Below, piece after piece: positions 1 through 64,000 of a stretch of DNA of 64,000 nt. Source of the DNA: Peronospora farinosa (Eukaryota > Oomycota > Peronosporomycetes > Peronosporales > Peronosporaceae); NCBI GenBank assembly GCA_947646735.1, contig CANTFK010000991.1, positions 372,001-436,000 on the forward strand. Reading direction: 5' to 3'. The notes under the pieces were generated by a model. It had not been told where the DNA came from. It searched no databases and saw only the letters and a list, made by a program, of their open reading frames with translations. Position 1 is the first letter of the stretch. Each line of letters starts with the position of its first letter. The position numbers and the translations under genes are program-made.

Positions 1-24
1 TTCTTTACGAAGCGCCTGTCTACA
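1..24 (+). repeat. Tail of TE-A 5' LTR
   Basis: Bases 1-24 match the end of the family 1 LTR (ends in GTCTACA), as at 40634 in TE-F and 7561 in TE-A itself. The rest lies left of the window. Confidence 0.85.
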
Positions 25-26
25 CT

Positions 27-41
27 TGGTAGCACTAGCAG
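27..41 (+). promoter_or_regulatory. TE-A primer binding site
   Basis: TGGTAGCACTAGCAG begins two bases after the LTR end. The leading TGG is complementary to the CCA end of a tRNA, as expected for minus-strand priming. I have not identified which tRNA fits. Confidence 0.7.
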
Positions 42-96
42 TCCTTCCCACGGCCCGTCTCTTTGAGCGCGCGTGTGAGTACGGATGGCCCTTAGT

Positions 97-1120
97 ATGG
101 ATTGAGGGAAATTTCCTCTCCACTCTTAACTTCATAGGGAGTTGGCAGATTACTTGGGCGCAAGGACTTGGTAAACAAGCCCTGGCCAACCTCTAGAATT
201 GTCCCCCCGAGCAACATGTTGATAGGTTGGAGCGATGTGAGGCGTTTGTGCTCGGACAGCACAGAAATGCGTCTGAAGCAAACAGCCAAGCAACGGCTTT
301 GTCCATTTGTAAGACTCAGGATGACTTTTGCGTGAGCAAGCTCGGAACGAGGCGCTCAACAGAACTGTGAGACGCTCTCTGCCCGTTCTATCCAGGCAAG
401 GCCCCACTTAAATGAACCCTCCGACGTTTGTACTACTGCCCCACATACAATTGTCCACTGTCTTTTAGCAGTGGAGCAACACTAGTGGACAATTGTGCGG
501 TATGACGCAGCTTTTTGAAGACGATACCAGAATGGTGTCTTATGCCATGTCCAACTTGCGTGGCAAAGCGTCAGAGTGGGCATACTCTGCGCTTATTAAA
601 AAATGCTGATGCGTTTCCATCATGGGCGATCTTTAAGTCAAAGATTCGCGCCATGTATCAGCCGCCTAGCAACGAAGTGTTTCTTATGGCGCGCTTCTTT
701 ATAGCACGACAGGCGAAACGCTCTCTGCAAGAGTATGTGCAGGAGATGCGTTCGCTGTCGGCGTCCATTAATGGGGAACCGATACCAGAGCGTATCAAGG
801 TGGCCACGTTCATGAATGGACTTAGGCACGGCCCATCGTGTCAGGCTCTTTTCAGAAAGGTGCCAGCGACGATGGAAGAGGCAATTAACATTGCCTTAGT
901 TGAGGAGCAATCCTACAACAGCGCCTCGGCGACAGCCTATTACAGGCCGTCGTCCGAGAAGTCTGATGTCACTCCTATGAAGTTAGGCAATGCAGATGTG
1001 ATCTGCTACAAGTGCGGCAAGCGAGGCCATATGATGGCTCGCTGCTATGCCGAAGTAGCTGCTGGTTCTAAGGCAGCCAGCAAAAGGTCTCCCAACCCGA
1101 AGGGAGGTGCAAAAAACTAG
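97..1120 (+). pseudogene. gag: TE-A gag, broken
   Basis: Capsid-nucleocapsid region aligned with the intact TE-F gag (31982-33052). The homologous ATG at 97 is followed by TGA two codons later, and the first 400 bases are rearranged relative to TE-F. An open stretch from 515 to 1120 keeps the capsid C-terminal part and one CCHC zinc knuckle near 1007-1048 (C-x2-C-x4-H-x4-C), which would bind genomic RNA. The frame stops at 1118, about 16 codons before the TE-F gag end, because of a CAG to TAG change. Not able to make full Gag. Confidence 0.85.
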
Positions 1121-1233
1121 CGTGCACGACGCACGGGTTCAGCACCTGCCCAAGATGGGTCGGGAAATGCGGAAGCGCAGTAGGGGCGGGATGCCCTACT
1201 GTTGCGGACTCTGAAGCTACCCCTAAGTTCAGA

Positions 1234-1848
1234 GTGATCGAACAAATGAGTAGCATAGTCACTGAGGTTACGAAAGGTCGAACCTCAACCCTTTTGATCT
1301 ATAGCGCTCGAGTACGAGGCTATGACCAAGTGATGACCCTTCTCGCGGATTCGGGTGCATCACAGAGTTTTGTTAAACTCGCGGCTCTGAAAAAGAGACC
1401 GGCGAGTTATGAGTCGCTTTGCCAGGATGGCAAGCGAGAAGAGGCGATCGTTCGTTTAGCGAACGGCGCGCTCGTTAAATCGGAGGGAGTTTAAGTTGAA
1501 CTCGCCTTCAGTTTTAGTGGCTTCTCTTGTAAAGAGAAGTTCACAGTGCTAGGTATGGAGAGTCCGTATGACCTCATCCTAGGCATGCCTTGGTTGGCTA
1601 AACACCAACCATGGATAGACTGGCGTACACGCACAGTCGCTAGCTCTACGCAAGACACCGGAAAGGATGTGCTCCTGCGAGAGGCTTATGTAATTGATGC
1701 TGTGTCCAACACAGTCGAGGGTGCGGCGACGGTATGTCAATCGGCACCAGGAACTACCCAGCTCGAAAGGAGTGGTGTAGTTGGAAGTGCACTGGCGGAA
1801 AGCCAGGTGACACATATTCTTACCCAGGCCGAAAAGACTGGTGTTTAG
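1234..1848 (+). pseudogene. TE-A retroviral-type aspartic protease, broken
   Basis: The catalytic block LADSGAS (D-S-G) is at about 1342-1362 and the second conserved block ending ILGMPWL is near 1573-1593, so both halves of the single-domain pepsin-like fold are present. One in-frame TAA at 1492-1494 splits them. The same frame then runs to a TAG at 1846. The protease would process Gag-Pol. In the relatives TE-C and TE-F the active-site region is out of frame instead, so lesions differ between copies. Confidence 0.8.
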
Positions 1849-1907
1849 TATATGGGGCGATGACAAGTAGTCATGCGTCCAATAGTCCTGCACAGATCCA
1901 ATAGCCT

Positions 1908-3800
1908 GTGGTAGTTGATGGTGAGCTGACAGGAAGTCAAGCGCCACAAGAACCGGCGCAGAGCCATGAGCCTGGTGCGGTTGGAAGGAGTGCGTTAGCT
2001 GAGATAGCAACGACACCTTCTTCCAGGTCAAAGGTCGTGGTGACTCGAAGAACGAGCACCAGACGTATTAAGACGATCAAGGACACGTCGAAACGAGTAA
2101 CCCTTGGATCAGTCTCGGTCCAAGAGGACGGACCTACGAACGAGTTGTTCGAGGCCGTCGAAGACAAAATGCCGGAGGCATCTTCACTTGAGGTGCTCCA
2201 ACTTGTCTTGGCATCTGCCGAGGAGATAGTAAATCTCTCGGAGATGACAAGGGATCTGTTTTTGTCCGAACTAAAGGAAGGAAAGATCCACGAGATAGTC
2301 GCACCAGTTCCAGGAGAGAACGTGTTGGACTGTTGCTCTTCGTCCACAATGGATGAGAGCGTCTTGGAGACCAACAAGAAGAAACGATTCGCTGCTCAAG
2401 GCTGGGATGCTTTGAAGGACAGCCCGTTTTATGATGTTCTGTGGAAACACCGTGATGTGTTTCCAGCAGAAGTGCCGAGCCGCCTACCGGCCGATAGGGG
2501 TATCACGCACGAGATTGACCTGGAGCCTGGCACCAAGTATTGTGTGACCAGGCAATGGCCGTTGCCGAAGGAACAAGTAGATTACATCGATGAGTTCTTC
2601 GACAAGCGAGTCAAGGCGGGACATGTACGTGAGAGCAAGTCGCCTCACTGCAGCCCGACCTTCTATGTGCGAAAACAACAGGTGGATGGCGCGTGGTTCA
2701 TGCTTATACTAAGCTGAACACGTCCACCATTCCGGCTCAAACGCCGATCCCGTGGAAATATGTTTTGTTGAATTCCATGGGAAAGTCAACTATCTTTTTG
2801 CGTTGGATCTGAAGGATGGCTACTACCAACTTTCCATGAAAGATACTGATGTAGCCAAAACAGCAGTAAGCACCTCAAGCGGTATGTTGTGGGAGTGGCT
2901 TGTGATGCCACAAGGGTTGAAAAATGCTCCGGCAACATTTAACAGAGTGGCGGCTCACGTGATGCGTCAGCACCATATCTATGCGCCCCATTACTTTGAC
3001 GATGTATTCGTGCATAGTAGGGCGGAGGAGGTCTGAGCGCGATGGAGTCGCACAAGCGTCATTTAGACGCTGTGTTGCAGACTTTGGGTGATGCCCAATT
3101 ATACGTTAACTTTCAAAAGTGCGTAATAGGGGTCCCCGAGATACCTGTACTGGGCTGCATCGTAGGTGCACATGGTGTACGAGCAGACCCAGAAAAGGTA
3201 AAGGCTGTAAAGGAATGGCCAGTCCCACGACACGTGAAGGATTTGCGCCAATTCCTTGGGCTCGCTAATTACTTGCATAAGTACAGCAAGAATTATGCGG
3301 AGCAGACTAAGCCATTATCTGACCTTTTGAAAAAGGATACAGAATGGACTTGGTCAAAGGAGCAAGTAGATTCGTTCACATCAGTGAAGCAATCTCTTGT
3401 AGAGGCACCGATCTTGGCATTGCCAGACGCGGATAAGCCCTTTAGCGTCGTATGCGATGCAAGCAATTTTGAAATCGGCAGCGCGCTCATGCAGAAGGAT
3501 GACAACGGCGTTGACCGTGTCATTTCTTATCAGTATCGGCTTTTGAAAGCCGCAGAGCTGAACTACCCTGTGCATGACAAGGAGATACTTTCAATTAAGT
3601 ATGCCCTTGTGAAGTTTTGGGTGCATCTCTTGGGCATCGAACCTTTGTGGTTTATACGGATCACGCATTACTGCGGACCGCTATAAATTCATCGCATCTG
3701 TCATCTAGGATGGCGAGATGGCTAACATTCTTCTCTGAATTTAATTTCAATGTTGAATATAAGCCGGGGAAGTCGAATGTCTTGGCTGACGCGTAATCGC
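1908..3800 (+). pseudogene. pol: TE-A reverse transcriptase and RNase H, broken
   Basis: RT palm motifs are readable: DLKDGYYQL, VMPQGLKNAPATF, and the catalytic YFDDVFVHSR near 2992-3021. RNase H follows: the VVCDASNFEIGSALM block (about 3450-3494) and the E-containing NYPVHDKE block near 3559. Frames change near 2670-2720 and 2795 (lesions shared with TE-C and TE-F), near 3030 (TE-A only) and near 3640-3670, where the YTDH motif is lost. The tail down to about 3800 resembles the conserved end of RNase H but is out of frame. Confidence 0.85.
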
Positions 3801-3837
3801 GCAGACCCCAGACTTCGAAGCAAGACACCAGGAAAGT

Positions 3838-4887
3838 GTGTCTCGTGCGAAAGCACAAGTCGAGTCGTCAACACTGGCAGCCATGAAGGCCTACCATGTG
3901 ACGAGCTCAATGGCCTCCGATATAAAGGAGTGTTACAGTCAGGACGAACATTGTCGCCTGCTGATGGATCATTTTGGTGGACGAAAGGTTACCCTTCTGT
4001 CGCACCTCAAAGCGAAACTAAATCGCTTTAGTTACAGTGATGGCCTGTTATGGCATCAACTGTCACCCTGTGATCCCTTGAGAATCTATGTCCCTCATGA
4101 CACAGATCTCAATCTGATGATACTTCACGAGTGCCATGATGCGCCATCTAGTGGGCATCTGGGCCGTGAAAAGACATTCTTACGAGTGTCAGAGGAATTT
4201 TGGTGGCCCCACCTATATCGGTGGGTGGCCAACTATATTCGCTCTTGCGAAGAGTGTCAGCGCATAAAGCCTGCAACTTCGAACAGTGCTCCACTGAAGT
4301 CACTGCCGATTCCAACTGAGTGTTGGACGTCGGTCAGTTCGGACTTCATGTTTGACTTACCGCCTGACCATAAAGGCAGGACGGGGCTCGTCGTATATGT
4401 AGACAGACTGAGCAAGATGGTGCATTTGGCACCATGTAGCACCAAGATCTCGGGAAAAGAGGCTGCCCTCTTGTTTCTGGATCATGTGTATCGACTACAC
4501 GGGATGCCCGAGTTCATATTATCGGACCGGGATCCGCGTTTTACGTCGGGTTTTTGGCGACATGTGTTTGAGCTGCTGGGTAGCAAGCTCCATATGTCTA
4601 CCGCTGAGCATCCCCAGACCGATGGCCAAACGGAACGGGCCAATCGAGTCGTGGCGGATGTATTGCGTACAGCTGCGACTCCCAAAGAATGGAGCTAGCA
4701 ATTGCTATTCGTGGAGCTCGCTATTAATAACAGTGTTCACACCAGTACGGGTGAAACACCGTTTTACATTAACGGACTGCGTCATCTTCGAACGCCAGTC
4801 TCGTTTGTACGCAGCCCGAGTCTTAGTGGGGGAGGGCCCCTCACTTCGCTTGGTCCGAATGCCAAAAAAAGGCCAAGGTTGCCCTAG
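3838..4887 (+). pseudogene. TE-A integrase, broken
   Basis: An HHCC zinc-binding N-terminus (HECHD, SGHLGREKT, then CEECQ near 4249) is followed by the DDE catalytic core: SSDFMFDLP for the first Asp, SDRDPRFTSGFW for the second, and TDGQTERANR for the Glu. The open frame 3838-4698 holds all of these, so the catalytic residues are intact. The frame stops at TAG 4696 just after the core, and the helix-rich part after it continues to about 4887 in another frame. Confidence 0.88.
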
Positions 4888-5050
4888 TGATACTGCTATT
4901 TTAGCAGTGGTCACGGCACCTATAGGTGTCACAGAGGAGGCACGGCAAGAAATGCCAGTGCTCCTTGACGATAATACCTTAGTGTCATTAACAGCGTCTA
5001 CCCACGACCGACCTCTTGGGGATATAATAGTCTAGCTGGATGCTAAAAGC

Positions 5051-5974
5051 GTGAGCGAAGCTCAGCGCATCGTGAATGAGCGATTAGCCATCACACGTAA
5101 ATTCCGTGACGCGATGGAAAGCGCACAGGATAAGCAAACACAATATGCAGACCAGCATGGTCGCAAAAATAATGACAACTTTAGTGTGGGGGACAAAGTG
5201 CTATTAAGTACTGCTACCCTACCTAAACATGCAATTTCTGTACTACCTGGTGGTCCGACTAATCTATTGACCCGATTCATTGGGCCCTTTACAGTGATTG
5301 AAGAAGTTGGAGACCTATATTATAGGCTCACTCTCCCACCGTATATGAAGACGCACCCCGTATTTTACGTGGGTCGTCTGAAACGGTATGTTGATCCAGA
5401 AGAGATCACATATCCACATCGGTCTAACGAGACCAATTGTGACGTCGTCTTTGAGTCGAGCGTCGCGGCTGATCAGGCGACGAGGAAGCCGAGAGGCTCC
5501 CCGTATATGAACGAGACGATAGAGTACTCGGCGATCGAGGAGGACTTCGCGCTTGACGCGGGTCTCTCATCACCAGTCGCTCTAAGATGTCCAAACGGGT
5601 CTTCAGGCGGTCATACCCCTGACGGTCCCTCGTCCTCACATCGCGCAGATCCGAGGTCAGTCGCGAGACTTGACTCTCGAGATCTGCCACCTGCCTCTTC
5701 AGCGCAGCGGACTCAGCCTGCTACTGAACAGCAGCAGGATAGGTAGCCGAGAGTAGGTGCGCGTAATCGCCACTCCTATCGGGCGCCACCTGTGTTAGTG
5801 GACACGGATGGGAATACGCGCTTCCTTGTTGGAAGGCTGTTGGCCCACCGGTTTGTGAAGCGAAAGCTCCAAATCCTTGTCCAGTGGAAGGGTTACCCAA
5901 CGAGCTTTGACTCGTGGGAGCCTGTGGACGCTCTTTACGCGTCGACGTGCCTGGGCTGGTGGCTGCTTATGTGA
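5051..5974 (+). pseudogene. TE-A integrase C-terminus: GPY/F module, linker and chromodomain
   Basis: The frame from 5051 carries the GPY/F module (RFIGPFTVI, then HPVFYVGRLKRYV near 5353-5391), a Ser/Pro-rich linker, one in-frame TAG at 5744-5746, and then a chromodomain at about 5795-5940 with RFLVGRLLAHR, LQILVQWKGYP and DSWEPV. The aromatic residues of the methyl-lysine cage are partly recognisable. Chromodomains on integrases direct insertion to heterochromatin in chromoviruses. The linker and chromodomain are covered on the other strand by a long antisense frame. Confidence 0.85.
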
Positions 5975-6869
5975 AGCAGCACCAGCTGTCGTCTTTCTGA
6001 TAGGTACGGATGGACTAGCAGAAGAAGCGTGGCGAGAATCAATTGGGGGTCGCTTACCACCCAAGATTTTATGCGCACGCTTCATGGCGAAGCTGATTCG
6101 CTGTGACCGTTGTTTCGTTGCACCTACATGGAATGTAACACGGCGCTGAAGTTCAGCTTCATATTCGTTAGAACGCAGCACGACTGGAATTGGGAAAGCA
6201 CGACCAAGTCCTTTGCCCTGCTTTTTCCACAAGGGAAAGACGCTATCAAACTTGTGAGTGTCAATAGTTGCACGCTGCAAAAGCGCTGCACTAGACCCAT
6301 CCGAGTACATCCACTCAGATGGAGGTGGCATTGGTGGCAAGCCACCACTCACGTAGCCGCCCTCGCGACGGCGGGCTAGTGAGGCCGAAGGTGTACTCGA
6401 TGGAGCTTTAAGCTCACACTCACCTGAGTCTGACTCTCCATTATGGATTGTCAAGACATCAGTATGAGGAGTCACATCTGACTGAGTCGCGACTACTCCT
6501 TTCGAAGTAGCGTGCTCAGTCTTAGTCGCTGCGCTCGTAGGCGCAGGTGACGAGGCCTTTCCTTCACTTGCAGGAAGCATAGAAGCTTTCTCAAGGACGG
6601 ATGCCTCAAATGATGGGGACATATGTCCCATCAATGCGCTTTGCTCATCTCCACTTTGGGGTGATGGCAGTGGCGTAGTCTCATTGTAATCTACAATGAG
6701 CTACAATGAGAGATGGATCTTCATCCACATTATCGTGAGATGGAAGATTCGCCTCAGTGCCTGACGCACTTTGCGACGGCTGCGATAAATCGCGGCGCAT
6801 GCGCTTAGTGTTGGACTGCATGGGCTCCTTTGCAGGCGACCCATCAGCCTTACCACGCTTCGGTGGCAT
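5424..6869 (-). pseudogene. TE-A antisense gene in the 3' end of the element, broken
   Basis: On the strand opposite to pol, an ATG at 6869 (MPPKRGKADGSP) opens a frame with a basic start, a Ser/Pro/Glu-rich N-terminal half, an AFPIPVVLRSNE block near 6150-6190, a basic stretch with KRAHKILGG, and a C-terminal heptad-rich helix (SRLTSDLRDV and RLKTRLDILERLV, 5690-5500) ending in a Ser/Arg-rich tail. Full length would be about 480 codons, as in TE-F. TE-A has a 10-bp tandem duplication near 6692-6712 that shifts the frame and a second indel near 5910. The helix lies opposite the linker before the chromodomain. I recognise no named family; function unknown. Confidence 0.6.
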
Positions 6870-6894
6870 GAGAATTAAGTAGACTAAGCGGCGC

Positions 6895-6903
6895 ATTTAT
6901 AAC
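6895..6903 (-). promoter_or_regulatory. Possible TATA element for the TE-A antisense gene
   Basis: On the minus strand GTTATAAAT sits about 25-35 bases before the antisense ATG at 6869 and between that ATG and the 3' LTR. TE-F has ATTAATGCG at the same place, so the box is not conserved there. Weak support. Confidence 0.3.
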
Positions 6904-6960
6904 GGCTCGCAAGTCTCTCTGTCTCCTGGCGATGTTTTACAAGATGCAAAAATCGTTCTA

Positions 6961-6974
6961 AAACGGGGGATGGT
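6961..6974 (+). other. TE-A polypurine tract
   Basis: AAAACGGGGGATGG abuts the first base of the 3' LTR (TGTAACAGGG). It matches 40021-40034 in TE-F. It is the expected primer for plus-strand DNA synthesis. Confidence 0.75.
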
Positions 6975-7561
6975 GTAACAGGGCATCTAGTTACACGTAA
7001 ACATTAAGTAATTTACTTAATTTTTGGTCTAAAAGTATCCATGATTATTTTTGACCTGTCACTTGGGTGCGATACACAAATGTGATCCACCCTCGTGAAT
7101 GCGATATCCATTAATGGATTCACATGGGAAGGGATGACGCTAGTTGAAGCTAGGCATCGCGACGTCTCAGAAGGACGTCAGTCGCAAGTTTAAATCTAGA
7201 TTTAAACTCATGCGACAGGATACGCTTCTAAAGAGTCGCGTATCCGATCTATATACATATATAACCAATCAGTAGTTAAGTTTATATTAATTATAATTCA
7301 TTAAATATAGCTCAGTCTTGAATTTGCTAAACACATAAGCACCGCGCACGAGAAGCTGAAGAAGCTTCTGCGTGACGCCGGTGATTTCTTGTTTAGAAGT
7401 TCGTTGCACTCTCGCTTAAGCGAGAGGCAACTGGTGGTACGACTGCTTAAGCAGTCCACCAACCGCATAACCACCCTCTACGCGAAGGTAAGACGGTCTA
7501 ACCGCTTCCTCGCTTGTGCTGAAGGTGTGTGCTAGTAACTTCGTAGAAGTCCTCGTCTACA
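6975..7561 (+). repeat. TE-A 3' LTR
   Basis: Starts TGTAACAGGG and ends GTCTACA, 587 bases, TG...CA ends. It matches the LTRs at 18668-19266 (minus) and 31314-31911 and 40035-40634 (plus). It holds several short palindromes, for example around 7190-7212 (TTTAAATCTAGATTTAAA) and GGATACGC/GCGTATCC near 7218-7247. Confidence 0.93.
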
Positions 7562-7939
7562 GTACTGGTGCCCTGGAAAACACTTCTTCACAGAGTCGAA
7601 GGCATATTGATGTTCTACCTTCCATAAATATACTGCTTTTTCTTTGCCCGTCATCGCACTTGGTTGCCTTATGAAACATGAAAGGTATAATATATTGCAT
7701 TGCTTATCGCATCATCGTCATGCTAATTTTACTGCGCCAGTCGATAAATGACAATTCCAAATTTAGACCCAATTACATCAATATATACATTTAATTATTT
7801 TCAAGTCTTTGTATGTTTACATTAATTTATCTTTTAATCGTGCGTAGGTTGTATCAATTAATTTACCTTGTAAATAAATAATGTATTTATTAAATACGAC
7901 GGTCCTCCTACGTACCCGCCCCTACCACACATTTGCAAA
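7562..7939. other. AT-rich intergenic stretch
   Basis: No coding signal, RNA gene or clear repeat seen. It is the likely upstream region of the mannosyltransferase-like gene. Confidence 0.6.
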
Positions 7940-9580
7940 TTGTACCGCAGCATCCCGATTAAGTGTGTACCAGCCTCATCACTCTGGCCTCACTTCATCA
8001 TGACCTGTTTGTCCAGCTTCATGCGACGGCGGTGGATCGTCTTGGCGTTCGCTGCGATTGTCATTTTCGTGCTAATCGACTTTTTCTTCACGTGGGAGCG
8101 ACTTACTTTGACAGCGTGGTCCTCGTCCACCTCACATTTTTTTTCCATCCGCGGCAATTCCACCATCATTCAGACCAAGTCCGATTCTTTGGCGCAACCA
8201 AATGACTTTGCGGATGCTACTATACCCAAGACGACAGTACCCAAGGTGATACCGATGAAGGTGGAGCATAACGCCTCAAGGACTGCAAGTGAACGTGAAC
8301 AGATTCAAGTAGATGATCGTGCTACGTCAAGGCTCGAACTTCTTGAGAGCGAGCAGACTGACCAATTGGAGCTGGACAAGCAGCTTGTTTACACCCTGAG
8401 TCAGATCATACAGCGTACAACAACAAAGCGTGGCATCGTGATGCCACTTTTCGAGAAACTTACGGGATTGGGATTGTCTTTGATTTTGGAACTGCGTGCA
8501 ATGGGAGTCAGTTTGCCCATTGAAGTGCCTCACTGCACTGAGCTGAACCCTAAGACCCTTGAGTTATTACAAACGAAGAAAGAGCTGGGTAAGATTCGAG
8601 CTTATGATATCTGCGATCTTGCCGCCAATGCCAAAAGTGCCACGAACACTTCACGTCCTGTTTTTTGCGATAATATTGACGCCTGCCATACGAAGTTTCG
8701 TTCTTTCATGATAAAGCCCTTATCAATTGTTTATTCGCAGTTCGACCAAATCTTGATGCTCGACGCCGATACGTCTTTCTTCCTAAATCCGACAGTTCTG
8801 TTTGACTCGGAAAAGTTCAAGACTACGGGTATACTTTTAATGCACGATCGCATAGGCGGTGCAGGACATTTGGCTAGAAAGGCGCCCCGACAACCCAATT
8901 TGTCGGTGGAGCAGGAATATTTTTCAACGTTCAACGTAACCCCATTCAGGCCGGTACCAACACTTCAGCGACCAAAGGCTACCGTTCCGAACAAGACCCC
9001 CGTCAAGCTAAATTTTGAGCCCAGCGACTTTTTGCTAAGCAGTCACTCTTTCAATCGCCGTGCCAGTCATCAAGCTGATTCATCGCAGATGTTCTGGAAT
9101 AAGAAGCTTCAGCCTCGTGCGACAGTAATCTTGGCGTCTTTTCTTGCACAGAGCGACATCGCACCACCTCCATCTCACGGTGACAAAGAGTTATTTTTCT
9201 TTGCAAGTGAATTGGCAGAGACGCAGTACTCCTTCTCGGATTACTCTGCCGGATCTATCGGCTCAGAGTTCGAGGACGGCGGTCCCAAGAAATCAACGCT
9301 CTGTGGTATCTTGGCTCACGTGTTCCCGATTCGCCAAGAGGGAGTGCCTGACGACGACGTACCTTTGTTTTCCCTAAACAACAAGCGTGTTTTGATCTTT
9401 AGGCCGGACTTGGAGCCATTTTATTATATGAAGGCGCGGCCCTGGGAACTTTTTCCTGGTTTCATTGGAAGTCGACATCTCCATTGTCCATTTAACATCA
9501 CTGTCGGCCGTTTAAACGAGTCCCACATCAAACACTTTACAGAACGACGGAAGTTTTTAGAGCAAGTAAATGCGTGGTAA
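7940..9580 (+). CDS. Putative type II membrane mannosyltransferase, GT71 (MNN1-like)
   Basis: A 546-codon uninterrupted frame. A single hydrophobic segment at residues 32-50, after three arginines, fits a signal anchor of a Golgi type II glycosyltransferase, with a stem of low complexity to about residue 150. The block around residues 270-300 reads FDQILMLDADTSFFLNP then TGILLMHDR; the D-A-D (275-277) is the metal and sugar-nucleotide binding motif seen in the fungal alpha-1,3-mannosyltransferase family GT71. A GT71 enzyme transfers mannose from GDP-mannose to glycan chains in the Golgi. Near the end, PFYYMKARPW is probably part of the acceptor side. The first ATG is used here; ATGs at residues 21 and 28 would keep the anchor and may be the real start. 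Substrate is inference from family only. No operon context; flanked by transposons. Confidence 0.72.
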   Translation: MYRSIPIKCVPASSLWPHFIMTCLSSFMRRRWIVLAFAAIVIFVLIDFFFTWERLTLTAWSSSTSHFFSIRGNSTIIQTKSDSLAQPNDFADATIPKTTVPKVIPMKVEHNASRTASEREQIQVDDRATSRLELLESEQTDQLELDKQLVYTLSQIIQRTTTKRGIVMPLFEKLTGLGLSLILELRAMGVSLPIEVPHCTELNPKTLELLQTKKELGKIRAYDICDLAANAKSATNTSRPVFCDNIDACHTKFRSFMIKPLSIVYSQFDQILMLDADTSFFLNPTVLFDSEKFKTTGILLMHDRIGGAGHLARKAPRQPNLSVEQEYFSTFNVTPFRPVPTLQRPKATVPNKTPVKLNFEPSDFLLSSHSFNRRASHQADSSQMFWNKKLQPRATVILASFLAQSDIAPPPSHGDKELFFFASELAETQYSFSDYSAGSIGSEFEDGGPKKSTLCGILAHVFPIRQEGVPDDDVPLFSLNNKRVLIFRPDLEPFYYMKARPWELFPGFIGSRHLHCPFNITVGRLNESHIKHFTERRKFLEQVNAW

Positions 9581-9886
9581 GTAGTTTAATTGTAAAACTT
9601 GTTTTCGATAGGTTCTATCTACAACAATGAGCGTAATATATTATACACGTCTTGCAACATCTTGAAAAAGAACTCGGTGTGTTTCATTTTTTACCAATGC
9701 GTTTCTAATGTAGGGAATACATGAGGTCTTAGGGCTTGAGGTATGGCACCTGTTGCACGTCATTTATAGTGTAGCCAATTAGCAGCTAGTTCTCGTTCGC
9801 GTCTACAGTACTAATCCAAAGGTAAAGCATCTGTTACTGCCACCCCCGAATATTTTTAATCATAAAAAACTCCGCTGTCAGGTCAT
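9581..9886. other. Intergenic stretch between the two host genes
   Basis: About 300 bases with no open frame or repeat that I can support; holds the 3' flank of the mannosyltransferase-like gene and the upstream region of the next gene. Confidence 0.6.
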
Positions 9887-9893
9887 TCATTTT
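9887..9893 (+). promoter_or_regulatory. Oomycete-type initiator before the RXLR-like gene
   Basis: TCATTTT followed by CGATTC matches the oomycete initiator pattern YCATTYY and lies about 40 bases before the ATG at 9933. The same arrangement is seen before the RXLR gene at 21068. Confidence 0.5.
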
Positions 9894-9932
9894 CGATTCT
9901 TCTTATTTGTAAGGAAGCATAGATTTCGTTGA

Positions 9933-10358
9933 ATGGATACTATGGGTCCCAGCTTTGTCCTTATAGTCGTCGCGGTCACATTGGTGAAATGGAGAATTGA
10001 TTCTGTCGTCGCCAACGACATTACTACCACTACTAGCGGAGAGCCAGAGTTTGAGCTGCCGACCGCCCGTCGATACCTAAAGGGAAGCACTGTAGTTTCT
10101 AATTCTAAAAATATCCCTGTAAAGCTAAAGGAGGAGGAGAGAATGTCAGTTTCAAGTGTCCCGAGTTTGAATTTACTGAAGGATCTATTCCAGAAGAATT
10201 TGGCTCATGTCATAGCCACGGAGAAGGCTCAAAGAAGTCGTATTACTGCATTTCTAGCTGAGAATCCTGCTATCAAGAAGGAAATAATAGTAGGAGCAGT
10301 TCTACTAGCGCTGATCATAACAGTTCCACCAATAGTTAACTCGTTTTATCCCGCGTAG
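9933..10358 (+). CDS. Putative secreted RXLR-like effector with C-terminal membrane segment
   Basis: 141 codons. Residues 1-27 form a signal peptide-like segment (hydrophobic core FVLIVVAVTLV, then a small residue near A27). RRYLKG at 46-51 sits where an RXLR motif would be and reads R-Y-L-K instead of R-x-L-R; EEER at 67-70 matches the dEER motif that follows RXLR in oomycete effectors. Spacing (RXLR-like within 60 residues of the start, dEER about 17 later) fits the family. A strong hydrophobic segment at about 118-137 (IIVGAVLLALIITVPPIV) near the C-terminus would anchor the processed protein in a membrane. The usual role of RXLR proteins is action inside plant cells; the target here is unknown. 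It could also be an unrelated small membrane protein. Confidence 0.55.
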   Translation: MDTMGPSFVLIVVAVTLVKWRIDSVVANDITTTTSGEPEFELPTARRYLKGSTVVSNSKNIPVKLKEEERMSVSSVPSLNLLKDLFQKNLAHVIATEKAQRSRITAFLAENPAIKKEIIVGAVLLALIITVPPIVNSFYPA

Positions 10359-10854
10359 ACGAAGACATTATAGCAATATGTCATAAGAATGCAAATTCAT
10401 ACTGTATGCAATCTTACACTTTTTTAAATGTAACATCTCAATTGTCACTACTTGCTTTTCATTCCAGAAATCGTCAGTGTATACCCTAGAATCTTGTTGT
10501 ACATCGTTATCTGGAAGCGTTTAATATCCTAGGGCATATGCGACGTGTGTACCTCTAAATTGTATTTTACATTACCCACTTAGCCATAAGGTTACAGTTC
10601 ACGTGTTTAATGTGCTGACACGAAGTGCATCCAGGCAAATCTCTTTCGAAGTGATATTTCGAATAGTTTCCGATTTCTACAACAAAATGTCAAAACTACA
10701 TTTACCCAACATCTACCCGTTTTATTGAGATCATGCAGCGTACCTTAAGTGTGAAGCAGCCGCATGTGACGCATAACCGCGGTGAGTAAAAAGCGAATAG
10801 TTCCTAGGCGCGACTATGGATATCCGTTCTAGCTCTTTTAGGAGGAAGCACGAG
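10359..10854. other. Intergenic stretch
   Basis: AT-rich, no supported gene; ends at a family 2 LTR remnant. Confidence 0.6.
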
Positions 10855-11156
10855 TGTAAAGGGGTTACACAACGGTTGGAACATCATACCGAAAGAACAT
10901 CATGGTTGAAGTTTCTGTATTGCATGTATGTATTTCTAATACCGGTCCTTTTTGAAGGGGTATTGGATTTGAGCAATATAATAAAGGTATCAGTAATACC
11001 TTATACTATCGGTATCGGCTCCAAAACTGATACAGCAGTACTAAGTACACCATACACTATGATTGGATGATTCCATATCCAGATACAGACGATGGCATAT
11101 GTTATAATAATTAATCTAGTGTAGAGTATTAAAAGTAGAAATATTCAGTGTATAAA
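10855..11156 (+). repeat. Truncated family 2 LTR (5' part only)
   Basis: Starts TGTAAAGGGGTTACAC, parallel to the family 2 LTR starts at 11157 and 44629, and follows them to about the TTAATCTAGTGTAG block before a new LTR begins. It is more diverged than those two and includes its own hairpin (AAGGTAT/ATACCTT at 10984-11002) at the place where the others have a different hairpin. Confidence 0.75.
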
Positions 11157-11755
11157 TGTATCGGGGTTACACGACGGTTGTGACATCATTCCGAAAGTTT
11201 ACGGTTGAAGCTTCTTTTTATTGCATATAATGCATTCTTACTACTTCTCTTTAAAGAGGTATTAAGTATGATACGGTAATCGGTTTACCGTATCATATTG
11301 ATTAGGATTCGATAAATCGATAACGCTGTACGAAGTACATCATACACAGATGTTTTAGACGATACGTCGTCCAATAGCAAAGTCTGCATATTATAATTAC
11401 TACTGTATTATAGTAGTTAATCTAGTGTAGTGTACTTAGGGTAGGACTAACCATAAAATCTTAAAGCATAGATAAAATCAGTTCTCATTTTGAGTTTAAG
11501 ATCGCGAGTCGTTCTGACTTGCTCTCTTGTGCACTTCGTGCGTTGGTTCTTTGAACCTCTAAGCTTCTAGCTTATTCTTGCACTCTGTGCGTTGGTTCTA
11601 TGAACCTGAAGCTTATTGCTTGCAGACTAAAAGTCACTCCTAGTTCCTTAGAACAGGGTAACTTCTTAGTCGTCTAATTAGTTCTCTACAGTAAAACTAA
11701 GAGTCTTTCAGCCTAAAGGCTTCCTCTGTCTAAAGAGCTGTGCAGCTTCGCTACA
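11157..11755 (+). repeat. TE-B 5' LTR, family 2
   Basis: 599 bases, TGTATCGGGG...CGCTACA, matching 44629-45231. A 13-bp-arm hairpin lies at 11267-11297 with loop TCGGT. The PBS TGGTAGCACTCGTAG follows at 11758. Confidence 0.9.
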
Positions 11756-11815
11756 CTTGGTAGCACTCGTAGTCAATCCTACACCTGAGTCTTTAAAGAC
11801 TGACCCTCTGTGAGG

Positions 11816-12620
11816 ATGGAGAATCAAAATCACATCTCTGAGGCGCAACGAATAGCACTATATAGATTATCTACCTACGTTGGGCCCAATCAAATTGAGG
11901 CCCTTTTGGCTCAAGGCCCGGAGATCATCAATGCTCGCCTTGAGGCCTTCATGAATGATGAGGCAACGCTACTCGGGCAGGTTCACGACCAGGCAGCGTC
12001 AGCTGGTACCTGTGCCCGATGTAGAGACAAAGGCTCGCTCACTCGTTATAAACGCTAAAACCTTTGAGGGGAGCGAGGGAGAAAATCTTCTCCTCTGGAT
12101 CCGGAAGTTGAAATAGCAATGGAAGCCGCCATGCTTGTGTCAGATAAGCAACGAGTTGGCTTGGCCATTTCTAAGCTCGGTAGAAGAGCTAGAGAGTGGG
12201 ATCTAACGAACAATGTCTCTGTAAATGCCGTATTCCCCACATGGAAAATGCTTAAAAAGCAATTAACTTGTGTGTTTGCACCGCCTAATCAGGCTTATCG
12301 TGTGCGCTCACGTTTCTTAGCTACCCGACAGGGTAAGAAAGAATTGTCGGACTATGTCCAAGAGTTGAGAACTCTCATTGCTGCTATGCAGCAGAACCCT
12401 CTGGCAGAGGAAGTCTGCGTGAATGACTTCTTACTGGTGTCGCCAGGACAAAAAAAAATCGTAACCCTTCAGCTTTCGAAGAGGCAATGAGCATAGCGTT
12501 TAACGATGAGTTCAATATCAAATCTGCTCGCTATGTTCTGACATGGTATCATTCAAATGCCTCTAATAGGGCGGAACCCATGGACCTCAGCCATGCTGAA
12601 GAAGCTGAGCTTCAAGCTGC
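11816..12620 (+). pseudogene. gag: TE-B gag N-terminal part, broken
   Basis: ATG at 11816 starts MENQNHISEAQRIALYRLS, the family 2 capsid start. A frameshift near 12004-12120 relative to TE-G removes part of the middle; the capsid core with VFAPPNQAYRVRSR (about 12277-12315) is readable. A run of nine A at 12450-12458 is followed by a stop, and the proper frame resumes in another phase up to the inversion breakpoint at 12620, just before the zinc knuckle. Confidence 0.8.
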
Positions 12621-14134
12621 GAGTGCGTAGATTTGCTCTCGAGCACCATACCGATGCGTGTTTTGCACGAAATAACTCGTCAATGACGTCACACGGTTCT
12701 ATAGGTAAAGTGCACTGCCGTGTTACGCAGTATATGGTTCCAGGAACCAAGTCAATCTCATGACATACACCTATCAGGGGGCAGAACAAACGGTTGATAA
12801 TAGCACACCACGTCCTAAAATTCCTTAGCTAAAGGGTAGTAGGTATCCGAGGGTTACTCAGCATAGATGATCCACAACATGCACTAAGTGCCGTCTTTGT
12901 ATCTTCAAGGAGCGTTTCATCGACAAGCGAGGATGAGTCCAACTCGAAGTTAGGCCGAATGACCACCATATCATATAGATTACCAGCCTTCAAGGCTCGA
13001 TGAAATTCATCCACAGACATTTCGTCTAGCTATAAGAGAGCACTTAGTAATGGGAGGGCCTCAAGGTCAACCTCACCATCTGCATCACCTGTCACTCCGT
13101 TGACCACGGTGTACAACTGGTCACTGACATTACTACGCGATAAAACAGACGCTTTACGTCTCGCAGCCGCCATCTGGCGAAGCTGCCGTCTCATTGACGA
13201 GACCGCACCTTTTAGAGTACTTGTGATATCATCATCCTCAAGGTCAACAGATTCCTAGACCTTAATCTGCTCTATACGAGAGCCGATGTCATTACCGACA
13301 TCCAGTGTCTCATTATTACTATGAGTTTCACTCAATGGAGTACGTGCCGTTCCACTAAGTGTCACTGAGCTCTGATTGACACTATTATTATTAACATTGG
13401 AGTTTATCAACTCAGACACTCCAATGTCCAGCACACTAACTGAATCAGTTAATGGCTCGCGCCTATAACACTTCTGTTTCCCTAGCGAAGGTGGGTTCAT
13501 GACTCTCCAAAGCTTCGCTAGGAACATTGCGCGTTGCGCATAAAGTTTTGGATCTCCAATCGATTCATGGCTCATGGCGTTCCAGCCAAGCCGTACCGAG
13601 AATGAGATCATATCTCGAGTCCAAATCTAGGACAAGACACTGTTCAACGCTACTAAAGTCTAAAAAATTTACACCTAAGATTAACGGAACCTTAGGAACG
13701 GTGACACGTACACCTGTCGCGAGACGAACGGTTATACTGTCACACTCTTGTGCTTCTGACGCCTCAGTATACAGCTGACTCCGTTCAAGGAAATAACGTC
13801 GGACATAATTACCCGACGCCCCTGAGTCAATAAAATTGACCATGGCTTCTCAAAGCCTTTAACGGTTGCCGACACAACCAACAAGCCTGGCTTGTATTCC
13901 TGCTCCATGGAAGCTTCCACAGAACCACCTGGCGATAGTTTACCTCTACCTCCTAGAGGCTCAACAGAATCTATATCTTGGCGCGGGGCGCCGTACTGGA
14001 AGTTGACATTTCCCCCTGCCGTTCTCGCATTTTGGCTAGGAGCAGGGTTACGGCTCTGCTTATGCTGACGCTGCTTTCGCAACGTACAGCTGCCTAGTGC
14101 TTCCGCACATGTAACATCTACGGATGTTACCTGG
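12621..14134 (-). pseudogene. Inverted family 2 segment: zinc knuckle remnant, protease, linker, RT start
   Basis: Read on the minus strand from 14134: remains of the nucleocapsid after the CCHC knuckle, a protease region (DSGASGNYVRR near 13835-13800 and YDLILGTAWLERHEPW near 13617-13560), a linker with repeated GSRIEQIKV-type phrases near 13290-13255, and the first strand of RT (GVCHEIDLVPG near 12770-12738). Stops and frameshifts occur throughout. Order and content match 46135-47500 of TE-G plus the beginning of RT, which TE-G lacks. Confidence 0.82.
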
Positions 14135-14140
14135 ATGTTC

Positions 14141-14892
14141 AGCTTGCTTTTCAGCAACTCAAACACATGACGCCAAGAACCCGACGTAAAACGCGGATCC
14201 CGGTCCGATACTATGGACTCGGGCATCCCGTGTAGTCGATACACGTGATCCAGAAACAAGAGGGCAGCCTCTTTTCCCGAGATCTTGGTGCTACATGGTG
14301 CCAAATGCACCATCTTGCTCAGTCTGTCTAAAAATACGACGAGCCCCGTCCTGCCTTTATGGTCAGGCGGTAAGTCAAACATGAAGTCCGAACTGACCGA
14401 CGTCCAACACTCAGTTGGAATCGGCAGTGACTTCAGTGGAGCACTGTTCGAAGTTGCAGGCTTTATGCGCTGACACTCTTCGCAAGAGCGAATATAGTTG
14501 GCCACCCACCGATATAGATGGGGCCACCAAAATTCCTCTGACACTCGTAAGAATGTCTTTTCACGGCCCAGATGACCACTAGATGGCGCATCATGGCACT
14601 CGTGAAGTATCATCAGCTTGAGATCTGTGTCATGAGGGACATAGATTCTCAAGGGATCACAGGGTGACAGTTGATGCCATAACAGGCCATCACTGTAACT
14701 AAAGCGATTTAGTTTCGCTTTGAGGTGCGACAGAAGGGTAACCTTTCGTACACCAAAATGATCCATCAGCAGGCGACAATGTTCGTCCTGACTGTAACAC
14801 TCCTTTATATCGGAGGCCATTGAGCTCGTCACATGGTAGGCCTTCATGGCTGCCAGTGTTGACGACTCAACTTGCGTTTTCGCACGAGACAC
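14141..14892 (-). pseudogene. TE-C integrase, truncated and fused to family 2 sequence
   Basis: HHCC region and the first two catalytic Asp (SSDFMFDLP; SDRDPRFTSGSW) are readable. The protein then runs without a stop across the junction near 14135 into family 2 sequence read in a non-native frame, ending at 13732, so the 386-codon frame is chimeric. The catalytic Glu block (TDGQTER) is missing. The frame is an accident of the junction, not a designed fusion. Confidence 0.85.
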
Positions 14893-14929
14893 ACTATCCT
14901 GGTGTCTTGCCTCGAATTCTGGGGTCTGC

Positions 14930-16402
14930 GCGATAACGCGTCAGCCAAGACATTCGACTTCCCCGGCTTATGTTCAACATTGAAATTAAATTCAGAGAAG
15001 AATGTTAGCCATCTTGCCATTCTCGGCGAGAGGTGCGGTGAATTTATAGCGGTCCGCAGTAATGCGTGATCCGTATAAACCACAAAAGGTTCGGTGCCCA
15101 AGAGGTGCACCCACAAGGGCATACTTAATTGAAAGTATCTCCTTGTCATGCACAGGGTAGTTCAGCTCTGCGGCTTTCAAAAGCCGATACTGATAAGAAA
15201 TGACACGGTCAACGCCGTTGTCATCCTTCTGCATGAGCGCGCTGCCGATTTCAAAATTGCTTGCATCGCAGACGACGCTAAAGGGCTTATCCGCGTCTGG
15301 CAATGCCAAGATCGGTGCCTCTACAAGAGATTGCTTCACTGATGTGAACGAATCTACTTGCTCCTTTGACCAAGTCCATTCTGTATCCTTTTTCAAAAGG
15401 TCAGATAATGGCTTAGTCTGCTCCGCATAATTCTTGCTGTACTTATGCAAGTAATTAGCGAGCCCAAGGAATTGGCGCAAATCCTTCACGTGTCGTGGGA
15501 CTGGCCATTCCTTTACAGCCTTTACCTTTTCTGGGTCTGCTCGTACACCATGTGCACCTACGATGCAGCCCAGTACAGGTATCTCGGGGACCCCTATTAC
15601 GCACTTTTGAAAGTTAACGTATAATTGAGCATCACCCAAAGTCTGCAACACAGCGTCTAAATGACGCTTGTGCGACTCCATCGCGCTCAGACCGTCCTCC
15701 GCCCTACTATGCACGAATACATCGTCAAAGTAATGGGGCGCATAGACATGGTGCTGACGCATCACGTGAGCCGCCACTCTGTTAAATGTTGCCGGAGCAT
15801 TTTTCAACCCTTGTGGCATCACAAGCCACTCCCACAACATACCGCTTGAGGTGCTTACTGCTGTTTTGGCTACATCAGTATCTTTCATGGAAAGTTGGTA
15901 GTAGCCATCCTTCAGATCCAACGCAAAAAGATAGTTGACTTTCCCATGGAATTCAACAAAACATATTTCCACGGGATCGGCGTTTGAGCCGGAATGGTGG
16001 ACGTGTTCAGCTTAGTATAAGCATGAACCACGCGCCATCCACCTGTTGTTTTCGCACATAGAAGGTCGGGCTGCAGTGAGGCGACTTGCTCTCACGTACA
16101 TGTCCCGCCTTGACTCGCTTGTCGAAGAACTCATCGATGTAATCTACTTGTTCCTTCGGCAACGGCCATTGCCTGGTCACACAATACTTGGTGCCAGGCT
16201 CCAGGTCAATCTCGTGCGTGATGCCCCTATCGGCCGGTAGGCGGCTCGGCACTTCTGCTGGAAACACATCACGGTGTTTCCACAGAACATCATAGAACGG
16301 GCTGTCCTTCAAGGCATCCCAGCCTTGAGCAGCGAACCGTTTCTTCTTGTCGGTATTCAAGACGCTCTCGTCCATTGTGGACGACGAGCAACAGTCCACC
16401 AC
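14930..16402 (-). pseudogene. pol: TE-C reverse transcriptase and RNase H, broken
   Basis: RT block 15972-14992 is open for 326 codons and holds DLKDGYYQL, VMPQGLKNAPATF, YFDDVFVHSR and the RNase H VVCDASNFEIGSALM block, making it the best preserved RT in family 1 here. The upstream part (16402-16007) is in another frame because of the two family-wide lesions. RNase H breaks near 15100 (YTDH region shifted) and its tail runs to about 14930 with SPRMARWLTFF and VLADALSRR. Confidence 0.87.
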
Positions 16403-16405
16403 GTT

Positions 16406-17480
16406 CTATTCTGGAACTGGTGCGACTATCTCGTGGATCTTTCCTTCCTTTAAGTCGGACAGGAACAGATCCCACGTCATCTCCGAGAGATTTACTATCT
16501 CCTCGGCAGATGCCAAGACAAGTTGGAGCACCTCAACTGAGGATGCCTCCGGCATTTTGTCTTCGACGGCCTCGAACAACTCGTTCGTAGGTCCGTTCTC
16601 TTGGACCGAGACTGATCCAAGGGTTACTCGTTTCGACGTGTCCTTGATCGTCTTAATACGTCTGGTGCTCGTTCTTCGAGTCACCACGACCTTTGACCTG
16701 GAAGAAGGTGTCGTTGCTATCTCAGCTAACGCACTCCTTCCAACCGCACCAGGCTCATGGCTCTGCACCGGTTCTTGTGGCGCTTGACTTCCTTTCAGCC
16801 CACCATCCACTGCCACAGGCTCTCGGCTCTGTGCAGGACTATTGGACGCATGACTACTTGTCATCGTCCCATTAACTACACCGGTCTTTTCGGCCTGGGT
16901 AAGAATATGTGTCACCTGGCTTTCTGCCAGTGCACTTCCAACTACACCACTCCTTTCGAGCTGGGTAGTTCCTGGTGTCGATTAACATACCGTCATCGCA
17001 CCCTCGACTGTGTTGGACACAGCATCAGCCACATAAGCCTCTCGCAAGAGCACATCCTTTCTGGTGTCTTGCGTAGAGTTGGCGACTGTGCGTGTACGCC
17101 AGTCTATCCATGGTTGGTGTTTAGCCAACCAAGGCATGCCTAGGATGAGGTCATACGGACTCTCCATACCTAGCACTGTAAACTTCTCTTTACAAGAGAA
17201 GTCACTGAAACAGAAGGCGAGTTCAACCTGAACTTCCTATGATTTTACGAGCGCGCCGTTCGCTAAACGAACGATCGCCTCTTCTCGCTTGACACCCTGG
17301 CAAAGTGACTTATAACTCGCCGGTCTCTTTTTCAGAGCCGCAAGTTTCAAAAAATTCTGTAATGCACCCGAATCCACGAGAAGGTCACCACTTGGTCATA
17401 GCCTCGTACTCGAGTGCTATAGACCAAAAGGGTTGAGGTCCGACCTTTCGGAACCTCAGGGACTATGCTACTCATTTGTT
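16406..17480 (-). pseudogene. TE-C protease and pre-RT linker, broken
   Basis: The D-S-G-A active-site block is present near 17376-17365 but is one base out of frame from the sequence before it, and a second block (ESPYDLILGMPWLAKHQPW) follows at 17161-17105. A stop at 16982 splits the acidic/Ser-rich linker, which continues 16915-16406. The same frameshift before D-S-G is seen in TE-F. Confidence 0.78.
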
Positions 17481-17537
17481 CGATCACTCTGAACTTAGGG
17501 GTAGCTTCAGAGTCCGCAACAGTAGGGCATCCCGCCC

Positions 17538-18596
17538 CTACTGCGCTTCCGCATTTCCCGACCCATCTTGGGCAGGTGCTGAACCCGTGCGTCGTGCACG
17601 CTGGTTTTTCGCACCTCCCTTCGGCTTGGGAGACTTTTTGCCGGCTGCCTTAGCACCAGCAGCTACTTCGGCATAGCAGCGAGCCATCATATGGCCTCGC
17701 TTGCCGCACTTGTAGCAGATCACATCTGCATTGCCTAACTCCATAGGAGTGGCATCAGACTTCTCGGACGACGGCCTGTAATAGGCTGTCGCCGAGGCGC
17801 TGTTGTAGGATTGCTCCTCAACTAAGGCAATGTTAATTGCCTCTTCCATCGTCGCTGGCACCTTTCTGAAAAGAGCCTGACGCGATGGGCCGTGCCTAAG
17901 TCCATTCATGAACGTGGCCACCTTGATACGCTCTGGTATCGGTTCCCCATTAATGGACGCCGACAGCGAACGCATCTCCTGCACAAATTCTTGCAGAGAG
18001 CGTTTCGCCTGTCGTGCTATAAAGAAGCGCGCCATAAGAAACACTTCGTTGCTAGGCGGCTGATACATGGCGCGAATCTTTGACTTAAAGATCGCCCATG
18101 ATGGAAACGCATCAGCATTTTTGGTAAGCGCAGAGTAAGCTCAATCTTACGCTTTGCCACGCAAATTTGACATACCATTCTGGTGTCGTCTTCGATGAGC
18201 TTCGCCGCTCCACATTGCTCAACTGCTTTTAGCCAGTGAACAATCGTGTGAGGGCGTCCCAACGAACTTCGAAGGGTCCATCCGAATGGGCCTCGGTTGA
18301 GTAGGCCGGGCAGAGAGCGTCTCAACAGTTCTGTTGAGCGCCTCATTCCGTGCCTGCTCAATCCTAAGATCATCCTGAGTCTTAGTGATGGACTCAGCCG
18401 TGGCTTATCTGCTTGCATCGGACGCGTTTCTACTCTGTCCGAGCACAAACGTCTCAAAATGCTCCAACTGAGCAACATGTTGCTCAGGAGGACAATGCAA
18501 GAGGTTGACCAGGGCTTGTTCTCCAAGTCCCTGCGCCATATGCTCTTCCAACTCCCTATGATGTTGGGAGAGGTGAGGGAAGTCACTCCAGTCCAT
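17538..18596 (-). pseudogene. gag: TE-C gag, frameshifted
   Basis: ATG at 18596 starts MDWSDFPHLSQHHRELEEHM as in TE-F. The frame is lost near 18405 and regained at 18068-17538, which includes the capsid end and one CCHC knuckle (CYKCGKRGHMMARCY near 17730-17686). A local rearrangement near 18110-18180 differs from TE-F. Stop at 17540-17538. Confidence 0.87.
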
Positions 18597-18650
18597 ATTA
18601 AGGACCATCTTAACCACACGCACGCTCAGAGAGATGGGTCGTGGGAAGGA

Positions 18651-18665
18651 CTACTAGTGCTACCA
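18651..18665 (-). promoter_or_regulatory. TE-C primer binding site
   Basis: Minus strand TGGTAGCACTAGTAG two bases inside the 5' LTR, as in TE-A and TE-F. Confidence 0.7.
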
Positions 18666-18667
18666 AG

Positions 18668-19266
18668 TGTATACGGGCACTTCTACGAAGTTGCCTCGTG
18701 CTACTAGCACACACCTTCAGCACAAGCGAGGAAGCGGTTAGAACGTCTTACCTTCGCGTGCGAGGGTGGTTAGGAGGTTGGTCGACTGCTTAAGCAGTCG
18801 TACCACCAGTTGCCTCTCGCTTAAGCGAGAGTGCAATGAACTTCTAAACAAGAAATCACCGGCGTCACGCAGAAGCTTCTTCAGCTTCTCGTGCGCGGTG
18901 CTTATGTGTTTAGCAAATTCAAGACTGAGCTATATTTAATGAATTATAATTAATATAAACTTAACTACTGATTGGTTATATATGTATATAGATCGGATAC
19001 GCGACTCTTTAGAAGCGTATCCTGTCGCATGAGTTTAAATCTAGATTTAAACTTGCGACTGACGTCCTTCTGAGACGTCGCGATGCCTAGCTTCAACTAG
19101 CGTCATCCCTTCCCATGTGAATCCATTAATGGATATCACATTCACGAGGGTGGATCACATTTGTGTATCGCACCCAAGTGACAGGTCAAAAATAATCATG
19201 GATACTTTTAGACCAAACATTAAGTATATTACTTAATGTTTACGTGTAACTAGATGCCCTGTTACA
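18668..19266 (-). repeat. TE-C 5' LTR
   Basis: 599 bases with TG...CA ends; on the plus strand it reads TGTATACGGG to CCTGTTACA. Matches the TE-A and TE-F LTRs. Confidence 0.92.
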
Positions 19267-20402
19267 TACATCTAACCCCTTCGAGGTTCTCACAATGTGA
19301 AAAGCATTTTTATATTTCTGGTGACAGCTAATTTATCTTTCCGTTGTCCTTTGCTGTAGCGTACCACTTCACAAGCAAGAAGACGAGAATGATATGACAA
19401 CAGTAAAAGTTTCAACGTCGAGAAAACTCACACACATTCTCGGTAGCTGAGGCTTGTGGAAGTATAAGGTTCTTGAATTGATGCTTTCAGCTCATCCAGT
19501 TCTGTAGCAATCATGCGACAGTGTTCTCATCTACTTAACCTTTCGGCCCAAAATGAGCTACGCTTAAAGGCTTTCAATCGAATGCCTTCTCTGCTATTTC
19601 GAATACGGCTCATCGTTCCGTACAAACTACGCCGCCGACACAAGGGGGCTGCTGGATAAGCTCGTGGAGCATTAGTCTTCAAAAAGGCTGTGTTGGTTTA
19701 GGCCATGATCTCCTTATTGCTGAAGCAGAAGCTTTGCAAAGAGGTGGACGGTTTTGTGAACCGCGACAAGACGATAAAAAGGAAGCTGCGGCTGCTCGTG
19801 ACCGCGAAGCTACTGCTAGCGCCACGAAGATTAAGACACCTGGCCAGGAGATCGTTGTGGTGAAGTTCGAAGCCTTACAATCTCAAAGCTCGGACGGGAT
19901 ATAGCTAGAGGCCATGAGCACGATCATCCCGACGGCAGCTCGTGATCCTCAGTATGGACTTTAACATGTTTAAGACGGCAGCCTTCAACGCAATTGAGCC
20001 AGGAGCACATTGACCTAAAGCAGCTAGACGCGCGTAAGTTGGTGATTTACACCATGGTCGTGATGATAAGAAAAGATAGCGGCGCGCGACACGCTACAGG
20101 TCAGGCCAATATTATGTAGAAGGTGGAGGAGGCTGCGGCACTCGTCAAGGCGTTCATTGATAGGTGATCGATGTCAATACACTCTCGTGCTATGGCTGTC
20201 GGGTCCATGTATTCTTTTTTTCTAGATAACACAACGTAAGCAAGATTTTATGACACCAGTGGGAACTTCAATGTTAACCACAATATTTTGCTATAGTTAG
20301 TTATCACGACTTAAGCGATTGAACGGGAACGTTACCTGTGCGATAAGATAGTGACGCAGGAGGGTCACATCAATTCTCGTCAATCGGTTCAGTAATTATT
20401 TC
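19267..20402. other. Host-like sequence without an intact gene
   Basis: Between about 19700 and 20165 short plus-strand open pieces with plausible amino-acid use (for example a piece ending KTPGQEIVVVKFEAL before TAG near 19900, and DARKLVIYTMVVMIRKD near 20030) suggest an old decayed gene, but I cannot join or name it. The rest shows nothing I can support. Confidence 0.35.
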
Positions 20403-20471
20403 CTAGTTCTCAGCAGCCCCAGCGGATTTAACAGGAGGTAACTCGCCATTTGGAAGCACCTTGACATCCTT

Positions 20472-21068
20472 CTAGGGCAGCGCGTCATCAGTTCTCTTGA
20501 ACGCTTGAGTACGTTTAAACTTGCTGACTTTCTCTCTGGGCAGCGCGTCATCAGTTCTCTTGAACGCTTGAGTACGTTTAAACTTGCTGACTTTCTCTCT
20601 GGGCAGCGCGTCATCAAGATCATTAAGATCATTAAGACTTTTAGAACGTGTAAGCTTGTTTCCTTCCTCTCCGGACAGCGCGTTATCAAATCTATTAAAC
20701 CTTTCAGTACGTTTAAGGTCCTTGACTTTCTTCTCGAGCAGCGCGCCATTAAGATCATTAAGATCATTAAGACTTTTAAAACGTGTAAGCTTGTCTCCAA
20801 GCACCGCGTCATCAAAATTTAAATTGTTAGCACTTGTTTTAGAATCAGCCATCAACGATTGAAAGTTGAAGGGAGTCCTCTCTTCCCCGTCAGCGATATC
20901 AGCCTCGGTCACCTCTTCTCTTAGATTGCGACGCATTCCATCCGTCCGCTCGCGTTGAGAATTCACATCCAAGGTCTTGACTTGAATTAAGCCTTTCGAG
21001 CTCGCGACGATGCTGTCGCAAGCGATGGAGGTGAGAGTCACGAGTAGGAGAAACAGGTTCAAGTGCAT
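20472..21068 (-). CDS. RXLR-dEER secreted effector with C-terminal tandem repeats
   Basis: 198 codons. Residues 1-17 are a typical signal peptide core (MHLNLFLLLVTLTSIA). RNLR at 47-50 is a canonical RXLR motif, followed at once by EE and then GEER at 61-64 (dEER). Spacing is standard for Peronosporales effectors, which are secreted and act inside plant cells to alter immunity. The C-terminal half is made of degenerate lysine/arginine-rich repeats containing KSLNDLND and then exact 21-residue units of the type DDALPREKVSKFKRTQAF; no clear W or Y motif is seen. The stop at 20472-20474 falls inside the third copy of this repeat, where the other copies have an Arg codon; the next in-frame stop lies 22 codons further at 20403-20405, so the protein may have been shortened by a nonsense change or the repeat grew by copying. 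The ATG is the only one before the signal peptide and has an oomycete initiator about 30 bases upstream. Confidence 0.85.
   Translation of the reverse strand: MHLNLFLLLVTLTSIACDSIVASSKGLIQVKTLDVNSQRERTDGMRRNLREEVTEADIADGEERTPFNFQSLMADSKTSANNLNFDDAVLGDKLTRFKSLNDLNDLNGALLEKKVKDLKRTERFNRFDNALSGEEGNKLTRSKSLNDLNDLDDALPREKVSKFKRTQAFKRTDDALPREKVSKFKRTQAFKRTDDALP
20475..20600 (-). repeat. Two identical 63-bp tandem copies inside the RXLR gene
   Basis: Spacing of the GGGCAGCGCGTCATCAG block is exactly 63 bases (20475, 20538, 20601). Two whole copies are identical as read, so the duplication is recent; it preserves frame (21 codons). Confidence 0.9.
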
Positions 21069-21094
21069 GGTTTGTCTGGATCTCGTCCGATTCG

Positions 21095-21101
21095 GAAATG
21101 A
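21095..21101 (-). promoter_or_regulatory. Oomycete-type initiator before the RXLR gene
   Basis: On the minus strand TCATTTC followed by CGAATC lies 27-33 bases before the ATG at 21068, matching YCATTYY of oomycete core promoters. Confidence 0.5.
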
Positions 21102-21846
21102 ACAGCTTTAAAGCGAACAGGTTTTTGGTGTTTTGAATGGACACACGGAAATGTTACAGATGTTTGTCGAATACATTTGGTAAGGTATTGAATTACCAGA
21201 ATTATATATCAACTGTATATCGATTCATTCTACGACATCTCGGTGGGAACTTCTTTGGTTTGGTAGTTCTGAATAGTTTCCTTTATCTACTTAAAAATTC
21301 TATAGGTGCCTGGTGCTGTGCCTTGCGTGCCAAGCACATTTCCTCTTTCACATCATTGTCGAATCGGATTTGATACGATCGACCATACCTCAAACATTAT
21401 ATTTAAACAACACAAAAAGGAGGTGCATCGATCTCAATACACGAATTGCATGTAACGGATTGGATTGGCAAGCTACATTCACTCGCGACTTGGAAATGGG
21501 GTCGTGTAAAAGAAAATATGAATGTACCACTCTCCTGCTTCGCCCCAACTTAAACTTATAAAAGCAAGTTAATATTAGTGGTATCTATCTACCCATCATG
21601 CTATCACGCTCTGTCTTGCTGATGAGCACGGATAGGACTCTGTTAGTGTCTCAAGGATCTTAATATCTGTTTGCGTTTGTATGAAGCGGCTCAGTTTCTA
21701 GATAAGCCATATAAATTTGTCACATATATGAGATCGTAGCATTGAGACATACTCTGTATCGATTATTTTGCATTCCTTGGAATACGACCATTTCTTAAAG
21801 CATGAAACTGCCAGCATGAACTACCAAATCTAGCTAAAATTGATAT
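21102..21846. other. Upstream region of the RXLR gene
   Basis: AT-rich, only short chance frames; no RNA gene or repeat seen. Confidence 0.5.
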
Positions 21847-22119
21847 TTGAAGGAGAAAGGTATGTCACACGACAAACGAAATAGTGCCCATCTAGTCCGT
21901 ACAAATCGCCCCATTTGGACGATAGCCCCGGGCAGACCGCTTTACTCGGCATTTGTGGATGACACCACCCTAGCCCTCGAGACAGCGAAGCAAATCCCTC
22001 GCGCTTGTACGATCATTTGGCGCTTCTCTGCGGCCTACAGATTCAACTGGCAAATAGTCAGCTGCTCTTTCTGTCAAGCTCGAGCGGTTCGAGGGCATCG
22101 CTGTCGTCCTCAATGGTGA
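21847..22119 (+). pseudogene. Relic of a non-LTR (LINE) reverse transcriptase
   Basis: The piece reads PLYSAFVDDTTLALE followed about 20 residues later by FSAAYRFNW. This resembles the catalytic FADD/FVDD strand and the following 'F...SGL.lN' helix of LINE-type RTs. Only about 70 residues remain, with no ends. Could be chance, but the two blocks are in the right order and spacing. Confidence 0.45.
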
Positions 22120-22158
22120 AACAACTCGGTACCAAGCTATGAAAATAGTCCTGGGGAA

Positions 22159-22225
22159 TTAGGGTGTTAAAAATTATCACTTCTCACACGGAGTTAGGGT
22201 GTTAGAAATTATTACTTCTCACAGG
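22159..22225 (+). repeat. Two tandem copies of a 35-bp unit
   Basis: TTAGGGTGTTA(A/G)AAATTAT(C/T)ACTTCTCACA occurs at 22159 and 22194 with few differences. Confidence 0.8.
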
Positions 22226-22900
22226 TTGTCGAGCGTCAACTTCACGACCTGTTACAGGTAAGGCTCAACGTAACCTGATTGCTTGTAATTATGACAACGT
22301 GATGGGATGAAGAGAGACGGACACCACATGAGACAACCAAGATGCCATGGGGATGGGACCGGGGGAGACGGTCGACATGTGGGACAGGATATAAGACGTC
22401 CGGACTGGACGCACGCCATCTGCTACTTGACCTGGTCAAGTTGCACTGCAGGAAGATTACATGGTGTATGGAGTAAACGAAAAAAATTAACACTCAATAT
22501 AATTTAGTTTTCTATTTTTAATACCTTTGCACGAGTGCAACTACGAACACATCTTTCTCACATTGGGAACAAGAACTGGGCGTGGCGAGTTGATGCTGAG
22601 ATCTGTTATGGAGATCTACTCCCATTCAGCGAATTATGCATAATTCGCCAATCCGAATGGGGTTTAAATCAGCCAATCAGAATACCCAGAAAGGATCGCA
22701 CCGACGGACAGACGATAGACACTATTATATTACTAGGGCGTTTGCCCGTCGTTCCGATGGAAGGAAAGCGGGCCATAAAATTAGATGTAAATATGTCAAA
22801 AGGATTAAATGCTGGTTGAACAGCTTGTGTGCAGCTTTTTGATGCTGAAGCTTGTTACGGAGAACTATTTTGCTTTATTTATGCAATGTGAATGACGTTA
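22226..22900. other. Intergenic flank left of TE-D
   Basis: No gene supported. The stretch GCCAATC...AAAGGATCGCACCGAC...TACTAGGG (about 22660-22738) is similar to 30901-30955 to the right of TE-D, so both flanks may hold parts of one older repeat. Confidence 0.45.
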
Positions 22901-23360
22901 TGTAACGGGGTGAGCCCGTTACATAATATTGACACTTATATGAAGTGTCAATAAAAAATATTATTATAACTAATAATATTTGACAATATTATCTTTTCTT
23001 ATGATATTGTTCCTAGATCTCCTTGAAGTTGGAGATGCCCTATCATTGGTTGATATGGGCCATCATATCAACCAACGTGCTGACCAATGACCGATGGACG
23101 CGCGCAATGAGTGGAGGGCAAGTTGTCAACTTACATAGTTGTAGTTTAATATAGTTAACATAGGTTATAACAGATTAGTTTTATTAAGATAGTTAACTAT
23201 ATTAAATACAGTTTCCTTTTCCTTCTCAACTAAGCGTGTGTTTAGTTGAGTGACTTCCTCTGCTCACGTGTACGTGAGGTAATTGGGGCACCTGCTTTCA
23301 CTGTCATCAGTGAAGGCAGAATATACTGTTATCAGTATAGTCGGAGGGTGTCCTATTACA
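22901..23360 (+). repeat. TE-D 5' LTR
   Basis: TGTAACGGGG...CTATTACA. Contains hairpins CTCAACTAA/TTAGTTGAG (23225-23250) and CTCACGT/ACGTGAG (23263-23278) that have different arm sequences in the 3' LTR. Confidence 0.93.
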
Positions 23361-23362
23361 CC

Positions 23363-23378
23363 TGGTAGAACTTCGTGG
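23363..23378 (+). promoter_or_regulatory. TE-D primer binding site
   Basis: TGGTAGAACTTCGTGG starts two bases after the 5' LTR. It differs from the family 1 and 2 PBS after the first six bases, so another primer tRNA is likely. Confidence 0.65.
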
Positions 23379-23407
23379 TCCGTTCAGCGACCACCGCACC
23401 ATCCGCT

Positions 23408-25501
23408 ATGGAATTAGCGGGTGATGAACGTCATCACGCAAGGCGTGATGATTTCCGCCCTTTGAGTGATCTCGTATGGAATGCGGTTCAGCGTATGGCT
23501 GAAACCATTGGCAACCCTTCCATTGTTGCCATGTTGCTCTTTCTTAGCGGAGACGACCAACATTCAACCATCGCCAAGTTCATACAACATGAGCTTGACG
23601 AAGTTGTAAAGAAACTCACCTTGCTAGAGGAGCAAGGTTCTCAACAGGTTGACCTGTTGAGAGAACAAGGCGCTCAACAAGCTGACTGGTTGATGCAGCA
23701 GAGTGCTCAACAGTCTGAACTGTTGAGACAACAGCAGGCTAGTGCTGTTGCTGCCGGGTCGACGTGTATACGTCAACCTGAGTCCTTGAAGATTGATGTC
23801 TCCAAGTACAAGGCAGTCGAAAGCGACTCCTTGTTGTATTGGTTCGTCGAGCTAGACGATTCCATTGAGGCTCGTCACATCGATAACGATGCGATGAAGG
23901 TCAAGTTCGCCATGTCGAACTTGGCAGGACGTGCCAAAGCTTGGGCCTTAGGGCTTAAACTGCACGACCCATACGTTTTTCCAACGTATGACGTCATCAA
24001 GGCGCGGCTCAAGCACACGTTTGAACCGCCTCGCGCCGAATCCAGGGCTCGGGATGAGCTCCTGGATTTGAAACAGGGTAAGCGTGATATACATGCTTAC
24101 GCCGAACACGTACGATACCTCGTTAGCTGTATCGTACTGAACCCAATCGATGAACACACGCAGGTTACTGTGTTCATCAAGGGTCTGACAGATGGTCCTG
24201 TTTAGACCCACCTGTTCCGCTTGGAACTAGAATCGCTGGACCAAGCGATCTCTGCAGCGGAACAGGAGGACTTTAGCCTACAACAGGCTCACGTCCACTC
24301 GGTATCCTATCGTCCACCGAGACGAAAGGAGGGTGGAGGTCCAAAACCAACGGACCTCTCCTGTGTAGAGAGCGAGCGACCTCGCTCTCCAGGGTACAAG
24401 CGATTGCAAAAGTGCAATCGCTGTCAGAAGTTGTGCCACTACGCTTATGAGTGTAGTGCCCCACGCCCAGTGTCTCGTAACACTGGAAATGACGATCGAC
24501 CGTCTAAAAACAAGAAGGACCAGAGACGTTGTTGCGAAATCGCAACAACGTGGTGGACCATCAAAAAACGGTCGGGGTCAGTAGAGGGGGAGCGCCCTAC
24601 TGATCCAGAAACGTCAAGAGAGTCCGCGGGACTCTTGACAAGGGTTGCTCCCAACACACAGTCACTGTGTGTTGCCGCTCCCAGTGATGAGGTATCCCTC
24701 ATCACATTGAAGATCGAAGTGACAAAGAACATGTCACTGCGCGCCCTAGTTGATTGTAGGGCGTCGAACAACTTTGTTTGACGCCAATCGCTAGATGATC
24801 GTAGGCTCAAATATGTTGAGCGCAAGACCCCTCCAACGAGGATGACGGTGCGCCTTGCAACTGGCGCATCTGTAATAGTAAAGAAACGTGTAGTGGGAAT
24901 TCACTACACGCTTGAAGGCAAAAAGTACGATGATGATTTCATCGTACTTGATCTGGATGACAAATTTGATGTAATCCTAGGATTACCATGGCTCAGAAGG
25001 TACGAGCCATGGGTCAGCTGGCAGCATCGAACCGTGAAGATGCCTGCCGCTTGTTCATCAGATGGCCATCTGATGAACGTCTTGGAGCGTTCACAAGCGT
25101 GTGAATGTACTACGAGTGAGTGTGATTGCCTCACTTGTGGTTCGGTCGTTAGTACGACTGCACAAGAACTCAGCGTGACAAACAGTCACGCTGTGGAGCA
25201 AGCTGCCGGCGGCTGTGCACAAGCACAGGCAGCGCCAAAGGTCCACCACTCGAAAAAGTCGAGTGGACCGGGACATGAATGCTCGCCTAGAGGGCAGCAT
25301 TCACCGAAGAGTAAGCCGGTTACCCAGAAGCGGCAACACGGTAATCCTAGATCAACTGGAGAGTTGATCGTAGAGTATCTCGATGTGGTTGCGCCACCAC
25401 AGCTAGAGGATGTCGATGGAACAAGTTCCATCGAGCCTGCGGGAATAAGTCCCCAGGAAATAATCACTGAGGGATTAAGTCCCCGTGCCCTGAGGGAATA
25501 A
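23408..25501 (+). pseudogene. gag: TE-D gag-protease, one frame with two stops
   Basis: ATG at 23408 opens a capsid-like protein with a Gln/Leu-rich heptad region (LREQGAQQADWLMQQ). In-frame TAG at 24203 and TGA at 24779 interrupt it, but the same frame continues through a zinc knuckle-like block (CNRCQKLCHYAYEC, near 24415-24460) and the protease. The protease active site reads ALVDCRASNNFV where D-S-G-A is expected, so it is dead even without the stops; the second block VILGLPWLRRYEPW (24971-25012) is intact. Ends TAA 25501. Gag and protease being in one frame means a Gag-Pro fusion in the ancestor. Confidence 0.83.
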
Positions 25502-25766
25502 GTCCCCAGGAAGTAACCGAGACGTTGAACGTCTTGGTTAATGACGGATCAAACGTAGGCGCTTATACGCTTGATATGATCGCGCCTCCGAAGTTAACTT
25601 CGGAGATAACTCAGTTGCCTACGCTAGAACCTAAAAGGTTCTTGCGTGATCTGCGTAGTGGCAAAGTCAAGCAGATCTGTGTGCTCGTCGCATAGGACGA
25701 GTACATGACTGACATTCGGTCAGCAACAGTTTTTCCGAGAACGAACGGGTTCTAAGCAGCTCATCA

Positions 25767-27236
25767 ATGGACGAAAGTGTCCTTGATGAGATGACTCGGA
25801 TTGAACGATATACATCGCAATCCTGGGAGTCGCTGAAGTCAAATCCTTTGTACAAGGATTTGGTCGTATTCAAGGATGTATTCCCTGAATCCGTTCCGTG
25901 CGAGTTGCCTAAGGATAAAGGTACTCGACACGAGATCGACCTTGTTCCTGGCACAAAATATTGTGTCATGAAGCAGTGGCCACTGCCTCAGGAACAGGTC
26001 GAGGCGATCGACAACTTCTTTGCCGATCGCCTAGCAGCGGGCCATGTGAGGGAGTCAACTTCACCTCACAGCTCTTCGACCTTCTGTGTGCGCAAGGCCA
26101 CAGGAGGGTGGAGGATAGTGCACGCGTTCAATAAGTTGAACGCTGCAACGATACCGGTGCAAACGCCGGTACCGAGAAAGGACGTAATCATAGATGGTAT
26201 GTCTAAAAGTACCTTCTTTTCGTCCATGGATCTGATGGATGGTTTCTATCAGATACTAATGCGTGAACGGGACATCCCGTACACAGCAGTGAGCACTCCC
26301 AGTGGTATGCTCTGGGAATGGTTGGTGATGCCGCAAGGGCTTAGTAATGCACCAGCCACATTCAATAGATGTGTTTCACATCTATTGAGACCGGTGCGCG
26401 AATTCGCACCGAGTTACTTCGATGATGTGTTCGTCCATAGTCGAGCTATGGACGGGAAAACAGACGTGGAAGTCCATAGACTCCACGTCCGTAAGGTTCT
26501 TACACTTATGCGCGAGCATAAGTTGTACGCCAACATCAAGAAGTGTATATTCGCAGCTAGCGAAATACCACTTCTTGGGTGCATCGTCGGAAAGAACGGC
26601 GTACGCTCTCATCCAGAGAAGATGAAGGCGATCACCGGCTGGCCAGTGCCGGTCGATGTCAAGGGATTAAGGAAGTTCCTTGGGCTAGCGGCGTACTTGC
26701 ACAAGTACTCGCGCAATTACGCCGAAATGACAGTACATCTTTCTTGTTTACTCAAGAAAAATGTAAAGTGGAACTGGAACGCTGACTGTCAGCGTTCCAG
26801 TGAGCGTATCAAGAAAAGCTTGATGCAATCGCCAGTATTGGCGATTGCCGATCAAGACAGACCATTTCATGTGGTCTGTGACGCCAGTGATTTTGAAATC
26901 GGCTGTGCTCTGATGCAATATGATACAGACGGTGCAGAGCGTGTCGTCTGCTATTAATTGCGTCAGCTGCAACCGGCTGAGCGCAATTACCCGGTGCATG
27001 ACAAGAAACTCCTTGCCATGAAGAATGCACTGGATAAGCTTCGCGTCTATCTCTTAGAAGATAGATCGTTTATTCTATATACAGACCATGCGTCACTACG
27101 CACGGCTGTAAATAGTCCACTCCTCTCGCAACGAATGGCGAGATGGTTGTCGTTCTTCGCGGAGTACAACTTCTCCGTAGAGTATAAGCCGGGACGACTT
27201 AACGTCGTCGCCGATGCTCTTTTCACGTCGGCCTGA
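25767..27236 (+). pseudogene. pol: TE-D reverse transcriptase and RNase H
   Basis: ATG at 25767 and 396 open codons: EIDLVPGTKYCV, GGWRIVHAFNKLN, SMDLMDGFYQI, VMPQGLSNAPATF, catalytic YFDDVFVHSR (about 26416-26445), the LGCIVG and KFLGLAAYLHKY thumb blocks, and RNase H VVCDASDFEIGCALM. A TAA at 26955 interrupts RNase H, which continues in the same frame with NYPVHDKKLLAMK and ILYTDHASLR to 27236, where an indel shifts into the integrase frame. The RT itself appears intact, unlike family 1. Confidence 0.9.
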
Positions 27237-28215
27237 CCTAGAGCCGACTTTGCAATCCGACAGTGATGTAAACACCACTGTCGCCACACTGAGTACCAGC
27301 GTCTTGTCGTCGAGCTTACTCGACGAAATTAGAAGGGCATGCGCACAAGATAATGATCTTGTGCGCCTGATGGAGTATCTCAAGGACCCATCCACGCAAG
27401 CTAAGAAGCGCTTGTCTGTCATGTATCGATCTTCTCTAGATCGATACATCCAGCGAAACGGCTTACTGTACTACACAGCCGCACGCCTCGTGTCTTCGTT
27501 CCGCCCTAACATGATCTCAGGTTACGATTCATGTTTGAATGTCACGATGCACCAATATGTGGGCATTGCGGCCGTGAGAAGACTTACCTCACGGTCAGTC
27601 GCGACTTTTACTGGCCACGCCAGTATAAGTTTGTGCGCAAGTACGTGCGTGCTTGCGAGGTTTGTCAACGAGTGAAGCCTATTCCTTCATTCCGTGCACC
27701 ATTGCAGCCTCTACCTGTTCCGGCAGAGTGCTGGGAGTCCGTATCAATGGACTTCGTCTTTGGGAAACCCAAAGACGCTCACGGGAATAATGGTATCCTC
27801 GGGTTTGTAGACAGGTTCAGCAAGATGGTACATCTTGTTGCTGTACCTGAGTCGATTACAGCAGAGGGCTGTGCTCAAGTATTTATCGATACAATCTTCA
27901 GATTGTACGGTTTACCTGGTGAGCTTGTGTCCGATAGGGACCCCCGGTTTCACGGCTGAGTTTTGGCGTTCCGTGTTCCAAACACTTGGAACACGGCTCA
28001 CAATGTCTAGTTCTGACTATCCAGAAACCGATGGTCAGACTGAACGCACCAATCGCGTCCTCGAAGAGATACTTCGAGGGTACGTTCACTCGTTTACGAG
28101 TTGGAGTGAGTTCTTGTCGATGGTCGACTACGCCATCAACAACTCAGTGCATGCTTCCACGACGCATAGACCGTTCTACGTGAATGGTCTTCGCCTCCAC
28201 GTGTCCCCACCTTAG
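27214..28215 (+). pseudogene. TE-D integrase, frameshifted
   Basis: Three overlapping frames (27214-27675, 27531-27959, 27835-28215) cover the HHCC region (FECHDAPICGHCGREKT; CEVCQRVKP) and the DDE core (SMDFVFGKP; SDRDPRFHG; TDGQTERTNR). Shifts lie near 27530 and at about 27945, directly after the second Asp. Stop at 28213. Confidence 0.85.
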
Positions 28216-28399
28216 TAGAGGGTGACTCTAATTTAAGGGGGGAGGGACTCGCTCGAGCGAGAACCAATCTGGCTCTTGCTCATCACGCGACGACGTTATG
28301 GTCGACGCTAAAGTAACCGAAGTCGTACCATTCGACTTCGGTGAAGAGGACAATAATGGAAGGGCAAATGCTTAAACATTTAGTGAAGGTGATTTAGTT

Positions 28400-29165
28400 T
28401 TACTGTCAACAGCAAACCTGCCTAAACATGTAGTGACTAACGTGGGAAGCAATATATTGTTGCCCAAGTACATTGGTCCGTTTCGTGTATTGCGCCGACT
28501 AGGCAACGCATACACGATCGAGATGCCACGCAGAATGCGTACGCGTACTACGTTTTACGTGGGACGTCTTCGTCCGTACGTTCAGTACTCGGCTTCTTCG
28601 AACGACGAAGATAGCCATTACTCTCAAGAATCCCCTTCATATTCTTGTTGTCACGAACCAGATTCGATACCTGGTCGTGTAGGATGATATCTTCCCATGA
28701 TATTGGACGACATCCTGACGAGCTGGCGCCAGCTCGTTACTCAGAGAATGAAGTCGGCGTTCATTCTCCAATAGTGCGACAGCATTGTTTGCCCGAGACT
28801 TCTCATGGTCAAACCCAAGCTGTCGCACAATGTCCTCTAAGCAGCGACGCTTATCCCGTTCGTGATCAACATCACAACGGATATCACGAGTTACACGGGC
28901 AAACCCGTCTAACTCAGCAGCCAAGTCCGATGAAAGAATCGGACAGAGTTTTTCCTCCACCACCGCATCCGCTGGTGGACTCCCATGGTGGGAAGCGCTT
29001 CCTCGTGGAACTATTGCTAAATCACCGCGAGGTGAAGTGACGTCGGACGAGTTATCTCGTCCTGTGGCGTGGCTATCAACCTTCGGCGGATAGCTGGGAA
29101 CCTCGAGCCCAACTGATGGCCGACGTTCCTGGTCTTGTCGAACAGTGCGACAAGGGACACCCGAT
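28400..29165 (+). pseudogene. TE-D GPY/F module and chromodomain
   Basis: YIGPFRVLRRLGNAY and FYVGRLRPYV mark the GPY/F module (28433-28590). After a linker, KRFLVELLLNHREVK, a TGA at 29038, then SYLVLWRGYQPSADSWEP in the same frame form a chromodomain (about 28990-29110). The antisense frame 28637-29491 covers linker and chromodomain. Confidence 0.78.
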
Positions 29166-30296
29166 GGTGAAGGACCATCGGAAAACGAGCGCCCAGCGCG
29201 CTCGTAAAGGGATTTCAAAGTATCAATCCCTTCACGCATCTCAGAAGAGATGCGAGTCCTCCACCAGGGCTCAGTAAGGAGGTACGCATCCTTAGGCGCT
29301 CTTGACGAGGTGCTCAGGCACCCCGGGCATGGTTCGCTCCAAGAGAGGCATAACAGGCCTGCCACTCTAGATAACCGGTGCAAACGATAGCATGCACCGG
29401 ACGTACTTCGTTTCTCAAACTTATTGCGGCTAGCATAAAATATTTGAAACCAAGCCTCTTTCCCAACGTTTAAAACGTTGGTGATAAACACGTTCCAAGA
29501 TTGGAGGAACGCGTCAGCCTCACGCTTCTTGTGTAGGCACTACCATCGATGTTCAAGAAACACATTGATGTAATAGTCGTTCTCCGTGCGAAAGATCTTT
29601 GCACTGGCGTCAAGGCCATGAAGCTTTGACGCATCAAACAACGGTATGGGGAACCGTTCGTTGTTCTTTCCAGACCAACGAACAAGCAGATGCTTAGATA
29701 GCATCAATAGCTTGCGATCAGGAGCAAGACGCAATACGTTGCGGTCTAAAGCCTCCTGCGTGGTGTCAACAGAAGAACCGACACCACGTGCATTAGTATC
29801 GACATAAGGACCGACACCACGTGCATTAGTATCGACAGAAGGACCGACACCACGTGCATTGATGTCAGTAGAAGCACTGACATCACCCTTACGGTCCCCA
29901 CCGAGTCACTATCCTTCGACTCGTTTGGCGAGTCGTCTGATTCATCAGACGACCCGAACATTTCACGGTACATTGATTCACTCAATGTACCACGATCCCT
30001 CTTCGTAACATTTGACGACGAGGTATCACCCCGGGAGAGCCCGGAAGTGATATAGGTGGCTTTGAGTCGGATGCGTCATCCGACTCACCAGAGTAGTCAG
30101 CGACTAACTCTGGGTCAACATCTTCACGTGGCGCTTAGCCACGTGAACTTGCAACAAACGTTGCAGGCTGATGTTGACTTCCAGCAGACACATCAGTGTC
30201 TGCTGGCTGAGGCTGTGAAGCCTCAGTAGCGGCTGCACACAAGCGTGCAGCCGAGCTCTTTGCTGCCTTAGCAGCGACGCGCATTGACTTTGTCAT
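28637..30296 (-). pseudogene. TE-D antisense gene in the 3' end of the element, broken
   Basis: Minus-strand ATG at 30296 (MTKSMRVAAKAAKSSAARL) opens 53 codons to TAA 30135. Further pieces follow in order: an acidic one with MFGSSDESDDSPNESKDSDS (29985-29746), one with NERFPIPLFDASKL (29734-29540), and a 284-codon frame (29491-28637) that ends in charged, heptad-like sequence (ERDKRRCLEDIVRQLGFDH; NERRLHSLSNEL). Layout and the FPIP block parallel the TE-A and TE-F antisense genes. Near 29760-29880 it holds a short tandem repeat (ACCGACACCACGTGCATTAG type). Function unknown. Confidence 0.5.
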
Positions 30297-30393
30297 AGCG
30301 AGAAAAATGTTGGAATATAAGAAAGCCCAACAAGTGCTCCTTTCCCATAGTCACTAAACAGTCACTAATGTGACTGTTGGTCGAGGGGGGTGA

Positions 30394-30854
30394 TGTAACG
30401 GGGTGAGCCCGTTACATAATATTGACACTTATATGAAGTGTCAATAAAAAATATTATTATAACTAATAATATTTGACAATATTATCTTTTTTTATGATAT
30501 TGTTCCTAGATCTCCTTGAAGTTGGAGATGCCCTATCATTGGTTGATATGGGCCATCATATCAACCAACGTGCTGACCAATGACCGATGGACGCGCGCAA
30601 TGAGTGGAGGGCAAGTTGTCAACTTACATAGTTGTAGTTTAATATAGTTAACATAGGTTATAACCAATTAGTTTTACTAGATAGTTAACTATATTAAATA
30701 CAGTTTCCTTTTCCTCTACTTCTAAGCGTATCGTTTAGAAGTAAAGCTTCCTCTGCCTCTTGTGTAAGAGAGGTAATTGAGGCACCTGCTTTCACTGTAA
30801 TCAGTGAAGGCAGACTATACTGTTATCAGTATAGTCGGACGGTGCTCTATTACA
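30394..30854 (+). repeat. TE-D 3' LTR
   Basis: Begins TGTAACGGGG after the purine tract TCGAGGGGGGTGA and ends CTATTACA. Nearly identical to the 5' LTR except for a block at 30715-30775 where the hairpin arms differ. Confidence 0.93.
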
Positions 30855-30956
30855 AGTTATGCTTGAAAAAAATAATTCAAATCAAAATTTCCTGCAAAAT
30901 TAGCCAATCCAAATGCTTAAAAAGGATCGCAGCGACATATATATAAATACTAGGGT

Positions 30957-31233
30957 TGTAGCCGAGCTGCCCAGCTCTTTAGCCAGAGGAAGACATATGG
31001 CTTAAAGCCTCTTAGTTTTAAGGGAACTATATAAATTTACGGCTAAAAGCCACTTAATTCTAAGGAACTAATTTAACGACTTAAAGGTCTTCCTGTTCTA
31101 AGGAACTAGGAGGGACTTTTAGTCAGCAAGCAATAAGCTTCAGATTCATATAACCAACGCAAAGAGTGCAAGAACAAGCTTGAAGCTTGAAGGTTCAGAA
31201 TACCAACGCACGAAGTGCACAAGAGAACAAGTC
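30957..31233 (-). repeat. TE-E 3' LTR, left part
   Basis: Reverse complement of the downstream half of the family 2 LTR (TGTAGCCGAGCTGCC..., matching the end of 44629-45231). Interrupted at 31233 by TE-F; its last five bases AAGTC are the target duplication. Confidence 0.85.
31229..31233 (+). other. Target-site duplication of TE-F, left copy
   Basis: AAGTC, repeated at 40635-40639 directly after the TE-F 3' LTR. Confidence 0.85.
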
Positions 31234-31911
31234 TGTATCAGGGCATCTAGTTACACGCAAACATTATTTAATATACTTAATGTAAGGTCAAAACGTTCCA
31301 TAATTACTTTGGATGTGACAGGGCATCTAGTTACACGTAAACATTAAGTAATATACTAATGTTTGGTCTAAACGTATCCATGATTACTTTTGACCTGTCA
31401 CTTGGGTGCGATACACAAACGTGATCCACCCTCGTGAATGTGATATCCATTTATGGGTTCGCATGGGAAGGGATGACGCTAGTTGAAGCTAGGCATCGCA
31501 ACGTCTCCGAAGGACGTCAGTCGCAATCTTAAATCTAGATTTAAGTTCATGCGACAGGATACGCTTCTAAAGAGTCGCGTATCCGATCTATATACATATA
31601 TAGCCAATCAGTAGTTAAGTTTATATTTAGTAATAATTTATTAAATATAGCTCAGTCTTGAATTTGCTAAACACCGAAGCACCACGCACGAGAAGCTGAA
31701 AAAGCTTCTGCGTGACGTCGGTGACTTCTTGTTTAGAAGTTCATTGCACTCTCGCTTAGCGAGAGGCAACTGGTGGTAAGACTGCGTAAGCAGTCGACCA
31801 ACCTCCTAACCACCCTCGCACGCGAAGGTAAGACGGTCTAACCGCTTCCTCGCTTGTGCTGAAGGTGTGTGCTAGTAGTACGAGGCAACTTCGTAGAAGT
31901 GCCCGTATACA
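31234..31911 (+). repeat. TE-F 5' LTR with a duplicated first 80 bases
   Basis: The LTR start occurs twice: TGTATCAGGGCATCTAG at 31234 and TGTGACAGGGCATCTAG at 31314. The two copies differ at several places, so this is not a fresh tandem copy. From 31314 the length is 598, close to the 600-base 3' LTR. Confidence 0.85.
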
Positions 31912-31913
31912 CT

Positions 31914-31928
31914 TGGTAGCACTAGTAG
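31914..31928 (+). promoter_or_regulatory. TE-F primer binding site
   Basis: TGGTAGCACTAGTAG two bases after the 5' LTR end CA at 31911. Confidence 0.7.
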
Positions 31929-31981
31929 TCCTTCCCACGACCCGTCTCTCTGAGCGTGCGTGTGGTTAAGATGGTCCTAAT

Positions 31982-33052
31982 ATGGACTGGAGTGACTTCC
32001 CTCACCTCTCCCAACATCATAGGGAGTTGGAAGAGCATATGGCGCAGGGACTTGGAGAACAAGCCCTGGTCAACCTCTTGCATTGTCCTCCTGAGCAACA
32101 TGTTGCTCAGTTGGAGCAATTTGAGGCGTTTGTGCTCGGACAACGTAGAAACGCGTCCGAGGTAAACAGCCAAGCCACCGCTAATTCCATCACTAAGACT
32201 CAGGATGAGCTTAGGCTTGAGCAGGCACGTAATGAGGCGCTCAACAGAGCTGTTGAGACGCTCTCTGCCCGGCCTACTCAACCGAGGCCCATTCGGATGG
32301 ACCCTCCGAAGTTCGATGAAGCTACCCCTCCCACGATTTTTCACTGGCTAAAAGCAGTTGAGCAATGTGGAGCGGCGAAGCTCATCGAAGACGACACCAG
32401 AATGGTGTCGTATGCCATGTCCAACTTGCGTGGCAAAGCGTCAGAGTGGGCGTACTCTGCGCTGATGGCTAATGCTGATGCATTTCCATCATGGGCGATC
32501 TTTAAGGCAAAGATTCGCGCCATGTATCAGCCGCCTAGCAACGAAGTGTTTCTTATGGCGCGCTTCTTTATAGCACGACAGGCGAAACGCTCTCAGCAAG
32601 AGTATGTGCAGGAGATGCGTTCGCTGTCGGCGTCCATTAATGGGGAACCGATACCAGAGCGTATCAAGGTGGCCACGTTCATGAATGGACTTAGGCACGG
32701 CCCATCGCGTCAGGCTCTTTTCAGAAAGGTGCCAGCGACGATGGAAGAGGCAATTAACATTGCCTTAGTTGAGGAGCAATCCTACAACAGCGCCTCGGCG
32801 ACAGCCTATTACAGGCCGTCGTCCGAGAAGTCTGATGCCACTCCTATGGAGTTAGGCAATGCAGATGTGATCTGCTACAAGTGCGGCAAGCGAGGCCATA
32901 TGATGGCTCGCTGCTATGCCAAAGTAGCTGCTGGTGCTAAGGCAGCCGGCAAAAAGTCTCCCAAGCCGAAGGGAGGTGCGAAAAACCAGCGTGCACGACG
33001 CACGGGTTCAGCACCTGCCCAAGATGGGTCGGGAAATGCGGGAGCGCAGTAG
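31982..33052 (+). CDS. gag: TE-F Gag, intact
   Basis: 356 codons from ATG, 70 bases after the LTR, to TAG. N-terminal helical part (MDWSDFPHLSQHHRELEEHM), capsid core with YAMSNLRGKASEWAY and MYQPPSNEVFLMARFF, and one zinc knuckle CYKCGKRGHMMARCY near residues 297-311, followed by a basic tail. Gag would form the virus-like particle and bind element RNA. It is the only uninterrupted retroelement gene in the window, so this copy could still supply Gag in trans. The homologous genes in TE-A and TE-C are broken. Confidence 0.92.
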   Translation: MDWSDFPHLSQHHRELEEHMAQGLGEQALVNLLHCPPEQHVAQLEQFEAFVLGQRRNASEVNSQATANSITKTQDELRLEQARNEALNRAVETLSARPTQPRPIRMDPPKFDEATPPTIFHWLKAVEQCGAAKLIEDDTRMVSYAMSNLRGKASEWAYSALMANADAFPSWAIFKAKIRAMYQPPSNEVFLMARFFIARQAKRSQQEYVQEMRSLSASINGEPIPERIKVATFMNGLRHGPSRQALFRKVPATMEEAINIALVEEQSYNSASATAYYRPSSEKSDATPMELGNADVICYKCGKRGHMMARCYAKVAAGAKAAGKKSPKPKGGAKNQRARRTGSAPAQDGSGNAGAQ

Positions 33053-33054
33053 GG

Positions 33055-34180
33055 TTGCGATGCCCTACTGTCGCGGACTCTGAAGCTACCCCTAAGTTCA
33101 GAGTGATCGAACAAATGGGTAGCATAGTCCCTGAGGTTCCGAAAGGTCGGACCTCAACCCTTTTGGTCTATAGCACTCGAGTACGAGGCTATGACCAAGT
33201 GGTGACCTTCTCGTGGATTCGGGTGCATTACAGAATTTTTTGAAACTTGCGGCTCTGAAAAGGAATACGGCAAGTTATAAGTCACTTTGCCAGGGTGTCA
33301 AGCGAGAAGAGGCGATCGTTCGTTTAGCGAACGGCGCGCCGAAATCATAGGAAGTTCAGGTTGAACTCGCCTTCTGTTTCAGTGACTTCTCTTGTAAAGA
33401 GAAGTTTACAGTGCTAGGTATGGAGAGTCCGTATGACCTCATCCTAGGCATGCCTTGGTTGGCTAAACACCAACCATGGATAGACTGGCGTACACGCACA
33501 GTCGCCAACTCTACGCAAGACACCAGAAAGGATGTGCTCTTGCGAGAGGCTTATGTGGCTGATGCTGTGTCCAACACAGTCGAGGGTGCGATGACGGTAT
33601 GTTAATCGACACCAGGAACTACCCAGCTCGAAAGGAGTGGTGTAGTTGGAAGTGCACTGGCAGAAAGCCAGGTGACACTTATTCCTACCCAGGTCGAAAA
33701 GACCGGTGTAGTTAATGGGACGATGACAAGTAGTCATGCGTCCAATAGTCCTGCGCAGAGCCGAGAGCCTGTGGCAGTTGATAGTGGGCCGAATGGAAGG
33801 CAAGCGCCACAAGAACTAGCATAGAGTCATGAGTATGGTGCGGTTGGAAGGAGTGCGTTGGATATAACAGCAACGACACCTTCTTCCAGGTCAAAGGTCG
33901 TGGTGACTCGAGCATCGAGCACCAGACGTATTAAGACGATGAAGGGCACGTGAACGAGTGACCCTTGGATCAGTCTCGGTCCAAGAGGACGGACCTACGA
34001 ACGAGTTGTTCGAGGCCGTCGAAGACAAAATGCCGGAGGCATCCTCAGTTGAGGTGCTCCAACTTGTCTTGGCATCTGCCGAGGAGATAGTAAATCTCTC
34101 GGAGATGACGTGGGATCTGTTCCTGTCCGAACTAAAGGAAGAAAATATCCACGAGATAGTCGCACCAGTTCCAGAATAGA
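33055..34180 (+). pseudogene. TE-F protease and pre-RT linker, broken
   Basis: A one-base loss near 33206 puts the D-S-G-A block (about 33217) out of frame, as in TE-C. ESPYDLILGMPWLAKHQPW follows at 33425-33480. The linker has stops at 33603 and near 33823-33960; its acidic C-terminal piece is open at 33958-34179. Confidence 0.8.
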
Positions 34181-34182
34181 AC

Positions 34183-35690
34183 GTGGTGGACTGTTGCTCG
34201 TCGTCCACAATGGACGAGAGCGTCTTGAATACCGACAAGAAGAAACGGTTCGCTGCTCAAGGCTGGGATGCCTTGAAGGACAGCCCGTTCTATGATGTTC
34301 TGTGGAAACACCGTGATGTGTTTCCAGCAGAAGTGCCGAGCCGCCTACCGGCCAGTAGGGGCATCAGGCACGAGATTTTCCTGGAGCCTGGCACCAAGTA
34401 TTGTGTGACCAGGCAATGGCCGTTGCCGAAGGAACAAGTAGATTACATCGATGAGTTCTTCGACAAGCGAGTCAAGGCGGGACATGTACGTGAGAGCAAG
34501 TCGCCTCACTGCAGCCCGACCTTCTATGTGCGAAAACAACAGGTGGATGGCGCGTGGTTCATGCTTATACTAAGCTGAACACGTCCACCATTCCGGCTCA
34601 AACGCCGATCCCGTGGAAATATGTTTTGTTGAATTCCATGGGAAAGTCAACTATCTTTTTGCGTTGGATCTGAAGGATGGCTACTACCAACTTTCCATGA
34701 AAGATACTGATGTAGCCAAAACAGCAGTAAGCACCTCAAGCGGTATGTTGTGGGAGTGGCTTGTGATGCCACAAGGGTTGAAAAATGCTCCGGCAACATT
34801 TAACAGAGTGGCGGCTCACGTGATGCGTCAGCACCATGTCTATGCGCCCCATTACTTTGACGATGTATTCGTGCATAGTAGGGCGGAGGACGGTCTGAGC
34901 GCGATGGAGTCGCACAAGCGTCATTTAGACGCTGTGTTGCAGACTTTGGGTGATGCTCAATTATACGTTAACTTTCAAAAGTGCGTAATAGGGGTCCCCG
35001 AGATACCTGTACTGGGCTGCATCGTAGGTGCACATGGTGTACGAGCAGACCCAGAAAAGGTAAAGGCTGTAAAGGAATGGCCAGTCCCACGACACGTGAA
35101 GGATTTGCGCCAATTCCTTGGGATCGCTAATTACTTGCATAAGTACAGCAAGAATTATGCGGAGCAGACTAAGCCATTATCTGACCTTTTGAAAAAGGAT
35201 ACAGAATGGACTTGGTCAAAGGAGCAAGTAGATTCGTTCACATCAGTGAAGCAATCTCTTGTAGAGGCACCGGTCTTGGCATTGCCAGACGCGGATAAGC
35301 CCTTTAGCGTCGTCTGCGATGCAAGCAATTTTTCTATCGACAGCGCGCTCATGCAGAAGGATGACAACGGCGTTGACCGTGTCATATCTTATCAGTCTCG
35401 GCTTTTAAAAGCTGCCGAGCTGAATTACCCTGTGCATGACAAGGAGCTACTTTCAATTAAGTATGCCCTTGTGAAGTTTCGAGTGCATCTCTTGTGCACC
35501 GAACCTTTTGTGGTTTATACGGATCGCGCATCACTGTGGACCCTATAACTTTACCGCACCTCTCGTCTAGAATGGCAAGATGGCTAACATTCTTCTCTAA
35601 ATTAATTTTCAAAGTTGAATATAAGCCGGGTAAGTCGAATGTCTTGGCTGACGCGTTATCGCGCAGACCAGAATTCAAGGCAAGACACCA
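34183..35690 (+). pseudogene. pol: TE-F reverse transcriptase and RNase H, broken
   Basis: Frames 34183-34578 and 34613-35548 cover EIFLEPGTKYCV, DLKDGYYQL, VMPQGLKNAPATF, YFDDVFVHSR and RNase H (VVCDASNFSIDSALM; FVVYTDRAS, where the usual YTDH His is Arg). The break near 34540-34660 is the one shared with TE-A and TE-C. After 35548 the RNase H end (SRMARWLTFF, VLADALSRR) is in another frame. Confidence 0.87.
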
Positions 35691-35699
35691 GGATAGTGT

Positions 35700-36700
35700 G
35701 TCTCGTGCGAAAGCACAAGTTGAGTCGTCAACATTGGCAGCCATGAAGGCCTACCATGTGACGAGCTCAATGGCCTCCGATATCAAGGAGTGTTACAGTC
35801 AGGACGAACATTGTCGCCTGCTGTTGGATCATTTTGGTGGACGAAAGGTTACCCTTCCGTCGCACCTCAAAGCGAAACTAAATCGCTTTAGTTACAGTGA
35901 TGGCCTGTTATGGCATCAACTGTCACCCTGTGATCCCTTGAGAATCTATGTCCCTCATGACACAGATCTCAAGCTGATGATACTTCACGAGTGCCATGAT
36001 GAGACATCTAGTGGGCATCTGGGCCGTGGAAAGACATTCTTACGAGTGTCAGAGGAATTTTGGTGGCCCCATCTATATCGGTGGGTGGCCAACTATATTC
36101 GCTCTCGAAGAGTGTCAGCGCATAAAGCCTGCAACTTCGAACAGTGCTCGACTGAAGTCACTGCCGATTCCAACTGAGTGTTGGACGTCGGTCAGTTCGG
36201 ACTTCATGTTTGGCTTACCGCCTGACCATAAAGGCAGGACGGGGCTCGTCGTATTTGTAGACAGACTGAGCAAGATGGTGCATTTGGCACCATGTAGCAC
36301 CAAGATCTCGGGAAAAGAGGCTGCCCTCTTGTTTCTGGATCACGTGTATCGACTACACGGGATGCCCGAGTCCATAGTATCGGACCGGGATCCGCGTTTT
36401 ACGTCGGGTTTTTGGCGACATGTGTTTGAGCTGCTGGGTAGCAAGCTCCGCATGTCAACCGCTGATCATCCCCAGACCGATGGCCAAACAGAACGGGCCA
36501 ATCGAGTCGTGGCGGATGTATTGCGTATAGTAGCGACTCCCTAAGAATGGAGCAAGCAATTTCCATTCGTGGAGTTCGCTAGTAATAATAGTATTCACGC
36601 CAGTAAGGGTGAAACACCGTTTTACATTAACGGACTGCGTCATCCTCGAACGCCAGTCTCGTTTGTACGCAGCCCGAGTCTTAGTGGGGGAGGGCCCCTC
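35700..36700 (+). pseudogene. TE-F integrase, frameshifted
   Basis: HHCC region to 36100, where a deletion in the CxxC block (SCEEC in relatives) shifts the frame. The core continues at 35996-36544 with SSDFMFGLP, SDRDPRFTSGFW and TDGQTERANR, so D, D and E are all present. TAA at 36542 ends the frame. Confidence 0.86.
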
Positions 36701-37060
36701 ACTTCGCCCGGTCCGAATGCCAAAGGTGGCCAAGGTTGCCCTAGTGACACTGCTAGTTTAGCAGTGGTCACGACACCTATAGGTGTCACAGAGGAGGCAC
36801 GGCAAGAAATGCCAGTGCTCCTTGATGACGACACTATAGTGTTATCAACAGCGTCGACCCATGAACGACCTCTTGGAGGCGTCATTGGCGAGCTGGATGC
36901 TAAAAGCGTGAACAGAAGCTCAGCGCTTCGTGGATGAGCGATTAGCCATCACACGTATGTCCGTGACGCGATGGCAAGCGCACAGGACAAGCAAAAATAA
37001 TATGTAGACCAGCATGGTCGCAAAAACAATGACAACTTAAGTGTGGTGAAGTGCTAATTT

Positions 37061-38244
37061 TGTGATGTGGAGGTCCCAGACTCTAGTTGGATTCGGAGTA
37101 TAGGCCGTGGGTCAGGGACAGGGTACCAGAGAGACAGGGGCCTCGAAGGGGAGCGACCGTTGGTGGAGGACAATCCGCAGGATCCGCCGAAGAAAAATCA
37201 GTATCAGGGAACCGGTTAACCGGTACCGAAGGGAGTTGATCATGGTCCCTCATTGATCGACCTGGCCCCTCATCGGTAGACCTGGGTCCCTCGTCGGTCG
37301 ACCCGGTCCCTCATCGGTCGACCCGGTCCCTCGTTGGTAGACCTGGGTCCCTCATTGGTCGACCCGGTCCCTCGCGGGTAGACCTGGGTCCCTCGTTGGT
37401 CGACCTCGGCCCCTCGGGGTTCAGCCACTCCTGACCAGTTAATACAAGGATCAGACTAGTCGACGCAAGGAATCAGAGCTTCAGGCAAGGATAGAGTAAA
37501 GGAGTTAAAAGGATAGGACTATATTAAATACTACTCAATTTGCGATCTACTTGGCAAGTATTCGTCGCGCTGTAAAGGAACTCTATTCTGGCCACACGCC
37601 TGTTCCGGGGAAGGGATACATTTGCCCCCCCCCCCGTTGAAGACAGGCGTGTGGTCAGACTCAATTTTCGATCTACGTGGCACGACTCCGTCACCCAAGA
37701 AGGACTTGTTCTAAGTTACTCACTGTTCCGGGAAGGGATATATTTTGGCCCCCCGTCGAAGAAAGTTGTGTTGCGAAGTTCAAGGGCGAATAGAGCTCCA
37801 GGATATATTTGGCCTGTGAGCTCGTTCGAGTAGCAACACCCCCAAGACCCGCTATCGGAAGCGGTCTCCCTCACCTCAAGGTCCGGGAGCAACGTAAAGG
37901 TCAGGTGGTTAATACCCCTGAAACAGAAGGAAATGGCCAGGGACGACAAGCGCCCCTGAAGAATTTGGCTCTAAGTCCACTCTCGACAAGGTCGATCGAG
38001 TGGCCACCTACCGGCCCACCGAGTGAAGCATATCCACTCGAGGCCCCCCAGGTCTACCTCCCTCAAGGCAGACATCTACATCGTCACCAAGTCCTCCGAA
38101 GAGTGCAACCCGCCAGCCGACGGGTACACAAGGTGAGAGAAGGTTCATACGCGGCATCGGGGTACCCCCTCCGACAGTCGGCAGTCCGGCACAGTGAGTG
38201 GTTTGGGGTCTCATCATACAATTTTGAGAACCCACTCCACCACA
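37061..38244. mobile_element. 1.18-kb insertion of unknown type inside TE-F
   Basis: Absent from TE-A. Begins TGTGATGTGGAGG and ends CCACTCCACCACA, so its ends are TG...CA and imperfect inverted repeats, like an LTR or a small non-autonomous element. No clean target duplication: about 24 bases of flanking GPY/F sequence appear on both sides. It contains a minisatellite, a TATATTAAATA stretch near 37530, a C11 run near 37626, and no domain I recognise. Confidence 0.6.
37244..37420 (+). repeat. Minisatellite of about eight 20-21-bp units
   Basis: Units of the form GGTCCCTCRTYGGTCGACC in succession, with G/A and T/C changes between units. Confidence 0.8.
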
Positions 38245-38487
38245 TTAGTGTGGGGGACAAAGTGCTATTAAGTACTGCTACCCTACCTAAACATGCAATT
38301 TCTGCACTACCTGGTGGTACTACTAAGCTATTGCCCCGATTCATTGTGCCCTTTACAGTGGTTGAAGAAGTTGGAGACCTAAATTATAGGCTCACTCTCC
38401 CACCGTATATGAAGACGCACCCCGTATTTTACGTGGGTCGTCTGAAACGGTATGTTGATTAAGAAGAGATCACATATCCACATCGGT

Positions 38488-39929
38488 CTAACTAGACCGA
38501 TGGTGACGTCTGTGAGTCGAGCGTCGCGGCCGATCAGGCGACGAGGAAGACGATAAGCTTCCCGTATACGAACGAGGCGATAGAGTACTCGGCGATCGAG
38601 GAGGACTTCGCGCTTGACGCGAGTCTCTCATCACCAGTCGCTCTAGGATGTACAAACGGGTCTTCAGGCGGTCATACCCCTGACGGTCTCTCGTCCTCAC
38701 ATCGCGCAGATCCGAAGTCAGTCGCGAGACTTGGCTATCGAGATCTGCCACCTGCCTCTTCAGCGCAGCGGACTCAGCCTGCGACTGAACAGCAGCAGGG
38801 TAGGCAGCCGCGAGTAGGTGGGCGTAATCGCCACTCCTATCGGGCGCCACCTGTGTTGGTGAACACGGAAGGAAATACGCGCTTCCTTGTTGGAAGGCTG
38901 TAGGCCCATCGGTTTGTGAAGAGAAAGCTCCAAATCCTTTTCCAGTAAAAGGGTTACACAACGAGCTTTGATTCATGGGAGCCTGTTGACGCTTTGCGCG
39001 TCGACGTGCCTGGGATGGTGGCTGCTTATGTGAAGCAGCACCAGCTGTCTTCTTTCTGCTAGGTCCGGACGGACTAGCAGAAGAAGCGTAGCGAGAATCA
39101 ATTGGGGGTGGCTTACCCCCCAAGATTTTATGCGCACGCTTCATGGCGAAGCTGATTCGCTGTGACCGTTGTTTCGTTGTATCTACATGCAAGGTAACAC
39201 GGCGCCGGAGATCAGCTTCATATTCGTCGGCTGTTTCGTTAGAACGCAGCACGACTGGAATTGGGAAAGCACGACCAAGTCCTTTGCCCTGCTTTTTCAC
39301 AAAGAAAAGACGCTATAATATTTATGAGCGCCAATAGTGGCACGCTGCAAAAGCGCTGCGCTAGACCCATCCGAGTTCATCCACTCAGATGGAGGTGGCA
39401 TTGGTGGCAAGCCACCACTCACGTAGCCGCCCTCGCGACGGCGGGCTAGTGAGGCCGAAGGTGTACTTGGTGGAGCTTTAAGCTCACACTCACCTGAGTC
39501 TGACTCTCCATTATGGATTGTCAAGACATCAGCATGAGGAGTCACATCAGATTGAGTCGCGACTTCTTCTTTCAACTTAGCGTGCTCATTCTTAGTCTCT
39601 GCGCTCGTAGGCGCAGGCGACGAGGCTTTACCTTTACTTGCAGAAAGCATAGAAGCTTTCTCAAGGACGGATGCCTCAAATGATGGGGACATATGTCCCA
39701 TCAACGCGCTTTGCTCATCTCCACTTTGGGGTGATGACAATGACGTCCTCTCATTGTAGTCTAAAATGAGAGATGGATCTTCGTCCACATTATAGTGAGA
39801 TGGAAGATCCACCCCAGTGCCTGACGCACTTTGCGACGGCTGCGATAAATCGCGGCGCGTGCGCTTAGTGCTGGACTGCATGGGTGCCTTTGCAGGCGAC
39901 CCATCAGCCTTACCTCGTTTCGGTGGCAT
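38488..39929 (-). pseudogene. TE-F antisense gene in the 3' end, one frameshift
   Basis: Best preserved copy of the family 1 antisense gene. ATG at 39929 (MPPKRGKADGSPAK) opens 210 codons ending at 39297; a one-base indel near 39300 separates these from a 270-codon frame (39300-38488) beginning KKQGKGLGRAFPIPVV. The protein would be about 480 residues: basic start, Ser/Glu-rich disordered half, FPIP block with ETADEYEADLRRRV, basic middle with KRAHKILGG, then heptads (LKRQVADLDSQVSRL; YDRLKTRLYILERLV) and a Ser/Arg/Pro-rich tail. It overlaps the chromodomain on the other strand. Proline, serine and arginine content is unlike pol. No known family recognised. Confidence 0.6.
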
Positions 39930-40020
39930 GAGAATTGAGTAGACTAAAGCTGCGCATTAATAACGGCTCGCAAGTCTCTCTGTCTCCTGGCGATGTTTTA
40001 CAAAATGTAAAAATCGTTCT

Positions 40021-40034
40021 AAAACGGGGGATGG
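40021..40034 (+). other. TE-F polypurine tract
   Basis: AAAACGGGGGATGG immediately before the 3' LTR, identical to the TE-A tract. Confidence 0.75.
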
Positions 40035-40634
40035 TAGAAAAAGGGCATCTAGTTACACGTAAACATTAAGTAATATACTAATGTTTGGTCTAAACGTATC
40101 CATGATTACTTTTGACCTGTCACTTGGGTGCGAAACACAAACGTGATCCACCCTCGTGAATGTGATATCCATTTATGGGTTCGCATGGGAAGGGATGACG
40201 CTAGTTGAAGCTAGGCATCGCAACGTCTCCGAAGGACGTCAGTCGCAATCTTAAATCTAGATTTAAGTTCATGCGACAGGATACGCTTCTAAAGAGTCGC
40301 GTATCCGATCTATATACATATATAGCCAATCAGTAGTTAAGTTTATATTTAATTATAATTCATTAAATATAGCTCAGTCTTGAATTTGCTAAACACCGAA
40401 GCACCACGCACGAGAAGCTGAAAAAGCTTCTGCGTGACGTCGGTGACTTCTTGTTTAGAAGTTCATTGCACTCTCGCTTAAGCGAGAGGCAACTGGTGGT
40501 ACGACTGCTTAAGCAGTCGACCAACCTCCCAACCACCCTCGCACGCGAAGGTAAGACGGTCTAACCGCTTCCTCGCTTGTGCCGAAGGTGTGTGCTAGTA
40601 GCACGAGGCAACTTCGTAGAAGTGCCCGTCTACA
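40035..40634 (+). repeat. TE-F 3' LTR
   Basis: 600 bases ending GTCTACA; the start is degenerate (TAGAAAAAGGGC in place of TGTAACAGGGC). Confidence 0.93.
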
Positions 40635-40639
40635 AAGTC
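40635..40639 (+). other. Target-site duplication of TE-F, right copy
   Basis: AAGTC, same as 31229-31233. Confidence 0.85.
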
Positions 40640-41004
40640 AGAATGATTTGCAATGTTAAACTCAAAATGAGAGCTGAATTATGCATAAAGAGTTTATAAA
40701 TAGTCCTACCCCCCCCCCCCCAAGTACACTACACTAGATTAATTACTATAATAGTAATTATATAATGCAGACTTTGCTATTGGACGACGTATCGTCTAAA
40801 CATCTGTGTATTATGGACTTAGTACAGCGTTATCGATTATCGAATCCTAATCGATAAGATACGGTATCACCGAATACCGTATCTTAATGCTCATGCTTAA
40901 TACCTCTTTAAAGAGAAGTATCATAATGCATTATATGCAATAAAAGGAAACTTCAACCGTAAACTTTCGGAATGATGTTCCAACCGTCGTGTAACCCCGT
41001 TACA
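40640..41004 (-). repeat. TE-E 3' LTR, right part
   Basis: Continues the family 2 LTR after TE-F and ends CCCCGTTACA, the reverse of the LTR start. Preceded by the second AAGTC. Includes a C13-14 run near 40709-40721 and the hairpin TAAGATACGGTAT type near 40856-40886. Confidence 0.85.
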
Positions 41005-41113
41005 CTCCCCCCACCAGACTGACGTTCTCATAGAATGTCATTCGACATCTTTTCTCTTTGAGGTAGTGCTTTAGCAAACGTTTTAACCTTACGGTTTGTA
41101 CACGGCACATAAC

Positions 41114-42470
41114 ATGACGCCTCCTGGCAATGAGTCACAGACTCTTCGGGACCTCATTGAAGACAACCTTGACGAAGCGGTTGATTACAAAAGTGAAACC
41201 GTCTTTGTGGGACCCGATGGGTCCCCTTTAGCCACCCTTACGGGTGAAGATGAAAGTAGTCATGCACCGAATCCGTTCCCTAAACGTGGTGCTGCAGATG
41301 CGCTAACAGCGTTACGTGACCCGCCTGACGTATCGTCAACGGCGACGGTTACTAACCCACTTGACGAACAACAGCAGCAGACCATTGATCAAGAGGAAGG
41401 CGCCAAGCGTTGGACGAAGAATATGGCTAGGCTCAGGACTACCGACAGTATAGGTTGAAACCACCTACAGTGGAAGAACGCCTAAAGGAGGCATCTGGTC
41501 ATTCTCTCTCTGGCTGGGCCTTTCGGCCTGAGACCATTTTGCCCGACGCGAACGGCTCTTCGACAGCGCTATCTGGAACCCCATATTACTATGCAAATTT
41601 AATACTTGGCACGCCTCAACAGGCAAGTGCGTGGTGTGCAGTTCCTCCCATAATGGGGGTTCCCATCCTTCTGTTCGCGGGGGAAACCGAAAAAGAAGAA
41701 GACACGGCTTTTAGCCGCTGGGCGCATTATGCGCGACGTTTAAGCAGCATGTGGGCTCTACGGGCAAGTGCCGATGTGTCAGATGTTTGTCTCTAACGGA
41801 AAATGCGTTACGATCACGCTAAGCTGAAGGCCCGGGAAAAGTTGAAGTCTCAACGAACGCAATATGCGTCTGCTATCCAGCACTCCAGCGTTTCGGCTAC
41901 ACCTGTAGCCGCGAGTCCACGACAGGCCGAGGCCGATAACTTGCCTACCACCACCACTACTGGTGAGAAGCGTCACCGCCAACAGGCTGACCCTGCGCAA
42001 GAAGCTTAATAACGTCCACGGCGTATGGACAATCCTGCCGAAGGGGAACCTCAAACTCCCATGAGTTCCACGACTCGGGATAACACCGCCACTTCACCCG
42101 ATACTGGTTTTGACCATGGCGACAACGCTTCTGCAGTAGAAGTTCCACATGGAACTGAAGGTTCCCCTGCCCATCAAGCAATGCCGGAGGGTCCGGTGTA
42201 CCGGCACAAGTTATCGTGTCAAGCTACTTCAAGAGGTGAAGTATCTCCGTGAGACTGTGTAGACGATGAATATTCGCCTCGGGTCGCTGGAGCAGAGTCG
42301 AACCCGATTGCAGTCTCAGCTTGACCTTTTGGTGGAGATGCTTCGTCCCGCGACAATGCCGATAAACTCGGCGCGAGCGCCTTTATGTTTACTTGGGACG
42401 GATCCCGATATGGTTTCAGCATGCCGACGTATAATACAGGATGTGTACGCAATATGCGCGGCAAATTAAG
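41114..42470 (+). pseudogene. TE-E antisense gene in the 3' end, broken
   Basis: Opposite to the TE-E pol strand. ATG at 41114 (MTPPGNESQTLRDLIEDNL) opens an acidic Thr/Asp-rich half to 41458; after a frameshift the next frame (about 41455-42252, with stops at 41794 and 42007) carries VPPIMGVPILLFAGETEKEED and WAHYARRL, then KLKAREKLKSQ. In a third phase near 42215-42360 a heptad helix (KLLQEVKYLRETV, one TAG, RLGSLEQSRTRLQSQLDLLV) ends the protein. Order and placement opposite the GPY/F-chromodomain linker match families 1 and 3. Function unknown. Confidence 0.5.
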
Positions 42471-42560
42471 CGTATACGCTAAGCCTTTCTTGGTCACGAC
42501 CGTAAAGGGTCCGATAAAGCGCGGACGCAACTTCGTCTTTAAGACAACAGACACTACATT
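41957..42560 (-). pseudogene. TE-E GPY/F module and chromodomain
   Basis: Minus strand: RFIGPFTVVTKKGLAY and HPVLYVGMLKPY (42520-42410), a linker, then LQFHVELLLQKRC, YRVKWRCYPESWNSWE (42160-42070) as chromodomain. One frame change between linker and chromodomain near 42200. Confidence 0.82.
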
Positions 42561-43500
42561 TGTAGGTACGTTCTTAGCATTAAGTAATACTTGGTCTCCG
42601 ATCTCATAATTATCAATACAATTTCTGCCTTAGCATCCGCATAATCTTTTTGTTTGTCTTGGCTATCAGCCATTGCGTCTTGCACATGTCGTAAGAAATT
42701 TAGTCGCGTTGCGAGAAACGAGTTCACCTGTTTCTTAACATCAGCAAGTCGATCAGCAACTTCTCCCCCACCAAGCCCTGAACCACTCGGTGGTAGCGTT
42801 AACGGAACGCATGGGTGTGTGAGCTTATTCACATAGAACGGAGTGTAGCCGGTAGAGGTGTGCACAGAGTTATTGAGCTCGGACTTAGCAACAAGGAGCA
42901 TAGACCTTAAACGCTAAGGCGTTTCAGCACACGATTAAAAAAACAATTGCCATAGGCAAGCCATGTTGGCGAAACACTCGGTCGATAAACAGCTCCGCTG
43001 TACCCTCACAATCGATCGAGTCTGGCACAGCCGCTAAGTGAGCCGTCTTGTTCAAACGGTCAACAAAGACCACAATACCTGTATTGCCATGCGAATCTTT
43101 CGGTAGGCCAAATACAAAGTCCATACTAATGGACTCCCAGCACCCAGTGGGAATAGGCAAACTAGCCAGCGGCGCTGCCGAATGGGGCGAGGGTTTCACC
43201 CGTTGACACGTTTCACACGTACGCACATATGTGCTCACCCATTTATATAATTTGGGCCACCAAAAACTTTGGCATACTGCCCCATAGGTCTTTCACGACC
43301 CAAGTCACCACCAATGGCGGTGTCATGTACCTCATAGAGGATACGATACTTCAGGTCCTCGTCATGAGGAACCGCAATACGCGGAGGATCCGCTACATAT
43401 GTACGATAGTACAACAGCCCCTCATCGATAGAATATCGATGGAGGCTCGCACGTAATCGTGCCGAAAATTTAACGCCGAGTCTTTTAACTCATCACTGCC
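42560..43500 (-). pseudogene. TE-E integrase with an internal deletion of the catalytic core
   Basis: The CETCQRVKP end of the HHCC domain and the first Asp (SMDFVFGLPKD) are at 43220-43110. After GLPMAIV the sequence jumps to NRVLKRL, so the second Asp and the Glu blocks are deleted (junction near 42940). The later helix (LNNSVHTSTGYTPFYVN; ADVKKQVNSFLATR) is open at 42901-42554. It cannot be catalytic. Confidence 0.82.
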
Positions 43501-43990
43501 AAGAGCATGTAGCAACGCTATACAGTGATCATCTTAAGCATACGCCGTACGAATGAAATCTGTGATAGAAGACGACAACGTCGTAACATATTCAATCTCA
43601 TCGTCAGGTCTGCGTGACAACGCATCAGCCAAAGCATTTTGCTTGCCCGGCTTATACTTCACCTCGAAGTTATATTCAGCAAAGAATGAAAGCCATCTGG
43701 CCATTCTCTGCGAGAGGTGAGGCGACGGAGTCGCAGTGCGTAAAGATGCATGATCGGTATAGATCACAAAAGGTTTCGAGCCTAGCAGATGAACTCTGAA
43801 TTTAACTATAGCATACTTCATTCCAAGTAGCTCTTTGTCATGAACTGGATAGTTCTTTTCTGCAGCTTTCAGCTGGCGAGATTCAAAGCGATTACACGCT
43901 CACGACCTTCATCATCTGTTTGTAACAGAGCACTGCCAATGGAAAAATCCGACGCTAAACGGTCGGTCAGGGTCTGACAAAGCCAAATTA
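43430..43990 (-). repeat. Inverted repeat partner of 47568-48163
   Basis: The RNase H region here is the near-perfect reverse complement of 47568-48163, including the same frame lesion near the CTGGCGAGATTCAAAGCG block. Ends are more diverged than the middle. Confidence 0.88.
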
Positions 43991-44575
43991 GGAGCATGAA
44001 TAAGGCTATCCTACACCGCTTGAAAAGCATTCCCATCTACGGCATGCCAACACCATTCCACATCCTTTTTAAGGAGATAGGATAATGGCCGAGCCACATC
44101 AGCTTTATTCTCGCTGTACTTATGTAAGTAATTGACAAGGCCAAGCCATTTACGCAAGTCATTCTGAGACTGTGGAACAGGCCAATCGACAATGGCCTTG
44201 ACCTTAGAGGGACCTGCTCTTAGGCCTTATTTTCCAATGAAGCACCCTAGAAAGGGGATTTCTTCGGCCCCAAAGATGCACTTAGATATATTAAAATATA
44301 GCTAATTAGTGCGCATGCACTCAAGCACAGCTCGCAAATAAACGATATGGTTCTATTTATCCGACCGCCCATGTTCAGCACGACGACGAACAAAAATGCC
44401 ATCAAACTACGTCTGCGCATACGAAACAATTGCGTCACCAAACGGTTGAACTTAGCCGGAGCATTCGACAGCCCCTGGGGCATCACTAACCACTCCCAGA
44501 GTATACCGCTCGTAGTACTTACCGCAGTGATCGAAATATCGCTAGCTCGCATGAGCAATTGGTAATAACGTTCTG
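43534..44575 (-). pseudogene. pol: TE-E RNase H and partial reverse transcriptase
   Basis: RNase H tail is open at 43821-43534 (FVIYTDHASLR, QRMARWLSFFAEYNF, ADALSRRP). RT is read in pieces back to 44558 (SGILWEWLVMPQGLSNAPAKFN), with the YFDD region scrambled near 44350-44400. The fingers part of RT is missing; homology ends at about 44575. Confidence 0.82.
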
Positions 44576-44628
44576 TTTAGTAGAGCGCACTGTACATGGT
44601 ACAACCGACCATATTATTTTTAAAATCA

Positions 44629-45231
44629 TGGTAACGGGTTATACGACGGTTGTAACATCATTCCGAAAGTTTACGGTTGAACTTCCCTTTATTGCATATA
44701 ATGCATTTTTGATACTTCTCTTTAGAGAGGTATTAAGCATGAGCATTAAGATACGGTATTCGGTGATACCGTATCTTATCGATTAGGATTCGATAATCGA
44801 GGCGCTGTACTAAGTCCATAATACACAGATGTTTAGACGATACGTCGTCCAATAGCAAAGTCTGCATAATATAATTACTATAATTACTATTGCAGTAATG
44901 AATGTAGTGTAGGGTACTTAGAGTGGACTATTCATAAAATCTTAAAGCATAGATAAAATCAGTTCTCATTTTGAGTTTAAGATCGCGAGTCGTTCTGACT
45001 TGCTCTCTTGTGCGCGTCGTGCGTTGGTTCTTTGAACCTCTAAGCTTCTAGCTTGTTCTTGCACTCTGTGCGCTGGTTCTTTGAACCTTAAGCTTGTTGC
45101 TTGCAGACTAAAAGTCACTCCTAGTTCCTTAGAACAGGGTAACTTCTTAGTCGTTTAATTAGTTCCTTAGAACTAAAAGGCTTTCAGCCTAAAGGCTTCC
45201 TCTGTCTAAAGAGCTGTGCAGCTTCGCTACA
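44629..45231 (+). repeat. TE-G 5' LTR, family 2
   Basis: 603 bases, TGGTAACGGG...CGCTACA. Hairpin arms TAAGATACGGTAT and ATACCGTATCTTA at 44747-44778. PBS TGGTAGCACTTGTAG at 45234. Confidence 0.9.
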
Positions 45232-45290
45232 CTTGGTAGCACTTGTAGTCAATCCTACACCTGAGTCTCTAAGACTGATCCTCTGTGAGG

Positions 45291-46288
45291 ATCGAGAATC
45301 AAAATCACCTCTCTGAGGCGCAACGAATAGCACTATATAGATTATCTACCTACGTTGGGACCAATCAAATCAAGGCCATTTTGGCCCAAGGCCCGGAGAT
45401 CATCAATGCTCGCCTTGAGGCCTTCATGCATGATGAGGCTACGCTACTCGGGCAGGTTCACGACCAGGCAGCGTCAGCTGCGCCTACGCAGTATATCCCG
45501 GTACCTGTGCCCGATGTAGAGACAAAGGCTCGCCCACTCGTTATAAACGCTAAAACCTTTGAGGGGAGCGAGGGAGAAAATCTTCTCCTCTGGATACGAG
45601 AAGTTGAAATGGCAATGGAAGCCGCCATGCTTGTGTCGAATAAGCACCAAGTCTGCCTGGCCTTTTCTAAGCTCGGTAGAAGAGCTAAAGAGTGGGATCT
45701 AACGAACAATGTCTCTGAAAATGCTGCATTTCCTGCGTGGGAAATGCTTAAAAAGCAATTAACTTGTGTGTTTGCACCGCCTAATCAGGCTTATCGTGTG
45801 CGCTCACGCCTCTTAGCTACCCGACAGGATAAGAAAGAATTTTCGGACTATGTCCAAGAGTTGAGAACTCTCATTGCAGCTATGCAGCAGGACCCTCTGG
45901 CAGAGGAAGTCTGTGTACCCATTTTTATGGAAGGACTTCATACTGGCATCGCCAGGACAAAAAAAATCGTAACCCTTCAGCTTTCGAAGAGGCAGTGAGC
46001 ATAGCGTTTAACGATGAGTTCAATATCAAATCTGCTCGCTATGTTCTGACATGGTATCATTCAAATGCCTCTAATAGGGCGGAACCCATGGACCTCAGCC
46101 ATGCTGAAGAAGCTGAGCTTCAAGCTGCTGAGCAGCCAGGTAACATCCGTAGATGTTACATGTGCGGAAGCAATAGACACCTACGCCCTAGCTGTCCGTT
46201 GCGAAAGCAACGTCAGCATAGGCAGAGCCTTGACCCTGCTCCTAGCCAAAATGAGAGCACGGCAGGGGAAAATGTCAACTCCCAGTAG
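45291..46288 (+). pseudogene. gag: TE-G gag, start codon lost and frameshifted
   Basis: Codon 1 is ATC where TE-B has ATG (MENQNH). The frame to 45998 keeps the capsid (FEGSEGENLLLWIREVEMAM; VFAPPNQAYRVRSR). At an A8 run (45959-45966) the frame must move by minus one to reach NPSAFEEA and the zinc knuckle CYMCGSNRHLRPSC near 46156-46197. The run begins A AAA AAA in phase, so either slippage or a simple indel explains it. Ends TAG 46286. Confidence 0.82.
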
Positions 46289-46429
46289 GGCGCCCCGCGC
46301 CTACTGGGAAAGATATAGGTTCTGTTGAATCTTTAGGAGGTAAGGGTAAACAGAGCTTAGCCCCGGGTGGTTCTGTGGATGCTTCCATAGAACGAGATTG
46401 CAATCCAGGCTTGTTGGTGTTGTCGGCAA

Positions 46430-47566
46430 CCGTTTAGGGTTTTGAGAAACCATAGTCAATTCTAATTGACTCAGGGTCGTCGGGTAATTATGTTCGACGT
46501 CGTTCCCTTGAAGGGAGTAAGATGTATGCTGAGGCGCTAAAAGGGCAAGAGGGTGACAGTATAACCGTGCGTCTTGCAACAGGTGTACGTGTCACCGTTC
46601 CTAAAGTTCCGTTGAACTTAGAAGTGAAGTTCTTAGACTTCAATAGCGTTGAAAGCTGTCTTGTTATAGATTTGGACTCGAGATACGACCTCATTCTCGG
46701 TATGGTATGGCTGGAACGCCATGAGCCATGGATCGATTGGAGATACAAAACTTTGGGCGCAACGCGCAATGTTCCTAGCGAAGCTTTGGAGAGTCATGAA
46801 CTCACCTTCGCTAAGAAAAAAGCTCTATTGGCACGAGACATTAATTGAGTCAGTTAGTGTGTTGGACATTGGAGTGTCGAAGTTGATAAACTCCAATTTT
46901 AACAATAATAGTGTCGAGCAGAGCTTACTGACACCTAATGGAACGGCAAGTACTCCGTTGAGTGATACTCATAGTAATATTGAGACACTGGATGTCAGTA
47001 ATGACATCGGCTCTTGTATAGAGCAAGTTAAGGTCAATGACCTTGTTAGTGAAGTCACTATTACTAGTGACTCACTAAATGTCGATACTGACGTCGGCTC
47101 TCGTATAAAGCAAGTGAGGTTTGATGGCCTTGTTAGTGAAGTCACTGGTACTAGTGACCCACTGGATGTCAATACTGACATCGGCTCTAGCATAGGGCAG
47201 GTTAAGGTCAAGGAATCTGTTGACCTTGGGGATGATGTTACCCCAAGTACTTCAAAGGTACGGTCACTTCAATGAGACGGCAGCGTCGCCAGGTGGAAGC
47301 TGCGAGACGTAAACCGTCTGCTTTATCACGTGGTGATGTCAGTGACCAGTTGTAGACCCTGGTCAACGGAGTGACAGGTGATGTAGATGGTGAGGTTGAC
47401 CTTGAGGCACTCCCATCATTAAGTGCTCTCTTAGAGCTAGACGAAATGTCTGTGGATGAATTTCATCGAGCCTTGAAGGATGTAATCTATCCGATATGGT
47501 GTTTTTTCGATCTGACCTCGAGTTGAACTCATCCTCGCTTGTCGATGAGGCAGTCTTTGAAGATAC
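46430..47566 (+). pseudogene. TE-G protease and linker, broken
   Basis: LIDSGSSGNYVRR (active site D-S-G-S, about 46463-46502) precedes the second block YDLILGMVWLERHEPWIDW (46684-46740). A linker with three diverged repeats of the type DIGS(C/R)I(E/K)QV(K/R)V, each about 90-100 bases (46990-47215), follows. Stops at 46433, 46846 and 47353 break it. Confidence 0.8.
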
Positions 47567-47567
47567 A

Positions 47568-48160
47568 ATAAAGGCCATCCTTATTCGTGCTTCCATTTTG
47601 GCTTTTTCAGACCCTGACCGACCGTTTAGCGTCGGATTTTGCCATTGGAAGTGCTCTGTTACAAACAGATGATGAAGGTCGTGAGCGTGTAATCGCTTTG
47701 AATCTCGCCAGCTGAAAGCTGCAGAAAAGAACTATCCAGTTCATGACAAAGAGCTACTTGGAATGAAGTATGCTATAGTTAAATTCAGAGTTCATCTGCT
47801 AGGCTCGAAACCTTTTGTGATCTATACCGATCATGCATCTTTACGCACTGCGACTCCGTCGCCTCACCTCTCGCAGAGAATGGCCAGATGGCTTTCATTC
47901 TTTGCTGAATATAACTTCGAGGTGAAGTATAAGCCGGGCAAGCAAAATGCTTTGGCTGATGCGTTGTCACGCAGACCTGACGATGAGATTGAATATGTTA
48001 CGACGTTGTCGTCTTCTATCACAGATTTCATTCGTACGGCGTATGCTTAAGATGATCACTGTATAGCGTTGCTACATGCTCTTGGCAGTGATGAGTTAAA
48101 AGACTCGGCGTTAAATTTTCGGCACGATTACGTGCGAGCCTTCATTGATATTTTATCTAT
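47568..48160 (+). pseudogene. TE-G RNase H remnant
   Basis: Open at 47763-48050 with MKYAIVKFRVHLLGSKPFVI, YTDHASLR and YKPGKQNALADALSRRP; identical over this stretch to TE-E 43821-43534. The region before it is frame-shifted in the same way as in TE-E. Confidence 0.85.
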
Positions 48161-48368
48161 CAAGCACAACACAGATTCATCATTGCAGATCCACTACCAG
48201 GCAACGACTGTCAAAACCGTCGGCCTGCTTCTGTAGCCACACACAGCCACGCTATTGGATGTGGCTCAAAGAGCATCATGGGATGGCCCCCCCCGACCAA
48301 GAAGATAGTGTTCAAGGGCAGTGGGGCCGTTTCACAGGCAGCAAACGGAGGTGAGTCGAAGAAAGAGT

Positions 48369-48440
48369 TGGACACACCGGGGATTGAACCCGGGGCCTTC
48401 CGCTTGCAAAGCGGACGCGCTACCACTGCGCTATGCGCCC
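48369..48440 (-). tRNA. tRNA-Ala(TGC), copy 1
   Basis: 72 bases fold fully: acceptor GGGCGCA/TGTGTCC, D arm GCGC/GCGC, anticodon stem TCCGC/GCGGA with loop TTTGCAA (anticodon TGC, alanine), variable loop AGGCC, T arm CCGGG/CCCGG with loop TTCAATC, discriminator A. The acceptor has the G3:U70 pair that marks alanine tRNAs. Internal A box TAGCGCAGTGG and B box GGTTCAATCCC fit Pol III promoters. No intron; CCA not encoded. Downstream there is only TTTCTT, no T4 run. It faces the TE-G fragment, and its left spacer is the most diverged of the array. Confidence 0.98.
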
Positions 48441-48775
48441 AGCAATTACGTATCAAACTACCGCAATACAAAAAACGCTTTCTCGACCACATACGCATCT
48501 CTGCACGCACCCCAACATTGTACACGCATGGCTACAGGTGATCATTGTCGACTTCTACGCGCCTATCCATTCAAAACGCAGGTTCATCATCGCAGATCCA
48601 CTACCAGGCAACGTCTGTCAAAACCGTCGGCCTGCTTCTGTAGCCACACACAGCCACGCTGGTGTATGTGGCTCGAAGAGCATCATCGGCTTGCCTACTC
48701 CTACCATGAAGATAGTGTTCAAGGGCAGTGAAGCCGTTTCACAGGCAGCAAACGGAGGTGAGTCGAAGAAAGAGT

Positions 48776-48847
48776 TGGACACACCGGGGATTGAACCCGG
48801 GGCCTTCCGCTTGCAAAGCGGACGCGCTACCACTGCGCTATGCGCCC
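48776..48847 (-). tRNA. tRNA-Ala(TGC), copy 2
   Basis: Same tRNA sequence as copy 1. Left spacer haplotype T/GGTGTATG/T/A/A. Confidence 0.97.
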
Positions 48848-49182
48848 AGCAATTACATATCAAACTGCCGCAATACAAACAACGCTTTCTCGACCACATA
48901 CGCATCTCTGCACGCACCCCAACATTGTACACGCATGGCTACAGGTGATCATCGTCGACTTCTATGCGTCTATCCATTCAAAACGCAGGTTCATCATCGC
49001 AGATCCACTACCAGGCAACGTCTGTCAAAACCGTCGGCCTGCTTCTGTAGCCACACACAGCCACGCTGTTGTATGTGGCTCGAAGAGCATCATCGGCTTG
49101 CCTACTCCTACCATGAAGATAGTGTTCAAGGGCAGTGAAGCCGTTTCACAGGCAGCAAACGGAGGTGAGTCGAAGAAAGAGT

Positions 49183-49254
49183 TGGACACACCGGGGATTG
49201 AACCCGGGGCCTTCCGCTTGCAAAGCGGACGCGCTACCACTGCGCTATGCGCCC
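49183..49254 (-). tRNA. tRNA-Ala(TGC), copy 3
   Basis: As copy 1. Left spacer T/GTTGTATG/T/A/A. Confidence 0.97.
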
Positions 49255-49589
49255 AGCAATTACATATCAAACTGCCGCAATACAAACAACGCTTTCTCGA
49301 CCACATACGCATCTCTGCACGCACCCCAACATTGTACACGCATGGCTACAGGTGATCATCGTCGACTTCTATGCGTCTATCCATTCAAAACGCAGGCTCA
49401 TCATCGCAGATCCACTACCAAGCAACGTCTGTCAAAACCGTCGGCCTGCTTCTGTAGCCACACACAGCCACGCTGTTGTATGTGGCTCGAAGAGCATCAT
49501 CGGCTTGCCTACTCCTACCATGAAGATAGTGTTCAAGGGCAGTGAAGCCGTTTCACAGGCAGCAAACGGAGGTGAGTCGAAGAAAGAGT

Positions 49590-49661
49590 TGGACACACCG
49601 GGGATTGAACCCGGGGCCTTCCGCTTGCAAAGCGGACGCGCTACCACTGCGCTATGCGCCC
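49590..49661 (-). tRNA. tRNA-Ala(TGC), copy 4
   Basis: As copy 1. Left spacer C/GTTGTATG/T/A/A, with CCAAGCAACG in place of CCAGGCAACG (also before copy 7). Confidence 0.97.
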
Positions 49662-49996
49662 AGCAATTACATATCAAACTGCCGCAATACAAACAACGCT
49701 TTCTCGACCACATACGCACCTCTACACGCACCCCAACATTGTACACGCATGGCTACAGGTGATCATCGTCGACTTCTATGCGTCTATCCATTCAAAACGC
49801 AGGTTCATCATCGCAGATCCACTACCAGGCAACGTCTGTCAAAACCGTCGGCCTGCTTCTGTAGCCACACACAGCCACGCTGGTGTACGTGGCTCGAAGA
49901 GCATCATCGGCTTGCCTACTCCGACCATGAAGATAGTGTTCAAGGGCAGTGATGCCGTTTCACAGGCAGCAAGCGGAGGTGAGTCGAAGAAAGAGT

Positions 49997-50068
49997 TGGA
50001 CACACCGGGGATTGAACCCGGGGCCTTCCGCTTGCAAAGCGGACGCGCTACCACTGCGCTATGCGCCC
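49997..50068 (-). tRNA. tRNA-Ala(TGC), copy 5
   Basis: As copy 1. Left spacer T/GGTGTACG/G/T/G, the only GGTGTACG in view. Confidence 0.97.
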
Positions 50069-50403
50069 AGCAATTACATATCAAACTGCCGCAATACAAA
50101 CAACGCTTTCTCGACCACATACGCACCTCTACACGCACCCCAACATTGTACACGCATGGCTACAGGTGATCATCGTCGACTTCTATGCGTCTATCCATTC
50201 AAAACGCAGGTTCATCATCGCAGATCCACTACCAGGCAACGTCTGTCAAAACCGTCGGCCTGCTTCTGTAGCCACACACAGCCACGCTGTTGTATGTGGC
50301 TCGAAGAGCATCATCGGCTTGCCTACTCCTACCATGAAGATAGTGTTCAAGGGCAGTGATGCCGTTTCACAGGCAGCAAGCGGAGGTGAGTCGAAGAAAG
50401 AGT

Positions 50404-50475
50404 TGGACACACCGGGGATTGAACCCGGGGCCTTCCGCTTGCAAAGCGGACGCGCTACCACTGCGCTATGCGCCC
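50404..50475 (-). tRNA. tRNA-Ala(TGC), copy 6
   Basis: As copy 1. Left spacer T/GTTGTATG/T/T/G. Confidence 0.97.
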
Positions 50476-50810
50476 AGCAATTACATATCAAACTGCCGCA
50501 ATACAAACAACGCTTTCTCGACCACATACGCATCTCTGCACGCACCCCAACATTGTACACGCATGGCTACAGGTGATCATCGTCGACTTCTATGCGTCTA
50601 TCCATTCAAAACGCAGGTTCATCATCGCAGATCCACTACCAAGCAACGTCTGTCAAAACCGTCGGCCTGCTTCTGTAGCCACACACAGCCACGCTGTTGT
50701 ATGTGGCTCGAAGAGCATCATCGGCTTGCCTACTCCTACCATGAAGATAGTGTTCAAGGGCAGTGATGCCGTTTCACAGGCAGCAAACGGAGGTGAGTCG
50801 AAGAAAGAGT

Positions 50811-50882
50811 TGGACACACCGGGGATTGAACCCGGGGCCTTCCGCTTGCAAAGCGGACGCGCTACCACTGCGCTATGCGCCC
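50811..50882 (-). tRNA. tRNA-Ala(TGC), copy 7
   Basis: As copy 1. Left spacer T/GTTGTATG/T/T/A with CCAAGCAACG. Confidence 0.97.
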
Positions 50883-51217
50883 AGCAATTACATATCAAAC
50901 TGCCGCAATACAAACAACGCTTTCTCGACCACATACACACCTCTACACGCACCCCAACATTGTACACGCATGGCTACAGGTGATCATCGTCGACTTCTAC
51001 GCGCCTATCCATTCAAAACGCAGGTTCATCATCGCAGATCCACTACCAGGCAACGTCTGTCAAAACCGTCGGCCTGCTTCTGTAGCCACACACAGCCACG
51101 CTGGTGGACGTGGCTCGAAGAGCATCATCGGCTTGCCTACTCCGACCATGAAGATAGTGTTCAAGGGCAGTGATGCCGTTTCACAGGCAGCAAGCGGAGG
51201 TGAGTCGAAGAAAGAGT

Positions 51218-51289
51218 TGGACACACCGGGGATTGAACCCGGGGCCTTCCGCTTGCAAAGCGGACGCGCTACCACTGCGCTATGCGCCC
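51218..51289 (-). tRNA. tRNA-Ala(TGC), copy 8
   Basis: As copy 1. Left spacer T/GGTGGACG/G/T/G, the leftmost GGTGGACG unit. Confidence 0.97.
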
Positions 51290-51624
51290 AGCAATTACAT
51301 ATCAAACTGCCGCAATACAAACAACGCTTTCTCGACCACATACGCATCTCTGCACGCACCCCAACATTGTACACGCATGGCTACAGGTGATCATCGTCGA
51401 CTTCTACGCGCCTATCCATTCAAAACGCAGGTTCATCATCGCAGATCCACTACCAGGCAACGTCTGTCAAAACCGTCGGCCTGCTTCTGTAGCCACACAC
51501 AGCCACGCTGTTGTATGTGGCTCGAAGAGCATCATCGGCTTGCCTACTCCTACCATGAAGATAGTGTTCAAGGGCAGTGATGCCGTTTCACAGGCAGCAA
51601 ACGGAGGTGAGTCGAAGAAAGAGT

Positions 51625-51696
51625 TGGACACACCGGGGATTGAACCCGGGGCCTTCCGCTTGCAAAGCGGACGCGCTACCACTGCGCTATGCGCCC
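51625..51696 (-). tRNA. tRNA-Ala(TGC), copy 9
   Basis: As copy 1. Left spacer T/GTTGTATG/T/T/A. Confidence 0.97.
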
Positions 51697-52031
51697 AGCA
51701 ATTACATATCAAACTGCCGCAATACAAACAACGCTTTCTCGACCACATACGCATCTCTGCACGCACCCCAACATTGTACACGCATGGCTACAGGTGATCA
51801 TCGTCGACTTCTATGCGTCTATCCATTCAAAACGCAGGTTCATCATCGCAGATCCACTACCAGGCAACGTCTGTCAAAACCGTCGGCCTGCTTCTGTAGC
51901 CACACACAGCCACGCTGGTGTATGTGGCTCGAAGAGCATCATCGGCTTGCCTACTCCTACCATGAAGATAGTGTTCAAGGGCAGTGAAGCCGTTTCACAG
52001 GCAGCAAACGGAGGTGAGTCGAAGAAAGAGT

Positions 52032-52103
52032 TGGACACACCGGGGATTGAACCCGGGGCCTTCCGCTTGCAAAGCGGACGCGCTACCACTGCGCTATGCG
52101 CCC
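52032..52103 (-). tRNA. tRNA-Ala(TGC), copy 10
   Basis: As copy 1. Left spacer T/GGTGTATG/T/A/A. Confidence 0.97.
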
Positions 52104-52438
52104 AGCAATTACATATCAAACTGCCGCAATACAAACAACGCTTTCTCGACCACATACGCATCTCTGCACGCACCCCAACATTGTACACGCATGGCTACAG
52201 GTGATCATCGTCGACTTCTATGCGTCTATCCATTCAAAACGCAGGTTCATCATCGCAGATCCACTACCAGGCAACGTCTGTCAAAACCGTCGGCCTGCTT
52301 CTGTAGCCACACACAGCCACGCTGGTGTATGTGGCTCGAAGAGCATCATCGGCTTGCCTACTCCTACCATGAAGATAGTGTTCAAGGGCAGTGAAGCCGT
52401 TTCACAGGCAGCAAGCGGAGGTGAGTCGAAGAAAGAGT

Positions 52439-52510
52439 TGGACACACCGGGGATTGAACCCGGGGCCTTCCGCTTGCAAAGCGGACGCGCTACCACTGCG
52501 CTATGCGCCC
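52439..52510 (-). tRNA. tRNA-Ala(TGC), copy 11
   Basis: As copy 1. Left spacer T/GGTGTATG/T/A/G. Confidence 0.97.
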
Positions 52511-52845
52511 AGCAATTACATATCAAACTGCCGCAATACAAACAACGCTTTCTCGACCACATACGCATCTCTGCACGCACCCCAACATTGTACACGCATG
52601 GCTACAGGTGATCATCGTCGACTTCTATGCGTCTATCCATTCAAAACGCAGGTTCATCATCGCAGATCCACTACCAGGCAACGTCTGTCAAAACCGTCGG
52701 CCTGCTTCTGTAGCCACACACAGCCACGCTGTTGTATGTGGCTCGAAGAGCATCATCGGCTTGCCTACTCCTACCATGAAGATAGTGTTCAAGGGCAGTG
52801 AAGCCGTTTCACAGGCAGCAAACGGAGGTGAGTCGAAGAAAGAGT

Positions 52846-52917
52846 TGGACACACCGGGGATTGAACCCGGGGCCTTCCGCTTGCAAAGCGGACGCGCTAC
52901 CACTGCGCTATGCGCCC
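52846..52917 (-). tRNA. tRNA-Ala(TGC), copy 12
   Basis: As copy 1. Left spacer T/GTTGTATG/T/A/A, the last GTTGTATG unit going right. Confidence 0.97.
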
Positions 52918-53252
52918 AGCAATTACATATCAAACTGCCGCAATACAAACAACGCTTTCTCGACCACATACACACCTCTACACGCACCCCAACATTGTAC
53001 ACGCATGGCTACAGGTGATCATCGTCGACTTCTATGCGTCTATCCATTCAAAACGCAGGTTCATCATCGCAGATCCACTACCAGGCAACGTCTGTCAAAA
53101 CCGTCGGCCTGCTTCTGTAGCCACACACAGCCACGCTGGTGGACGTGGCTCGAAGAGCATCATCGGCTTGCCTACTCCTACCATGAAGATAGTGTTCAAG
53201 GGCAGTGAAGCCGTTTCACAGGCAGCAAGCGGAGGTGAGTCGAAGAAAGAGT

Positions 53253-53324
53253 TGGACACACCGGGGATTGAACCCGGGGCCTTCCGCTTGCAAAGCGGAC
53301 GCGCTACCACTGCGCTATGCGCCC
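53253..53324 (-). tRNA. tRNA-Ala(TGC), copy 13
   Basis: As copy 1. Left spacer T/GGTGGACG/T/A/G. Confidence 0.97.
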
Positions 53325-53659
53325 AGCAATTACATATCAAACTGCCGCAATACAAACAACGCTTTCTCGACCACATACACACCTCTACACGCACCCCAAC
53401 ATTGTACACGCATGGCTACAGGTGATCATCGTCGACTTCTATGCGCCTATCCATTCAAAACGCAGGTTCATCATCGCAGATCCACTACCAGGCAACGTCT
53501 GTCAAAACCGTCGGCCTGCTTCTGTAGCCACACACAGCCACGCTGGTGGACGTGGCTCGAAGAGCATCATCGGCTTGCCTACTCCGACCATGAAGATAGT
53601 GTTCAAGGGCAGTGATGCCGTTTCACAGGCAGCAAGCGGAGGTGAGTCGAAGAAAGAGT

Positions 53660-53731
53660 TGGACACACCGGGGATTGAACCCGGGGCCTTCCGCTTGCAA
53701 AGCGGACGCGCTACCACTGCGCTATGCGCCC
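53660..53731 (-). tRNA. tRNA-Ala(TGC), copy 14
   Basis: As copy 1. Left spacer T/GGTGGACG/G/T/G. Confidence 0.97.
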
Positions 53732-54066
53732 AGCAATTACATATCAAACTGCCGCAATACAAACAACGCTTTCTCGACCACATACGCACCTCTACACGCA
53801 CCCCAACATTGTACACGCATGGCTACAGGTGATCATCGTCGACTTCTATGCGTCTATCCATTCAAAACGCAGGTTCATCATCGCAGATCCACTACCAGGC
53901 AACGTCTGTCAAAACCGTCGGCCTGCTTCTGTAGCCACACACAGCCACGCTGGTGTATGTGGCTCGAAGAGCATCATCGGCTTGCCTACTCCTACCATGA
54001 AGATAGTGTTCAAGGGCAGTGAAGCCGTTTCACAGGCAGCAAACGGAGGTGAGTCGAAGAAAGAGT

Positions 54067-54138
54067 TGGACACACCGGGGATTGAACCCGGGGCCTTCCG
54101 CTTGCAAAGCGGACGCGCTACCACTGCGCTATGCGCCC
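54067..54138 (-). tRNA. tRNA-Ala(TGC), copy 15
   Basis: As copy 1. Left spacer T/GGTGTATG/T/A/A. Confidence 0.97.
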
Positions 54139-54473
54139 AGCAATTACATATCAAACTGCCGCAATACAAACAACGCTTTCTCGACCACATACGCACCTCT
54201 GCACGCACCCCAACATTGTACACGCATGGCTACAGGTGATCATCGTCGACTTCTATGCGTCTATCCATTCAAAACGCAGGTTCATCATCGCAGATCCACT
54301 ACCAGGCAACGTCTGTCAAAACCGTCGGCCTGCTTCTGTAGCCACACACAGCCACGCTGGTGTATGTGGCTCGAAGAGCATCATCGGCTTGCCTACTCCG
54401 ACCATGAAGATAGTGTTCAAGGGCAGTGAAGCCGTTTCACAGGCAGCAAGCGGAGGTGAGTCGAAGAAAGAGT

Positions 54474-54545
54474 TGGACACACCGGGGATTGAACCCGGGG
54501 CCTTCCGCTTGCAAAGCGGACGCGCTACCACTGCGCTATGCGCCC
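54474..54545 (-). tRNA. tRNA-Ala(TGC), copy 16
   Basis: As copy 1. Left spacer T/GGTGTATG/G/A/G. Confidence 0.97.
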
Positions 54546-54880
54546 AGCAATTACATATCAAACTGCCGCAATACAAACAACGCTTTCTCGACCACATACG
54601 CACCTCTGCACGCACCCCAACATTGTACACGCATGGCTACAGGTGATCATCGTCGACTTCTATGCGTCTATCCATTCAAAACGCAGGTTCATCATCGCAG
54701 ATCCACTACCAGGCAACGTCTGTCAAAACCGTCGGCCTGCTTCTGTAGCCACACACAGCCACGCTGGTGTATGTGGCTCGAAGAGCATCATCGGCTTGCC
54801 TACTCCTACCATGAAGATAGTGTTCAAGGGCAGTGAAGCCGTTTCACAGGCAGCAAGCGGAGGTGAGTCGAAGAAAGAGT

Positions 54881-54952
54881 TGGACACACCGGGGATTGAA
54901 CCCGGGGCCTTCCGCTTGCAAAGCGGACGCGCTACCACTGCGCTATGCGCCC
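54881..54952 (-). tRNA. tRNA-Ala(TGC), copy 17
   Basis: As copy 1. Left spacer T/GGTGTATG/T/A/G. Confidence 0.97.
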
Positions 54953-55287
54953 AGCAATTACATATCAAACTGCCGCAATACAAACAACGCTTTCTCGACC
55001 ACATACGCACCTCTACACGCACCCCAACATTGTACACGCATGGCTACAGGTGATCATCGTCGACTTCTATGCGTCTATCCATTCAAAACGCAGGTTCATC
55101 ATCGCAGATCCACTACCAGGCAACGTCTGTCAAAACCGTCGGCCTGCTTCTGTAGCCACACACAGCCACGCTGGTGGATGTGGCTCGAAGAGCATCATCG
55201 GCTTGCCTACTCCTACCATGAAGATAGTGTTCAAGGGCAGTGAAGCCGTTTCACAGGCAGCAAGCGGAGGTGAGTCGAAGAAAGAGT

Positions 55288-55359
55288 TGGACACACCGGG
55301 GATTGAACCCGGGGCCTTCCGCTTGCAAAGCGGACGCGCTACCACTGCGCTATGCGCCC
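55288..55359 (-). tRNA. tRNA-Ala(TGC), copy 18
   Basis: As copy 1. Left spacer T/GGTGGATG/T/A/G; GGTGGATG occurs only here and before copy 19 and is intermediate between GGTGTATG and GGTGGACG. Confidence 0.97.
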
Positions 55360-55694
55360 AGCAATTACATATCAAACTGCCGCAATACAAACAACGCTTT
55401 CTCGACCACATACGCACCTCTACACGCACCCCAACATTGTACACGCATGGCTACAGGTGATCATCGTCGACTTCTATGCGTCTATCCATTCAAAACGCAG
55501 GTTCATCATCGCAGATCCACTACCAGGCAACGTCTGTCAAAACCGTCGGCCTGCTTCTGTAGCCACACACAGCCACGCTGGTGGATGTGGCTCGAAGAGC
55601 ATCATCGGCTTGCCTACTCCGACCATGAAGATAGTGTTCAAGGGCAGTGAAGCCGTTTCACAGGCAGCAAGCGGAGGTGAGTCGAAGAAAGAGT

Positions 55695-55766
55695 TGGACA
55701 CACCGGGGATTGAACCCGGGGCCTTCCGCTTGCAAAGCGGACGCGCTACCACTGCGCTATGCGCCC
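55695..55766 (-). tRNA. tRNA-Ala(TGC), copy 19
   Basis: As copy 1. Left spacer T/GGTGGATG/G/A/G. Confidence 0.97.
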
Positions 55767-56101
55767 AGCAATTACATATCAAACTGCCGCAATACAAACA
55801 ACGCTTTCTCGACCACATACACACCTCTACACGCACCCCAACATTGTACACGCATGGCTACAGGTGATCATCGTCGACTTCTATGCGTCTATCCATTCAA
55901 AACGCAGGTTCATCATCGCAGATCCACTACCAGGCAACGTCTGTCAAAACCGTCGGCCTGCTTCTGTAGCCACACACAGCCACGCTGGTGGACGTGGCTC
56001 GAAGAGCATCATCGGCTTGCCTACTCCTACCATGAAGATAGTGTTCAAGGGCAGTGATGCCGTTTCACAGGCAGCAAGCGGAGGTGAGTCGAAGAAAGAG
56101 T

Positions 56102-56173
56102 TGGACACACCGGGGATTGAACCCGGGGCCTTCCGCTTGCAAAGCGGACGCGCTACCACTGCGCTATGCGCCC
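56102..56173 (-). tRNA. tRNA-Ala(TGC), copy 20
   Basis: As copy 1. Left spacer T/GGTGGACG/T/T/G; from here on every unit is GGTGGACG. Confidence 0.97.
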
Positions 56174-56508
56174 AGCAATTACATATCAAACTGCCGCAAT
56201 ACAAACAACGCTTTCTCGACCACATACACACCTCTACACGCACCCCAACATTGTACACGCATGGCTACAGGTGATCATCGTCGACTTCTATGCGTCTATC
56301 CATTCAAAACGCAGGTTCATCATCGCAGATCCACTACCAGGCAACGTCTGTCAAAACCGTCGGCCTGCTTCTGTAGCCACACACAGCCACGCTGGTGGAC
56401 GTGGCTCGAAGAGCATCATCGGCTTGCCTACTCCGACCATGAAGATAGTGTTCAAGGGCAGTGAAGCCGTTTCACAGGCAGCAAGCGGAGGTGAGTCGAA
56501 GAAAGAGT

Positions 56509-56580
56509 TGGACACACCGGGGATTGAACCCGGGGCCTTCCGCTTGCAAAGCGGACGCGCTACCACTGCGCTATGCGCCC
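56509..56580 (-). tRNA. tRNA-Ala(TGC), copy 21
   Basis: As copy 1. Left spacer T/GGTGGACG/G/A/G. Confidence 0.97.
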
Positions 56581-56915
56581 AGCAATTACATATCAAACTG
56601 CCGCAATACAAACAACGCTTTCTCGACCACATACACACCTCTACACGCACCCCAACATTGTACACGCATGGCTACAGGTGATCATCGTCGACTTCTATGC
56701 GTCTATCCATTCAAAACGCAGGTTCATCATCGCAGATCCACTACCAGGCAACGTCTGTCAAAACCGTCGGCCTGCTTCTGTAGCCACACACAGCCACGCT
56801 GGTGGACGTGGCTCGAAGAGCATCATCGGCTTGCCTACTCCTACCATGAAGATAGTGTTCAAGGGCAGTGAAGCCGTTTCACAGGCAGCAAGCGGAGGTG
56901 AGTCGAAGAAAGAGT

Positions 56916-56987
56916 TGGATACACCGGGGATTGAACCCGGGGCCTTCCGCTTGCAAAGCGGACGCGCTACCACTGCGCTATGCGCCC
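56916..56987 (-). tRNA. tRNA-Ala(TGC), copy 22, acceptor-stem variant
   Basis: One change from copy 1: base 69 is A instead of G (plus strand GGATACA), giving a C4-A69 mismatch in the acceptor stem next to the G3:U70 identity pair. Probably still charged but perhaps less stable. Left spacer T/GGTGGACG/T/A/G. Confidence 0.95.
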
Positions 56988-57322
56988 AGCAATTACATAT
57001 CAAACTGCCGCAATACAAACAACGCTTTCTCGACCACATACACACCTCTACACGCACCCCAACATTGTACACGCATGGCTACAGGTGATCATCGTCGACT
57101 TCTATGCGTCTATCCATTCAAAACGCAGGCTCATCATCGCAGATCCACTACCAGGCAACGTCTGTCAAAACCGTCGGCCTGCTTCTGTAGCCACACACAG
57201 CCACGCTGGTGGACGTGGCTCGAAGAGCATCATCGGCTTGCCTACTCCGACCATGAAGATAGTGTTCAAGGGCAGTGAAGCCGTTTCACAGGCAGCAAGC
57301 GGAGGTGAGTCGAAGAAAGAGT

Positions 57323-57394
57323 TGGACACACCGGGGATTGAACCCGGGGCCTTCCGCTTGCAAAGCGGACGCGCTACCACTGCGCTATGCGCCC
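57323..57394 (-). tRNA. tRNA-Ala(TGC), copy 23
   Basis: As copy 1. Left spacer C/GGTGGACG/G/A/G. Confidence 0.97.
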
Positions 57395-57729
57395 AGCAAT
57401 TACATATCAAACTGCCGCAATACAAACAACGCTTTCTCGACCACATACACACCTCTACACGCACCCCAACATTGTACACGCATGGCTACAGGTGATCATC
57501 GTCGACTTCTATGCGTCTATCCATTCAAAACGCAGGTTCATCATCGCAGATCCACTACCAGGCAACGTCTGTCAAAACCGTCGGCCTGCTTCTGTAGCCA
57601 CACACAGCCACGCTGGTGGACGTGGCTCGAAGAGCATCATCGGCTTGCCTACTCCTACCATGAAGATAGTGTTCAAGGGCAGTGAAGCCGTTTCACAGGC
57701 AGCAAGCGGAGGTGAGTCGAAGAAAGAGT

Positions 57730-57801
57730 TGGACACACCGGGGATTGAACCCGGGGCCTTCCGCTTGCAAAGCGGACGCGCTACCACTGCGCTATGCGCC
57801 C
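57730..57801 (-). tRNA. tRNA-Ala(TGC), copy 24
   Basis: As copy 1. Left spacer T/GGTGGACG/T/A/G. Confidence 0.97.
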
Positions 57802-58136
57802 AGCAATTACATATCAAACTGCCGCAATACAAACAACGCTTTCTCGACCACATACACACCTCTACACGCACCCCAACATTGTACACGCATGGCTACAGGT
57901 GATCATCGTCGACTTCTATGCGTCTATCCATTCAAAACGCAGGTTCATCATCGCAGATCCACTACCAGGCAACGTCTGTCAAAACCGTCGGCCTGCTTCT
58001 GTAGCCACACACAGCCACGCTGGTGGACGTGGCTCGAAGAGCATCATCGGCTTGCCTACTCCTACCATGAAGATAGTGTTCAAGGGCAGTGAAGCCGTTT
58101 CACAGGCAGCAAGCGGAGGTGAGTCGAAGAAAGAGT

Positions 58137-58208
58137 TGGACACACCGGGGATTGAACCCGGGGCCTTCCGCTTGCAAAGCGGACGCGCTACCACTGCGCT
58201 ATGCGCCC
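58137..58208 (-). tRNA. tRNA-Ala(TGC), copy 25
   Basis: As copy 1. Left spacer T/GGTGGACG/T/A/G, same as copy 24. Confidence 0.97.
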
Positions 58209-58543
58209 AGCAATTACATATCAAACTGCCGCAATACAAACAACGCTTTCTCGACCACATACACACCTCTACACGCACCCCAACATTGTACACGCATGGC
58301 TACAGGTGATCATCGTCGACTTCTATGCGTCTATCCATTCAAAACGCAGGCTCATCATCGCAGATCCACTACCAGGCAACGTCTGTCAAAACCGTCGGCC
58401 TGCTTCTGTAGCCACACACAGCCACGCTGGTGGACGTGGCTCGAAGAGCATCATCGGCTTGCCTACTCCGACCATGAAGATAGTGTTCAAGGGCAGTGAA
58501 GCCGTTTCACAGGCAGCAAGCGGAGGTGAGTCGAAGAAAGAGT

Positions 58544-58615
58544 TGGACACACCGGGGATTGAACCCGGGGCCTTCCGCTTGCAAAGCGGACGCGCTACCA
58601 CTGCGCTATGCGCCC
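58544..58615 (-). tRNA. tRNA-Ala(TGC), copy 26
   Basis: As copy 1. Left spacer C/GGTGGACG/G/A/G. Confidence 0.97.
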
Positions 58616-58950
58616 AGCAATTACATATCAAACTGCCGCAATACAAACAACGCTTTCTCGACCACATACACACCTCTACACGCACCCCAACATTGTACAC
58701 GCATGGCTACAGGTGATCATCGTCGACTTCTATGCGTCTATCCATTCAAAACGCAGGTTCATCATCGCAGATCCACTACCAGGCAACGTCTGTCAAAACC
58801 GTCGGCCTGCTTCTGTAGCCACACACAGCCACGCTGGTGGACGTGGCTCGAAGAGCATCATCGGCTTGCCTACTCCGACCATGAAGATAGTGTTCAAGGG
58901 CAGTGATGCCGTTTCACAGGCAGCAAGCGGAGGTGAGTCGAAGAAAGAGT

Positions 58951-59022
58951 TGGACACACCGGGGATTGAACCCGGGGCCTTCCGCTTGCAAAGCGGACGC
59001 GCTACCACTGCGCTATGCGCCC
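58951..59022 (-). tRNA. tRNA-Ala(TGC), copy 27
   Basis: As copy 1. Left spacer T/GGTGGACG/G/T/G. Confidence 0.97.
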
Positions 59023-59357
59023 AGCAATTACATATCAAACTGCCGCAATACAAACAACGCTTTCTCGACCACATACACACCTCTACACGCACCCCAACAT
59101 TGTACACGCATGGCTACAGGTGATCATCGTCGACTTCTATGCGTCTATCCATTCAAAACGCAGGCTCATCATCGCAGATCCACTACCAGGCAACGTCTGT
59201 CAAAACCGTCGGCCTGCTTCTGTAGCCACACACAGCCACGCTGGTGGACGTGGCTCGAAGAGCATCATCGGCTTGCCTACTCCGACCATGAAGATAGTGT
59301 TCAAGGGCAGTGATGCCGTTTCACAGGCAGCAAGCGGAGGTGAGTCGAAGAAAGAGT

Positions 59358-59429
59358 TGGACACACCGGGGATTGAACCCGGGGCCTTCCGCTTGCAAAG
59401 CGGACGCGCTACCACTGCGCTATGCGCCC
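59358..59429 (-). tRNA. tRNA-Ala(TGC), copy 28
   Basis: As copy 1. Left spacer C/GGTGGACG/G/T/G. Confidence 0.97.
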
Positions 59430-59764
59430 AGCAATTACATATCAAACTGCCGCAATACAAACAACGCTTTCTCGACCACATACACACCTCTACACGCACC
59501 CCAACATTGTACACGCATGGCTACAGGTGATCATCGTCGACTTCTATGCGTCTATCCATTCAAAACGCAGGTTCATCATCGCAGATCCACTACCAGGCAA
59601 CGTCTGTCAAAACCGTCGGCCTGCTTCTGTAGCCACACACAGCCACGCTGGTGGACGTGGCTCGAAGAGCATCATCGGCTTGCCTACTCCGACCATGAAG
59701 ATAGTGTTCAAGGGCAGTGAAGCCGTTTCACAGGCAGCAAGCGGAGGTGAGTCGAAGAAAGAGT

Positions 59765-59836
59765 TGGATACACCGGGGATTGAACCCGGGGCCTTCCGCT
59801 TGCAAAGCGGACGCGCTACCACTGCGCTATGCGCCC
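59765..59836 (-). tRNA. tRNA-Ala(TGC), copy 29, acceptor-stem variant
   Basis: Same G69A change as copy 22, exactly seven units (2849 bases) away, so the two probably descend from one duplicated block. Left spacer T/GGTGGACG/G/A/G. Confidence 0.95.
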
Positions 59837-60159
59837 AGCAATTACATATCAAACTGCCGCAATACAAACAACGCTTTCTCGACCACATACACACCTCTAC
59901 ACGCACCCCAACATTGTACACGCATGGCTACAGGTGATCATCGTCGACTTCTATGCGTCTATCCATTCAAAACGCAGGCTCATCATCGCAGATCCACTAC
60001 CAGGCAACGTCTGTCAAAACCGTCGGCCTGCTTCTGTAGCCACACACAGCCACGCTGGTGGACGTGGCTCGAAGAGCATCATCGGCTTGCCTACTCCGAC
60101 CATGAAGATAGTGGAAGCCGTTTCACAGGCAGCAAGCGGAGGTGAGTCGAAGAAAGAGT

Positions 60160-60231
60160 TGGACACACCGGGGATTGAACCCGGGGCCTTCCGCTTGCAA
60201 AGCGGACGCGCTACCACTGCGCTATGCGCCC
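60160..60231 (-). tRNA. tRNA-Ala(TGC), copy 30
   Basis: As copy 1. Left spacer C/GGTGGACG/G with a 12-base deletion of the TTCAAGGGCAGT block near 60115. Confidence 0.97.
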
Positions 60232-60566
60232 AGCAATTACATATCAAACTGCCGCAATACAAACAACGCTTTCTCGACCACATACACACCTCTACACGCA
60301 CCCCAACATTGTACACGCATGGCTACAGGTGATCATCGTCGACTTCTATGCGTCTATCCATTCAAAACGCAGGTTCATCATCGCAGATCCACTACCAGGC
60401 AACGTCTGTCAAAACCGTCGGCCTGCTTCTGTAGCCACACACAGCCACGCTGGTGGACGTGGCTCGAAGAGCATCATCGGCTTGCCTACTCCTACCATGA
60501 AGATAGTGTTCAAGGGCAGTGAAGCCGTTTCACAGGCAGCAAGCGGAGGTGAGTCGAAGAAAGAGT

Positions 60567-60638
60567 TGGACACACCGGGGATTGAACCCGGGGCCTTCCG
60601 CTTGCAAAGCGGACGCGCTACCACTGCGCTATGCGCCC
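60567..60638 (-). tRNA. tRNA-Ala(TGC), copy 31
   Basis: As copy 1. Left spacer T/GGTGGACG/T/A/G. Confidence 0.97.
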
Positions 60639-60960
60639 AGCAATTACATATCAAACTGCCGCAATACAAACAACGCTTTCTCGACCACATACACACCTCT
60701 ACACGCACCCCAACATTGTACACGCATGGCTACAGGTGATCATCGTCGACTTCTATGCGTCTATCCATTCAAAACGCAGGCTCATCATCGCAGATCCACT
60801 ACCAGGCAACGTCTGTCAAAACCGTCGGCCTGCTTCTGTAGCCACACACAGCCACGCTGGTGGACGTGGCTCGAAGAGCATCATCGGCTTGCCTACTCCG
60901 ACCATGAAGATAGTGAAGCCGTTTCACAGGCAGCAAGCGGAGGTGAGTCGAAGAAAGAGT

Positions 60961-61032
60961 TGGACACACCGGGGATTGAACCCGGGGCCTTCCGCTTGCA
61001 AAGCGGACGCGCTACCACTGCGCTATGCGCCC
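60961..61032 (-). tRNA. tRNA-Ala(TGC), copy 32
   Basis: As copy 1. Left spacer C/GGTGGACG/G with a 13-base deletion between two AGTG direct repeats near 60914. Confidence 0.97.
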
Positions 61033-61367
61033 AGCAATTACATATCAAACTGCCGCAATACAAACAACGCTTTCTCGACCACATACACACCTCTACACGC
61101 ACCCCAACATTGTACACGCATGGCTACAGGTGATCATCGTCGACTTCTATGCGTCTATCCATTCAAAACGCAGGTTCATCATCGCAGATCCACTACCAGG
61201 CAACGTCTGTCAAAACCGTCGGCCTGCTTCTGTAGCCACACACAGCCACGCTGGTGGACGTGGCTCGAAGAGCATCATCGGCTTGCCTACTCCTACCATG
61301 AAGATAGTGTTCAAGGGCAGTGAAGCCGTTTCACAGGCAGCAAGCGGAGGTGAGTCGAAGAAAGAGT

Positions 61368-61439
61368 TGGACACACCGGGGATTGAACCCGGGGCCTTCC
61401 GCTTGCAAAGCGGACGCGCTACCACTGCGCTATGCGCCC
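61368..61439 (-). tRNA. tRNA-Ala(TGC), copy 33
   Basis: As copy 1. Left spacer T/GGTGGACG/T/A/G. Confidence 0.97.
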
Positions 61440-61774
61440 AGCAATTACATATCAAACTGCCGCAATACAAACAACGCTTTCTCGACCACATACACACCTC
61501 TACACGCACCCCAACATTGTACACGCATGGCTACAGGTGATCATCGTCGACTTCTATGCGTCTATCCATTCAAAACGCAGGTTCATCATCGCAGATCCAC
61601 TACCAGGCAACGTCTGTCAAAACCGTCGGCCTGCTTCTGTAGCCACACACAGCCACGCTGGTGGACGTGGCTCGAAGAGCATCATCGGCTTGCCTACTCC
61701 TACCATGAAGATAGTGTTCAAGGGCAGTGAAGCCGTTTCACAGGCAGCAAGCGGAGGTGAGTCGAAGAAAGAGT

Positions 61775-61846
61775 TGGACACACCGGGGATTGAACCCGGG
61801 GCCTTCCGCTTGCAAAGCGGACGCGCTACCACTGCGCTATGCGCCC
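61775..61846 (-). tRNA. tRNA-Ala(TGC), copy 34
   Basis: As copy 1. Left spacer T/GGTGGACG/T/A/G; starts a block that repeats copies 31-32 at 1208 bases distance. Confidence 0.97.
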
Positions 61847-62168
61847 AGCAATTACATATCAAACTGCCGCAATACAAACAACGCTTTCTCGACCACATAC
61901 ACACCTCTACACGCACCCCAACATTGTACACGCATGGCTACAGGTGATCATCGTCGACTTCTATGCGTCTATCCATTCAAAACGCAGGCTCATCATCGCA
62001 GATCCACTACCAGGCAACGTCTGTCAAAACCGTCGGCCTGCTTCTGTAGCCACACACAGCCACGCTGGTGGACGTGGCTCGAAGAGCATCATCGGCTTGC
62101 CTACTCCGACCATGAAGATAGTGAAGCCGTTTCACAGGCAGCAAGCGGAGGTGAGTCGAAGAAAGAGT

Positions 62169-62240
62169 TGGACACACCGGGGATTGAACCCGGGGCCTTC
62201 CGCTTGCAAAGCGGACGCGCTACCACTGCGCTATGCGCCC
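62169..62240 (-). tRNA. tRNA-Ala(TGC), copy 35
   Basis: As copy 1. Left spacer has the same 13-base deletion as copy 32. Confidence 0.97.
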
Positions 62241-62575
62241 AGCAATTACATATCAAACTGCCGCAATACAAACAACGCTTTCTCGACCACATACACACCT
62301 CTACACGCACCCCAACATTGTACACGCATGGCTACAGGTGATCATTGTCGACTTCTATGCGTCTATCCATTCAAAACGCAGGCTCATCATCGCAGATCCA
62401 CTACCAGGCAACGTCTGTCAAAACCGTCGGCCTGCTTCTGTAGCCACACACAGCCACGCTGGTGGACGTGGCTCGAAGAGCATCATCGGCTTGCCTACTC
62501 CGACCATGAAGATAGTGTTCAAGGGCAGTGATGCCGTTTCACAGGCAGCAAGCGGAGGTGAGTCGAAGAAAGAGT

Positions 62576-62647
62576 TGGACACACCGGGGATTGAACCCGG
62601 GGCCTTCCGCTTGCAAAGCGGACGCGCTACCACTGCGCTATGCGCCC
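62576..62647 (-). tRNA. tRNA-Ala(TGC), copy 36
   Basis: As copy 1. Left spacer C/GGTGGACG/G/T/G; GATCATTGTCGAC replaces GATCATCGTCGAC from here to the window end (also seen once after copy 1). Confidence 0.97.
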
Positions 62648-62982
62648 AGCAATTACATATCAAACTGCCGCAATACAAACAACGCTTTCTCGACCACATA
62701 CGCACCTCTACACGCACCCCAACATTGTACACGCATGGCTACAGGTGATCATTGTCGACTTCTATGCGTCTATCCATTCAAAACGCAGGCTCATCATCGC
62801 AGATCCACTACCAGGCAACGTCTGTCAAAACCGTCGGCCTGCTTCTGTAGCCACACACAGCCACGCTGGTGGACGTGGCTCGAAGAGCATCATCGGCTTG
62901 CCTACTCCGACCATGAAGATAGTGTTCAAAGGCAGTGATGCCGTTTCACAGGCAGCAAGCGGAGGTGAGTCGAAGAAAGAGT

Positions 62983-63054
62983 TGGACACACCGGGGATTG
63001 AACCCGGGGCCTTCCGCTTGCAAAGCGGACGCGCTACCACTGCGCTATGCGCCC
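62983..63054 (-). tRNA. tRNA-Ala(TGC), copy 37
   Basis: As copy 1. Left spacer C/GGTGGACG/G/T/G with TTCAAAGGC in place of TTCAAGGGC. Confidence 0.97.
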
Positions 63055-63377
63055 AGCAATTACATATCAAACTGCCGCAATACAAACAACGCTTTCTCGA
63101 CCACATACACACCTCTACACGCACCCCAACATTGTACACGCATGGCTACAGGTGATCATTGTCGACTTCTATGCGTCTATCCATTCAAAACGCAGGCTCA
63201 TCATCGCAGATCCACTACCAGGCAACGTCTGTCAAAACCGTCGGCCTGCTTCTGTAGCCACACACAGCCACGCTGGTGGACGTGGCTCGAAGAGCATCAT
63301 CGGCTTGCCTACTCCGACCATGAAGATAGTGATAGCCGTTTCACAGGCAGCAAGCGGAGGTGAGTCGAAGAAAGAGT

Positions 63378-63449
63378 TGGACACACCGGGGATTGAACCC
63401 GGGGCCTTCCGCTTGCAAAGCGGACGCGCTACCACTGCGCTATGCGCCC
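63378..63449 (-). tRNA. tRNA-Ala(TGC), copy 38
   Basis: As copy 1. Left spacer C/GGTGGACG/G with a third kind of 12-base deletion leaving GTGATAGCC near 63330. Confidence 0.97.
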
Positions 63450-63784
63450 AGCAATTACATATCAAACTGCCGCAATACAAACAACGCTTTCTCGACCACA
63501 TACACACCTCTACACGCACCCCAACATTGTACACGCATGGCTACAGGTGATCATTGTCGACTTCTATGCGTCTATCCATTCAAAACGCAGGCTCATCATC
63601 GCAGATCCACTACCAGGCAACGTCTGTCAAAATCGTCGGCCTGCTTCTGTAGCCACACACAGCCACGCTGGTGGACGTGGCTCGAAGAGCATCATCGGCT
63701 TGCCTACTCCGACCATGAAGATAGTGTTCAAAGGCAGTGATGCCGTTTCACAGGCAGCAAACGGAGGTGAGTCGAAGAAAGAGT

Positions 63785-63856
63785 TGGACACACCGGGGAT
63801 TGAACCCGGGGCCTTCCGCTTGCAAAGCGGACGCGCTACCACTGCGCTATGCGCCC
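63785..63856 (-). tRNA. tRNA-Ala(TGC), copy 39
   Basis: As copy 1. Left spacer C/GGTGGACG/G/T/A with TTCAAAGGC and a C to T change (AAATCGTCGG). The next unit is cut by the window end. Confidence 0.97.
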
Positions 63857-64000
63857 AGCAATTACATATCAAACTGCCGCAATACAAACAACGCTTTCTC
63901 GACCACATACGCACCTCTACACGCACCCCAACATTGTACACGCATGGCTACAGGTGATCATTGTCGACTTCTATGCGTCTATCCATTCAAAACGCAGGCT

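What the first reader, a model, noticed from the sequence alone, without database searches (positions are those of the whole stretch)
5424..6869. Conserved antisense gene at the 3' end of three unrelated-looking Ty3/Gypsy families
TE-A and TE-F (family 1), TE-D (family 3) and TE-E (family 2) each carry long frames opposite to pol. In all, an ATG lies 70-110 bases from the 3' LTR, the first half is low-complexity and charged, a PI-containing block follows (AFPIPVVLRSNE, NERFPIPLFDASK, MGVPILLFAGETE), and a heptad-rich helix lies opposite the linker between GPY/F module and chromodomain (SRLTSDLRDV..RLKTRLDIL; EVKYLRETV..RLQSQLDLLV; CLEDIVRQLG..RRLHSLSNEL). Each copy is broken by different single indels, as expected for a once-functional gene. 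Antisense frames downstream of pol are known in plant Tat-lineage elements such as Grande; I am not aware of one that overlaps an oomycete chromodomain.
Basis: partly seen in the sequence, partly recalled or inferred. Interest (0 to 1): 0.87.

Follow-up and report, generated by a model that had tools for sequence, protein, structure and literature searches.

The report
Antisense gene overlapping retrotransposon chromodomain tail
Jumping elements in a downy-mildew genome carry an extra gene written backwards across the end of their main gene; it bears the marks of natural selection, although what its protein does is still unknown.

Summary
The antisense frame is real and was a selected gene. 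The window's genome (46.85 Mb) is close to Peronospora effusa/farinosa (96% protein matches). Three chromodomain Ty3/Gypsy families carry, between pol and the 3' LTR, an antisense ORF of about 480, 570-590 and 440 aa (families 1-3), overlapping pol's linker and chromodomain in one shared phase. Window copies are broken; intact ones are common elsewhere in the genome. In the pol-free part, family 1 shows purifying selection on the antisense frame (internal-branch omega 0.47; codon positions 48/41/111), as does family 3 (0.51, four copies), family 2 only in its core (0.55). Antisense stops are rarer than synonymous codon shuffles predict in families 1 and 2 (P 0.001-0.006). In family 1 the overlap is divided: the chromodomain is constrained in sense, while sense-silent changes are depleted in the linker. 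Families 1 and 3 are homologous; family 2 shares only position, phase and layout. Relatives occur in Peronospora and Hyaloperonospora as unnamed proteins. Antisense ORFs at this place are known in plants and a fungus, so this is a new variant of a known kind. A nuclear accessory role is inferred; transcription was not tested.

The parts
5424..6869 (-). TE-A (family 1) antisense ORF, broken copy; start codon at 6869
5813..6001 (+). TE-A sense chromodomain and pol tail, opposite the antisense ORF (position by homology to another copy; this copy has an in-frame stop at 5744-5746)
5427..5812 (.). TE-A linker between GPY/F module and chromodomain (+), opposite the antisense C-terminal helix and basic tail (-); position by homology
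6980..7537 (+). TE-A 3' LTR (start approximate)
38485..39929 (-). TE-F (family 1) antisense ORF, one frameshift near 39300
31320..31911 (+). TE-F 5' LTR
   Evidence: 98.1% to the 3' LTR
40042..40634 (+). TE-F 3' LTR; antisense start codon 113 bp inside it
31970..33052 (+). TE-F gag (Retrotrans_gag; weak zinc knuckle below Pfam's cut-off)
28548..30296 (-). TE-E (family 2) antisense ORF, broken copy; C-terminal end approximate
22897..23360 (+). TE-E 5' LTR
   Evidence: 93.8%
30390..30854 (+). TE-E 3' LTR
41114..42382 (+). TE-D (family 3) antisense ORF (the element lies on the minus strand), broken copy; C-terminal end approximate
41957..42157 (-). TE-D sense chromodomain and pol tail opposite the antisense ORF (the domain itself was scored in another family-3 copy)

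Best explanation
Each of these Ty3/Gypsy families carries an accessory gene on the strand opposite gag-pol. It starts about 100 bp inside the 3' LTR and runs back through pol's C-terminal tail, ending at or just beyond the integrase GPY/F module. Shown by tool results: the frame is kept open; where pol does not overlap, its protein is under purifying selection (family 2: in the core only); the frame reads through pol's linker and chromodomain in one fixed phase; models of families 2 and 3 give disordered charged stretches, a locally confident core and (best in family 2) a long C-terminal helix. Inferred: it is transcribed from an antisense promoter in or beside the 3' LTR; the protein dimerises through the helix, enters the nucleus through its basic clusters, and acts on the element's own transcription, chromatin or integration, as proposed for GENE23 of Grande and TRP28 of Retand and as HBZ of HTLV-1 acts. 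The overlap covers essentially the tolerant linker and the chromodomain, so the linker sequence may be set largely by the antisense protein.
For: Unbroken copies are common. Family 1 pol-free part: internal-branch changes by antisense codon position 48/41/111, chi-square p 2e-10, omega 0.47; changes involving stops 1 against 6.7 expected (internal) and 5 against 18.4 (terminal). Family 3: 45/27/80, omega 0.51. Family 2 core: omega 0.55, reached by 2 of 1000 null draws. Conditioned on the other frame: 0.45 in family 1 internal branches (P 0.0005), 0.60 in family 3 (P 0.006), 0.51 in family 2 core (P 0.0035). Stop avoidance beyond sense codons in families 1 and 2. Same phase in three families. 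Family 1-3 homology from pol-free halves only: hhalign score 46.6 against at most 22.8 in 100 column shuffles. Family 1 division of the overlap: chromodomain sense omega 0.30, antisense 2.25; linker sense 2.47, antisense 0.64; sense-silent, antisense-changing substitutions in the linker 14 against 28.5 expected, p 0.0004. Structures.
Against: No transcript or peptide was seen; no tool here gives strand-specific expression. A recalled oomycete initiator consensus is no better in the LTR antisense strand than in shuffles. In the linker the overlap-conditioned antisense omega is 0.93 (internal, P 0.38) and 0.87 (all, P 0.16). In the pol-free part the same conditioned ratio on terminal branches is 0.87 (P 0.11). 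The flank upstream of the start codon, meant as a control, also shows a third-position skew on internal branches (22/31/45; omega 0.57; 9 of 1000), though stops are not lost there (11 against 12.8). Family 2's whole pol-free part is not significant (omega 0.89 internal, 0.93 terminal), and its N-terminal part shows 1.35-1.93. Family 3 rests on 4 copies, with stop changes not depleted (11 against 6.5). No known fold or domain supports a nuclear function. Both structure models have low overall confidence (pTM 0.36).
Confidence: 0.72

Rival explanations
1. The antisense frame is a by-product of sense codon usage and base composition, with no protein made.
For: The phase used (antisense position 1 opposite sense position 1) is the least stop-prone of the three in the copies tested of families 1, 2 and 3, which helps openness inside the overlap.
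Against: About 60% of the family-1 gene has no pol opposite it and is still open in 32 of 40 copies, while the other five frames are not. Third-position skew and remaining stop avoidance inside the overlap (P 0.001-0.006). Relatives in other species at about 40-57% identity.
Confidence: 0.03
2. A captured host gene or the remnant of another element, inserted antisense and carried along, with the C-terminal overlap a chance read-through into pol.
For: The part free of pol carries the folded core. The origin of such ORFs is unknown in plants too (PMC7264820, section 6).
Against: Similar boundaries and the same phase in three families. The helix opposite the linker is kept in diverged relatives: family 1 relatives of 47-62% identity from unnamed sources, and family 3 in P. 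matthiolae and H. arabidopsidis. Family 1-3 homology is collinear from core to helix. The listed rows are all close (71% identity or more), but the lists are cut off and would not show a weak host homologue.
Confidence: 0.12
3. The selected product is the antisense RNA (copy-number control by double-stranded RNA), and the protein is secondary.
For: Antisense promoters with non-coding products exist in other elements (PMC7264820, section 8). Small RNAs of both strands map to Gypsy elements in Phytophthora infestans (PMC3522703, passages).
Against: RNA function alone does not predict selection by antisense codon position, stop avoidance or a conserved core.
Confidence: 0.1
4. The protein is a particle or integration cofactor (works with Gag or integrase) rather than a transcriptional regulator.
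For: The gene is shared by three amplified families, and its reading frame is tied to the integrase-chromodomain tail. Long predicted helix.
Against: Nothing specific. Basic clusters in all three proteins fit nuclear entry, which both readings allow.
Confidence: 0.3

Closest known systems
Antisense additional ORFs between pol and 3' LTR of plant LTR elements (Grande gene23, RIRE2, Retand/TRP28, PvRetro13)
   Same: Extra gene between pol and 3' LTR, opposite strand, conserved like other element proteins, unknown function with nuclear hints (PMC7264820, abstract and sections 5-8; PMC11963269, abstract, discussion and passages).
   Different: Retand is a non-chromovirus lineage (PMC11963269); that Grande and RIRE2 are of the related Tat type is recalled. 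I found no mention of overlap with pol: the word 'overlap' occurs 0 times in the main text of PMC11963269. No TRP28/Transposase_28 match was reported for the proteins scanned here. Here about 140-225 codons overlap pol's linker and chromodomain.
Boty of Botrytis cinerea and Sclerotinia sclerotiorum
   Same: Non-plant element with an antisense ORF at the same place (cited in PMC7264820, section 5).
   Different: Fungal; the sequence was not compared here, and a search for the primary paper found nothing.
HTLV-1 HBZ and HIV-1 ASP
   Same: Antisense genes of retroviruses; HBZ is nuclear (PMC11963269 passage), HTLV has an antisense promoter in the 3' LTR (PMC7264820 section 8), ASP overlaps env (PMC8781085, abstract only). 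The zipper layout of HBZ is recalled.
   Different: No sequence relation tested or claimed; here the overlap is with pol's chromodomain tail and recurs in three families.
Chronos Ty3/Gypsy of oomycetes (PMC5348765)
   Same: Oomycete Ty3/Gypsy with a chromodomain at the end of pol (passages only).
   Different: Chronos carries an additional archaeal/plant-type RNase H; none was reported in the pol fragments scanned here. The main text has 'antisense' 0 times.

Membership tests
Antisense aORF between pol and 3' LTR (aORF-3R class) | Extra ORF downstream of integrase, opposite strand, inside the 3' LTR | tested here: met
   (LTR edge not found for family 3)
Antisense aORF between pol and 3' LTR (aORF-3R class) | Conserved like the element's other proteins | tested here: met
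   family 1 internal omega 0.47 against pol 0.37; family 3 0.51 against pol 0.79
Antisense aORF between pol and 3' LTR (aORF-3R class) | Present in most copies of the family | tested here: inconclusive
   copies were found through this very region, so copies lacking it would not have been seen
Antisense aORF between pol and 3' LTR (aORF-3R class) | Transcribed antisense | not testable with these tools
   no expression data at hand; promoter-like scan uninformative
Retand lineage with TRP28 | Transposase_28 (TRP28) domain in the antisense protein | tested here: not met
   Pfam scans of members of families 1, 2 and 3 report no such match
Retand lineage with TRP28 | Non-chromovirus element | tested here: not met
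   Chromo domain in pol of one copy each of families 1, 2 and 3 (E 3e-8, 3e-14, 3e-10)
Chronos | Additional archaeal/plant-type RNase H in pol | tested here: inconclusive
   not reported in the pol fragments scanned, but copies are broken and not every base was covered
One homologous antisense gene family (families 1, 2, 3) | Sequence homology outside the pol overlap | tested here: inconclusive
   met for 1-3 (score 46.6 against at most 22.8 in 100 shuffles); not met for 2-1 and 2-3 (20.1 and 17.9; up to 21.1 in 50 shuffles each)
HBZ-like antisense regulator | Nuclear regulator of its own LTR | not testable with these tools
   basic clusters and a long predicted helix only

The most novel reading that the evidence does not exclude
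Downy-mildew chromodomain Ty3/Gypsy elements carry an old, so far undescribed antisense accessory gene whose C-terminal dimerisation helix is written on the back of pol's integrase-chromodomain linker. The two genes divide the overlap between them (linker for the antisense protein, chromodomain for pol), so the linker exists chiefly as room for the antisense gene, and two nuclear-acting products are locked together in evolution.
Probability: 0.42. Interest if true: 0.8.

Novelty: new variant of a known kind. Interest (0 to 1): 0.63.

Why it matters
Antisense genes of LTR elements are few, described mostly from plants, and have no proven role; how far they are selected as proteins is open. Here one genome offers tens of copies of three families, a clear codon-level signal in the best sampled one, and a division of an antisense overlap between two proteins. 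That makes selection on an antisense retroelement gene directly testable. It also suggests that many 'uncharacterized proteins' of Peronospora and Hyaloperonospora (two 90%-identity clusters of 1335 and 524 sequences bear the name P. matthiolae) are element genes rather than host genes, which matters for gene-family counts in these crop pathogens; their genomic surroundings were not seen here.

Tried and rejected
Openness by chance or by sense codons: rejected. Similarity of families 1 and 2 in the C-terminal halves (hhalign probability 61-70%) is set aside, because that stretch lies opposite homologous sense chromodomains. A VDY-acidic motif near all three N-termini scores no better than shuffles. 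Fold searches of the family 3 model (PDB, viral) and the family 2 model (PDB) gave no match at E 0.001 or better; no model was made for family 1 (both jobs spent). A promoter scan with a recalled oomycete initiator consensus was uninformative. Distinct indels are fewest in the pol-free part (9 per kb against 42 in pol, 38 in the overlap and 90 in the flank), but only 1 of 8, 0 of 20, 1 of 22 and 1 of 27 are multiples of three, so I do not use this as proof. The first alignment picked up a stray second match in two copies (L013, L020) and left out two (L047, L048); it was redone with all 40. Literature searches.

Full report
What was checked. The finding names an antisense frame at 5424-6869. 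The window lies in a 46.85-Mb genome of 274 contigs. Its family-1 antisense protein matches unnamed proteins of Peronospora effusa (96% over the whole length) and P. farinosa (96% over 66%), so the genome is one of these or a close relative (inference). The stretch is exactly one gene long, from a stop codon at 5424 to the ATG at 6869. A DNA search returned 44 matches, with 40 of 534 candidates scored, so copy numbers are lower bounds. I fetched 40 regions that cover these matches (one is cut by a contig end) and used all 40 from then on. For family 2 I fetched 20 of the 40 places scored.

Openness. In family 1, 14 of 40 copies run at least 470 aa from the conserved MPPK start. Over the 868 bp not shared with pol, 32 of 40 are open for at least 280 codons in the antisense frame; the other five frames give 0, 0, 0, 1 and 0 of 40. 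By protein search, 22 of 87 rows cover at least 485 of 491 residues with no stop (hand count). Family 2: 12 of 20 fetched copies are open for at least 330 codons in the pol-free part, and the five other frames give 0, 0, 0, 2 and 0 of 20; 11 of 87 rows are full length without a stop (hand count). Family 3: 38 of 107 rows cover at least 380 of 393 query residues without a stop (hand count); the query is an open piece of a broken copy, and most such rows lie in open frames of 437-445 aa. All three searches list the best candidates only.

Selection in family 1. Changes were placed by parsimony on a tree of 40 copies, internal branches (shared by several copies) apart from terminal ones. In the pol-free part, internal changes by antisense codon position 1/2/3 are 48/41/111 (chi-square p 2e-10). 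Omega is 0.47 on internal and 0.78 on terminal branches, near pol's own 0.37 and 0.65. Changes involving stops are 1 against 6.7 expected (internal) and 5 against 18.4 (terminal). The difference between branch classes fits selection while elements were active and decay after insertion. Against this: the flank upstream of the start codon, meant as a neutral control, also shows a skew on internal branches (22/31/45; omega 0.57; 9 of 1000 null draws), though its stops are not depleted (11 against 12.8); and on terminal branches the ratio conditioned on the other frame is 0.87, not significant.

Selection in families 2 and 3. Family 3 (4 copies; the other three are 86.7-87.9% like the window copy) gives 45/27/80 and omega 0.51, with no loss of stop changes (11 against 6.5), as expected if the sampled copies are broken. 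Without the window copy omega is 0.52. Family 2 copies are too alike (median 97.6%) for a strong test: over the whole pol-free part omega is 0.89 (internal) and 0.93 (terminal), not significant. The core (1500-1980 in the reference copy) gives 0.41 internal and 0.55 overall (6 and 2 of 1000 null draws), while the repeat-bearing N-terminal part gives 1.52 and 1.35, and 1.93 when conditioned on the other frame.

The overlap. In all three families antisense codon position 1 lies opposite sense position 1. In this phase essentially no change is silent in both frames (class SS expected 0.0). Shuffling synonymous sense codons predicts 4.3-5.3 antisense stops in this frame; the one family-1 copy and two family-2 copies tested have none (P 0.001 to 0.006), while upstream stretches of pol in the same copies show no such avoidance in the same frame. 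Family 3, one copy, is weaker (0 against 2.1, P 0.063). In family 1 the overlap divides: over the chromodomain sense omega is 0.30 and antisense 2.25; over the linker sense is 2.47 and antisense 0.64, on internal branches. Counted by joint effect, changes silent in pol but altering the antisense protein are depleted in the linker (14 against 28.5 expected, p 0.0004) and enriched in the chromodomain (17 against 8.5, p 0.001). The stricter ratio (both altered over only pol altered) is 0.93 in the linker, not below 1 (P 0.38), so constraint from the antisense side in the linker rests on the depleted class, the stop test and conservation of the helix in diverged relatives. Family 3 shows the same chromodomain side (1 change that is antisense-silent but alters pol, against 7.3, p 0.002); its linker is not significant. 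Family 2 has too few changes: 7 internal ones in the chromodomain and tail (sense omega 0.21), none of it significant over all branches.

Anatomy. The gene starts about 100 bp inside the 3' LTR (94-113 bp in TE-A, TE-E and TE-F; not measured in family 3) and stops at or just beyond the GPY/F module. Pfam finds the chromodomain in pol of one copy each of families 1, 2 and 3 (E 3e-8, 3e-14, 3e-10). In the antisense proteins Pfam reports only weak, mostly coiled-coil-like matches below its cut-offs. AlphaFold models: family 3 has a confident core (about residues 140-250) between disordered parts (mean pLDDT 61.8, pTM 0.36); family 2 has a core (about 205-375) and one long helix at 460-565, pLDDT about 95 (mean 61.2, pTM 0.36). 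No solved fold matches either model, nor does any viral fold match the family 3 model, at E 0.001. All three proteins hold basic clusters.

Relations. Profile comparison of families 1 and 3 gives E 6.7e-8. With only the halves that do not overlap pol, the score is 46.6 against at most 22.8 in 100 column shuffles and 17.2 for the reversed profile. Family 2 (its cut runs about 12 residues into the overlap) is not detectably related to either in those halves. Its similarity to family 1 in the C-terminal half lies opposite homologous sense chromodomains and is no evidence. So two of three families share a gene by descent, and the third shares place, phase and layout.

Spread. Relatives: 14 proteins for family 1, 189 for family 2 (120 listed), 92 for family 3, each with only the 8000 best candidates scored. 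Named sources among the listed rows are Peronospora effusa, P. farinosa, P. matthiolae, P. destructor, Hyaloperonospora arabidopsidis and H. brassicae; many rows have no name. No listed row carries a precomputed Pfam domain. Their genomic surroundings were not seen, so that they too lie antisense in elements is inferred.

What it works like. [quoted passage not shown] In recently active Retand elements 97% of clusters encode a TRP28 domain, thought to bind DNA (PMC11963269, abstract, discussion and passages). By place and strand the present gene is of this kind. It differs in host group, in lying in chromodomain elements, in lacking a detectable TRP28 domain and in overlapping pol. The nuclear accessory role is an inference by analogy plus basic clusters and the helix; expression is untested.

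Is it in print? Full-text searches for antisense ORFs or retrotransposons with oomycete, Peronospora or Phytophthora (listings of 11 of 11, 12 of 16, 12 of 13, 8 of 9 and 0 of 0 papers) and with chromodomain (1 of 1, the plant Retand paper) listed no paper whose title or abstract start describes such a gene in oomycetes. 'Antisense' occurs 0 times in the main texts of PMC5348765 on oomycete elements and PMC11540230 on P. effusa. Most subscription papers and all bioRxiv preprints are not held.

Verdict. A real, selected antisense gene; a new variant of a known kind; good material for testing how an antisense overlap is shared between two proteins.

Noticed in passing
48320-64000: Tandem array of a 407-bp unit: 38 copies, the 30 shown at 96-100% identity, with a 186-aa frame that overlaps from unit to unit, running to the window's end.
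   Followed up: no
7874-9580 (+): 568-aa open frame with a putative mannosyltransferase domain (PF11051, E 3e-28): probably a host gene next to TE-A.
   Followed up: partly
20472-21107 (-): Small frame with a hydrophobic start and an RxLR/EER-like stretch followed by short internal repeats: looks like a secreted effector candidate (by eye only).
   Followed up: no
43424-44012 and 47572-48160: 589-nt inverted repeat, 98% complementary, flanking a stretch with a gag frame (45279-45998): another element, not analysed.
   Followed up: no
TE-E antisense N-terminal part, roughly 29650-29820: Short repeats inside the family 2 antisense frame that differ in number between copies; the N-terminal part shows omega above 1 in family 2.
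   Followed up: partly
L012, family 1 linker: Sense omega of 2.4 to 4.8 in stretches of pol's linker: it would look like positive selection if the antisense gene were ignored, a trap for dN/dS scans of pol.
   Followed up: yes
antisense proteins of families 1, 2 and 3, residues 23-66: A VDY plus acidic/serine motif near the start of all three antisense proteins; it could be a short binding motif, but is no better than chance by itself.
   Followed up: partly
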